This document shows positions 1 to 64,000 of a stretch of 64,000 bases of DNA, piece by piece (the stretch's first letter is position 1; every line of letters starts with the position of its first letter). Origin of the DNA: Datnioides undecimradiatus (taxonomy: Eukaryota > Chordata > Actinopteri > Lobotiformes > Datnioididae); assembly GCA_008933995.1 (NCBI GenBank), contig WARS01000015.1, positions 4,080,173-4,144,172 of the forward strand. The letters run 5' to 3'. Under the pieces are notes generated by a model. That model did not search any database and was not told where the DNA came from. It saw only the letters and a list, made by a program, of their open reading frames with translations. Both the position numbers and the translations under genes were made by a program.

Positions 1-301
1 CAGAGTGAAGGAGAGTAATGGATATTTGGATTTCGTCCCTTGTGGGTGAAGGCTTGAATGAGCGAGTGTGTGTTTAGGGGGGTTTTATGCGTGTGTGTGA
101 CTCACCTGCACATAACCTCATGTGTGAGCAGCACTCTGCACATTTCTGGATTCTTGTTTTGTCCCTCATACGATATGGGCTGAGACGAGGAAATAAGTGA
201 GCAATGGGGGAGATTCAGTTTCATGTAGAATCAATGAGGCTCTTACTTACATTGCTTTGGGTTTAAACCCCTCTGAGAAGACTTAAGGACAGTTTACCAA
301 C

Positions 302-3300
302 CTGTTTAGTGACAGAGTCAATAAGTCGTGCATAAAGATCCTGCTCTGTACGAACCCCTGCAAAAAGAAAACACAAAAAATGATAATGAATCCCAAGAAA
401 CTGAATGTTTGGTCTATAATGTTTTTAATTTTTTATTGTTTAGCTAATCCCCACATCCCTTGACAATAGTGAATTCAGTCCGATGACCATAAATAACATA
501 GCTGAAAGTTCATTTAAACTGCTGAACCCAGTCTAACTAGTTGATAAAGGAGTGCTGAGGATGCTCAAAATAAAATGGAAAGATTTATGACATTAATCTT
601 TTTTTATCTCAAACACTGGACAAGCTCTCAGAAGAATCATTGAACTCTGTCCAGCCAACATGGAGGAACAAGATTGGCATGCGGTTCATTTTTTTCTCCC
701 TGATGGTTTCTGAGGGGATTGGGAGTTATTTGATGTTTGATGATTATTAGTCATGTTCTGCATTGAGGCCAGAATTTACAGCCCCATTCTCACGATTTGT
801 CAGGCTGGTCTTTTTTTGGTTATATCTCAGTTAACTTCTGATGTATCCCCCATGTTTACTTTGACTGGCTGGAGACTGGAGTCATACAACAACAGGTAAA
901 AGAGTACCCAATCAGTTTGTAAAGGGCCATAATTGAACAGCAAATGTCTTTTTTTGTTGTAATCAGGTGTGCCTCTGATTTCCAGAATCACCTGAACCTC
1001 TGAATGCTTTAAAACCTCTACTGTAAATTATCACAAGATAGGGAAACGACATGTAATGAATTGCTTCTTGAGAGAAGAGCACATTACCCAAGGATTTTTT
1101 ATGGAGACTTTGGAGAGTATTGCTTTTAAAACGTGCTCCTCTCATCAAAGTCTCGATTGAGATGCCTTTGATATCGCTTCGGGGGAAGGGGATGAGAAGA
1201 GGGGATGTAGGGGAAGCAGTTCTAGTGTGCTTGTATGTACGTGTATGTGTGCACGCGTGTGTGTATGGAGGGTGTACGAGAGGGTTGCTCTGGAACATGT
1301 CTTTTATCTTCTCTCCCATGGGTGCCACTGCGATGGCAGAGTAGGGGCAGCAGTGGCTCATGGGAACCGAATTTCTCTGTGCATCCCCGGATCTGATGTG
1401 GAAGCACCATGGGGGGTTGGAGGAGTTGGAAGTGGGGGGGGTGATAAAGGGGGTGGATTGGGATGCGGTGGCAACATGTACCTCATTTCCTCATACATGG
1501 GCCCAGAAGTGGCTCCTCATGGAGCTGAATGTTGAGTTGTACAAACCCAGTGATTAGACGATGAGTGGAAGGTAATTTATGAGCTCAGAGACGCGAGGCG
1601 GGGTGAGACAGGGGAAGATGTGGAAGAAGATTAGTTAAGTGGAAAGGTGTGTGTCATGTTAGCACACTGGTGTCACCGGTGACCTTTTTCAATTCCTGTG
1701 ACACACGGGCCTTGGCTTCATTGTCTAAATCATCAAATTAGACACCTCAAAGGGCAAAGAATCAGCCTACAACCTGTGAACTTATGTCTTGACTTGACTC
1801 ACCGTTGCTATAGAGGAGCTGCAGCTTGTAGTGCGTGCCGTTGTTGGTCTTTTCTCCGGTCTGCTCCTTGGAAAAGAGAGGACAGACACACAGACAAAAA
1901 GCAGGGCATGCAGTTAAGCACATTTGGAGCACAGATAAGTACAGCTGAGCATCAGCGGGTTTCTCCTAATCCTGCAGCTCGTCCTTCCCTGGAAGCAGCA
2001 TCGAGATCAGAGCGTTGTAGGCTCAAAGCCCACGTGGGACCTTTCGTTGTGCTCAAGAGCTGAACGCTTAACCTTGAGTCGGATGTTCTTTGTAGAGGTT
2101 GAACTATCATGTCTGATTTGGGCTCCTAAAACCTTATGATCAAATGCAGAGGTCCTCCCTGCCATAAGGTAGTGCAGGCATGGTTATGTGTGTGTGTGTG
2201 TGTGTGTGCTAAGTGTGTCTCCATGAGTGGAAAGTACTGTACGTGAGACTGAGCAGCAGTCGACCTTGACAGAAAAACTTCCTTTCCGCTATCCCTCCTT
2301 CCCCCCAGGCACTCCACTATAGCCTCTCACTTCTTCTTTCCCCCCCTCACCCCTGTTCTCTGTCTCTTGTTCCTTCTCTTTCTCTCTCTTCCTCTACCTC
2401 TACTGGTCTTTCTAAGTGGTCTCAGAGGAATGCTCTCTGGTCCAATAACCCAGGAGGCTGGCATCACAGAAGACGAGGGCGAGAGAGGAAGAGAGAACGA
2501 GGGAGATTGGGGAGGTAGAGAAACTGGGAAAAGGAGACAGCTGCAAGGAGGGAAGAAGAAGAGGTGTGGAAATTAAGATGCACGAAGATAAGTTGGAAAG
2601 TAACAGAGCTCCAAACTTAATATCGAAAGTGAGATTGAGACTTAACATCAGGAGATAGATGGATGCCTGGCTTCATAAGTTTTGTAAATATACACAGAGG
2701 AACATTTATTTCGCCATGCCATCGTTCTACCTCTGCATAATTACAAAGCAAAAACAGATGCCAGGGTAACCATGCAGAAAATGAACTCCTCCACTGCCGT
2801 CATATTACTCTACACTGGCCTGTGTGGCACAAAGGGGAGCACACTGACAGCTTTCAGCCCTGGCATTAGCACCGCCGCTCGCCCTCTCCCTCCCACCTTG
2901 CCTGTGAAATTCATAGCAAAACTATGCTTGAACTCCAGTTGACGGGACGGTGTCCTCTTGTCTGTCTGGCAAAGGGAGAGTTGTTGCCAGTTTAGACTCT
3001 CGCTCCCCCTCACCACAAGGCAAAAACATCCATCAACACCAGGCATAAGGCTCCCACCACTCCAGGCAGTCTATGCCCTCTATCGTCTCTTTCTAACTCT
3101 GTCTCCAGTCTGTAGCCTTCCTTATTTTGGTCTTGTCCAACCTGAGGAATCCAGCTCCCCCCCAGCAGTATTTAGAGTATGGAGAAGATGGGAGGGGGGT
3201 GAAGGAAAAGAGACTTTGATGATTAGTTCACTGTATAACTTAACAGGAGCAAGCATAATTTGCATTTTAAAAAGTAGTGATGTCCTCCTAATGAGGCAAG

Positions 3301-4855
3301 CTGCTAATTAGTCATTAGATATTCCTTTTCAATCCCACATCATCAGCTCATTGAGGGTAAAGCTTGTGTAAACATGTAGCCGTCAGCTGTTCGATATGCT
3401 TGGCTTTACTGGGGATGGGGAGGATCAAGTTGAGCACCTGGTTACTGCTGAAATATTGTATATTACTGATGTTATTCACGGCTCTGCAGTCGGTTTTGAT
3501 TTAAATTTGTGGTTTTGGTTGTACAAAATTCCTCATGAAAGAGCTCTGAAGATGAAAACTGAACGGATGCCTTCCATTCCTCAAATAAAGGGTTCAGAAA
3601 CACTCACACACCTTGTCATGCTCGACAAAGTCCACAAATGCAGTCCTCTCCACCTCCACAGGTTGGCCGTGTCTGTCATAGAGCGCCAGGACGAAGTGGA
3701 AGAAGTTGGACTTGCGGAGATTTGAGGGCGGCTGCTTCTCAAAGTGAGCTCTTGACAAAGCTACTCCACTGAGGACACAACAGGAAGAGACAGTCAGCTC
3801 ACGCTCACCGTCAGAATATTAAAGACATTCAGATTGTCTTTTTTAAAATGAGTTAAACTGCTAAACATGAAGCTAATTATAAATTAAATTACCATCTAAC
3901 AATGTGTATAATCCATTCAAATATCTCAAAGAAATCCTAATAAAACATACACTTTTCTTTGCTTGCAGTGATTCATTAAAACTAAATTATTATGCATCTC
4001 AAATATGTTATTCAAATATAAAAATCGTTTTTAAAGCATTTAATTTCCCAGTAATGACAATGTTTTTTTAATTCAATAATAGTTGAGGCCTTCAGTTTAT
4101 TCACATAATTATCAATAATTTTCAAATAGTATACAGATCATTTATAAACATTTTGTTTACCCGTGATAGGCTCTTTTACCTGCCCCCAATAAACAATTTT
4201 GTCCTGGAAAATTAACAAAGTAAAAAAAAAAAAGTTGGGGGAAAAAGCAGAACTTGCTAAACTAATGCTTTAGCTTGTAAGTGAAAAGTCGACAATACAA
4301 GCAGCACTTTCAACTGGTGCTGCTGCATCCTGGTTAAAGTGGATGTTGAATTGAAATAAATTAAACATGCAGACACAGTCCTTTAAAGAAAACCCAGGAT
4401 CTTTTGTCTTTGATCAAACCAAATAAAAAAGATGAACAAATCTGCACCACACAGAGCCCGGACGGTTTTCCTGTAGCTTCATTTATCGCCAGTCGAAAAA
4501 CCTCAGATAATTCAAACTTAGTAGATTTTTGCGCGAAAGCCGTAAACGTTTCCTCCACAATCAAAACAAAAGCCACATGGGAAATTTGCATTTAACGAGT
4601 TTTATTGTAATTTTTGATCCAATACAACTTTATATATTTACAATTTCACCGTTAAATAACATATTTAATGATAGTACGTTTCCTAAATAGACACGAGCAG
4701 CGCCATTGTTGTATCACTATAGCTTTTTATTTTAGGTCTATTAAGATTTGTATTATAGTAATTCACTTATTGCTTTGTTTGTTTCCTTTTCTTTATGACT
4801 GCTGTTAAAAACTTTGGACACGGTGAAAATTGAGAAGACAGATGTGTCTGTGTCT

Positions 4856-4896
<41 letters not shown>

Positions 4897-5686
4897 CGTC
4901 AAGAAATGATGAAGAGGATAATTGGACATCCGGGGGGGAAACTGTTACAGGTAGAGGGGTGATTCAACAATAGAAAGCTGTCACTTGTGTTGAGGAAAAA
5001 TCGTAAATGTACAGTGTGTAACCGGTGATGATAAAGGTGTGTGTCACATAAAAAAAAACATCCACTGAAATGGATGATCTGCGGAAAAATATGCTGTTAG
5101 CTTTAGGAAAAAATAGGAAATTATGTCATATTTGATTGTGTCATCTAAATATTTAAGTTGATCTTTTGGGCAAGAGCAAATTCTCTGATCATCTGCATGC
5201 GACTTGAATAATATGGGCAATATAATAGCAGCATAACAAGCCTGCTTTCCCCGTGTGTACATAAACTTTACTTTTATTGCTTTGAAGAACAATTCAGGCG
5301 TTGTTCTTTCATCATATTAAACATATTTTATAAGTTTGACCCGGCGCTTGTGTCATCTTTTGCAACAAGTAGGCCTAGATTGTAGTTTGAAGCTTCTGTT
5401 AAATGTCCGCAAGTTCAAATCTCTCTTGTGCTCATGATGCTGATCATGAAAATAAATTAAGTCACGTTGCACGGCTAGTGTCTGGGGGCAGCTAATGGAA
5501 CGAAGTGATGAGTAATGGTAATGTGAATGGATCAGCTGAGTTTGTACTGTACCTTTGCGCCGCTACGTTCGCATCCACAACCCCGACATTACGCACCCAC
5601 GACCGGACCGGTTCCATCTCCTCTCCAAGACTTCTCTCTTTTAATCCGCTCACTTCTCGTATCAGATGCTCCTGGATCCCGAACAT
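302..5686 (-). CDS. ebf2: EBF2, early B-cell factor (COE family) transcription factor, first four coding exons (partial)
   Basis: Four exons are seen: 5553-5686 (ATG at 5686), 3612-3768, 1803-1866 and 302-357. All have GT-AG borders and phases that join without a break (411 nt, 137 codons). The protein starts [12 protein letters not shown], continues with [18 protein letters not shown], then [43 protein letters not shown] and [18 protein letters not shown]. This is the N-terminus and the start of the COE DNA-binding domain. From memory of the family, [17 protein letters not shown] and [21 protein letters not shown] are EBF2-type rather than EBF1/3/4-type. COE proteins bind DNA as dimers and control neuronal, adipocyte and B-lineage differentiation. 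The rest of the gene (zinc-coordinating motif, IPT and HLH regions) lies beyond position 1. Intron 1 is about 1.8 kb. Confidence is high for EBF and good for EBF2. Confidence 0.93.
2186..2209. repeat. (TG)n microsatellite in ebf2 intron
   Basis: An uninterrupted TG dinucleotide run lies inside the intron between ebf2 coding exons 2 and 3. Confidence 0.95.
4843..4894. repeat. (TG)n microsatellite in ebf2 intron 1
   Basis: Roughly 50 bp of TG repeat, slightly interrupted at its left end by TC steps, lies inside ebf2 intron 1. Confidence 0.95.
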
Positions 5687-6300
5687 TTAAGCCCCGTGTT
5701 GGTCGTTTCGGTGCACTTTTTTTGAACTTGCGGGGGGAAAATGAATTTGAGAGCTAAAGCACTTTGGCAAACAACAGAAGGTCCACCCCAGGATGCTGCG
5801 CTCCTCCCGAGCGCCGCAGGAAAACTGAGCTTTCACAGAGCTTTGAAAGAGAAATGACCGACGCTGTGTGGTGTTTCAGAGGGCGTCTCAGTGAAAATCC
5901 ACTCACACTGTATTTGAAGGCTGAAATGATGATAATAGATGTATTCCCCCACTAATTGCAAGCATTGTCCACGCGCAAATCTCCAGCTTCGGTTCGAGCG
6001 CAGATGGTCACCTGCTCGGCTGGCTCAACTCCGCAAACAGTTCAGAGCGACTCCGTTTTAAGATATTCTTCGCAATGTGCGTGTGAGGAAAGTCTTCCTT
6101 TGTCAAAAAGGCCAGATCGGATCAAAACAGTTGATCCGAGGGCCAGGAAGCTCGCAGTGAACCGCTGTCTTGAAGCATGAATGAGACCCTCTGCCGGGAT
6201 AGAGCATGGAGGAGGGGCCTTAGTGCCATATGGGGGACCGATTGTTGAAATGGATGCTCTCATTGGTGTAAAGTGCATCCGTTGTTTGGACTTCTGCCAG
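5687..6300 (-). promoter_or_regulatory. Probable 5' UTR and promoter region of ebf2
   Basis: This stretch lies directly upstream of the ebf2 start codon. It is richer in CpG than the surrounding AT-rich DNA and has no coding match. No TATA box at a convincing distance was found, so the transcription start cannot be placed. The assignment rests on position only. Confidence 0.4.
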
Positions 6301-9300
6301 ATTCAGCATCCAGCTAGTGACTGGCAACAAACTTTATACATTAAGTTCAAGCATGGTAATAATATTGGAAGAAACACAAAAATTCACCCGCTTTAAAGCA
6401 GAAACTATGGAATATGTAAGTCTTTAAGCAAGAAATATGTTTATATGCTGCGAAAATGAAATGAAAAGGGACCTTTTGTTTCTGGGTGGGTGAGAATGGG
6501 GGGGGCTTTAAAAACAATATCATTCAACTTTGAGTTAGTGGACCAACGTTACATTTTCCTCACAAAGTGTTTTACATTTATATTCGTCCACCTCTCAAAG
6601 TTTAATACAAACCATGTGTTAAAATGCAGGTTTCAATTCTCCTGTACGAGCTGGACCACTGCTGATCTGAATACTCAGTACAGCAAATCCTGTTTGGTCT
6701 ATTCATTCAAGTCAGACTTTAACACGAGTGCGCTGTCGACGAGCAGGCGCGTATTCAGCAGCTCCACCGTCTGCTCCTTTGAACGCGGTGATTCCGCTGA
6801 GGAGGCATCGCATCAGTGTCAGCCGCAACAATGGCCGTCTGGTTGGTCCATCAATCTCCGCCGGCAAGCGGACAGGGCTGCGCTCTGATTGGCGTTTGGA
6901 CCACTGCCTGACAGTGCCCGAAAATTAGTTCTTCATCATTACAACAGGCTGCCTAATCAAATCCAAACTGGTCATGAAATCAGTAACAAATAACGCAGCT
7001 AAGGCGTTATTTGGCTGGTGATCCAGCCAACAGGGAAAAAAATGTAACACGTGGCTATAAGGGAATCATTTTTGATGCAGTTTAAAGTTTTTTAGCTGAT
7101 GATTTATATAGTTTAATTACTTAGAACAAAGCTCTTGTAAAACTCCTACAGAACAGTGCTTGAATAAACCTAAAATGTGCACAAAGACATTTTCTGCTGT
7201 TTTTGTCAAATATGTAAAAAAAACAAGTTCTGAATTTTACACGAATAACACTTTTATTTGTGTTTTTTTAAAACATAAAATGGATTAATGTTTATGTTGG
7301 GGGGGCTCCCCAAAAACGAACATTTGAACAGACCAGAAATTAATTTCTCTTGTTAGTTTGGCATTAAAAAGGAAAGTTTTTTTTTCCTAGTCCTGGTTTC
7401 TTGGCCCCTTACCGATACTATTGTCTCTGTGTGGAGTTTGTGCGCCTGGACAATGGATGTAAATCTCCCCCCTTGGATCCCGCCTCAACCCACCATCTGC
7501 CAGCGCGGGACAAAGTCAGATGTTCCCTCAATTATGAGAGCAGTCCTGGGGAATCCTGCTGCAGAGTCTCCACCCTGTCGCCGTGTCACATCACACACTT
7601 CCCCTGACATGACTGACAGCTGTGCTTAACCATGAAAAAGCCATATATGATAACACACTTCAATAAAATTCCTACACTCGTTGCCAAACCTCTGAAATGC
7701 GCTGTTTAAAATATGGTGCTTGTGTAGATTTGTCGGTTCTGTAAAACTGAGGAGAAACATCACACCAGCACTGCAGCTTGTGCAAACACCTAATTGATTG
7801 CACTGCCTTGCTCAAAAACCTCATTAAATCGACCCAGAATGGACGGATATATGCAGGAAATCAAAGCTTCTCATTCATCATCTGCAGACTAAAGAGAAAA
7901 TAATTGTTCCAAACTTTTGATTTGACCTTTCTGCGTTACAATTAACCAGAGGTGTGTTGGGATGGTGAACCCAATTAATCTCATAAGCCTATAATTTGAA
8001 CCTCAGCATGGTACACGCCACAGATGCAGGGTGGACACACCAGACATCGTCCCAGTCATCAAATACATGTGTTGCTGACATGTGATCAAACAGGTTTCTG
8101 GTCATCATATGAGAATGTTTCATTGAGGAGTAAAGTGGGTCATGTGTGCGCGATCATTTAATCTCGTGAACACGTAGCTGGCCAGTGTTTTTATTCACCG
8201 AAGCCTTAATTTCACAGGAACGCTTCTTTTGCCAAAGAATTCACTATAGAAATTATTATGGCTTTAATTGGAGATCATTTTGTCTCAAAGGTTCTATACG
8301 AGCTAATTTCTCCACAATCAGACTGGAGCTTCCTGAAACTTGAATGAATGAATGGGAATCATGAATAGAAAATCATCCTATCGTATCTATTTGGTGTAGT
8401 TTACGGTTGATTTCATGTTGCAACTCTTCTCCTTTTCTGCCCCACAGGTGCCGTGATTATCACGACCCGCACATTTAAGACTTGGTGTTTCAATGTGTGG
8501 CTTTTCTAATTTGGTGAAGCGGAGAGCCGCGGCGAAAACGGGGGATTAGTCAAACCACAAACGTCTTTCTAATCAATTTAACCCGCTGAGACGGTCAGCC
8601 CGTGTGTTTTTAGGGAGGAGGGGGGAGGGAGGAGGGAGTCGGGGTTGGGGGTGGAGGAGGAAGGGAGGGGGGGGATCAGTGACTGCTATACCAAACAATG
8701 GGGTATCGTGTGCCGCTCGTCCTTTCCAGCATTCCCCTGCTCCCGTGGGACACCCAGAGCCACTCTCTGTGGATGGCACTGTGTCCACGGAGGTCAGGAG
8801 GGGCGTGGTGTGTGTGTGCGCGGAGACGCAGCAGCTGGTTCCCGTCCCTCCTCTCCACTGTGTAGAAAACAAGAGAGCTAACGCGACCCACAACGTCTCC
8901 TATCGATCGCCGTATATTGCACACTCGTTTTTTGTTTGCTTATTTAGGCAAAGATGCAGATCCCCTGGGAAGTGTCGGCATCCGCAATTAAAGCGGAGTG
9001 ACCTCTGCCAGCCTCATTCCTTGATATCAAAAACCATCTGCTGAACTTGGAGCAAACATTTCAATTCACGGCCTACGTTGGAGTTAAAGCATTTCCTGCA
9101 AGAAAATTAAATGTATTGCGGTAATTTTATAAGGAAACAGAGGCTCAAAATATCTGGTTGCAGTGACAGTTAATGAAGCAAAACTGTCACTGAAGTTCAA
9201 AATGTACCTCCGATTGTCACATTATGTTTTCATTTTCTCCATTTTTTAAAAAGGAGATATATTTAGTTCCCTAGGTTAATAGCATACAATCAGCAAATTT

Positions 9301-10800
9301 TTACAAACTTCAAATCAAGACTCCACCTTTTGTTTTCACCTTTGTAAATGTGACACAAAATAAATGCCATTGATTTATGACGCTGCCTGTCATTTCAGTG
9401 TCCCAGTTAGGACCCAGCCCACATGAACATTTGCCAGATAAGAACAGAGCTTGTATAAACAATCTATAATAAAAGCTATAATAATTTATATAAAAAAAAT
9501 ATATTAAAAACAAAGCGGTCTTACTTCTGTCCTGGTGAAAGTCGTGCCAGGTGCTGAATCAGCTGTCATTAATTAATGTTATTAATGACACCTGTGATTT
9601 TTCTGCTATGACATGTCACGTTGTCTGCTGGGAATAAAAACATCTGGTTGTGAGATGTTAGAAGTACTTTTAAATAAATAAAAATGATCAGTTATTTGTT
9701 CTGAAGCGATATTAAGCCCCGAAATAACTATTGAAACTCCTCTCCAGATACCACAATAAAGTTTTTCCTGTCTTGCAGGAGTTGTGTCCATTTGCCCAGC
9801 CTTCTACCTGTTTACATCTTTACACTAAATCCTTGGTTCCCAAACATCACTGAATGATAGCATTATTCATACCATCGGTACGATTGTCCAGATTTTTATA
9901 ACACTAATGGAAACTTTGCTAGACTATAGATTTGTATTGACTTGTATGATTTACCTTCTTGCTCAGCAGAAAACTGCTTAACAGTGTTTCTCTCCACTGT
10001 GTCTATCTGAAAGTTAAATATCCTCCATCTTTCTCTTATTTTAATATCCAAGCAATTATCTTAATTTGATTCTTGGATTTATTTAACTCATTATTAAATT
10101 TAAGTTGTGTTAACATGTGTTTCTGCACAGTAATGGCGAAACTTTATGTTTTATTTAAATCTTTACCAGCAGAGGCGTCATCTGCAATCAACAGTTCAGA
10201 GACTGTATTTCACGCTTGTGGCTTGTTCCGGCTTTTCTGCTCCGACACAAATTGTATGTCAGTGCCATCTACTGGTCAGGATCAGAACAGCATCAACAGT
10301 GTTCTTGTGGGTCTGCAAACAAATATGTTTTCATCTTCTATGTCATCAATAATTTTATTCAGAGGCAGAGGTTAATCCGTATAAAAAACATTTATTAATG
10401 TCAAAATCAAAGTGACTCCAAGTCTTACACAATATTACATATTACATAGTGGATAGTTTACATTCATTTTTCAGTATAAAAAGTGTATTCAAGTGTACAA
10501 TTTTAAGATTTTAAAATACAGTTAAATGATTCATTAAAAAAACAAACAAGATTTGCCCTTTTACATTTCCACTGCAGATAACAGTGGATTATGATTATTA
10601 ATTAATTCAATATAAGGATATAAAAATAGTCAAATCATACAACAGTTTTTTTTTTAACATTGTGCTTTTCTATCAGCAGGGTCCACTTAAATGTCCATTT
10701 TGAGATGTTATATTGTCCTACATTGCTTTAGAGAGGATCGACTTTCCTATTTATAATTCCTATAAGTACATAGAGACTGATGATTCAGCAAACTGTCAGC
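6301..10800. other. Upstream intergenic DNA without recognisable genes
   Basis: No exon with a recognisable protein match was seen on either strand. A GC-rich patch at about 6720-6920 contains inverted CCAAT motifs (GATTGG). A G/A-rich tract lies at 8607-8675. The stretch 7790-8300 is moderately complex unique sequence that could hold conserved regulatory elements, as is common near EBF genes, but this cannot be tested from one genome. The open frames here are short and patternless. Confidence 0.6.
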
Positions 10801-10832
10801 ATATTTCTGCTGAAAAACCAACATCTTAAACC

Positions 10833-10838
10833 TTTATT
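10833..10838 (-). terminator. Polyadenylation signal of the peroxidase-C1q gene
   Basis: TTTATT on the plus strand is AATAAA on the minus strand. It lies about 155 bp past the C1q stop codon, a normal distance for a short 3' UTR. Confidence 0.6.
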
Positions 10839-10992
10839 ACTAATGCAGTGCAGAAAATTGCACTAGGAAGTGGCCAGAGGGACTATCTCACCCTATTGGC
10901 AGCATTTAAAAAAAGACTAATTAACCCATCAAAACTGACTTTTTTGCAGTGTTTTGAGGATGCTGTGAATCAGCAGTTGTATAAGCAACATC

Positions 10993-11423
10993 CTACTCAG
11001 TGAAGAGCAGTTGTCCTGAGAAGGTGCTGTCTCTGGTCAGACCATTGCGACTATCTTCGACCATTAGCCAGACCCTGTCTCCCTTCTCAAGCCTAAGAAA
11101 CACATTGCCACTGGTTGTGGTGTAACCATTCTGCGGTGTGGCGTGGGACTGCAGAATCTGCTTTCCATTGTGTATTAGCACTATATTGCTAGGGATCTGG
11201 TTGATGACACAGTGGTATTCAAACTGGTATACACCTGGATATTCACAGCGGAAATACCCTGTCTTGATGTCATAGCTGTTCTGTTCATTGTAGATGACAT
11301 CATGGAAGGTGATGGGCTTGTTAGCTTTTGGGAAGTTGTTTCCAAGTCTCATGGAGAATGCAACTTTTTTCTTGGTGCTAGGAGGTCCCGGGGGACCTCT
11401 CAGACCAGCTGGTCCTCTGGGCC
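10993..11423 (-). CDS. Terminal exon of copy 1: Gly-X-Y stalk plus C1q domain
   Basis: The exon opens after a clear acceptor (ttttctcacag) and reads in phase from the preceding exon into [16 protein letters not shown], then a complete C1q/TNF-like domain to a stop at 10993-10995. Domain landmarks in order are [60 protein letters not shown] and the terminal FSGQLLF. These are the conserved aromatic and glycine positions of C1q domains, which form trimers and bind varied ligands (complement C1q, collagens VIII/X, otolin, cerebellins). The domain is about 130 residues, the usual size. The whole exon is free of frameshifts, unlike the exons upstream of 12934. Confidence 0.93.
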
Positions 11424-14400
11424 CTGTGAGAAAATAATTAGTCTAATTTTAATAACGGCAATGTTTTAAAGAAATACTTTTACTATATTGCTTTCAGCAT
11501 CTTTGAGTGTCTTGAAAGGTGCTATACAAATTAAATGTATTATTACTTATTTTAGTAATTATGGTTAATAGTAGAGGAAGAGGTATTTACCTGGAGGTCC
11601 TACTTTTCCACTTGAGGCTTCTTCTAAAGAAAAGGGGGAGGGGGTGGAGTCAGCATTTTTAAAACACAATAACAGCACAGAGTGGCTTCAGTCAACTGTG
11701 CTAGAGAAGATTTAAGGTTATTAACTCACCATCCTCTTTCCATGGGCTGAGGTCAAATGCAGAAATGTCCTTACACTTGGTGTAACCAGATCCCCGAGGC
11801 CGGTACAGGAAGGGTTTTTCTGGGACTTCGGTGATGCCCGTGTTATCACAAATAATCCGGGCAAGTGATGTTTCCTTCAGGGAATTTCTCTGGGCCTCAG
11901 TGAAAACACCCTGGTTCTCCCACCAGAGTCTGAAATTGGACATTTTTGTTACGTTTAAAACAAAGTCATACAAAACAAATGCAGAGGTGCAGCTAACGCA
12001 AAAATCTCAACAGTTTTAGCAATGTGATTCATGTAACATACCGGTCACCCTGGCGGATCCTCTGGAACTGAGTGGCAATCAGGCAGGCAAACAGGGGTCC
12101 AACTCTTCCTCCTTGGACAAAGGGCTCAGCCACCCCACCTAGCCACACGTCAATGTTTTCAGGTGTGCCATAGAGAGCCAGCAGGTTCCTGGCCAGCTCA
12201 GTGTTGTTCATCACTTTAGCCAACTCTGCCAAATTTCTTGGTTGTGACAGCCCACAGAACCTTCGCCATTTGTTGTAGCCTAAAAAGAGGCACACAGTGT
12301 GAAGATGTTGCCAAGTATACGATAAGTGATGCCTGCAAAAGCCTTGTTATGTTTGCTAAATTCATTGTCAACATACAGAATATATAAAAGTAAACAATAA
12401 ACAATAAACAAATACCAGGAAGTCCATGGTCTCTGCTTCTTTGCATGTTGAGAGATGCCAGATCCAATGCCAACTCAGTGGAGAATTTAAACAGCCTTTC
12501 TCTCAGCTCATCAGGCATCATGTGGTCCTGCGTGTTCAGCTTGGCCTTGTGTCCCACCAGCCCCCTCAGGATTGGGTCCAAACCACCTGAAAAGCACAGG
12601 AGATAACTTAATTTTGACCAGATGTCCTCAAAATCAGTTTAGGAAAGGTATAACACATTAAAGGTTTTGGCCATACCTTCAAAGATGACTCTCCATGGTG
12701 CGAAGAAGGCTTTATGCAGTAGTGGGCTGGGGTAATCAGAGTGCTCCATGTAGTGCTCATTAAGACGAAAAATGAAAGGCTGAATCATCAGGTGAGCAAA
12801 TCGGTAAGCAGCTGTGGCGAACACATTGGAGATGCTGGGGTCACGTTTTCATAAATAACCAGGGTAGGTGAAGCTGCTTGCTTAGCGACGTCTGGTCCCA
12901 CAATGTGGAGTAAGTAGTCTCTGAACGTGATAACCTGAAAGACAGCAGAGAAACTTAGTGAACTGAACAATGCAAGGACACACAATCTAACCATTCAATC
13001 ATGAGCATATCATTTCCAGAAAATCCACTCCAGCAAAGGGCCTCTCTAACCTGAAAGTATCCTCCCGCGATCTTCGCGCCTCTGATGCAGCCTCTCCATC
13101 CCAGTGAGGATTGAGTTTGGCCAGAGCACGTGCCAGACGGTTATGTTCACGCATCAACAGTGTGTGTAAAGACGTCAGAGCAATGTTCTCATTTGATCGA
13201 TCATCACCTTCGAAGCCACGTGAATTGAAGAAAGATGCTGTTAGCTGTGGACCATGCTTGAAATGGATAAAGATTCTTTTAAGGAATGTATATCAGAGGT
13301 TTTGCTGCCACTCACCAGCCAGAAAGCAGGGGACCTCCTTGACATTACTATCATTGTCTGTGACTCGAGTGTAGCACACATGTTGGCACCCATGTTGGTG
13401 AAGGGCAGGAGTTCCACGGCCATTGTCAGTGTACTCTGTGTTGATATAACGATCCGTTATCTGAAGAGGTCGGAGGAAGCGGAAGGCTTTGGTGTCATCT
13501 GAGCGTACCTGGCCTGTCGATGAAAGATGTGGCCGAGTTACATCACTGGCGGACATTGCCTGCACCAAAGATGTAGCCTGTGTTGCCAGAACCATACGCT
13601 GCTGCTGAGCGGAAGAAGGGGATGCACTCCTCTGAGTTTGAGCCAAAGCGGGGGTCTTGCTTGGGGATCTGTTTAGATGACAAACACTCAGTATATGTGT
13701 GTATGTGTGGAGGCTTTTCTGTGTTTTCTTGTGCAATGCAATGACACTGACCTCAATGGGGAAGCAGGGCTCAGTGCGTTCACAGCTCTTGTCATAATCA
13801 ATCCCATTACTGAATAGGCGGATGACTGGAGAGTGAGGGTAAAGGTCAGTCGTGAATCCAGTCCACTGGCCGAAAATGGTTACCAGGTGAGTGTACAGTG
13901 GGTCACTCTCCACAGCAGAGTTTGCGGTGCGAAGAATGCGGTTTGACACTTCTCTTACCTGGGGACAGAGTAGGAGAATATACACAACCAGGCATCTTGT
14001 GTCTTTATTCCTTCATGGCGTCCTTGCAGCATAATAGTTAGTAAGAAGATTTTCGCAAGTTTATTACCAAAAGGGTAAAGATGTGACCATTGACTCTTTG
14101 TTGAGGTCCCAGCCTTTCAGTAGAGATTTCATCCTGGTACTCAGCAGGGAGCCAGCGGGTGAAAGGAGTGTTGGCGGATCCCCAGCGGGTGTTTTGCCTG
14201 GCCAAGTCTAAAAAATCCGCTGTTAGCCGCCGTTCATTATTCTGTTTTTTATGATTACTAACTTGGAACTTATTGAATGATTCTAAAAGTGCAACTAAAG
14301 GCCAAGCCAAAATAAAATCAAGGGATATCTGCAGGCAGTGCAAATTAAAAGATTTTTTTGAACACTCACTTCATTGCTGTTGTCCACACCTAGTTTCTTT

Positions 14401-15374
14401 ATTTTTTTGGAAATGAAAAGTTGCTATTCAGCAACTGACTCACCCTGTTGTTGCAGGCGGCCTTTTTCGCAGTCTTGAAAACTTGTTTAGATTAGGAGTT
14501 GTCTTGCAGAAAGGAAGCAGCGATTAGTCTGGAAAGGGCACAACCTGTCAGCTCAGCAATGACCTGCAGATCCTCCTCAGAAGATCCAGATCGATCAAAG
14601 AAAGAAGAAGACTGAGTAACTCAGCTGTGACCCATTTGGAAATATTTGAAGGGAGCCATGGAAAGGCTACACACCCGTGTATTGATGGGCGTTTTGACGT
14701 CTTTCCATAGACTTTTGATCAGTTGCACAGCATTGTCCATATAGTCAGCCGCTTTGCGCGCAGCAAGGCGCGTTGGACCAACAGGCTGCTTCAACTTAAC
14801 GCCAAGATGTCTGCAGGATTAAGCTGCATTCACTCCTCACTGGATTCAATGCTCTATATTTGTATGCAGGGGGTCCAGCTTTATCAATATCTTCAGGTTT
14901 ACATATATTTTACAAAGTTTATACAACAACTGGTTTATCCACTTACTCTCGCCTGGAGTATTCATACGCTGAGTCCACATTGGCTTTAGCACATCACTGC
15001 CCTTTCAATTGCTCTTGCTCAGGTGTGACTCTGAAAACTAACATATTGTTGAGTTTGCTTTCGGTTCACTCTTTTTCCGTGATTTGACACTTTTAAGATT
15101 CATTTATGCTACACAATTACAGTATTTTACAAAATATGTATTTTAACACAACCAAAACATATTGTTAGGTATAGTCTGAAACTAACTATAAAACTAAAAC
15201 AAGAGATTCTGTAGTATAATGGAAGTGCTTGAATTAACATCTATTTTCAGTGAATATAATGGAAGATGAATGAATTAACAACTATTCTCAGGAAGATGTT
15301 CAATGCAGTACTCACCAGCTTTCACTAGCATAGCACAGGTAGGCTGCAACCAGCAAACCCACAAACCAATTCAT
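10993..15374 (-). CDS. Copy 1: heme peroxidase (MPO/EPX type) fused to collagen stalk and C1q domain; 5' half carries indels
   Basis: Exons read on the minus strand: start exon 15316-15374 (signal-peptide-like [15 protein letters not shown]), about 14945-15032, 14675-14853, 14444-14590, 14068-14197, 13752-13958, 13316-13668, 13051-13207, 12677-12934, 12416-12586, 12042-12279, 11730-11929, 11591-11623 and 10993-11423. Family landmarks include [16 protein letters not shown], the proximal-histidine block [28 protein letters not shown] and [13 protein letters not shown]. The heme-ester Glu is in RSNEN, where MPO has RSSEM, so the MPO-specific Met (sulfonium link) is absent, as in EPX/LPO. Secreted or granule peroxidases use H2O2 to make hypohalous acids. 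Exons from 12586 downward are fully open. Exon 12677-12934 needs one extra base near 12841, and every exon upstream of it except possibly the start exon contains small insertions or deletions. Either this is a damaged gene or the sequence has consensus errors. C1q and stalk are described separately. Confidence 0.8.
11591..11623 (-). CDS. 33-bp linker exon joining peroxidase to collagen stalk (copy 1)
   Basis: This small exon encodes [11 protein letters not shown] plus the first base of the next Gly codon. It has an acceptor (ccctttctttag) and a donor (gtaaat). It is in phase with both the peroxidase exon (donor gtgagt at 11729-11728) and the C1q exon. It supplies the first Gly-X-Y triplets. 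With the next exon the stalk has seven uninterrupted triplets. Confidence 0.88.
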
Positions 15375-15659
15375 CACTCTAGAAACAGACAAATATTCCT
15401 CAGTTATACATATACTGATCACAAAAATGTAACTAATATAATAAATTTTCAAAAAAATCTTCAAAATGAATGCTTGAAAAAAGTTGAGCACAGTTTATCA
15501 GATTACATCGTACTGATTGTAATTATCATATATAAAAATAATTAATGGATATGGAAAGTAAAAAATTGAAATTACACTCTAATGTGCTCTAGTGTCTTGG
15601 CTTCGCTTGAGATCCTTTCTGCTGTGAGAGGTCGATGGTGTAGCTCACTCCTGCTCGTC

Positions 15660-15666
15660 TTTTATA
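15660..15666 (-). promoter_or_regulatory. TATA box of peroxidase copy 1
   Basis: TATAAAA on the minus strand lies about 290 bp upstream of the start codon. A transcription start near 15633 would give a 5' leader that is spliced before the start exon, since an acceptor (tgtttctag) directly precedes the ATG. Copy 2 has a comparable arrangement. Confidence 0.6.
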
Positions 15667-15669
15667 CTG

Positions 15670-18600
15670 GATGCCACACTGGGTGACGGAAATTTTGCGC
15701 TGATGATGAATACCACATTTTTTCTGGTTCATCCTCCCTGGCATTCTTGTTGAGTCACTTCACAGAGGCGCGATAATTACGGTCAAAAAAACTGTTGTGA
15801 GCAGGCGGGGGAAACGCACTCTCGGTGGAATAATAATAATAGTTAAGGTTAATGTCAGGATTTCATACGGTGAGATCATTTCCTTTTGCTTTATCAGGAG
15901 AGAGGAAAAAATACTTTTCTCCAGATATTAAGCGAGTTCAGATGCAGCTTCCTGTCAGAAATAATGCAACAAACATTTTGGGACAAGTCTTAAAAATATA
16001 TATATCCACGAAATTCTCGTTGTTTCATTTCTTGTCTTTTCTGTTTTTGTGGATTGGTGCACCCCTTGTGCAAAAATGTGGATTATTCAGCAGACATAAA
16101 ATTTAATAATAAGCTAAATAATGCTCACAGTTTATTCCTTCAGATACTGGGTTGTATTTAATCGAACACTCATGTCTGATGTAGATTACTTCGCCCAGGT
16201 CGCACCCCTCTTCAACATACTTTTTGTGCATCACATAAAGTAAAATCCTGCTATCACCTGTTGTGAAATAACTAATAAATAATAGTGTATCTGTGTTTTT
16301 AAATTGAGTGAGAATTTAATATTTAATGAGTTTTTTTAATTTACAGAAAAAATGTAAGGCTGAATATTGTGTATTTCTAAAAATATCCTAAATAAAACAA
16401 AATTCATTGTCAAACCATAAGCTTTTATTTTATTTAGTCGAACTCTGCAGGAGCGTTTTGCATTATGCTAAACAAACAACTATTATCTCAACAATGTCCA
16501 GATATGTCAGGTGTCCCATTTCCTGGAAAGAAACTTTTGCGGAATTGTCTGGCGAGCAGCGCATTGTTTAAAACTCCGCAATGCGTGACGAAAACTAAAC
16601 AACTTCCTTCACCAACGTTAGCGTAAAACGAAACCATCGCCACTTTCCTGACCGGCCGTGTAATATGCAATCTGACACCTGAATATTCGACTGAATCTAT
16701 TTTGTAGTCGGTTAATTGTAAAAATCTTGTGTGCTAAGGATATATTAATAAGAATTTACGAAGAAACAAATCGTTTGTGTTTTTCTAAAAGTAAAATTTA
16801 AATGTAAATCTACGATTAATAAAGTTCGTCGTTTCATGTTTCCAAAAAGGCTCATACAACGCACAATTATGCTCTTTTCTGTGCCAAAGGCGAAATAGTG
16901 TTGTTTTTTTGCATACACGGTTCAGTAGCAGCCTCTGTTATTCTGTAAAGTGCTATAAAGGAGAATACGTTGGGCAGCATACCAGCCCTCAATGCACCCA
17001 CACACAGAGAGAAAATGAACTAAAAACGCATATTCTAGATTGTTCTTCTTAAAGGTTTAGGGGGCATCGTTAGTAATAACTTGAGTCTGCCCATCTTTGA
17101 CAAGTGTTAATGCCTGCTGTGAAAAAAGGCGCCTCAATGTGATCTGAAAAACAGACATACAATCAATCTGATTGTGCGCACGAGTCTTTGTTTGCGCGTG
17201 AGTACGATTGGACATAATACCGTATTAGCGCGTTTAATTTGTGTCATTTTAGTCATAGCCGTACGTAATGGTTTAATTTTTCCAAATGTGAGAGATTCAA
17301 ACGCTACTGCCTGTGTCCAGCCTTCACACTTTATTTCACGGAGAAACATTTTGTCGGTGCGGATCCATCATTCAAAAACGATCTCACCACTAGACCAAGT
17401 GTTTGCAAGAGTTAATAGGTGGCACGCTTCGAACATTTTAATTAAAAACAATTAAATGAGACGTCACAATTTAAAATGATTCATTTAACTTCGTGCATCT
17501 GATTACTTTAAGTTAAACTTTTCAAACACTCTTTTTCTACAAATGCTTCAGTTTTTAATAAGTAACTACAACATAATGGCATGCTGGATGTTAAACCTAA
17601 CTGTATTTGTATAGATATTACCATGCTTCTGTTTATATAATATTTTGCGTAACAACGCTGTCGGTGCTTTGAAAACCCAGATTTAAAAGATGTATGCAGG
17701 ACTGCTAGGTGTATATGTCGTTTATAAATGGGTTATCAGGCAGGCATGCCAAATCTGTGGTTATGAGGTGTAGACAGCCAAATTGAAGCTATTATATGTG
17801 CCCTATCAAATTGAATCATATTGCTGTTGTATGCTTCAAGGAGCACCCTGAAAAAAGATTTTAAACAAACATGGTCATTTTTAATCACATCATTGGTGTA
17901 GGTTTTTTTATGTATTAATAGCCAACTTAAAAAAAAATACTAAATCAGTCCTTTATAAGAACTTGAGGGGAGGAAAAAGCTGCCTTAAATGTCTTTCAAG
18001 CTGTTTTCTTCAGATTCTAATCATACATAAAATGCACAGTTGTCTATTATATAATTATGATTTTTTTTATTGCTATATACTTTTCTTCTATCTATCTTTC
18101 TATCTGTCTATACATACATACCTTCTGTACATGCGTTTAGTTCTCCTATCAATCTATCTATAAATATATTAAAATCATAAATTCATTCTGAAAATGAAAC
18201 ACATCTTAATTCATATGCAGAGGATGTTTAAACTCTAAACAAAACTCTAAATAAGTAAAATCAAATAATGTGATCAGTGGAAAAACTTACTTAGCAGTTT
18301 GATTTGATTTTACTAACTAAATATTGTCTATATTTAACACTCTCTGTATATTTTAGTACATGTATCTCCTCTGTTAGGAGATACATGTACCTACTTTATG
18401 TAAAACGTATTTATTATGTAAAACATGTATTTATTATGTTACACTTTGCAGCTCTTATAAAACAAAACAGGAACACATGTCTTGTAATTTGTTCAGAAAT
18501 GATCAGATCATTTACATTCATTTTCCAAATTCATATTTTAAAGAATTTTAAAGAGATAAAAAATAAGAGAAAGAAGAATGAAAACAAACTTTTAAAACTG

Positions 18601-18790
18601 TTTTTGTAAAATAAATGTGAAACCAAAAGAATTCTCCTTTGTTTAACTAAAAAATGTAAGTGTATGTAAATTTTGGGAAATAAACATTGGGTTTTAATTT
18701 TATATTACTCAACAAAATCAAAGAGGTTTTAAACAGTGTAGTTTTGTGACAGTGTGTTTAGAGGATTCTATGAAGCAGCAATGTGAGGAA
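15670..18790. other. Intergenic DNA between the two peroxidase copies
   Basis: AT-rich sequence without recognisable exons. It contains an imperfect TATC/TATG simple-repeat patch at about 18087-18165 and the perfect hairpin at 18356-18390. No C1q-like sequence was seen downstream of copy 2 in this interval. Confidence 0.7.
18356..18390. repeat. Perfect hairpin, 15-bp arms and 5-base loop
   Basis: The left arm GTACATGTATCTCCT (18356-18370) and right arm AGGAGATACATGTAC (18376-18390) are exact reverse complements around the loop CTGTT. It lies about 410 bp past the stop of peroxidase copy 2. Function unknown. It could be the core of a small hairpin RNA or a transposon remnant. Confidence 0.9.
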
Positions 18791-18800
18791 AGGTCTCCCC

Positions 18801-21800
18801 CTATTCCCCCCTCCATGGCCTGAGGTCAAATGCAGGGATGTCTTTACATTGAGTGTAACTGGACCTGCTCTGGTATTGGAAGGGCTGCTCTGGTAGTTCA
18901 GTGATGCCACTGTTGTATGTAGATGATCTTTGAGAAGCAAGTGATAAAATCTGTTTTAAGGGACTCCTCTGGGCCTCGGTGAAGACTCCTTTGTTCTCCA
19001 CAAAGCCTTGGAAATGGACAGTTTATTAATGTTTTAAATGCATTTTACAACCTTAATCCAACATTTTAAGTTAATGTCAATCAATTATGTATGTCTGCCT
19101 CCTGACTTCTTACGGTCTCCTAGCGGATCTTCTGGAGACGAGAGTGGCGATCAGAGCCAAGCAAGCGGTGGTCCAACTCTTCCTCCTGGACAAATGGCTC
19201 AGCCACTCCTCCCAACCACACATCGATGTTGTCAGGTGTGCCATAGAGATTCAGCAGCCTCTTGGCCAGATTATCATTTTTAAGCACTTTTGCCAACTGT
19301 TCCTGATTTTTAGGTTGTGACAGCCCGCAGAACTTGCGCCATTTGTTGTAACCTAAAAAGAGGGACACAGCGTGAAAATTATGCAGTGGTGTAAATAATG
19401 ACTGCAAGGCACTTAACAGAAAATAAAAACTAAAATTAAATCAGAGTAATACCAGGAAGCCCGTGGTCTCTGCCTCTCTGCATGTTGAGAGATGCCAGAT
19501 CCAGCAGCGACTCAGTGGAGAGGCCAGCCTTTCTCTCAGCTCATCAGGCATCATGTGATCCTGCATGTTCAGCTTAGCCCTGTGGCCTGGCCCCCCTTAG
19601 GATTAGGTCCCAAACCACCTGAAAGAAGAGCACAAGAGGCCAGAATTGCTTTAAACTTACAATATGTAACATTTCTGCATTAAAATGTCTAAAATAGATG
19701 ACATATGATGTTGAATAAGTTTAACCTAAATCTTAAGTTAAGATCTTAAGCAAGATCTTAGAGAAACAATGAACAAATGTCATTGACAATTAGGCTTGCA
19801 GCCACTACCAGTCATCCTGTGTCAGGCCAATTGGAGAAACACTGTTTTACTTCTTTAATCACTACTTTATTCTACTTTATTCAGGGTTTTTTAGCAGTTT
19901 TTTATCACTGGGTTTGTTTCTTTTGGAGATAATTCAGCTCCTAGATAACAACCCTTGGAAGGAATCCTTAGGAGGAGAGTGATGGCAGTGGTGGTAAAGG
20001 CAACAATACCCATGATGCCACACTGTTTGTCCGCAGACTGTGTGTTTTGTTGTTTTTGTGATTGGAAGACCCCCAGTGGCAGTATCCCCCAGTATCTTAT
20101 GGATATCAGATTTATTTCTTAACTTACCCCATTCTGTAATTCATTATAGTTTTAGCTGCTTTGTGTTGTTGTTTTTGGTATGATAGACCATTGAGTTTGA
20201 TACAAACAGTTCACTGTAAGTGAGTACTAATTAGCTTACTTGTATCATCCCAGGTTAAATACAAAAAGCCAGCCAGCACACTTAACTACACTGCAGCAGA
20301 CTATGTCCTACATCAGAATGATTAAATTAAGGCTTCCAGCCATCGGCTGTAGCACTGGAGACACTCTTCCCAGTGGGTGAGTAAAAACTCCATCTTTAAA
20401 TTAATATGGTATGTATTGACTTTAATGGAACCTGTACTAACATGAACACTAACATGGCAAAGGTTTGTACAAAGATGACTCTCCATGGTGTAGAAGAAGG
20501 CTTTATAAGCAGTGGGCTGGGGGTAATCAAGTGCTCCATGTAGTGCTCATTAAGACGAAAAATGAAAGGCTGAACCATCAGGTGAGAAAATCGGTAAGCA
20601 GCTGTGGCGAACACATTGAGAATGCTGGGGTCCACGTTTTTCATAAATAACCAGGGTGGGTGGAAAGCTGGCAACGCGGCGTCTGGTCCTATTAATAGCA
20701 GATAAAGTAGTCTCTGAACGTGATAACCTGAAAGACAGCAGAGAAACTTGTTCACGCATCAATGTCTATGTCTAATCTATGTTCACGCATCAACAGTGTG
20801 TGTAAAGACATCAGAGCAATGTTCTCATTTGATCGATCATCACCTTCGAAGCCCGTGAATTGAAGAAAAAGATGCTGTTAGTTGTGGACCATGCTTGAAA
20901 TGAATCAAACTCTTTTAAAGGAATGTATATCAGAGGTTTTTGCTGCCACTCACCAGCCAGAAAGCAGGGGACCTCCTTGACATTACTATCATTAGTATCT
21001 GAGCAAGTGTAGCACACATGTTGGCACCCATGTTGGTGAAGGGCAGGGTTCACGGCCATTGTCAATGTACTCTGTGGTGACCCTTAACAGTCCGTTATCT
21101 GAAGAGGTCCCGGAGGAAGCGAGCTTTGGTGTCATCTGAGCCGTACACCTGGCCTACATCGATGAAAGATGTGAGCGAGTTCATCTGCTGACGGACATTG
21201 CCTGCACCAAAGATGTAGCCTGTGTTGCCAGAACCACACGCTGCTGCTGAGCGGAAGAAGAGATGCACTCCTCTGAGTTTGAGCCATGGGGTCTTAGCAG
21301 GGATCTGTTTAGATGACAAACACTCAGTATATGTGTGTATGTGTGGAGGCTTTTCTGTGTTTTCTTGTGCAATGCAATGACACTGACCTCAATGGGGAAG
21401 CAGGGCTCGGTGCGTTCACAGCTCTTGTCATAATCAATCCCATTACTGAAAGGCGGATGACTGGAGGGTAAAAGTCAGGTAAGTGGTCCAGTCCACTGGC
21501 CGAAAATGGTTACCAGGTGAGTGTACAGTGGGTCACTCTCAACTTTCGAGTTTGGTGTGCGCAGTATATGTCCCTTACCTGTGGACAGGAGAGTTGAAAA
21601 TAAGACACATGATAGTTAAATAAAGAAAAAACCTTAAGCATCACTGCAGATATGGTTACATGTTCAATTTGTTACTGTTGTCTTAGTTTCCTTAACCTCT
21701 CTACTTTAAGTAGAATTCTACATAAATATGTATAAATATATCGTACCAAAGGAAGGATTTGTCTGTTGATTTTCTGCTTACGGTTCCAGCCTTTGGGCTT

Positions 21801-23090
21801 AGAGATTTTATCCTGGTATTCAGCAGGAAGCCAACGAGTCAAAGGTGTGTTGGCGGATCCCAGGCGAGTGTTTTTTCTAGGCAGAAAAAACAAAAAATGC
21901 TCTGCTTGTACATGGGTGCGCAGTGTAAGGCATATAACAAGGAATGGAATGGAACGGAAAAGGAATGTCTCCCTATTTAACATCTTGCTTGTGAAATGAA
22001 AGTGAGAAGGAGTCAGGGCGCTCCATTTTTGACAAGATTCAGTTTAGCTCCAGGGGCAAAACATTTAAGCCGTCAGTTAGCTGCAGACATCACTGCTTTT
22101 GTTGCTTGCCTGTTAGGATTACTTAGCACCTGACTCACCTGTTGTTGCAGACGCTGCTTGCAGTGCAAAACTTGTCTAAATTAGGAGTCGTCTTGCAAGA
22201 AGGGATACGATGTTGGGCAGAGCAGCCTGTCAGATCAGCAATGACCTGCAGATCTTCCTCGGAGATCAGATCTGATTTAAAAAGAGGCAAGGAATAGACG
22301 TCCTATGTGTTGCTTGAAGGTAATTGTTAGGAAAATTCAAAGAACCTATTTATGATACACACCCGTGGCATTGATGGCGCGTTTTTGACGTCTTTGAAAA
22401 GACTTTTTGATCAGTTGCACGGCATTATTCATATAATCAGCAGCACGCACAGCAACACGGGTTGGACCAACAGGCTGCTTCAACAACCGCAGGACGTCTG
22501 AAGGATTTGCTGAATTCCTCCTTACACGTTCAATACTCCTGTGTTGTGTGGACAGATCAGTTTCATTAGCACTCTAATGCCTCTGAAGGTATTCTGTAAC
22601 CTGGAGTTTTCATGTATTTTATACATTCATGTTGTGCCATTTGTTATTTACACTTACTCTCTTCTGGAGTACTCATATGCTGAATCCACAGAGGCCTTGG
22701 CTTCAATCACAGCTTTTTCAATGACACTTCTGCTCAAATGCAGTTCTGAAGGCAGAAAACTTCTTTTAGTTGCTTTGTAAACACAGTCCAGTCACATTTC
22801 AGTTTATTTTCTTAATTTTTTAAATTTATTATGGAAGCTGACTGTTTCCTGCAGTTGTACCATATCAACGCAATAAGTGCAGCAAAATGTTTACAGTAAG
22901 TACAAACTTGTATGTTTATCTGTCTTTATTGTATTCATCTAAATGCCTAAATAAATGGTAGTAGGCTAGACTGTTTTATATGTTTAACTTTCATTAATGT
23001 AAATGAATAAAGACTGTACTCACCAGCATCCACAAAGCTCAGCAAACACAGGTAAAGACCTGCAGCTATCAGGCACATAAAGTACTTCAT
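18801..23090 (-). pseudogene. Copy 2: MPO/EPX-type heme peroxidase, 3' half disrupted, no C1q tail
   Basis: Exons 1-5 are clean and phase-consistent: 23024-23090 (signal peptide MKYFMCLIAAGLYLCLLSFVDA), 22658-22745, 22363-22538, 22139-22271 and 21747-21876, 198 codons in all. They encode recognisable blocks such as [19 protein letters not shown] and [16 protein letters not shown]. From about 21577 downward the exons are damaged. The distal-histidine exon has indels. The exon with HTLLMREH (about 20757-20850) is cut short and replaced by a short repeat of GTTCACGCATCAA, losing some 32 residues. Exons near 20470-20720, 19455-19617, 19120-19352 and 18801-19012 have further frameshifts or deletions, and the ICDNTG motif is lost. 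The last exon ends with an ordinary stop (18801-18803) after AFDLRPWRGE. This is a likely pseudogene, unless the defects are assembly errors. Confidence 0.75.
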
Positions 23091-23330
23091 TTCTGGAAAA
23101 CACAAACACAGTCTCATTGCATACACATTCGACTTTTCAACATTCAACAAGTTGTGTTGGCTGAATTTTAACAATATCTGCTTTTCACGAGTCTGAAGAA
23201 ACACAGCTGTGTATGTAAGTGAAAAAGTTAGTGGAGATGCTCGACCACTGTACCTGTCATGTCCTGCACGTCCCAGTTTAATAGACCAGCTCAAGTCAGG
23301 AGTCAGTGCCTTTTACAACAATTTGTTGTC

Positions 23331-23338
23331 TATATATA
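23331..23338 (-). promoter_or_regulatory. TATA box of peroxidase copy 2
   Basis: TATATATA lies about 240 bp upstream of the copy 2 start codon. Downstream on the minus strand is a probable leader exon ending GGACATGACAG before a gtacag donor, and the start exon has its own acceptor (gttttccag). The layout parallels copy 1. Confidence 0.55.
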
Positions 23339-23339
23339 G

Positions 23340-26140
23340 TATTTTCTGTGGCAAGAGACACCCTTTGGTGACACCTGGGGCATTTTAGTTTAAGTTTGCA
23401 AAGAAGGAAGGTAAAAACCTCACTCCTTAGTACTTCAGCAAGCCACCAACACAACATTGTCAATCAATCCCATTGTTGTCCTCTGAACAAAGGATGTTTT
23501 TTTAAGAGGGTGAGACCATTTTCCTGCAGGACAAGCAAACACACATAGAGCTCTTGTATACATATTGAGATATTTCATAGTTGGTGAAGTAAATGTGACT
23601 CTTTTTACAGACAGTTTAGCATGTCATCCTGCCAATATGTTTATTTTCAAATGTAGCTCCCTCATCCTTTATTCAGGTTACACAATGTTGCGTCACTGGC
23701 CAGAGGCATGTTCAGGGGGTGGCTCAAGTGCCGCAACATTATCCCTTAAAAGTACGACTGGCTATCTGATCAGTGAGAGGTGGGACCTTCGTACAGACCA
23801 ACTGTTTGACAAGTACTTCTGAAGTTGCTTTTGTATGTAGCCTTCTATAGCTAACCTCAGTTTTGAAAACCAAGTCAAAAATACATTTACGTATACATAC
23901 GTTCATGTTTCTTCCACATGACATAATCATAGGTCGCCTTTAACATAGCAGCTGTATTAGTCACAGCCTGTGTGCTCTTTCCTGTTGTCTTACAAGCTAA
24001 ATAATCACTAAACAGTTAATCTAATAAACTAATTATAGTATTAGCTTACTAATTACTAATAAATATTAGCTGTAAGTTTAAAATTATGTCTCTTTTAAAA
24101 CTCAAGTAACAGGCCGTTGACATGCAGAGTGTCATGCGGAGGAAGACATCTGTCAGCTGTTCATTGTCAGACGCTGAGATGGAAATCACCTTTTGAGTGG
24201 AAAACTACATGAATTTTTGCCTTCTGCTGATCTGTTCCTTTCCTTATCATAAAATTCAATCTGTAAGATGCAAACAGCTTCCTGGTTTGGAGCCTTTTGA
24301 ACACTTTTTGAAAGTTTTAGTATGAAAGTATTAGCCGTGGAGAAACAAGTTCCTTACATTAATCTAAAAACACCAAGCACTCCCATCATGTCTGGAAAAC
24401 ACATGAGAAAACTACAATACCTCCCTGTGGGTCCACATAAGTACTCAATCAGCTACAACTGATCCAAACCTCCAAATACCTTTTGCATATTTTTTTTATT
24501 CTTTTACTCTCCTTTTTGTTTGTTTTTAATGCGTAAAAAAGGACCCACCAGTCCTCTGCAAATAGCTTTTGAGTTGCTCTGCAGGACACAATTGAAAGCT
24601 AAATTGAATCAGCTTTTATCTTTTCATCACCAGGCAGTTTGAGCTGCCTGTTCAAGGATGTGAAGATGGCAGAAAATGTTTAAAAACTAAACACATATAT
24701 TTAAAACTGACCTTTAATGCAGAGCTTTAACTTTGAACATTTGATGACTTTTTGTGCTCACACTTTTTACTTTTTATTGTTTTAATAAATTATATTTTAT
24801 AGTTCTTTTTAGATTAATCACTAATGTTGTTTATATGCATTTTAGTTGATCAAATTAGTAATTAAGACACTTTTCCACCAACATTTTATGTATAAGTCAC
24901 CCTATGTTTTACTTTATTTATATTTATACTTCCTTGTTAGTGTCATTCATCTGTGAAGCACTTTGGCAAAGAACCTGTGAGAATTTATTATTAGAATTTT
25001 TATCTACATTTTACTCTGCACTGTAGCAATACTTTGATCTGTCATTTCAGTCATTCAGTTAAAGATTTTATTTTTGATGCTTTAAACACAATTTAAAACA
25101 GCAGTAGAACAAATTACATTGTTCTTGAACAGTACTATACAAATAGCCTAAAGCCACATTAAAATTTAAAATTAAAAAGCTCTACTTAATTTCAAGTGAG
25201 TCATTTTTTACCAAAAAAAAAAAAACACAGCTTCACCAAACATACCATACTGACCACTAACAAGTCAACAGGCTTCCTAAACGCCAAAAATCAGACAGGC
25301 AGGGCTGACCTGGCTTTCGTTCAAACATGCAGCCTCTCTGGTTGTGTTACTTGAGAGCATGATAAGCTCTTGACAGTAAAAAACCATCTATGTGCATGCC
25401 ACTTAAAAATGAACATTAGGAAAAAGAACTTCAAGTGGGGTCTACCCAGCGCTATAATGCTAAAACACTGATAGTTAGTTAGTGATAGATAGTTAGTGTC
25501 AATAGGTCATAATGTATAATTGTGTATATAATATATAATTAACAGAGTCTAATGATGTAGTTATGTTAAGGTGACTTTCCAAAGGGAATTGCTAGTCTTG
25601 GATTTTAGTGTTATGTAAGTTGGTATTATTAAGTATTAATGGTAATCAGTAATTGTTACGATCTGGCTCATTAAAGGAAGCACCCACAGCTTAAGTTTCA
25701 TTTGAAAGTGTTTTAATTAAAATAAGAGACAGCTCGTTCTTGTAATTAACAAAAAGGGGTGAGGTCAAGCTGCAAAGAAAAGGGCCACGGCAAGGGAAAA
25801 AGGATCATCTGGTAATGTTTCCATTTCCACAATCATAGATTGTAATTAAGACAGCCTCTGTAACATGCTCTTTCCTTTTAACAACCACAAAACAATTCAT
25901 TTCACAAAGTCACTTTAAATGTATAAATATAGGTTTTTAATTAAGTGTAAAGAAACTTTTAAAACTCGATTTACAGAGTTACAACACACAGGATGTTACG
26001 TGGACATATATGTCTGTCAGCTGTTTATTGTTCTCTAAGTGGAAAACACCTTTACGGTCTGTGTGACGCTGCGTGACGCTGAGCACTGTCAAGAATGCTT
26101 CACCGAATGAGTCACGTCAATCCATCACCCCAGTTTTGTA
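23340..26140. other. Intergenic DNA upstream of peroxidase copy 2, with a diverged direct duplication
   Basis: No coding exon is recognisable. The segments at about 23940-24215 and 25840-26060 resemble each other in the same order. Shared blocks include ACAGCCT followed by GCTCTTTCCT, TTTTAAAACTC, CTGTCAGCTGTT and AGTGGAAAAC. This suggests an old direct duplication or two copies of one degraded mobile element. Confidence 0.5.
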
Positions 26141-26250
26141 AAACATGTCACTTCTCATTACAGGTTATGATGAATGCCTAAAAGAAAGTCTAAAGAGTAT
26201 TATACAGGAGAATTTTGTGTTTATCACTGAATGTATGTTAACATTGCAGT

Positions 26251-26352
26251 ATATGCAGTATATCTCTCAGACTCCAGCTGATTTATATGCAGTATATTTC
26301 TCAGTCTTTAACCTGTTTATATGCACTATACCCCTCAGACTTGCTGAACATT
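26251..26352. repeat. 34-bp minisatellite, three units
   Basis: Units begin ATATGCAGTATAT at 26251, ATATGCAGTATAT at 26285 and ATATGCACTATAC at 26319, each followed by a CTCAGACT/CTCAGTCT block. The period is exactly 34 bp. Confidence 0.85.
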
Positions 26353-26414
26353 GACTAAGGTTATCAGTGAACCCCCCCCTAGAGTTCTGTCTTGTAGTTT
26401 GGTTATAGTTTGGT

Positions 26415-26867
26415 TTGACTGCTGCTCTCCGGAAGGCGCTACAGGTCCATCAAAACCAGGACAAACCGGTTCAGGGACAGCTTCTTCCCCAAAACAATCA
26501 CCCTGCTGAACTCGAACTCACAGTCACACTAACCCCCCCCATCCCACACACGGACAAGAAACACCACTCACTCACCACTCATCGCACTCACTCGTGCAAC
26601 TGTGCAATACACAAGTGCAATATATCTGCATTTCCGTACTACATCTCTATATGTTTTATTTATTATCATTATGTTTGCCATGCAAATGTCTCCTTTCATA
26701 TTCTGTATTTTATACCTCTATTTTTTATTTTTTTTAATATATTTTATATTTTGTATTATTATCCTACTACACACACCTTAAAGTAAGGCTCTCTGCAATC
26801 TCGTTGTACCTGTTTCTTTTTAACTTGTGTAATGACAATAAAGGCTTTCAATTCAATTCAATTCAAT
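26415..26867 (+). mobile_element. 3' remnant of a non-LTR retrotransposon (LINE)
   Basis: One frame reads RRYRSIKTRTNRFRDSFFPK, the typical C-terminal tail of teleost CR1/L2-like reverse-transcriptase ORFs. It is followed by an untranslated tail ending GACAATAAAGGC and then (ATTCA)-type short repeats. The body of the element is missing, which is usual for 5'-truncated LINE insertions. Exact family not assigned. Confidence 0.7.
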
Positions 26868-27654
26868 ACGTCTATTTGGAACAATTACAGGTGAAGTGTT
26901 CTAAACTTTAATTTTCAGAAAGATAAAGATGAACTAAAAAGATAAAGATTAACAAATACAACTCAAAACTTGAAACTGCCCCACTGTGGATGCAGATATG
27001 ATCCTTTCCCTCATGGCTGTCATCAGCCAAAAATCACCATTTGGAGATGGTGTACAAACAAACTTCAAAGAAATATGATAAAAAAAACACCATTTTACTA
27101 TCATCACTATAGGAGACTGAACTGTCTGAACTTCAAGAATTTAAAACTTTTCAGATTTTTCTTAATTTGTGTCTTGATTTTAAAATGTGTCAGCAACATT
27201 TACAACATGGCTTTGTTTATGTTCATTCTGAAAACTCAAAACTGCAAAATCATACACTGTTCAACCTTTGGATGGTCAGCTTTCTCTGTGAAAGCCATGA
27301 TGGAGTGGAGCATCTTGCAGAGCAACATTTAAGTTTAACTGAAAAATCTGCTGAAAGCTACTCAACTCTGTAACTACTAAATGTATTATATTTGTTTTGC
27401 TTGGTGTACAAATATCCTGGTTTATCTATTTAAAGTACTCACAGTGCTTACAACATCTGGTGGGTGATGTTATATTGTGTGTAATTTGTCCTATTTGTCT
27501 GTTTTTCATTTATGTTTAATATTATAAACAATTTGTTGTCAGCATTTTTTAAAAACAATTGTTTACAAATATTTATTTTATAAAAATTCAAGTAAACACT
27601 CATGCGTCACTACACTGTCTTGGTATCCAAAACTTCATGTCACTTACTGTGGGA

Positions 27655-28398
27655 ATTAGCAAGAGAGATCATATTTCTCCGGTCTTAGCCTCTCTTCATT
27701 GGCTCCCTGTAAAGTCCAGAATAGATTTTAAAGTACTTCTTCTTACCTACAAGGCCCTTAATGGCCAAGCTCCATTGTACCTCAATGAGATGCTAAGTCC
27801 CTATCAACCCAACAGATCACTTCGCTCCCAGAGTGCAGGTTTGCTTGTGGTTCCCAGAATCTCCAAAAGTAGAATGGGAGGCCGAGCCTTTAGCTATCAG
27901 GCTCCTCTCTTGTGGAACCAGCTGCCAGTCTGGGTCCGAGAGGCAGACACCCTCTCTACTTTTAAAGTAAGACTTAAAACCTTCTTGTTCGACAAAGCTT
28001 ACAGCTAGCTCTAGTTACCATCTGAACTACATCATCCATGCCATCCCCTAGTTATGCTGCTATAGGCCGAGGCTGCTGGGGGACATCCCATGACATCCCG
28101 TGTCCTCTGCTGCCTATTGCTGTCATTTGCTGTCATTATTCTATATTGTTCTCTTCCCCCCCCCCCCAACCGGTCAAGACAGATGGCCGTCCACCTAGAG
28201 CCAGGATCTGTCCAAGGTTTCTGCCTGTTAAAAGGAAGTTTTTCCTTGCCACTGTTGCCAAGTGCTTGCTCATGGTGGAACTGTTGGGTGTAACTAACAG
28301 TAATGAGTGTGGTCTAGACCTGCTCTGTTTGTAAAGTGCCCTGAGATGACTTTTTGTTGTGAATTGGCGCTATATAAATAAAATTGAATTGAATTGAA
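27655..28398 (+). mobile_element. 5'-truncated L2-like LINE, C-terminus of reverse-transcriptase ORF and 3' tail
   Basis: The frame ending at the stop 28006-28008 contains HISPVLASLHWLPVKSRIDF, LLLTYKALNGQAPLYL, FSYQAPLLWNQLPVWVRE and STFKVRLKTFLF. This is the signature C-terminal region of teleost L2/Maui-type LINE proteins. The 3' tail includes the poly-C stretch near 28157-28167 and the widely shared GTGAATTGGCGCTATATAAA block, and ends with (AATTG)n from 28379. Only the last part of the element is present. It is not a host gene. Confidence 0.85.
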
Positions 28399-28399
28399 C

Positions 28400-31300
28400 T
28401 TACGGGAAACATGCAGATGTCATCTGGTGAATGCTGCTTTATTACTCCTCATAATTATTGCTTTTGAGTGACATAATGTAGATGAAATGTCTTCAGGCTA
28501 GAAAAAGCAGTTTGGGTGTGGAAGTGGCAGCTGTGGCATAACTGAGCAGCCTCTCATTCAAAAGATGCATATGCATAAGTTCACTAAAGGATATTGGTCT
28601 TGACAGTAACTTTCCCAGCAGAGTATGTCATTAGGTCAAACACAGAAAGGAATCTCCTTTTGGTTATTATGACTATCCACCCACCCCTTTTCTTTGTATA
28701 CCTTTCAACAACAGGGCAATAAAAAATACCAACAAGGAATTATCACAACATTTCCCATCTCACAGTTAGAAAATAATCATATCCTGAAAAGGAGCTTGGT
28801 ATTGCACAGTTGTGACAGATGTGTTGTGATAGAGTACAATATGTGGCAGTGTAAAATGTAGTGCAACATGTAAAGAAGTACTGGAAATTGCTCATTCTAT
28901 AATTTGGTATCTTATGGGGCTCGTGTTAAAATGTCCTTTTGTTGCATCTCTGTAATTTACTGCTTATAATAAGATACTAAACAAGTAGTCAAGTGGTACA
29001 CAACCTTCAGTCGGAACCCATTACAAGGGCCACAGCATAAATCTGATCGCAAGAGAGTTGATGGGAAATTGTTGAAGACATACATAAAAGTACATTATTT
29101 TCTGCTATTTTCATCCATGCTCTGAGACGGGATCATTTTAACCTCCTTGGGGTTATGAAAATATTTTTCACAGAAACATAAGACACATGGTGGTGGTGCC
29201 AAGAAGACTTTACTGCATTTTAAGGGACTACAACATCAAAACACTGCAGTAGCAGTAACACTAAAATTCATTTTTTGTATATGTATGGGTTGTACAGTGT
29301 TACAATATGTGAAAATGAAGTCAAAATGAAACTGTAGTTATCTCCTCTTCAAACAAAATTGCATGTATTACATCCTGCGTGCATCTGTGAACAAGCTTTC
29401 TAAGTCTGTTGTCAAACACTGTACACAGGAATGTTGCACATTGAGGTTGGTATTAATTTAAACCTCACTGCCTTTATTTTCCTCCACGCCTGTCAGAGTT
29501 TAGTGAACATTTGAGCATTACAGTCCAAACAACGTTTCAATCAACCTGAGCTTGTCAAACGATGCTTGAAATATAAAGTTCATTTTGGGTGGGGTGCATT
29601 TCCAACCAGTAGTTCAACATAAATAATAAAAAACAAATGAAAGATCCAAGCATAAAGGCACAGATATAAGTGATACACACAAAATGGTTAATAAGAATAA
29701 GAACGTCTTATTAGTTTAATAATGGAAACTTAAGAATAGACAGTTAAAATTTACTGGAAACTGGATTTTCTAAACTCAGTTTAAACAGACCATCTAATTA
29801 TTAATAATCCAATAATTTGAGTGTGGTATGAGTTTGATAAGGGCAGCATGAAGAGACAGAGGGACAGTGATGTAGGGGGGTGAAACAGAACTTTTTAAAT
29901 AAATAATCACCTGTAATAAATCTACTGCACAGTGATGACCTAAAGCCAGCATGTCTAAAATGTCACCATAGTCCAAGTCAGACAAAAAAGTGGTGTGGTG
30001 TGATCCTGTGCCAACTGTCAAGCATATGTTCGATACTTTTCGTGCAAGCTTTGCTTTGCATAGAGGCTTGCCAAAATAAACACACAGACAAGACCTGCAG
30101 AGGATTGTTTCGATTATGTTTTTTTATGTCTATGATGTTTCACCCTCAAGCTGTTAAGGTGTCAGAATGATGGCTACTTGATTGAAAAATATGTAATGCA
30201 CAAAAATGTCTAAATTCATTCATTCGCCTGTTCTTAAGATGACTGGGATCTTGGAGTGACAAGGTCTGTTATATGTAGATGTCTTGACTGATTTTGTTCC
30301 TTATTCAGAATCAAGTGAAAGAAGTGTTTCTAATTACTGTGTTTATTATAAAAATCAGTGTCTTATAATCCGTATCCCACTTATGTCAGAAAAGTTTTAG
30401 AAAAATAGCTTTTGCTGCAAAACGATGGCTGCTTGACTGGAAAATATATCAATCAGTTGTGTAGTTTGTAGTTTGTTTGTTGTTTTTTGACAGACTCCCT
30501 TGCGAAATCGCATCTAAACATCTAATCTCAAACCGATTATCTTTCTTACTGAATGTCTTCAAGTTGCCCATGGATGAGCTGAATGAGGAAATAACAGTAG
30601 TAGAATAGTCTGCAAATCTCCAGTCAGACAGCTGATAAGTCTGTGGTTAAAAAGAATGACATGACCAAGAGGAATGCACAAAGAAATCAAAGATGCAAAA
30701 CAGGAAAGTTGACTTACAGTGTTTTATCAGGACTGCCTGCATGTGTCCAGACAGTTTGGAGCAGATCAGACAATGATGGAAAGTAAGAGAAAAATCAACT
30801 CTACTGCATACTGATCTGGAGCTGTGGCCACTGACCTGTATAACAACCACCTGCCATGAGGCTATTAAGACAAGTGGGTTAGAAAAAAGGTGCACACTGA
30901 TTTTTAAAAAATGTGGACAAAAAGTTACTAGGAAAGGGGAAATCACAAATCTCCCTGAAATATCTCATGAAGGAAAATCTGATCTTACCTGCATTCTCAT
31001 CAAATTTACATATAAATAAAGCATTTAAAATGAGATTTGGAGATATTATTGGTATTATTTGTGACAGTATGTCATGACTAGGGTGTGCTATTGATGTTTT
31101 TTGTCACTATTTATACATGATATTCAATATTAGCTCAAAATTTCTGTTTTTATGTGAATAAATAATGTGTAAATAACATTATATGTTTAATATTGTAAAC
31201 AGTCTCATAGTTCATTGTTGCGTATCCACTTGCGTATGTATGTGTGTGTTTCTCTGCAGGTTTGTCACACCACATCATTGTCTTTGCCTCTCTTTTCTTT

Positions 31301-33670
31301 TCTGCATGTTTCTTTCTGGTTCATTGCAGACAGAACGAGAAAATCTGCCAGTTTGTGGTGTTTCCTCATAATCGGCCCTATCTGCGTTCATCTGAAAGGA
31401 CATTCACATGACTGACAAACTGCTTGTTTGCTCTCACAAAATTAAACTGCAAGGTGTCTAAATCCTCTCCAGTGCAGGCTGACTTTCAGTTTCATGTATA
31501 AGAAGGATATACTCTAGATTATGTAATAAAGTGTTGCATTTGAGATGAATTGTCTGTGGTCTGCAGTTAACCTGTTGACCTAGCTACAGCTCAAACCTGA
31601 CAACCATTAGTCAGTCATGAGTAATTGCTCCAAGCAGGATAAGGAAGGAAGCCGTTTTAGTAAAGCTACTTCAGAATCCTGAAGTGAAATGTTATATAAT
31701 TGTGTTCAGCTCATTATATGTAATGTCATGCAACAAATAAAGAGGAAATAAGAGAGAACATTCTTGTCTCTTCTAAAATCTCTACAGTTTGTCAGTATTA
31801 CAAACTACGGTCTCGCTTGAGAACACACATTCAACAAAGGAAAAGAAAAGAAAAGCAAAAGAGGAACAGTGGGGTCATTCAAATACAGCCCAACTACTCA
31901 ATCTTGGATAATGTTGAGAAATTACAGCTGCAAGTAGTAAGCATGAGCAAAGAACAAGCAGGTAGCAGTGAATGAGAAGGTAATTCCAACAATACTTAGA
32001 ACTCAAGACTGCAGTAATCCACAAAGAAAACATCTTACCAGAACTTTAAATTATGACAGACATGCATTGATCTGGACATACCTCAAATGAATTTGGGTGC
32101 TGGCTTTCTCTAACACAAACAAGCTGAGAGTTAATAAGGATAATGATGATTAGCATTACTGATTTAATTATTTCTTTTGTTTTAATCATATTCTTTATGA
32201 GAATAAGCAAAGTTCTGCTTTGAATGCATCAGTATGAAAAGTCTTTTTCTAACTGGACTAATTACTGGACATATACTCATAATGATTTAACTGTTTTACT
32301 GTTATCAGATATGTTTTGCGCTCTATTTTTTTGCATTGACTAAAAGTCAAAGTTTTTCTTTTTTATTCCTGTTTTTTTTCTGAAGTGGTAATGTGCACGA
32401 CTGAGAGTTGCACTCGACTGTCGACCGATTTTGCTCCTTATTCAGAGTCAAGTGACAGAACATGGAAGAGGGAGCGTTTCCTACCGACTGAACGCATATT
32501 TTGCACTAACAGATGTTGAAACATCAGCGTTTTACAATCCACATCCAAGTTTTAAATCTACGATCCAAAATGTTATTATAGTCGGGAGCATGAAGAAATT
32601 GAAACTTTATTTCTGTGACTTTACCGCCCATAACTTAGTGTATTTCTGTGTTTTTGTGTTAGATGGCAACAGTCACAATTATAAACTGGAATTCTTCCAG
32701 CGCACAGACACCTGCTCAGTTTTGTCTCAGTCTCAGTCTCAGTTTGTTCCGGTAAACACAGGAAAACCGGTTTTAAACTGACCCCATTAAATATATAGTT
32801 GCATGGTCTCATACTCTCATACGCATTTATGGCATCACTACCCAGTCTAATTAATTTAATAACACTCATTATTACTTTTAATAGACACATTCAACGTGAG
32901 GAAAATAGAGACGCGCACCCAACATTCAATGCAAGTACTGTTGAGCCAAGTTGAGCCAAGTCTTCATTAGCCTGGCTTTACCGGGGAAAGTGTTAGAGCG
33001 AAGGAAATCACAAGTATTATAATGACATCAAATAGAGCACACCCACGTCCTTCCATGCACGAGGGCATTGCAGTTCGGAAATACACACTCTGCAGCAGAT
33101 TCAACACATTATAAAACTCACAACAAATCAAACTTGAAGATATTGTATGAGCACCTTCAGGTATACCTCAGTGTTGACAACTACTCCGTATGACATAGTG
33201 CACACACCCACACACACACACACACTTTTCTTGATATACTAAGTGCCCTCTACTTTTTGCAGTGGAAAGCGTCATTAAGGGAAATTCTCCGTTTTAAAAG
33301 ATCTCTTTTTTAAAAGATAGTCTCTTTTTTCAGGCCATCGGAGAGCTGCCATGCACACTGCATATTTTCACATAGACACATTTTATTTCATCCCGCATTT
33401 CTATGTATTGCTTAATAATTGTGCCATATAGTTTTTCACGCCACATTGCGTTTGAGTCACACATATCGCTTGTGAAGGGCCTCGCTCAAGCACAGCGTAT
33501 TTGCTCTGCTCTGCTGCCATCTATTGGTCTCTTTCATCTGCTGCTGCTTTCAACCCTTATCTGTGCAACTTATTTCTCTAAAAGAACTACAAGTACACTG
33601 AGGCTTCCACGTCCCCCGTGCTCAATCAAACCATGTAAATGAGCCATATACCCTGATCGTGTTGTACTTA
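28400..33670. other. Intergenic DNA with scattered repeats
   Basis: No recognisable exon. Segments at about 30286-30440 and 32427-32560 are related: both start with a GATTTTG(T/C)TCCTTATTCAGA block followed by TCAAGTGA and later an ATCC(G/A)(T/C)ATCC block. They are likely two copies of one dispersed repeat. A CA microsatellite lies at 33201-33225. Confidence 0.55.
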
Positions 33671-33680
33671 TTCTATGTCA

Positions 33681-33714
33681 GTCGATTTGGATAAAAGCGT
33701 CTGCCAAATGACAG
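33681..33714 (+). mobile_element. Teleost interspersed-repeat tail (SINE-like)
   Basis: The block TTGGATAAAAGCGTCTGCCA followed by AATGACAG is a very widespread conserved end of short interspersed repeats in fish genomes. Only the tail is recognisable here. Confidence 0.55.
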
Positions 33715-33770
33715 TTTAGACATTTATTCATTATCCACCGTTTTCTCATCCAAGCAGGAGTTTCCCTCAT

Positions 33771-33833
33771 TTATCACGTGATAACGTGAAACGTTTCACG
33801 CTTTAACAATATAAGTTATCACGTTATAACGTG
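33771..33833. repeat. Cluster of three perfect palindromes
   Basis: TTATCACGTGATAA (33771-33784), CGTGAAACGTTTCACG (33785-33800) and CACGTTATAACGTG (33820-33833) are each exact self-complements. They share ACGTGA/TCACGT elements, and related but imperfect AACGTGA units continue to about 33880. The cluster is about 0.45 kb upstream of the sftpb start codon. Origin is unknown, possibly the end of a DNA transposon. Confidence 0.85.
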
Positions 33834-34186
33834 AAAATTATAACAATATAACATGAAACGTATGACGTTACAACGTGATACTTTTTTTGTTTGTTTGTTT
33901 TTGTGTGGGTTTTCTGTGTGGCAGCTATGCGTTTCCGTAAATCAGTAAAACCAGTGCACAGTAAACATACGTTTTGACAACATTGTTAATTTTTAATACA
34001 AGTTTTATTTTATACAATTGGGGTACGCAGATACATCAACAGTTTAAATACAGGATAGATATGTGCGATTTTTTTTTATATAGCCCATATTTATTTAACA
34101 CTGCAGCTGAAGTACAGCAGAGCAGGTTAAAGATCGCTCTTGTTGTCTTAATCATTTTTTCACCCGTGCGCTCCAAAACGCATGCG

Positions 34187-34195
34187 CATAAAAAG
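34187..34195 (+). promoter_or_regulatory. Possible TATA-like element of sftpb
   Basis: CATAAAAAG lies 130 bp upstream of the sftpb start codon, with an ETS-type TTCCGG core at about 34235. The match is weak, and the AT-rich context makes chance occurrence possible. Confidence 0.3.
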
Positions 34196-34317
34196 CAGTC
34201 GTTCTGACAGGTTGTGACGCCGTGGGAGCTGCATTTCCGGTGCGATCCACGCAGCAACACTAATGTTATTATAACAAAGTCATCTGCGCTTCATATCGTT
34301 TCGTGCTTCTCCACGTC

Positions 34318-37302
34318 ATGGCAGCATCTGGGTTCATCCTGGTGATCGTCGCGGTGTCTCTGTGGCCTGGTAAGATGAAGATTTTCTGCATCACTGTCAC
34401 CTGACAAGTCGCCATTACGTCTTATCAGATATTATTATTATTATTATCGTATGATCGATAATAATATACAATCAGTGCAAAGGACAGCTTGCCTCAATAT
34501 GCCGACCGACGTATAAACATTTATTAAATAAAATTAAATATTTGTTATTGTTCTACATGATAATTTTCCTCCTTGTCGTTTTTGTCTCCATTGTCTCCCA
34601 ATCACTGTGTGCATCATCTCTCGCTCTCTGTATGGGGCTTTTCAGGCGAAACAAGGTTCATCATAGACCCTCTGTCATTCATCAAACACAAATCTCTGGT
34701 GAGCCTAATCTTTATTTCCTATATCATTATCATCATTATAATTATCAGGTTTTGTCGAAAGGCTGGTATATGGAGATATAATATTCATTTTAACTATAAA
34801 ATTGCAAAGCACTGTTGCACTTAAACACACTAGTCTGTTGTTTTTGCCACCAAAATTGGCTAAAAGTATTTCCTTACATTAGCTGTCAAAAATGCACACA
34901 ATAAGCTTGATTGATACTGGTGTTTCTTGCTATGGTTTCTCCCCTTTAGAGTCTGGATATGTGTTCAGAATGCAGCCAGGCTGTCCAGCTGTCCGCCAAC
35001 ATGATTGCCAGCAGAGATACGAAGGTGAGGATATTTGTGGCTCCCTCACCGCACAGTTTCACTTTACTTTCACTTCTCTGTACTCTACAGACCACTCCTG
35101 GGTTTGGGGAAGTGGTTGTTAAGGAAGCTGACTGCCCCACCTAGCAGTTGGGATCGCTGTAACATTTTAAATAATTAAACATAATATGGACAGTTTTAAT
35201 AAGGCAGTTGCCCACTGTGAGCAAATTCAAACGCTATTTTACATGTGCTTACTTTCTATTTTGCAGATAAAACGTGTTTCCGTTTGTGTGGAAAACACAA
35301 TTCATCTGTCTTCAACACATGCGGTCACCCAGTATTCTTGCCATAACAGAGCCAGTACACTAACCACTGTACTTTTGCAGGAAACTGTGTATGAAACCTT
35401 GCATGCTCTGTGCCAGCGCCTCCCAAAAGAACAAGCATCAGAGTGTGAATCACAGGTGAAGACATATTTGCCAAAGGTCCTGCAACAGACACCTGGCCAC
35501 CTGGTGAGTTTAGCCTCTATATAGGCTTATTTATAACAATGTAAACTACAGTGTCATTAATGCAAATTGTGTATGTAGAAACCTGGAGACAGCTGTAGGG
35601 TTTTTGGACTCTGTGCTGCCCACAAGGAAGAGGAACTGCTTCAACTTCCACATCATTCCACCGATAAAGACATTTCCAGCTCTGCACTTGGGGCGGCCAC
35701 CAGCTCCCATGTGAGTGGGAGAGAGCAGAAGTGAAGATTCAAATAAAAGTTCAAATGAAACCTTTATTTTTATGCTATAATCAGCCAATTCTCTTTGTAG
35801 GAAGTGTTCAACCCAGCTTGCACCCTCTGTTTGTTCATCATCAAGAAACTAGAGACCATGTTGCCCACAAATATGACAGAGGTGACATTTTATATAAATT
35901 TGTGTACCTCTTTATTTTATCAGGCACCCTAACCATACATTATATCATCTTAACCCTCCTACCCTCTTTCTTTCTCTTCAGGAGGCTTTGATGAAGCTCA
36001 TGGACGAGATCTGCGACCTTGTACCACAGAGCTATAAGGAGCGATGCGATGATTTTGTTGCCAAATATGGCGTGCAGATAGTTGAATTCCTCTTATCATC
36101 TGCTGCACCTCACACAATATGTACTCTCTTGCACCTCTGTTTGTTCAAAGAGCAGACTGTTCCAGGTCAGTAACATTTTCATCATGAATACATACATCAT
36201 TTTGACCTGAACCTCACAATTCCACCGCCAAGTTAACACCCTGATGATTACGCAGAGGTGTTTATCCCCTCGGAGTGCGAGTCGTGCCGCACGCTGGCCG
36301 TGCTGAGCCGACTTCACCTTGGTCCCAACTCCACCGAAACCGAGACTTCCTCTTTCCTTCAGTCTGTCTGCGTCCTTCACCCCAATGCCATCCCCAAGGT
36401 CTGGGACTCAGCTAACACTAAACATCCCACAGTGCTCCCAACTAACAAAATCCCTCACAACTTACTGAAATGTTAAAATACGAAAGATGTAGGATGAAAA
36501 AATGATAATAACTCATACTCTTTTCAGTGTGGGGCTTTCACCAAAACCTTTGGGTCCCAACTGCAGAAGGTTTTGAAAAACCAGATGGACCGTCCACATG
36601 CTTGTGAAGTAAGAAAAGGCTTTTTTAAAAAACACTCACATTTCACAATCGCATTTGTACAAATTCAGTGGAGGGACTAAGTGAAAACTTATATCCATGA
36701 GAGGAATTATCTACAGTAAATGCTATAAATCAACAAGCAGGGGTTGTGATTAGCCACTAACTAGCGTGGGTTTTACCATCACTTTCAGCAGAACACATCT
36801 TCTGGTGACTAAAAAGATACAAACAAGGCATAATCAACACAGCACCCAGTGAAATAATCGTGACCACTGATACGTGTTGATTGTTTTCCTCTGTCGTACA
36901 GAGAGCTGATCTGTGTGCTGCCTCAGAGAAGGTCGAGCCACTGGGAAGTAATCGTTGTACTTGGGGACCAACCTACTGGTGCAAAGACCTTCACACTGCT
37001 CAGATGTGTGGCGTAAGTTGAACTCAGTCAATTCTAAAAAGTTTAGCCAGTTAAAAGAGGCACACAGGCAAGTCACACATATCAGAATACAGCATGCATG
37101 TTTTTCCAATCAAGCTGGATCTTGCCATTTGAAGTAATGGCCAAGCAAACTATCACATTCTGAGAAAGATGTGCTACAAAGACTGATCATTGACATGGTT
37201 TAAACTAATGTGATTTTATGATTTTAAATTAGTTTCACATTCTGTATCTGCTTTCATTTGCAGAACCAGGCCTTCTGTGCGAAATACATATGGAAGAAGT
37301 AA
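34318..37302 (+). CDS. sftpb: Saposin-domain protein, probable surfactant protein B orthologue
   Basis: Eleven exons join without a break: 34318-34369, 34646-34698, 34950-35024, 35381-35503, 35579-35710, 35801-35881, 35982-36165, 36256-36398, 36528-36608, 36902-37012 and 37264-37302, giving 357 residues. A signal peptide (MAASGFILVIVAVSLW) comes first. Three saposin-B domains each have the six-cysteine pattern: Cys 40/43/71/82/107/113, Cys 152/155/183/194/219/225 and Cys 241/244/272/282/307/313. A saposin-A-type motif (CTWGPTYWC) spans about 327-350 at the C-terminus. Possible N-glycosylation sites are Asn169 and Asn258. Such proteins are processed into small lipid-binding units that perturb membranes. 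The neighbours usp39, C2orf68 and mat2a match human 2p11.2, where SFTPB sits beside USP39, so orthology to SFTPB is inferred from position. A prosaposin-like identity is the alternative. Confidence 0.85.
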
Positions 37303-37621
37303 ACCAAACCGCAAACAGGTGCTGAAAGAACTACTGTCTTTTTTTTAAAAAAACAAATTTATTATTACACTGATCAACTGTTAATAATCAACTCTTATGA
37401 GTTATATAAATGTAATGCACTGAACAATTTTTTTGGGAGGGGCTGTGGGCCAACAGTCTCATATTTTAATCAATCAGCCAAAAATATTCAGCATGAAAAT
37501 CTGTGGTTTGCATGAAATGTCACAAGACTGAGGCTGGGATTCAGTCTTAAACATCAGTTTCTGCAGCGGTAATGTGTGTAAATGGCAAAAACATTGTTCA
37601 CAAGATGAGCACTCAATGTGA

Positions 37622-37627
37622 ATTAAA
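37622..37627 (+). terminator. Polyadenylation signal of sftpb
   Basis: ATTAAA, the commonest AATAAA variant, lies 320 bp after the sftpb stop codon. The gene ends tail-to-tail with usp39. Confidence 0.45.
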
Positions 37628-37856
37628 GACTATTTGGACAAGTGGCTACTCAACAGAGCTTCTGTTTTCTTGTTTCCCTACTAAGTGTAAATAACCAAAT
37701 AACCACATACATATGACTTGTTAAACTGCATTAAAGTCAAAAAGTTTGTCATTAACATTCAACAGACAGAGAGAGACGTGTGTCCTGGAGCTTGTTTATT
37801 TAGAAACTTCCACATAGTAAAAAGATAAAACTGTGAAAAAAACAAAGACATTTACA

Positions 37857-37862
37857 TTTATT
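37857..37862 (-). terminator. Polyadenylation signal of usp39
   Basis: TTTATT on the plus strand reads AATAAA on the minus strand, about 140 bp past the usp39 stop codon. A second copy lies at 37795-37800. Confidence 0.5.
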
Positions 37863-38003
37863 TTTTTGTGGCTACAAAGAAAGTCCTGATGCTTGCATAC
37901 CACTCTCATTTCAGATTCTGTTGTTGCTTTAAATCACTTAAATACCCAGTATATTTCCAAAATGGTGGCACTTCTGGCCACTTCCACCAAGGAAAATCCT
38001 GTT

Positions 38004-41000
38004 TCACACCCCTGTGTGGTTGTTTGTGTTAATGTCACTGTCTTGTCTCTTCCAGATCTAGAAGAGAGAAAAAAAAGTCGATATGTAAATCCAATCCTTA
38101 AAAGAGTTCAAAGGGTTATAGACCATTTTAGATTAAGAATGAAAACTGCAACCAGGTATGAATTAAGATTCATCTGATAGATTTTTCTGAAAGCTGCTGA
38201 GAATGTTTGAACACTTCAAACGATCTGTATCATTAACTTTGGCAATTTTCACCAAGAAATAAGGAGTTGGTTCCCCACAAAGTTTATATGGAGGGCATCG
38301 TCTCAGAAATCCCAATCCCCAAAATAAATTTTAAAAAGAAGTCACCACTCAAGCACCAGTTTAATTAAATTCTCTACAGCAGCTCCAGGGAGGCATGATC
38401 TTGTTCTTCATGCTACAGTAAGACAAGATGCATTTATATTACTCTTTTACAGGAAGAGCTTTGCAAAAAAATAAAAAATAAATGAAAAATCACTGCACAA
38501 AACTTAATGTGTATAAGGAATTCAAATATTTTTGGCTTATTTTACATGCTTTTACAGATATATGATTGGACAAGAATCTGAATGCTGTCAAGATTAATAC
38601 TGGTTGATTTTATTTATTTCATATCACTACCAAACATAAAAGGTTCAACACACCCAAAATAATCTTCACCGTAAGCAGAAGCTACAATTGTCTGTTTTAT
38701 TGTAGATCTGCATCTAAAAGTCGCATTTTATGTTCCACACAAAAAGTATTAAGCCAAGGCTGTGCAGCATTTATATTCTCCAGCATTGCTAAAAAGAGTG
38801 TGGGGACTTGCCTGGATGTAGGCCTCTGACAGTGTAATCATCTGAGGCAGAATGTCGATCACCTGCAGGTCCTGCATCTCATACCACTTTCCAGTTCCCT
38901 GATTAAACATGAAGAGAGATTGTGAGAGATGATGCCTGTGACATCAGCTTAACTTATAACCCAGTGTTGGCTTGGTCCAAACATGATTCACTGCACTTTT
39001 GAGGTTTTTGTAGAAACACCATCAGGCATTGGGAAAAAAAACAAACTGGCTGCAACCTACATGATGCAGAACATGTATTCTGTAGGCTCCCTCAGAGGGT
39101 TTCCCATCATGCACTACATTGGCGACAAGATCATAAGTTGTGCTCTTCTCCGTAGCTTGAGCTTCCTCTGTCAAGTACTCACGAAGGTCAACGTTCCTGT
39201 TGAAGCAAGGTGAAACATGATGAGCACACTCGTACTGAGGAACACATCCTTGTTATCACCTCTCACAAGAATTACATTAAGCAATAATAATAACCACCCT
39301 TCATTGCTGTCATCAACATGCAACTTCATGGTTCTGTCACTTTGATCCAGGCAACATATTCTGTCTGACGGTATATGAACAGCACTTACGTGATAGGGAA
39401 GTTCACAATTGTTGGGTTTTTCTCCACAAAGAAATTGTTCTTGGTGAATCTTTTGATGCAAAAGATGAGATACGGAGGCAGTTTTGTCAGCTGGAACCTT
39501 TTGAGAAAATTCTCTTTGTAGGTTTTGTATTCCTGAATGTAAATGAGACAGAAAAGTAAGCAGACGTTTTGAGTGGCCTGTTAAATTTGAGTATAGCATT
39601 TGCAAAATACTGTTGTGGTAACTGCTGTCATGGCCCTGTGTGACTGTGTCAAAAAGTATAAATCAAATCTTCATCAATGCCACAGCTTTTCTGTGAAGGT
39701 TAATGCCTTTAACGTTCCTTTTAGAGTAATTTTCCCCAAATGTCTTATTTTTTCATGTCATATCTAAGACAAGGAGACGTGAATGAATCATTACCTTCTC
39801 TGTGCTTCCATTGAACTTGGCCAGGATGTTGAAGAGAGGCACCTGTGGGATAATAAGCTGCTCCTTCTCATCCTTGTACAGTGGAGCTGTTGGGAGGTCA
39901 AGGGTCAGAAACAGGAAGGTGGACTCAGACATCTGCTCCTGGTACTCCTCTGTGACAAGCAATGCCTCTTTCTCCTCTGGTGGCTGTGGAAACAATGTTG
40001 ATTCTGTCAATAAAACATCTATTGACTGTTGGCAGAATTTAGGATTTTAGAGCATTGGATCAAAGGAGCCATAACTGATTTAATGAGCCATTCGCAGTTT
40101 CACTGTACTGGCCGTGTGTACTTAGACTCAGAACATCACAACTTCCTCAGTCTATCTATGCTTGAGACTATTCGTATTCGTTTTAATGTCACAAGTTCCA
40201 AATATCTAACATTGTCTTCAACTAAAGTAAATACTACAAGACGAGTGAAACAAATTACAAGTCACCTCAAAATTGAACTTTAATCGGGGAAAGTATTCAG
40301 TAACATGTAAGATAATCTGCCAAAATGAGCTTTGAATTTACCTTCATTTTGACACGAAAATTAACTGGTAAGGACTTTTTTAAATGTATCCCTATCTAAA
40401 GAACACAACTGGCTAGGTAAGTGAAACATTTATGAAAAAACTGAGTTGTTAGTAGAATTATTCATATTCTACATGTCAGTGATTTCACATCACAAGAAGG
40501 AAACTCACTAAATCAGGATGTGGAAGTTTCTTGGAGAAGATCCGCATGGAACCTTGAAAGGCTTTCGTGATGATTGCTGTGAGGGCACAAGGACAGGTCA
40601 ATGTAAATAAGGGTTAATCCACATTTTTCCAACAATCATAAATGAAAAGCATTCTCAAAATACAAATTGATTGACCCTTGATTTGGTGCATTTGAGTTTT
40701 TATTTATTCACTCTGAATTTGCTAAATACCCATCTTAATAGCATAGTAAAGACTTTATTTGTATAAGCTATGATTATATAGATTAATATAAAATATTATA
40801 ACTTTTAAGAATCAAACTCCTTTGATTCTACTCACATGTTTTTTTCTTTGTGCCACCAAGAGCACCGTGCAGGGCATTCAAGAACCACGTCATGAAGTCC
40901 ACAGCATCTCCTGCAGAGAAGAGAACAACTGATCAGCATCCTAAGCTACTGTAGTCTCTACAGGGCAGTGTGTCCTAAAAGCATGCTTATGATCTACAAT

Positions 41001-42732
41001 ATGCAGGTCAGAACAATACAGATACTGGCAACTAAATCATTACCTTGCTTGGTAATTTGGAAGTTCTTCTTGCTGCACAGCACCACAGCCTGCAGCATCT
41101 CATGGGGAGACACATGAGCTTTGAAGTTCCTTGGATTCCAAAGTTTGCGCATCAGCTCACCAAACCGCTGCACCAAAAGAAACATTATATCCCCTGGTGG
41201 TCTGCGAATCCCCCTGTAGTTTTCCTCCTCCAGGAAGTAGTTTCGCAAAGGCGGAACATTGGAAAAAGCCTAGAAAGAAGGCACATATGTCAAATGGTTG
41301 AATTCAGTTAAAAAGTTCATGACCACATCCAGATATGGCCAATTTAGACAGCAATACATACCTGTAACACCACATTGGCGTAGTCATTGGCTTTGATGTT
41401 GTTAAGCCCCACAATGCCTGGCAGGTAGGTTGTACCATCGTAGGCTCTGTACAATTTACCCTGCTTGTCCAGCCCTGCAATATGCTGCTTGGTGAATGTT
41501 GGCTTCAACACATACTGGAGAGGAAGAGAGAAAGTGTAAACAAATTATTATCATAATCCATCAAGTCCATTTTGCATTAATAATTTGCCCAGTATTTTTC
41601 AACAGCTTCATGTTATAATTGTGATGATTCAAGTATGACTCTTAGGGTTTTAAACAATATTTGACTTATGTTGGCAGTGTATGATGCAGACCCAGATGAT
41701 AATTACACTTGACCTGTCAGCTTTACCTACAACATCATCCAGTGTAAGTATTACGTTTGCCCTTTTAAAAATTATGATACTGAACATGAAAATAACCTAA
41801 ACACTCCTTATGAGAAGTATCATACTAACATGCCATGAGAATGTGACCCCTTTTTACTTACCGTAATGTCTTCTAGTGAAGAATCAATGATCTCATAGTT
41901 GTCGGGCAGACAGTAAAACTTGAGTGTGTGCAGATTCAGGAACACATGATGGGTAAACTGGACACTGTGTGTGTAAGCATGGGACTTCAGACCTCTACCT
42001 GAAAGCAAGAATACGTGAGTAAATCAGTCCAAGCGCAAATTTGGTCGATCCGTGATAAATTGTCAAATCATTCACCTACCTTGAAAGTATTTCCCACATA
42101 TAAGACAAGCATAGACATTAATGTGAGAGAGGGAGATGGAGCAGAGTTTCTCAAAGTCAAAGTCTAGCACACTCCTGGTGGGGAAACAGAATCATGGAAT
42201 CAGCTGCAGAGCTACATGACAAACTAGCATTTAGCACCAACATTAGCTATGCACGTTAAACTTCACTGTACCTGTTTATAGTGTCGAGGTAAGGGCAATG
42301 GCGGCTTCTCCGGTCTTCTACAACACGTCCTCTGACTATTTTGGCTGCAACTTCAACATGATGTGAAACAACATGAGAAACCTGGTTATCTTTATCTTGT
42401 TCAAACAGTTGAATGTAAGCTAGCTAAACGTACTGGCTAACCTAGCGCTTCGGTTGTTACAACACACTGGATTTGATACGCACAATAAAGTGGAAGGACA
42501 CTACACTTGTACATAGTTAAATACACATTAATAGTACTTACTAGCCCGCCCGTGTGTGATAGGACTGCCCCGTTACACAAAACCGAACGCATTTTGCCTG
42601 GCTCCTAGTAACGTTAGCTAACTTATCAGCTAACCAAACGTAGTGCATACGTTAAGGGTAAATAAACTTACCTCTCTCTTCGTTTTCATCATCGTCCACG
42701 TCAACCTCTCTTTCTCGTTTCAGAGAAACCAT
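38004..42732 (-). CDS. usp39: USP39, U4/U6.U5 tri-snRNP-associated protein 2 (inactive ubiquitin-specific protease fold)
   Basis: Thirteen exons join in phase to 500 residues: 42672-42732 (ATG), 42272-42350, 42080-42174, 41862-41998, 41362-41514, 41044-41269, 40836-40910, 40509-40576, 39795-39983, 39390-39532, 39061-39196, 38812-38898 and 38004-38057 (stop). An acidic start (REREVDVDDDENEER) is followed by a UBP-type zinc finger with HCPYLDT, CSISLSHINVYACLICGKYF and HAYTH. The rest is a USP fold. The catalytic cysteine position reads NDYANVVLQ, with Asp168 instead of Cys, and the catalytic-histidine box reads GAYRIHV. Both match the known loss of protease activity in USP39, which serves pre-mRNA splicing as a tri-snRNP component. 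Human USP39 is 565 residues, so the N-terminal tail is shorter here. The last intron starts with GC, not GT. Confidence 0.96.
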
Positions 42733-43203
42733 CACAGCGGTTAGCTTGAGTCCAAAACAATGAAAAAATATATAACTTTATTTGAAAGTGATGAATGGGT
42801 CAAACACGGTGCACGTCGAAACTCGCGGTGGGTGAGCGTCGCAACTACCGAATAGCAGACCAAAAGCTAACCCGGAGTTTAAAGCTAGCTTCAGCTGCTT
42901 GTTTCCCCAAGTCAGTGTGATATCTTGCCGATTTTATGACAGCACACTCACATTTTTAAATACATTTGGTGTAATTAGTGGCTATTTTGTGATTCACGTG
43001 TTTCTTCTCTTACAAACAATGAGCATATTTATCTGTTATTAAGTTGATAACTCCGGGAATGTTACAATTGGACAACCACTTACCATTAGCTAGCTTGTAG
43101 CTTTTTGTCAGTGTCTATGGCAGTGTCTTACCGAGACTTGTTGCAATCATAAGCGTCATTAGCTCTCACACATACTGTCATCACATTTGAACCGTTTGTT
43201 GAA
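42733..43203. promoter_or_regulatory. Shared divergent promoter of usp39 and C2orf68 homologue
   Basis: The two start codons face away from each other and are 471 bp apart. No TATA box is obvious on either side. This fits a bidirectional housekeeping promoter, and the same head-to-head pair exists in human. Transcription starts cannot be placed. Confidence 0.65.
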
Positions 43204-44559
43204 ATGGATATTTTAAGAGACGATGAGGTACATGAGCTGAAATACAAACCAGGGGGCCGTTTGGATATGAGCCACGGCTTCCTGCACCATATCCGGAGGA
43301 ACCAGATTGCTAGGTGATTTCCTACACTACGATTAGCTAATGCTAGTAGTTAGCGCGCTAGCTAACATTTAGCTAGTTCACAACATCCAGCCATACAACA
43401 GCATCAAAAGCTGCAACCACACCTTATTACCTTATTATTGAAGTTAATCTGATAGTGAAGGGATTTTATATAAGATATAAGGAGAGGCTGCACATGCATA
43501 TCGGCCAAAGCTACCCTTAGTTTATGTGAGTAACAACAACACATAGTGAAATTAGCTGCTTATTCCAAAGAAACAATATAAAGCTATGTGTCACTATTGT
43601 CATGGGTGAGTTAAATAAGCAAAATAAGTGCTGCCATTAAATGTAGGATGAGACGGTGTTGACTGGGTTGATGATTGTGTCAGACTTTGCCTCTGAAACT
43701 TATTATTCAAAAAAGATTTCCCTTCACTTCTTTTATTGAAGGCCAGAAAAGTTTGAATGAAAAAGCTTGTACACATATTTATTTGTTTGTGTTAGGGGAA
43801 CAGCAATACAACTTGATATTCATATGCAAATGACATTAATATAAGATCAAAATTACCATATTGCTATTGTTTAACAACTGGGTTAGAAGGTTAGAGATTT
43901 GCTACGCTGCATGTGTTTTTTAAAACACCTATGCTACATTGGGACATTTCTAACCAATAACAAAATGTTGATTTCTCATCTCTCCAAGAGATGACTATGA
44001 TAAGGAGGTGAAGCAAGCCAAAGAGCTTCAGAGACGGAGGCACACTACAACACCGAGACGACCCCGTCGACCTGATATCCAAGTGTACCATCCTCGACGG
44101 AGACGTGAGTTTGATGTTCTTTGTTGTTTTGGTCACATTACGTTCTCTGAAGCCAGTGACGAGAATATGCTTGTCTGCGTTCATTATCCAGATGGATCCG
44201 AGTCAGGGGCCGGTGCTGAGGCTGAAGAGTGGAATGAGAGTGGGTCAAGCACAGAGACAGAGACTCATGGAACTGAACTCTTCTGGCTTGACTATCAGGC
44301 CGACTCTGGAACCATTACTTCCTTCCTTGTGCACAAGGTTAATGCACTTCCCTTCCCACTACATTTCATGCTCTTTGATGTACCAATTTACTTTGCTTTG
44401 GTCGTGATTGACCACATGTTCTTTCTGTCTCTAAAGGAGGATAAGCCTGAAAAAGTGGTGGAACGTGTTGCAGAGAAGAACATCCTGGATTCGTCCATGA
44501 GAGCAGCACTACAGGCACGAATTCGAAAAGAAATGGACAAAAGACGAGACAAACGCTGA
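43204..44559 (+). CDS. c2orf68: UPF0561 protein, C2orf68 homologue
   Basis: Four exons join in phase: 43204-43313, 43989-44104, 44192-44337 and 44437-44559, giving 164 residues (human about 166). Recognisable blocks are GRLDMSHGFLHHIRRNQIAR, DDYDKEVKQAKELQRRRHT, PRRPRRPDIQVYHPRRRR, then an acidic Ser/Glu-rich stretch and LFWLDYQADSGTITSF. The C-terminus is a charged helix (MRAALQARIRKEMDKRRDKR). The basic tracts and acidic middle are family features. No biochemical function is established for the family, and none can be read here. Position beside usp39 matches the human arrangement and supports orthology. Confidence 0.92.
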
Positions 44560-47500
44560 GCGATATGCTGGAACAGTAGATCTTGATGATAGAGGGACTA
44601 CAGGCAAAGAAGAGCAATACTTAATTTGCAGGTCTGTGCTCTTCCACAGACTGTGGGAACAGTGACTGTCAGCACATATCCAGCCTGATGACCCACATCA
44701 ATCATCTCCTTTTGTGGGAGCTGCAGTTATCATGGACAATATGCTTGGGAGTCAACTTTCAGTTTCATGTTTATCACATTATGCTCACCTTCTTAACTTT
44801 AGGGAATCTTCAAGTTGACTGGACCTAATATAATGTTCTAATGTAATCTTGTTTTCTAACAGTTAAAGCCACAAAGGAGAAGGTACTCTTTGACAGAGAG
44901 CAATGTTAACTTCTCCCTTCAAAATGTTCTGTGTTTATTGTGTTTACAAAGATCTACTTTTTATAAACAAGATTTCTACTTTTTTGGTAAAATGCTGTGA
45001 AGACAACATCAGTCTATCAGCAGTGTCATGTTTAGAAATATGAGAATTTAGTTTTGTTTCTTTTTGAATTGGAGAGTTAAGTGCATGTGGCCATGATAAT
45101 GTGTTTATACGGCAACTGTGGGCTTTTTGTTTTTTTAGTATTCTAATTTATTTTGAGTTGTTGAAATACTTTTATTTTTGATACTGTAATATTTTGTGAG
45201 GAAACAACTCTTTACATATAAAATAACATAAACATAAAAGCCATTTGTTACTGCCCAAATGTGTGTGGATGTGCACTTATGGAACTGAACAGCCATAAAA
45301 TGTGAATGTTTTTACTTAGTGTCTTGATGTGTTGTCAAAAACACTCAAATCTGTGTGAAATAATAACTGATATAGCTACCCTGAAAATATGTATATTTAT
45401 GAGATCACATATAGCATTGGGGTACACCAAAACACTACATCCTTTTTTAGTTCATTGAAAGAAATGTTCCACATTGACTCCTTCAGCAGGTGGCAGTATT
45501 AACCAATGTTTCTACTCTGCAAGCTTGTCTTTTATGTATATCAACTTTTGTTTTAACAATAAGTCCAATGAGACTTTGTCCCTTAGTGCATAACACCAAT
45601 CTTTTTGGTTTTTAAAAATACATGTCTAAACAGTGTCACTTTATTTTCACAAGACAGTTATTGCCAATAGAGCAAGGACTAAGGTAAAAAGGAACTGAAC
45701 ATACAGGCCCCACAAAGATACAGCAATGAATAGCTGTGGGTGTGGAGAGGGGTCTATCGACAATCCTTATGTACAGGGTTCAGTACTTTGTGCAGCATCC
45801 CTGATTGTCAGCCATGCTAAAATGTCCCATAGGTTCTTCTTTGAGGACAGTCCAGACAGTATTTGTTGAACTTTGTTGAAACACATTGAACCAAAAATGT
45901 AGAACCTTGAGAGTTAAACCATTCATTTGCACCGTCACTGGCTGCTTCCGATATACCCACTGTATAATGGGTGGTGCTTATCTGACAATGACCACTTCAA
46001 GATAAGATGTCTTTTATGTGTCAAGCCAGGGCAAACTCTCATGTTGCATCTATTCAAGAGTAACACGGGAGAGACTTACTACCATTCAAACAGCTACCAT
46101 TACGAATTAGGTTTATAGTTTGTGTATTTCCTGACGTTTAAACGCCATTTGAAACATTTACCGCCTCAGGAGCTGCTCCTAATTTTACATCTCAGTGGCG
46201 CAAGCATTTTTCTGTTAACTAGGGCTTGTTTTTATGAGCCATTGTTGCCAATCTTTTCATACCATCCTGCCTGCTTGACCAGTTTGCTGTGAGTTGCCTG
46301 TTTGGTTACCTGGGTGGAATCCAGCTAGTTTAAACCAGCCAGGGGTGTACTTTGTTCCCCCTCTTTTAAATTCTTAGGATCTCTGAACCACACAAGCCTG
46401 GCTACAACAAGTAAGGGAGAGAGATGTCTTGCTGTGGATCACAAACAGTGACAAAACATCCCAAATTAAAAATGTTAAAAACATAGATACCAGCAATGGT
46501 GCAGAGATGAACTGCATCTGTGTCCCATCAAACAGATAAATAGCAGACACATTTTTTCTATCACCTGTTGAAAATATGACAACAAAGGTCTGCAATCATG
46601 CACTGGCTATGGAAAAAAACAAGACTGACTTCACACTTGGACAGACAAGCTGTTGATTCACACCATAGTTGGAGATTAATTCATTGTTTTCATTAATGCA
46701 TGAAAGTATGCAAACTTCATCCTCTGACCACATGGCGGGCCAAGTGTTATGCAAAGCCCTGTCAAGGAGGAGCGGCCTCTGTTATGCTATTGGTGGAATG
46801 GAGACACTCCCCTCAGGTTTCCTTCAACGCCCATCTCCAGCTCACTTTTCATTCTCCAGTCAGCATGTGACTGGAGCTCTGAGAGGTTGGGGGGGCAAAC
46901 ATTCCCATGTCACCAACCACTTAAGCTCCTGTTTCGCCATTTCTCAATTGGCTGAGAATGACCCAATCACATCTCACAATTTCACACCTTACCCCCTAAG
47001 TGTAACTTCACTTTAACTACATTACATAAACGCAGAGCCTGGGATTTTATAATTCACCCCTAGGTAAAACGTATAACGTGCATGAATGCAATTTACAGGG
47101 GAACCTGTTCTGACAGGAAGGCTAGAGATAATGTACTGGCAGTAACTGGTTATTGCCTAATATGTTTTGTATATTACTTGTAATGCATAACACATTTTCT
47201 TTTCTATCTTATTGGTCCTTGTTTTGCCTGCATTACACTTAAGTCTAACTAATTTCTAATCGCAATATTACATAGAAAAAGAATCTGTGGGTGTTTTCAT
47301 CAAAATTAGTGTCATTTTTACAATAGTTGTTTGAATGCACACACAGGCTTAAAGCTCACATCCCATTCAAAGGCTGCAAGCAATTCTTCTGTCAAACTCT
47401 CTTCTTCATCTGTGGTTACTGTGCAGTGTCATCTTCCTTCCCATCGTGGCTCATATTACTTTGTTTACTATTGTAAATATCAAAAACAGTTAAAACAACA

Positions 47501-50500
47501 AAGAACTCCATTATAAAACACAAAAGCACGCAATATCTGTCATCCCTTTCTTTGCTGGGCCAACCCGGTTATTGGACTTGTATTTACATCCTGTTTTTTT
47601 ACTCTCTTATTTGTCTATGTTGCATAAAATGGGGACACTCCAAACCAAGGGCCGTGTTTTTCCTGCATCAGCTTGCTTTCTTTAAGTTTCAGTAAGTTCC
47701 CTGGTTTATTTTACCTTTTTTAAGTAGTTGATTTAGACATGTTCATGAAAATCTAATGGAACAAAAGACACATTTTGGAGTTTGTCAACACGTCTACCTC
47801 TCATTCTTGTTTTTGTCATAAGTGGCTCTTGGACTTTTCTCAGCCAAGTGGAGTAATCCATAAGACGGATGTTACACAACATGCTGTAGAATTTAGGCTT
47901 GGCTGAGGTCAATGACAAATTGAGTCTAATACCACTTTAATAACAGTTAAGATACAGTTTTGGAACCCAGAACTAAAAGCGCAATTGCATAATTGTGGAG
48001 TTCACAGTGACGCAAGTTGATTCAAAGGTGCATGAGTATTCCCAGTTACCTCTGAAACATTAATCAGTACAGCAGATTGTCATGGTGATAAGGTGTTATT
48101 ATTCAACACACCCAAACCAAATGAGAGATACACTGTTAAGTAAACAATAAGTACTGGCTGAACAAACTTAACACTTAGATGGTACATAAAATCTTACTGC
48201 AACAATAAAATATTGGAAAAACAAATTTGCTCCAAAAATAGTCAGATATAGTAAAAATCAAATGTTGTATAAGCTTTATATATGTGATGTTAAAAAAAGC
48301 TACAAATAATTTTAAAAAACTTGAAGCTTTAATTTCACTTTCCTACAAAAGTACAGTAGAGCAGCAGCAAGCTTCTGCAGATATTGCATCAGCTGTCACC
48401 CAATCCTCACAAGAAACCCCTCTGATCCCAACCGGACAGCTGACCCTCTCACTGCGACCAAACTCCACACCACTCCCCTCGTTGGTGTTCATCACCTGTG
48501 AGAAAATTAAAAGTACCTAAATACATTTTCTGTCCTTTGACAAAAATGTTTGGTCTCAGCCTCACACCCTGTTTTGGTGTTTTGTTTAGTCGAACAGAGC
48601 ACAGGTTGTGCGCTCTGTGCTCTTTGTTGTGGGAAGAATTCCTTGCGTTCTTTTTTGTTATGGAGGAACAAAGATATAACAGAAGAAACCTGCATTAAAG
48701 CTGCATGTGTCACAAAATGGTACACAAGGCCAACAGGTTGTGATGATGCAGTGCTGGTGTTGAACATTGTTCAAACTTTGGGGCTTTATCAGCTCTTCTT
48801 TGCCTCATAAACTTTTGTGGAACAATTCCCAGTGTTGTATTAATTCTTCCCATTGCATTTCAACTGCAGCAGCCTCTGTCAATGCTCTAATACTGGTACA
48901 GTATCAGGTGAGTGAACTTGCCCATTCAAGGTTGTGGAAGTACAGCCCCAACGTGAACCCCCTCAACCATTCAGAGTTAAATATAGATGCTCAACTGAGC
49001 CTGTGTGGTAGTGGAAATGCACAGCTGCTGTGGTCAAACTGCACAGAGGACTCGAGGTCTGAATTTGAAGATGTTACTTGAGCACAGATACGACTCATAG
49101 TGGGGTATACTGTAACTGTAGTGATGGACTTTGTGAAATGAGCTGGTGTACTAAGGAGTCCTTCCAGATATGATTTAAGGTCATACAATGCCAGCTATTT
49201 ATTCTGTGAGAGAAAGGCTTTGAGACGTAAAGTCTCGTGCTTTTTCTATTCTGGAGATCAAAAAAAGACCATGTAGTTTAAATTAGACATGTAGTTTAAA
49301 TTAAATACAGCACCAAGGGTTGGGCCGGTTTTCATACCCTGTATGTATTAAACCTTTGGACAACATCACATCTGTACTTTTGTTAAAAAATAAACCATAT
49401 AAAAAAAAGATCATTTCTTTTTATAGGAAATATAATCAAACCTGGGTAAGCATTCATCATATCCAAGTCCAAGAGAGTAAAAAAGCATCTTAAATGCAAG
49501 AATGCAGGTCTCCACAACACTAAAACCCATGCTGATGGTGCAGAGGCCACATGTGCAGACCACAAAACCCACTCATTAATTTACAAAGCGGGCAGGATTT
49601 GTGTGGCACAGTAACAAAGCTAATTATGGTAGAGGAAAAAAAGCTCACTGGATTACAAGTCCATCACTGAAAAGGACTCTGTGATCCTGTGCAGGATTTG
49701 ATGTTAAAACCTCTCCGAGTGAATGAGTTTCAGTTAGACAGTGAATAAACACACAAGCTTTGAGCTTTTTTTATACCAAAAAGGAAACAGATTACAGACA
49801 TTCCATCAGTTTTTTTCCTACTGTTTGTTGTGCTATGCGTCAATGGAGGTTTTAATCAACTCAACAAGATAGCAATCATCTTTGACAGCGCCTTCAGGGT
49901 ACACCCTGAAGGCGCTGTCAAGCAAGCACTGTCCAAACTTGTTTTAGGGGATATCGTTACTCTTTCTCAAATAACTAAAGAGGAACCGATACTTGTGTAT
50001 TCATGTCATTTTAATTATAGGAAACATTTTGTGTATAAAGCTTTCTTTTTATCTAACAGTTGTGCAGAATATACAGCAAAAGCTTTAGATTAGATCTTAT
50101 GATCTGCTATTAGAAAAGGTTGTTTGGCATCACAATATGCAAGACATTATTAAAAAGGCAATGCAACACTTGTGGATTTGCACAGCAGGCAACACACACT
50201 GCAGAATACCATCAGCACAAATATCTATAAAGTCTTCTTAATCATGGTCCAAGTGTTAATATGTTCGTTTTACATAGTGTCAGTTGCATCACACAAACCT
50301 TTACTTCTCCTCTAATTAATAATAATAATCCTGGCCTGTGTTACCTGAGTGGTATTGCATGGATGTTTTTGCTCCAGAGCTTATGATTATTGCTAAGTGT
50401 ACTGATTACAAATTAATATGTATGACTACTTGCTAATAATAATTGTTTTTTAATAACAAAAAGTCATCATCTAAATTCTGTTAAAGTGAACGCACTGTAG

Positions 50501-53500
50501 CTTGAAATCCTGGAATGACCAAAAAACCAGTTCTAAATGACCCAAGATTAGAGAGACTTACCCAAGATTTAATGCCACACAAGCATGTCAGAAATGTGTC
50601 TTAGGGTTAAGAAGTGATGTAACATGTTCCTATTTGTTAAAACTTAAGCAGCAGTATTTTGAATTAGCTGCCTGGCTTTACGGGTTTGTTAATGCAGACA
50701 GGAATACCGTGCATGTGTGTATATTGCAACATTTATTTCTTGCAAAACATTGTTACTTTGAAGTTTTTTTATGCACATATCAGAAACATACATGCTGACT
50801 TTGATATGACACCAAAAGGTTATGACACCAAAGGCTCTTGTTGGACATGAGGGGTAAACTACATAAAAATACACACACATTATGGGTAAAGTCTAAATGC
50901 ATGGGCTGTTTGAGGTCATTAACATTGTGTTTTCGGTATATCCTCAATGTGTCACACTGAAGTAGGATAGTACTTAAAGAATATATATAGTACTTATGGA
51001 TCCATAATGAAATGTATTTGCTTTATGTTATCGTAGGAGTAATTTGCTAATCATAGTTACATGAAACAATGCTGTAGGATGTAGCTAAAAAAATAAAATG
51101 TTTTATGACCATCAATGAGGAAGGAATCAAGTGGTGATAAACCAACACAAAGATAAATATAATAAATAAATAGGCCCTGCGTTTACCCAAATAATCATTT
51201 TCTAATTTTCTATAATGAGTCTTCTGCATTACTCTTTTTCTGTTTGCTGTCTAATTTAATATCTGCTTTATCATACTTTGCCCTTTGGTCTCTTTACTCC
51301 ACATTTGCTATGTTTTGTCACTTGAAGACCAAGGCCCCTTAGATGCCTCTGTGTCTGGCTACAGTACAATAAAACACCTTCAAATGGAGTCCCAAAGTAA
51401 GGTTTTCTGTTTTGCTTTGTCTAACCACTGTTATCAACTCAAGGCTCACTTTGACACATTTAAGTTCCCCAGTTTATCTTGATAAATGTTACTGGTGCAT
51501 CCTGTTGTTCCTGTCTGTACTGTCAGCACTGTAAAGTGTTTGCCTTAAGGTAAACAGTTAACCGCAAACTCATTTAAAGAAGCAAGAAACACAATGTACA
51601 ATACAAAAATATACTAACTTGATATAAATTTTATCAAAGTATACTGTGTTCAATTGGCCCCATCTTGTCTTGTTGTTTTTTCCATTTGTTTCACAAATAT
51701 GTTAGGTGGAGCTTAGACCTGTCTGAGACGTTACACACCCAAACAGACTAGACTCATGGAACCATAAATAAGACTTGTCTTGTTCTCTTTGCCAGGCTTG
51801 GCAATTGATATTGTCATTTAATTGTAAACAGCTTTACAGTTAAACACACCCTTCACCACTGACACAGATATTGCACACATACTGATCTGTTGACAGACAC
51901 GCCATATCATACCGTTCCCTTGAAGGCACTTTTTAAAATGGTGTTATCTGAGGTACTTTTCCACTGTGTGGAACGAATAGCAGTGCGCATGTCCCCTGAG
52001 ATTGGAGAACGGCAGCATTAAAGTGTAGGAAGCTAAGCAATGTACTGCTGCGGATCGGTCAGCAGGAATATGTATTTCAGTCATTCAGCTGTAATTTAAG
52101 ATTTTTTACTGCTTTACCATGATGTCGGACAGTCCCCTCTGGAGCTGCTGCTCTACTCCTGCCACGATCACTTCTTTTGCCTGTTTGTTTGTTTGCCTTC
52201 AGTGTTTTAATGGGTTACTAGTGAGGTCACACAATGACACAAACTAGTGGATCAAGGCAGCAGTCAGTAAGAAGCTCCTGTGATGTACAATTTGAGGTGA
52301 ATTGGAGGACATGAACAGAGCCGCATGTCAGGCTATTTTCCATCTCAAAGGGCAGTCTGAAAGCAAAGTGTTGAAAATATTCTAAACATTGAAGTGATTT
52401 TGATTTTTTTTAGGTTCTCTCTTAGGCAGCTATGGTGCACTTTGCTTTCCTTGACCACAGCAGCACATTGCTTAGCTCCTTACACCAGTTTTTGAGTCAT
52501 CTACTGTAGGTAATACACTAAGCATGGATATGTTCTTTTGTATGTGTATATATATATATGTAAGCTGACTTTCTCTATGCTTCAAAATATACTTGAATTG
52601 ACTAAAAAGTGGGCTTGAGGTATATAACTTGTAACTTTAAGTTTACTTATACTAGCCAGCAGTTTTAGTGCAGCTGCAAATCAAAATAAAACTGAGATGT
52701 AAACTGCTGCTAGATAAGGTGCAGAAATAAGCTCCTCCATTTATGCAATGCAGTACATATGAAGGTAAAGCAGTGTCTTGGTCTTGACAACATGACACCT
52801 GACCCATCTCTGCAGGTGGATGTTATATAAAAAAAAAAGCTGCCTGGTAGGGGGGAAGAAATTAACCGTGCTCATGACACCTATACAAGGTTATGTCCTT
52901 GACATTGCAGTACGTAGTCTAGAATAATTAAAAAGACATACTCTTGAATATTGTCTTAGTTGTATTTTGTGTACAAATTCTAACCATTTTAAGTGCATAA
53001 GCATTAAAACTAAAAAATATAACACACACACAAACATTTAGTATCTGTAACGATTTTTTCTTACAAAACTGGGCTACAGACATCAAAAGAAGGAATGATT
53101 GCTGTTTTTCATTCGTTTTTCAAAATGACATTTATTACTGGTTACTGAGTCGGGATTTTGAATAACAGTTCACTGGTGCCTCCACAAACAATGTGCCCAG
53201 TTGCTCAATGACGAAGGAAGATGGAACTCGATTGGTCCGTGTGGAGATGGGATATCAGCAAGTCAAAACACATGGGAACCATGCTTGAGGGCAATCTGAA
53301 CTTTGACAAGACAAATTCCATCACACTACTTTAACTTGAAAAGCTTGAATGTGTTGCTTTGAAAGCTACAGAAGGTGGCTGTGCCTTTCATCTCCAAGAA
53401 GTACTTCACCACACACCACAAGTATTCTGATATTTCATTAAGTACAGACAGCTGTCAGAAGGCAGTAACAGGGGGTGGAGATCACATTAAGGCCTCAACA

Positions 53501-54250
53501 GTGACCCAGCTGATAAATGCAGAACTGCGAAACCCATTTTGTGGAAGTTTCGGTTAATATATATATCACAGACTTGAAAATCACTTTAGAAAATTTCACT
53601 TTATTCAAACACATTTTGGTTTTCTAGTTAAATGTTTTAACTATTTTTTATTTTAACTAAACACTTAAAATACATTTTTGTTCCAATAGTTTGTTAGGGC
53701 TGACATTATCATTATCACTGATGTGTACACTTTTATGAGTAACACCAAGAAATGAAATTGGAATTTTCCAGTTTATGTTTAGACCAAATAATCTATAGGT
53801 TTGAAAATACTCTGCACTACATTTGGAAGTGATGGATTTAAATGTCATAAATGTGTACTGCAGTGTTCCATTAAAGAGTTAACTGTAATCATTACATGGG
53901 TTTAGGTCCATTTTGTTCATTGGTCAGGTTATGTGGCTTTTTAAAGTAATTCATGGGCAGACCATTAGCCCTCTGAAAAGCCCTCTGAGAAGATCTAACT
54001 GTGGCAAGTTAAAAATTATTACTCATGGTAAATGTCACATACTATAAAATGTCACCTTTGGATTTTTTGTTTGGTGAGGCGCTGTGCTTCCACAACAGAA
54101 ACAAGAATAACACTAAATGTCTTTTTTTTTTTTTTTTTAAAGATATTCTTAATATAGGATGTTGTACGAACCCTACCCTCACTAAAAGTTTTCAAATTTT
54201 AAGCACATATAAAAAAAAAAGAAAATTCATGACACTGAGATTTGAAAGGA
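44560..54250. other. Long intergenic interval between C2orf68 homologue and mat2a
   Basis: About 9.7 kb in which no exon was recognised on either strand. In human, TMEM150A, RNF181, VAMP5/8 and GGCX lie between C2orf68 and MAT2A, and none was detected here. The only standout is the perfect palindrome at 49882-49921. Open frames are short, lack splice context and resemble nothing known. Confidence 0.6.
49882..49921. repeat. Perfect 40-bp palindrome (19-bp arms, 2-base centre)
   Basis: The left arm TTGACAGCGCCTTCAGGGT (49882-49900) and right arm ACCCTGAAGGCGCTGTCAA (49903-49921) are exact reverse complements separated by AC. The element is GC-rich in an AT-rich setting. The near-absent loop argues against a microRNA precursor. 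A foldback duplication, transposon footprint or sequencing foldback is possible. Confidence 0.95.
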
Positions 54251-54274
54251 GTAGTTGTGTTTTTTTCTTAAAAT

Positions 54275-54280
54275 TTTATT
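54275..54280 (-). terminator. Polyadenylation signal of mat2a
   Basis: AATAAA on the minus strand lies about 1.7 kb past the stop codon and beyond the last of the six 3' UTR hairpins. It fits the long 3' UTR typical of MAT2A. Confidence 0.7.
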
Positions 54281-54519
54281 ACAGAGCATAAGGAAACTAC
54301 CCAGCCTTGACATGAAGCATATTACAGTATGAGCTACTCGTTCCTCTGGAAGTTGAACGCATGTTGGTAGGAGGGGAGAAAAGCAAATAGGGTGTAGAGG
54401 AAATAGAAAAGGCACTCTTACACTTACTGTAGCCAACGGGATGACCTCCGAGCGGTAAAAAGGGAACAAAACCAAAAACTTGAAACTCAATCCTACACAT
54501 GAGATGGCCATGTAAACAA

Positions 54520-54546
54520 GGCTGGTTTCTCTGTACTACACCAGCC
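54520..54546 (-). promoter_or_regulatory. mat2a 3' UTR hairpin 6 (METTL16 site)
   Basis: On the minus strand TACAGAGAA (54527-54535) sits between the complementary arms GGCTGG and CCAGCC. It matches the UACAGARAA nonamer recognised by the m6A methyltransferase METTL16. Confidence 0.88.
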
Positions 54547-54690
54547 AAATGTTGCCATTCCATTAATGATAGGAGAGCCCAAGTATTGCACCAGACATTT
54601 TAATTGGATTTCAAAACTAACCCACCTAAAAGTAAGATCTACAGTCCACAAATAAAAAAGGCTGTAAATCGCCATTAACAGTAGTCCGCT

Positions 54691-54729
54691 GAGGTGGACC
54701 AAAGCTTTTCTGTACAACACTCTGGAGCC
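54691..54729 (-). promoter_or_regulatory. mat2a 3' UTR hairpin 5 (METTL16 site)
   Basis: TACAGAAAA (minus strand, 54706-54714) with an imperfect flanking stem: GAGGT against GCCTC, and CCAAAG against CTCTGG with one mismatch. The stem is weaker than in the other hairpins. Confidence 0.7.
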
Positions 54730-54813
54730 TCAAGCAAAACACTGAAAAATGATCAAGTCAAAAAGGAATTCGAGATTCAATAACCAAGTGTTTAAAGCTG
54801 CCTTCTGAAACAC

Positions 54814-54835
54814 CGGCTTCTCTGTATCCACGCCG
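54814..54835 (-). promoter_or_regulatory. mat2a 3' UTR hairpin 4 (METTL16 site)
   Basis: TACAGAGAA (minus strand, 54818-54826) is enclosed by a short CGGC/GCCG stem. Confidence 0.85.
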
Positions 54836-54930
54836 AGTTTCAAAGAACAAATAAATAGTGTTGAGGTTTGATTTGTAGCCAATACGACTCTATGGCAAAG
54901 AACACAATCCAAAAGGATAAAGATGGGAAC

Positions 54931-54954
54931 CAGGTTTCTCTGTAGCTACACCTG
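54931..54954 (-). promoter_or_regulatory. mat2a 3' UTR hairpin 3 (METTL16 site)
   Basis: TACAGAGAA (minus strand, 54936-54944) is enclosed by a CAGGT/ACCTG stem. Confidence 0.87.
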
Positions 54955-55131
54955 CCATCAATATACTTAAGGAGTAAAAGGGCCTTCAAGTCACATCAAA
55001 CCATAAAAAAGCAAGTGAAACTACATTTAAAAACGGGCTCATTTAAAATTTAAATGCATAAACAATCCAATTTTTCAATCATCATCAAGTATAACCAATA
55101 CCTCTGCAGACCAGAGCAGTGACATAGCAGC

Positions 55132-55158
55132 TTCTGACTTTTCTGTATTACGTCAGAA
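55132..55158 (-). promoter_or_regulatory. mat2a 3' UTR hairpin 2 (METTL16 site)
   Basis: TACAGAAAA (minus strand, 55139-55147) is enclosed by the 7-bp stem TTCTGAC/GTCAGAA. Confidence 0.87.
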
Positions 55159-55908
55159 AACAGCAACGGTCTGTAGAGGCATCTGAGGCTTTACGCTCCA
55201 TTCAGAGCTCAAATAATTAGGATTTGGCTCGCCCCTTAGCCTGCAATGCATAGCATTTTTTGTGAAAACAGCAACAACCCTTGAATTTAATTGTGCCATT
55301 CTAGCATCCTCCATGTAGACGAGGGAATAAAGCTAACAAAAAGGTAAAGAGCACAGGGAATAGTTGTACAAGACTGACAAGGGAGGAATGTTAAGAAAGA
55401 AGCTCAACTTGTTTGAGAAGATGCCAGGAGGCCAGAGGACCCTCCAACTCTCAAATTGTGTATCTAGATGGACTTTAGATGTTGCACAGACTCAGTAGAC
55501 ATCAGTAGCACCAGTAAATTAAGAGGGGTATCGCATATAGCCTAATATGCTACCGCCATGACATTGAATAAGACTGACGATAATAACGTCTGTGGAATGC
55601 CAAAAGGAAAACTGAAGGCTGCTATTCAGGGTCTATCACAACAAGAAGCGCAAGGGGACCTCAAGATGTGGGAGAACATGAAGTACTAGGAGGCATGAGT
55701 TCACTCATGGAGGCATGAGTTCATGGAACCCATCCAATTTAACATCAAGCTTCAGAGGCATGCCGCCCAAGACCCAGTACGATACTGAAACGAGCAGAAA
55801 ACAGTAACAAGACAAAAAGGAGGGATGTGGAGTGAGAGAGGGAGTTATGTGTTAAACGATACCATTATTATGAAAGAGACAAGCGCATTTCACCCCCTGG
55901 AACCTTGG

Positions 55909-55939
55909 AGGCTTCTCTGTAGTATACACCAACAAGCCT
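55909..55939 (-). promoter_or_regulatory. mat2a 3' UTR hairpin 1 (METTL16 site next to the stop codon)
   Basis: TACAGAGAA (minus strand, 55913-55921) is enclosed by AGGCTT/AAGCCT. It begins 21 bases after the stop codon, as hairpin 1 does in human MAT2A. In human, METTL16 stalls on this hairpin when SAM is low and promotes splicing of the last intron. That role is inferred here from conservation. Confidence 0.9.
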
Positions 55940-55960
55940 GGGGGGAAAAGCTTAACAGGT

Positions 55961-58900
55961 TTAGTATTTGAGCTTTTTGGGCACCTCCCAAGGGAAGGAG
56001 TCTCGGCCAAAGTGGCCATAGGCTGCAGTCCTCTGATACAAGGGCTTCTTCAGATCCAGCTCCCTGGAATACATAATCAACATATTTAGCAGCAGCCACT
56101 CCCAGTGAACTCTAATGCACACATTCATACTCACACAGGTATATCGATCACATTTGCCGGTGGGGAGTGAGCCAAAAAGAAAAGTTTAAAAATAAATAAA
56201 TAAAAAAAAAATAAAATTCAGGTTTGTTAGACCAGCTGGTAAAAAGGGGAACACGTGAAGCTTCAACACTTACCCTGCCAACCCTGAGCAGTGTGTTGAC
56301 TGCAGCTTGCAGATGGAAACCACACTCATCCAATTTAAAAAAAATAAATAAATAAATAAAAAAAAAAAGCTTATCTAACTGGAAGCTACAAGGCTTGGTT
56401 ATACCAGTATACCAGTTATGATACTTGTCTAGTCTGGTCAATAAGATTTTGCCCTTGCTAATGCCCACATGTGTAAACTTCAACTCTATGTCATGTAATC
56501 AAGTAGAAAGATGTGCCAAAGTCATAGCTTTGATTGCAGAAACCAAGCAAAATTGAGTAGCAGAAAAAAAATTGGTACTGGCTCTGAATGTCGCTATACA
56601 GTAATTGATTTAAAGAACTCTGAATCCTGGGCAGGGCAATTAAATGAAAAAGACAAAACTAAGACACGGGAGCTGTTGTTACATAAAGTAGCAGGTGGTT
56701 CCGAAGGTTATACTTTACCTGACAATGACTCCAGGACGGAGATCAAAGTTCCTCTTTACAATGTCAAGCAGCTCTCTCTCACTCTTGTGGGAGGTCCCAT
56801 AGTGGAAGATAGAAATGGAGAGGGGATGGGCAACGCCAATAGCATAGGACACCTAATACAACACATACAGACACACTTATTATATCAATCATAAAAACAC
56901 AGAAAGTTTCAGACACGAACCTCTTGCAGACCCATTCTCTTAAACAAACACGTGGGTTTTGACACCACCACTCACCTGGACCAACACTCTCCTGCAGAGC
57001 TCAGCCTTCACCAGAGACTTGGCCACCCAGCGTGCAGCATAAGCAGCAGAACGGTCCACCTTGGTGTAATCCTTCCCAGAGAAGGCGCCACCGCCGTGGG
57101 CACCCCAGCCGCCGTAGGTGTCAACAATGATTTTGCGCCCTGTCAGTCCAGCATCACCCTGTGACGGAAAAACCGGTTATACAATCAAGTAACTCTGGCA
57201 AGGCTGAATAGTTTCTCAAAGCCACACCTGTCGATATTTACCTGGGGGCCTCCAATAACAAATCGGCCACTGGGCTGCAGATGGTAGATGGTGTCATCAT
57301 CCAAATAGATGCAGGGAACAACAGCCTTGATGACTTTCTCCTTCAGTGCATCTCTCATCTCCTCCAGGCAAACATCTTCATCATGCTGAACAGAGATGAC
57401 AATTGTGTGCACACGCACTGGAAGCATGGCTCCACGGTCCTGACGGTACTGGACAGTAACCTGTGGAGGAAAAAAAAAAAAGATAAAAACATAAATAAGC
57501 TGAATCCTCCCCCAACAATACGAGAATTCATAGTAAAGAATTAATAACAAGTGTGACAACTCTACCTGTGTCTTTGAGTCAGGCCGCAGCCATGGAAGGG
57601 TGCCATTACGACGCAACTCAGCCATCTTGGCATTCAACTTGTGGGCAAGGACAATTGTGAGAGGCATGCACTCCTCAGTCTCATCAGTGGCATATCCAAA
57701 CATCAAGCCCTGCAGAGGAAGAGACATTTACTCACTCACTCTTTACAAGACTTCAAATCCTAATTAAGGAAAAAAATAAAAAGTAACTTCAAAATGACAG
57801 AACAACACGTTGACATTCACTACTGACCTGGTCGCCAGCACCAATGTCCTCCTCATTGCGGTCAATGTGAACACCCTGAGCAATGTCAGGAGACTGCTGC
57901 TCCAAGGCCACGAGAACATTGCAGGTCTTATAGTCGAAACCTGTGCAGAGAGGAGGCACCAGTTTAAGACAACATTCTTAAAAGCAAAGCCACAGACAGC
58001 ACACCAAAATGACAAGAAACACAGTATAACAACATGCCACACCTTTGCAGGAGTCATCGTAACCAATTTGGCGGATGGTGTCGCGGACAACTTTCTGGTA
58101 GTCCACTGTGGCACGTGATGTCACCTCACCGGCCAATAGGATCATCCCAGTCTTGGCAACAGTTTCTGCAGGAGATAAGAAAGACGCAACGTTCATTATT
58201 CCACTGTGCATACAAATATCTGACTAGACCCCACCTAAACATAGAGGATTCTGGGTTTTTTTCTTACCACATGCAACTTTGGCATCAGGATCCTGCTTGA
58301 GATGAGCGTCCAGAACTGCATCGCTGATCTGATCACAGATCTTGTCTGAAAAAAAAAAAAAAAAAAGGAAACTTAATACAGCAGCAACGATGAGACTGCA
58401 GCAAAAACAGATCACTGGGGCTGTATGTAAACTGTGGCATGCTAGCACCATCAGACAGGATCGTGCTCAGTGGGAGTGGCTCAGAGCGTCTTATTACAGT
58501 CGCCATTTCGGCATGTGCACATGTGGTTAGGAAGGGAGCGCGCGCGCCACTAACCAGAGACCGGAAGGCAAGCGTGATAAACTTTTAAACACTGAATTAA
58601 TTACATTTGCGGAGCATATAATATGACACAAATTCTCATGCTGATATGTTCAGACAAACAAATGCTATTAACGTCATCAACCACTGAGCCCCGCGTGGCT
58701 CGTAACAGCCCTGTACAATTCAGCACGTTTGGGAAAATGTTACACGAATTCACAAACGATCATACTGTGATGATAGGAGCATTCACATAATCGTGACAGT
58801 AGGTATCTGATACGAATTGTGTTACGTTTGCTGTCGAAGGACCAGACATGCATCACCTATTCAACACAGCTTAGCTAGCTAACATTAGCTACTATCGCGT

Positions 58901-59198
58901 GTTCTTGAAACCGGCCCAGCTAGCTAACATTCAAGTGGCGGAAAAGGCCGTAACGTTCACATTTCAATTAAAATGAAAGCTTTTCTTATCAAACGGAGAC
59001 ATGACCTTATACGGCACGAGGGAGACCTAACGTCGTAAAAACACAGTAATAAATGTGGCAAATTTCATCAGACAAAGTGATCAAAGGGATGGTGTGTCGG
59101 GTCTTACCGGGGTGTCCTTCTCCGACCGACTCTGAGGTGAACAAGAAGCAGTCCTCATCAATGAGGGAGTTATGAAAACCATTCATCTGTCCGTTCAT
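55961..59198 (-). CDS. mat2a: MAT2A, S-adenosylmethionine synthetase catalytic subunit
   Basis: Nine exons join in phase to 395 residues, exactly the human MAT2A length: 59108-59198 (ATG), 58268-58345, 58043-58165, 57828-57940, 57566-57709, 57242-57460, 56976-57158, 56719-56852 and 55961-56063 (stop). The enzyme joins methionine and ATP to make SAM. Landmarks are [19 protein letters not shown] (catalytic His), the ATP/Mg motif [35 protein letters not shown], the glycine-rich loop [19 protein letters not shown] and the C-terminus WEVPKKLKY. It acts as a dimer or tetramer in cytosol and nucleus. Teleosts often have two mat2a genes, and which one this is (mat2aa or mat2ab) cannot be told from one copy. 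The 3' UTR hairpins indicate SAM feedback on splicing and stability. Confidence 0.97.
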
Positions 59199-59372
59199 TG
59201 TCGTTAACGGCTGCTGCTGGTACCAAGTATTAAAATGTTAGGACGTTAATAGCAAACTAACTCAGTAGTTCTTGCTAGCAGTGCCTCGGCGTTTTTTCTG
59301 CTCACTCAGAGGACAGCTCCGGTCTCTGTCTCTATTGATCCTGAAGTCTCAGCCTCATGGCGCAGAGCTCCA

Positions 59373-59380
59373 CTATTTAT
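59373..59380 (-). promoter_or_regulatory. TATA-like box of mat2a
   Basis: ATAAATAG on the minus strand lies about 175 bp upstream of the start codon. Transcription near 59345 would fit. Confidence 0.5.
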
Positions 59381-59399
59381 CCTATGAAGTCAGACGCCC

Positions 59400-59407
59400 T
59401 GACGTCA
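59400..59407. promoter_or_regulatory. Consensus cAMP response element in mat2a promoter
   Basis: The full palindromic TGACGTCA lies about 20 bp upstream of the TATA-like box. This suggests control by CREB/ATF-family factors, possibly linking mat2a to amino-acid or stress signalling. Function is inferred from the motif. Confidence 0.65.
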
Positions 59408-60250
59408 TCAAGGGCTGGACCATACCATTGAGCCTATCGAGGGGGTTGAGCTCAATGTAACCAGGAATGCGTTACAGAATGCCAAACAGGCGGTGAACAT
59501 GTGCTGTCAAAGTGTTAGTGACATGAGAGCCTTGCTTATTCAGCACCTTTCACCTCCGTAATTACGTCATCACATCTAAAGTGTGTGTGTCAGACATACA
59601 ATCTAGAAATCCTTGAATCATAAAGTCGTTATGTCTGTGTAAAACAGCACAGTATGGATCAAAGTCCTCTCCATCGCGTCACCATACATATCCAACATGA
59701 CATACCTGAACTGAAAACATATATTTAACATTAACCCTTAAATTCTTTTAAGAAGTTTGCACTGGTCAAAACGTCTCTCCTTTACTAAACAAAACAAATA
59801 CACAACAAGATGTAGAACTGTGATTGATTTCCATGTATATATGAAGATGTGGCCTGAATGTTTGACACTTGATGCTCCTTAGGCTGACCACCCTTACCAC
59901 ATGACGTGTTGGATTTTAAGCAAGTGAAAGAAAGGTTAGCTGTAATTGTGCATCCAAGTTCCTTTTCTGGTTCAACAGTGCAGTGTTTGATGAAGCGGCA
60001 GTTACATTTTATGAGGTTATGATCAGTTAAAGAGCTGTAAAATAGATAAAGACTTACAATGCCTAATAAAGGTTCAGATGCTGTTATTCGTTATGTAACT
60101 TGACATTCATACAATGTGTTACTTTTATATCTTATATTGTGATTTTTTACATAAAAACATTACATGTGATACATTTTACCATAAGTCTTAGTGTGCCAGG
60201 CTGCAAATACGTGTTTCCTAGAAGTCATTATTCAATTTTGTTTTTAACCC

Positions 60251-60282
<32 letters not shown>

Positions 60283-60303
60283 CATATTATATATATATAT
60301 ATA
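60251..60303. repeat. (AT)n low-complexity tract
   Basis: Two adjacent TA-dinucleotide blocks are separated by TACATATTATA. Confidence 0.9.
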
Positions 60304-62874
60304 TAGGCCTAATTAATCTGATATATTGTATTTATTTAGCTATCACATCAGAACACATGCTTCCCTGGTGAAATAACCAGATTAACCTGGAAATACATTT
60401 GCAACAAAGTGAAAACTGAACAGCAGAGAGGAGAGCAGAGGCTGGGGATATGGCATCTCAGCATAACCTGATTTTACTTTACTCAAAAAGCTCCATTCTC
60501 CCTTTTACCCTTCAGGCCCTTCCGTGTAATATAATCAAAGCTCTTATTTTGAACATGCTGTATGTTTGTAGACAACAGATGGGTATAATTAATGCCACTA
60601 CAAGGACTTGTTTACAATGGCTTCAGTTTTATTTATTTATTTGAAAAGACCAAATGTCTGAGACTAAGAAAAGTATCTCTCGTGGTATTGCAAAGGATTT
60701 TAAATTACAACATTTAGGTCCCTATTTAGCCAAAAATGATCCAGAATGTGATGTTCACACTGAAGCTGGGTCATTGTTGTGTTAACGTTTGTCACTCATT
60801 GTAAATATCTCAAGTCCTGCTAATACTAACCACCCCATTTAAGACATATATGTCAATAGGACCACACTTGTCACAGTGACACAGCATTCATGAAGGTGGG
60901 GAGCACACAAACAGTGCCAATCAAAGCCCAGTGTTGCATCATTAGCCTAATAATCCTGACATCTGTCTGATTTACAGTGAGAAGATATGAGACATTCAAC
61001 AGTCAGACACTTTGAAGGTCACATATCTTTAACAGTGTCTGTTACTTTATTATGATTATGTGAGATAAAGAATAACGGTAACACTATGTACCAGTAAGTG
61101 TTATGACACACACACACACACACGCAGTGACTTATATTACCAAAGGTCATAAAAAGTAGAAAATTAAAGGCTGCCTTCAGCACATGCACATATTGTTATT
61201 TATCTAATGGTGGTTTAATTCAATTAGAAGCAGAAATTGTTTCAATTTAGCAATCTTATTGGGAAAAAACAAAAGTTTTCAGTATTGTCAGCCTGTACTG
61301 TTTCTGTCACTTTATTTGATTATGTGGCTTGTACTTTCAGTATCTGTTCTCACTAAACGGAGTAACTCAATCCCTGACCGGTGTTGCATCAGAGTGGTAC
61401 AGTCATTTGTCACCATGAATTTGCATGCCGGACACTTTCTTTTCAGAGGGCAAAAGCATGATGCAAGACGTACCTGGTGTTGCCTTCTGCAGGATGTGTT
61501 GTTATGGTTGATGGCCACATTTATTCAGGAAGCCAAAAATAGCGAGCCACTTCCACCTGAAACAATAACAAATCAAGAAGAGCCAGCAGGTTGTACAAAG
61601 GTGATTGGATGTCGACTTTAGTGCTGGTAATAAAGTTGTAAAGTTGAAATTAATTCTTTTTCATAATTTAAGAACATTGTTGCATTGATGATGTTTATAT
61701 TCACCCCCTCAACACACACACGCACACAGAAAAAGAAAAAAACTCTTTGATATAATGTTTATAACTTATTTCTACATGTAAAACATTTCACAATAAACAA
61801 TATTTTATACTGTTATTAAATATTTGTCTGGCAATGGCAATCAAAATGGAGCGACTCAGGAAACAGACAGACAACACAATTTGATGGGAATATATTATTT
61901 CTTTGGACAGTGTTGAACTAGTTTTTGGGTTGAAGAACAAAGCAAGCAACCCCTAAAAAAACCTTCTCACCACACTGGTCAGACGATTTCACACAGGTAA
62001 ACCATTTTCATATGCCAACAATCTTGCTATATATATACTATATATATATATTTTTTTATCAATTTCATTCACAATTTTACAAAGACCTGTAGACTAAACA
62101 ATCTACACATCAGACAATATAAGCAACATTTGATCTTTACTAAAAAGGAAAGTGGAGAAATCAGACTCTCTCTTCATAGCTCCTAATAGAAAAAGAAAAT
62201 AATTATTCAGCTATATAATTTTGACATTTCCATTGAAACAATGCTCCCTCACTGCCCAGCAGAATTCAGGTTCATTTAACAGTTAAATAAGAAAATAAAT
62301 ACATAATTTAAGTAAAATAATCTTTGTGGCATAGATTGTCATCTATTTTGTATTTTTTTATCATACTTAATATTTGTCCTTTACACACATATTTCTTCTA
62401 TTTAAGCCACATCATTACAAAACAACATTCTGTAGACAGATATTTTTCATGAACATTTCACAATAGAGAGTCAATGGTCATGACTGTGGAACTGATCATA
62501 CCTATCTAAATTACCTAAAGTAGGACAAAGTCATACAATCTTTAAACATTTTTAAACATATTACTCTACACAAAGGTCCAATAGATTTTTCATCTCAAAA
62601 TCAAGAGAATACATGAATGCACTATGAAATGATTCAAACAATTTCAGGTTTATGCAAGCATAACTGTCCTGTATTTTCTTCACCTAACATTTATACTGAA
62701 TTTAAGTTTTTATACTGTCCTTACCATGTTTTTCTAACAATTTTCACAGCCACGATTATAACAAAGAGGAGTCAAAAACAGCACTTTACGGCACAATATC
62801 ACAGTACCGGAATGTACAGTATGTCCAGCGGCAAACCATGCAAACACAGTCACAACCCATTCACTGCCCCCGCT

Positions 62875-62878
<4 letters not shown>

Positions 62879-62913
<35 letters not shown>
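62879..62913. repeat. (CA)n microsatellite
   Basis: An uninterrupted CA run of about 35 bp. Confidence 0.95.
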
Positions 62914-62917
<4 letters not shown>

Positions 62918-63114
62918 CTGCCATCCAAAATGCACACATCCATAAAAACACATACACACGAAAACTGATTACAGACATACACACTGAGGTTACAGCTACA
63001 ACAGTATTCACTGTCCTATGCTAACAGCCCAAGAGTACAGACTGTCTAAGATGGTGCTTCAGAGGTCACATGGTAACAACGCAACACAACTGCTGTGACT
63101 ATTGTCACTGTCAG

Positions 63115-63178
63115 CTATTCACCAGGATCAGTACGGTGGTATCTGAGCATGAGAAAACACAAACAGAGGAATGGTAAC
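63115..63178 (-). other. Doubtful terminal exon on the minus strand
   Basis: A strong polypyrimidine tract and acceptor (tgctttcttttttcag) is followed by an open stretch. One frame reads LPFLCLCFLMLRYHRTDPGE to a stop at 63115-63117. Another reads VTIPLFVFSHAQIPPY to a stop at 63128-63130. Neither was recognised and the upstream exons are outside or unseen, so this may be chance. Confidence 0.2.
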
Positions 63179-63199
63179 CTGAAAAAAGAAAGCAAAGGC

Positions 63200-63200
<1 letters not shown>

Positions 63201-63249
<49 letters not shown>
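63201..63249. repeat. (GATA)n microsatellite
   Basis: About twelve perfect GATA units, followed by unique sequence. GATA tracts are common polymorphic repeats in fish. Confidence 0.97.
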
Positions 63250-64000
63250 CGGAACATGTCAACTTTGTATTATACCACTTACAGTATACCACAAAGGTCT
63301 ATAGAAGCTCTACATAGTAGAGTTCCTGCTCACATTGGTCAGATTGCCAGATTGATTGTAAGTCAGACTTTTACTCACTTCCACGTTGAAAACATCATGC
63401 AAGGTCAAAATTTGAATATACTCTGATTTTAGTTTTCTGAGTAAAATATTTGAAAGGGTAACTTTGCTGCTGCAAAACTTATACAAGGCCCATTAACTCA
63501 TGCAGATGTTTCCTGGATCACATATTGCTGTAGTTGTTGCCACTGTATGTTAGCTCAGCAGAGTTAGCAGCCAACAATAAATAAACTAGTTCTGGCAAGA
63601 CAGCTATGTAGTGTCAGTTGACAGCTAGCCTCACACAACCATTGCACCCTACTGCACTGCTTTGGCGGTCTATTTAAAGGCCTTTACGTCCACATTCACT
63701 CTCTCTACACTGACGTGCTGCACTGCTGCCATGCCTAGTGGCCGAGTCCCCTGAACCTCAGTCTCCACCTACTTTTGTTCAGCTCTGTTTTTATGCACAC
63801 TGGGGGGACTTTATTCCCATTGGTGGATCATCTGAAACGCTACCTGCAAGTTGGGTATCATGTTGCTGCATAATGTATGCTGAATTTCCAAAGTAGGGAA
63901 TATTCATAAGTGTAGAACCACAAGCCCAACTGCATGGCTATCTCCATTAACAGATTTAAACTTGAGGGAATGGCGACTGAGCTTTCAATGCTTTTATGTA

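What the first reader, a model, noticed from the sequence alone, without database searches (positions are those of the whole stretch)
10993..12586. Heme peroxidase spliced in frame to a collagen stalk and a C1q domain
Seen: the last peroxidase exon of copy 1 (11730-11929) does not end in a stop but in GAGGATG followed by a perfect gtgagt donor. The next two exons (11591-11623 and 10993-11423) have good splice sites and exactly matching phases. They encode [11 protein letters not shown], seven Gly-X-Y triplets in total, and a complete C1q domain with its normal stop. All five exons from 12586 to 10993 are open. Known: MPO/EPX/LPO proteins end about where this donor lies and have no C1q domain, while C1q domains trimerise and recognise pathogen or apoptotic surfaces. 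Inference: the product would be a trimeric, ligand-targeted oxidant-producing enzyme, an innate-immune effector joining recognition and killing. I do not know of a described protein with this order, but I could not search.
Basis: partly seen in the sequence, partly recalled or inferred. Interest (0 to 1): 0.92.

Follow-up and report, generated by a model that had tools for sequence, protein, structure and literature searches.

The report
Fish peroxidase with a C1q tail
This fish gene splices an oxidant-making enzyme of the white-blood-cell peroxidase type to a C1q recognition head; the design is real, recurs across ray-finned fishes and already sits in protein databases, but the copy in this assembly is frame-broken upstream of the join.

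Summary
Five minus-strand exons (12586 to 10993) join in phase into one open frame of 356 codons plus stop: a peroxidase tail, seven Gly-X-Y triplets and a full C1q domain. It is not unique: all 120 listed proteins of 1686 hits, and all 120 listed of 1375 in a second search, carry both Pfam domains; 134 different proteins, from bowfin, bony-tongues, eels, herrings, carps and cod to perch-like fishes, mostly named 'eosinophil peroxidase-like'. Three of them nearly fill 2.7-3.1 kb contigs, which fits only spliced messages. C1q-only and peroxidase-only trees both recover 6 of 7 tested sets. Ten paper searches gave no description of the fusion. The relatives keep the peroxidase active-site residues but none has the MPO-type methionine; 33 of 135 rows have lost most of the collagen stalk yet keep C1q. 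Against: exons 2-5 and 7-9 of this copy hold about 15 frame breaks and the distal-histidine motif in exon 6 is scrambled. I favour an assembly fault in a tandem array over real decay, without proof. Targeted oxidant delivery is plausible and untested.

The parts
15316..15374 (-). Copy 1 exon 1: start codon and leader-like peptide
   Evidence: ATG at 15374, GT donor
14068..15037 (-). Copy 1 exons 2-5 (15037-14947, 14853-14699, 14611-14444, 14197-14068): propeptide and start of the peroxidase, frame-broken
   Evidence: Frameshift-tolerant alignment to P0001: 1, 2, 2 and 3 frame breaks; identity 68, 62, 52 and 68% of aligned codons
13752..13958 (-). Copy 1 exon 6: frame open, but the distal-histidine motif (GQWTDHDL in P0001) is scrambled
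12677..13668 (-). Copy 1 exons 7-9 (13668-13316, 13207-13051, 12934-12677): frame-broken; hold RSNEN and the proximal His motif RFAH
   Evidence: 5, 1 and 1 frame breaks; identity 79, 88 and 82% of aligned codons
11730..12586 (-). Copy 1 exons 10-12 (12586-12416, 12279-12042, 11929-11730): last part of the peroxidase, intact
   Evidence: Open frame; Pfam; EPX/MPO match to their C-termini
11591..11623 (-). Copy 1 exon 13: linker and first collagen triplets, 33 bases, phase 1-1
10993..11423 (-). Copy 1 exon 14: rest of the collagen triplets, complete C1q domain, stop
18801..23090 (-). Copy 2: tandem peroxidase without C1q, frame-broken, stop at the point where copy 1 has its donor

Best explanation
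Copy 1 belongs to a ray-finned-fish family in which a secreted haem peroxidase of the EPX/MPO/LPO type is spliced in frame to a linker, often a short collagen stalk, and a C1q head. Shown: the architecture here and in 134 relatives, message-like contigs, conserved active-site columns, and joint descent of the two parts. Inferred: C1q heads gather three chains and hold the enzyme on a microbial, dying-cell or matrix surface, so that oxidants made from hydrogen peroxide act close by; because the residue that is Met in MPO is Asn in most relatives and in the window, bromide, thiocyanate or iodide is a likelier substrate than chloride. The frame breaks of this copy are more likely faults of assembly in a tandem array than true decay (about 0.65 to 0.35).
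For: One open frame across five exons; both Pfam domains; 120 of 120 listed proteins with both domains in each of two searches; P0024, P0087 and P0104 with 894, 868 and 859 residues on contigs of 2768, 3133 and 2674 bases, filled to 97, 83 and 96% by the frame; distal Gln/Asp/His, Arg and ester Glu present in 131-132 and proximal His in 133 of 134 relatives, the rest mostly gaps; C1q-only and peroxidase-only trees of 44 rows share 6 of 7 tested sets; C1q kept where the stalk is lost, 33 of 135 rows. For an assembly fault: MAT2A about 40 kb away intact over 9 exons and 395 codons; the copies share runs of full identity through introns cut by clusters of differences that spoil both frames; identity to Toxotes in broken exons 7-9 is 79-88%, against 85-90% in intact exons 10-12.
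Against: About 15 frame breaks in copy 1 and a scrambled distal-His motif. Exons 2-5 of copy 1 are broken too, although there the copies are only 74-78% alike and identity to Toxotes is 52-68%, which fits decay better. Copy 2, the neighbour, lacks C1q. C1q changes faster than the peroxidase tail (mean pairwise identity 55 against 73%) and only 121 of 135 rows match a C1q signature that I recalled. No ligand, trimer or activity was tested; most relatives are automatic gene models. Both lists were ranked by a fused query, so they favour fused proteins.
Confidence: 0.6

Rival explanations
1. Copy 1 in this species is a decaying gene: a once working fusion whose upstream two thirds are broken while the 3' end is not yet hit.
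For: About 15 frame breaks in copy 1 and 21 counted in copy 2; identity of only 52-68% in exons 2-5; the rest of the window reads well where tested, MAT2A.
Against: Splice sites of all 13 introns are GT-AG; exons 7-9 keep 79-88% identity in spite of 7 breaks, many indels with few substitutions; the aligner counted no stop codon in aligned codons of copy 1, though it may have turned some into insertions.
Confidence: 0.33
2. Two genes: a peroxidase and a stand-alone C1q gene that gene finders joined by mistake.
For: Most relatives are automatic predictions; copy 2 and flounder PoMPO (PMC9908613, section 3.1) are peroxidases without C1q.
Against: No start codon for a separate C1q protein with a leader; 106 bases between the parts; three intron-free contigs hold the joined frame; the join recurs in bowfin and in two old teleost clades.
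Confidence: 0.03
3. The C1q head serves assembly, granule sorting or half-life of the enzyme and does not recognise targets; it might be cut off on maturation, as MPO-type enzymes are processed.
For: The linker is variable, with lengths of 3 to 110 residues and no collagen in part of the rows; some C1q-family heads act as trimer makers (recalled).
Against: C1q evolves faster than the enzyme, which suits changing ligands, but this is weak.
Confidence: 0.35

Closest known systems
Fish 'eosinophil peroxidase-like' database proteins with An_peroxidase plus C1q (Toxotes P0001, Gadus P0089, Larimichthys P0004, Amia P0116)
   Same: Same order of parts; best match Toxotes, 76% over the 395-residue region searched; all 14 exons co-linear
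   Different: Those are full-length models; copy 1 here is frame-broken upstream
Human eosinophil peroxidase, myeloperoxidase and lactoperoxidase
   Same: Whole enzyme part; MPO matches residues 26-729 of P0001, E 7e-220; catalytic columns kept
   Different: The human chains end before the collagen and C1q part; the Met after the ester Glu in MPO is Asn, His or Gln in the relatives
Adiponectin and complement C1q heads
   Same: C1q domain; adiponectin is the best solved match
   Different: No enzyme on the same chain; their collagen stalks are longer (recalled)
Flounder PoMPO (PMC9908613)
   Same: Teleost peroxidase; its MPO neighbourhood in teleosts includes ggcx, which in human lies beside MAT2A (recalled)
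   Different: 770 residues, described with a peroxidase domain only; the same fish also has a fused 878-residue protein, P0032

Membership tests
Peroxidase-C1q fusion proteins of ray-finned fishes | An_peroxidase followed by C1q in one open frame | tested here: met
   for the five 3' exons
Peroxidase-C1q fusion proteins of ray-finned fishes | Descent with the fused proteins rather than separate fusion | tested here: met
   Window tail groups with filefish Nelusetta and one 'lgn' protein, SH-aLRT 97, inside the 46-row clade
Peroxidase-C1q fusion proteins of ray-finned fishes | Complete open frame of about 880 codons | tested here: not met
   About 15 frame breaks in exons 2-5 and 7-9 as assembled; assembly fault or decay undecided
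Animal haem peroxidases (EPX/MPO/LPO) | Distal Gln/Asp/His motif | tested here: not met
   Scrambled in exon 6 of copy 1; present in 131-132 of 134 relatives
Animal haem peroxidases (EPX/MPO/LPO) | Proximal His and the Arg and ester Glu columns | tested here: met
   RFAH and RSNEN read in exons 9 and 8 of copy 1
Animal haem peroxidases (EPX/MPO/LPO) | Haem binding and peroxidase activity | not testable with these tools
   Needs protein
Myeloperoxidase proper | Met after the ester Glu | tested here: not met
   Window Asn; relatives Asn 125, His 4, Gln 3, gap 2 of 134; the meaning of the Met is recalled
C1q/TNF superfamily | Complete C1q domain | tested here: met
   Profile positions 1-127 of 127; recalled signature found
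C1q/TNF superfamily | Trimer formation | not testable with these tools

The most novel reading that the evidence does not exclude
Ray-finned fishes carry a self-targeting granulocyte peroxidase: its C1q head binds microbial, dying-cell or matrix surfaces and makes a three-enzyme oxidant source with bromide or thiocyanate chemistry. The EPO gene used as a neutrophil marker in Atlantic cod may be this protein.
Probability: 0.35. Interest if true: 0.8.

Novelty: new member of a known kind. Interest (0 to 1): 0.55.

Why it matters
Peroxidases serve as neutrophil and eosinophil markers in fish and are read as plain MPO or EPX. If a main one carries a C1q head, its location, partners and chemistry may differ from the mammalian enzymes. 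It would be a natural case of recognition and killing on one chain, apparently older than the split of bowfin and teleosts, and testable in laboratory fish.

Tried and rejected
Rejected: a separate C1q gene. Rejected: a C1q part on copy 2. Rejected: frame breaks as a general fault of this assembly (MAT2A intact; this is one gene only). Led nowhere: the bowfin tail alone gave 3 hits, since its database model has an odd linker. Open: spread outside the fishes listed; I saw no gar, sturgeon, shark or tetrapod by name in the listed rows, but each list was cut at 120 and ranked by a fused query, so this shows no absence.

Literature: 10 of 10 searches. From most hits I saw the listing only. Passages opened: PMC13337447, PMC8066739, PMC7588623, PMC5938384, PMC4407539, PMC8467531, PMC9908613 and its section 3.1. 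Nothing in these describes the fusion. Most subscription papers are not in the library, so 'undescribed' holds for these searches alone.

Full report
Observation. The five exons form one open frame of 356 codons and a stop, with a peroxidase tail and a complete C1q domain. Phases match at both new joins and the 33-base exon is phase 1-1. The enzyme part ends where human EPX and MPO end. No start codon could give a separate C1q protein with a leader.

The whole gene. A frameshift-tolerant alignment to the 884-residue Toxotes protein P0001 finds 14 exons, 15374 to 10993, in order, with GT-AG edges at all 13 introns. Exons 1, 6 and 10-14 have no frame break; exons 2, 3, 4, 5, 7, 8 and 9 have 1, 2, 2, 3, 5, 1 and 1. 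The sum of 15 depends on the aligner's penalties, and 11 deleted and 10 inserted codons come on top. In exon 6 the frame is open but the distal-His motif is scrambled. Identity of aligned codons to Toxotes is 37% in exon 1, 52-68% in exons 2-5, 79-88% in 6-9, 85-90% in 10-12, 60% in 13 and 63% in 14.

Fault or decay. MAT2A, about 40 kb away, is intact over 9 exons and 395 codons; it is the one neighbour that I read in full. The peroxidase copies share runs of full identity through introns and exons, cut by short clusters of differences that spoil both frames (90% over 812 columns for 13937-13142 against 21567-20778). A consensus mixed from similar tandem copies would look like this. Several species seem to have two or three members on one contig (equal contig lengths: Channa, Clupea, Fundulus, Kryptolebias, Myxocyprinus), so tandem copies are common. 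Against: exons 2-5 of copy 1 are broken where the copies are only 74-78% alike. I put an assembly fault at about 0.65. The window's own genome could not be searched (and eleven earlier calls unanswered).

Copy 2 (23090 to 18801) ends PWRGE-stop where copy 1 has its donor; no C1q match above chance follows. It is frame-broken too: 21 breaks counted, unreliable towards its end, where the aligner ran through the last intron.

Relatives. Search one: 1686 hits, 120 listed, 120 of 120 with both domains. Search two with bowfin: 1375 hits among the 8000 candidates scored, 120 listed, 120 of 120 with both. Together 134 proteins, from bowfin, bony-tongues (Arapaima, Scleropages), eels, herrings, milkfish, carps, pike, cod, flatfishes and perch-like fishes. 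Ranking by a fused query favours fused proteins, so the number of unfused fish peroxidases is not known; flounder PoMPO is described with a peroxidase domain only (PMC9908613, section 3.1).

Transcripts. P0024, P0087 and P0104 (source tag 'lgn', not spelled out by the tool) have 894, 868 and 859 residues on contigs of 2768, 3133 and 2674 bases, filled to 97, 83 and 96%. The window gene has 13 introns in 4382 bases. I infer that these contigs are spliced messages.

Descent. A quick tree of 71 rows chosen from 135 puts the window with filefish Nelusetta and P0024 (support 97) in a clade of 46 rows (support 97), next to a clade of 17 rows (support 90); some fishes have members in both. C1q-only and peroxidase-only trees of 44 rows, without the window, both recover 6 of 7 tested sets; the seventh, the 17-row clade, fails in C1q and has support 10 in the peroxidase. 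The simplest reading is one fusion before bowfin and teleosts parted, then joint descent; loss of the peroxidase stop with capture of a downstream C1q gene through phase-1 introns is my inference.

Mechanism. The distal Gln, Asp and His, the Arg and the ester Glu are present in 131-132 and the proximal His in 133 of 134 relatives; the exceptions are gaps and one Asn. The column that is Met in MPO is Asn 125, His 4, Gln 3, gap 2; the window reads RSNEN. That this Met favours chloride oxidation, and its numbering, are recalled. At least 3 Gly-X-Y triplets in a row occur in the linker of 102 of 135 rows, at most 2 in 33, some of which are short or odd gene models. C1q stays where the stalk is lost, which points to C1q as the selected part. 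It changes faster than the peroxidase tail (55 against 73% mean identity, 3000 random pairs). Its best solved match is adiponectin. Trimer and ligand are inferred from such families; no model could be made.

Expression leads, none shown to be the fusion. Cod neutrophils were named by EPO expression, a gene said to resemble both MPO and EPO (PMC7588623, passages); the cod protein of that name, P0089, 891 residues, is a fusion. Salmon 'eosinophil peroxidase-like' A0A1S3MI56 has 34 peptide matches and 50.5% coverage in a gill and serum study (PMC8066739, passages). A trout gene so named has fold change 108.4 at 21 days in infected resistant fish (PMC8467531, passages).

Verdict. A real and widespread architecture, apparently old, present in databases and not described in the papers found. 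The window adds one more member, damaged as assembled, beside a tandem copy without C1q.

Noticed in passing
55961-59198 (-), with 55885-55951 and 54804-54844: Intact MAT2A gene (9 exons, 395 codons) with two of its 3'UTR stem loops, Rfam MAT2A_A and MAT2A_D.
   Followed up: yes
35898-36173 (+), 40994-41269 (-), 43972-44559 (+): A saposin-B region, a weak match to ubiquitin hydrolase (below Pfam's cut-off; I read it as USP39 from memory) and a UPF0561 protein (C2orf68 type). With MAT2A this recalls the human chromosome 2 neighbourhood MAT2A-USP39-SFTPB.
   Followed up: partly
13142-13937 and 20778-21567: Two tandem peroxidase copies with stretches of full identity through introns, cut by clusters of frame-breaking differences in both.
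   Followed up: partly
19640-20450: About 0.8 kb between exons 9 and 10 of copy 2, where copy 1 has a short intron; not identified.
   Followed up: no
27553-28008 (+): Open frame of 151 codons that looks to me like the end of a fish retrotransposon protein; no Pfam match.
   Followed up: no
P0065: A Muraenolepis fusion model of 1132 residues with two further Pfam domains (PF14484, PF05729) in front; possibly a joined gene model.
   Followed up: no
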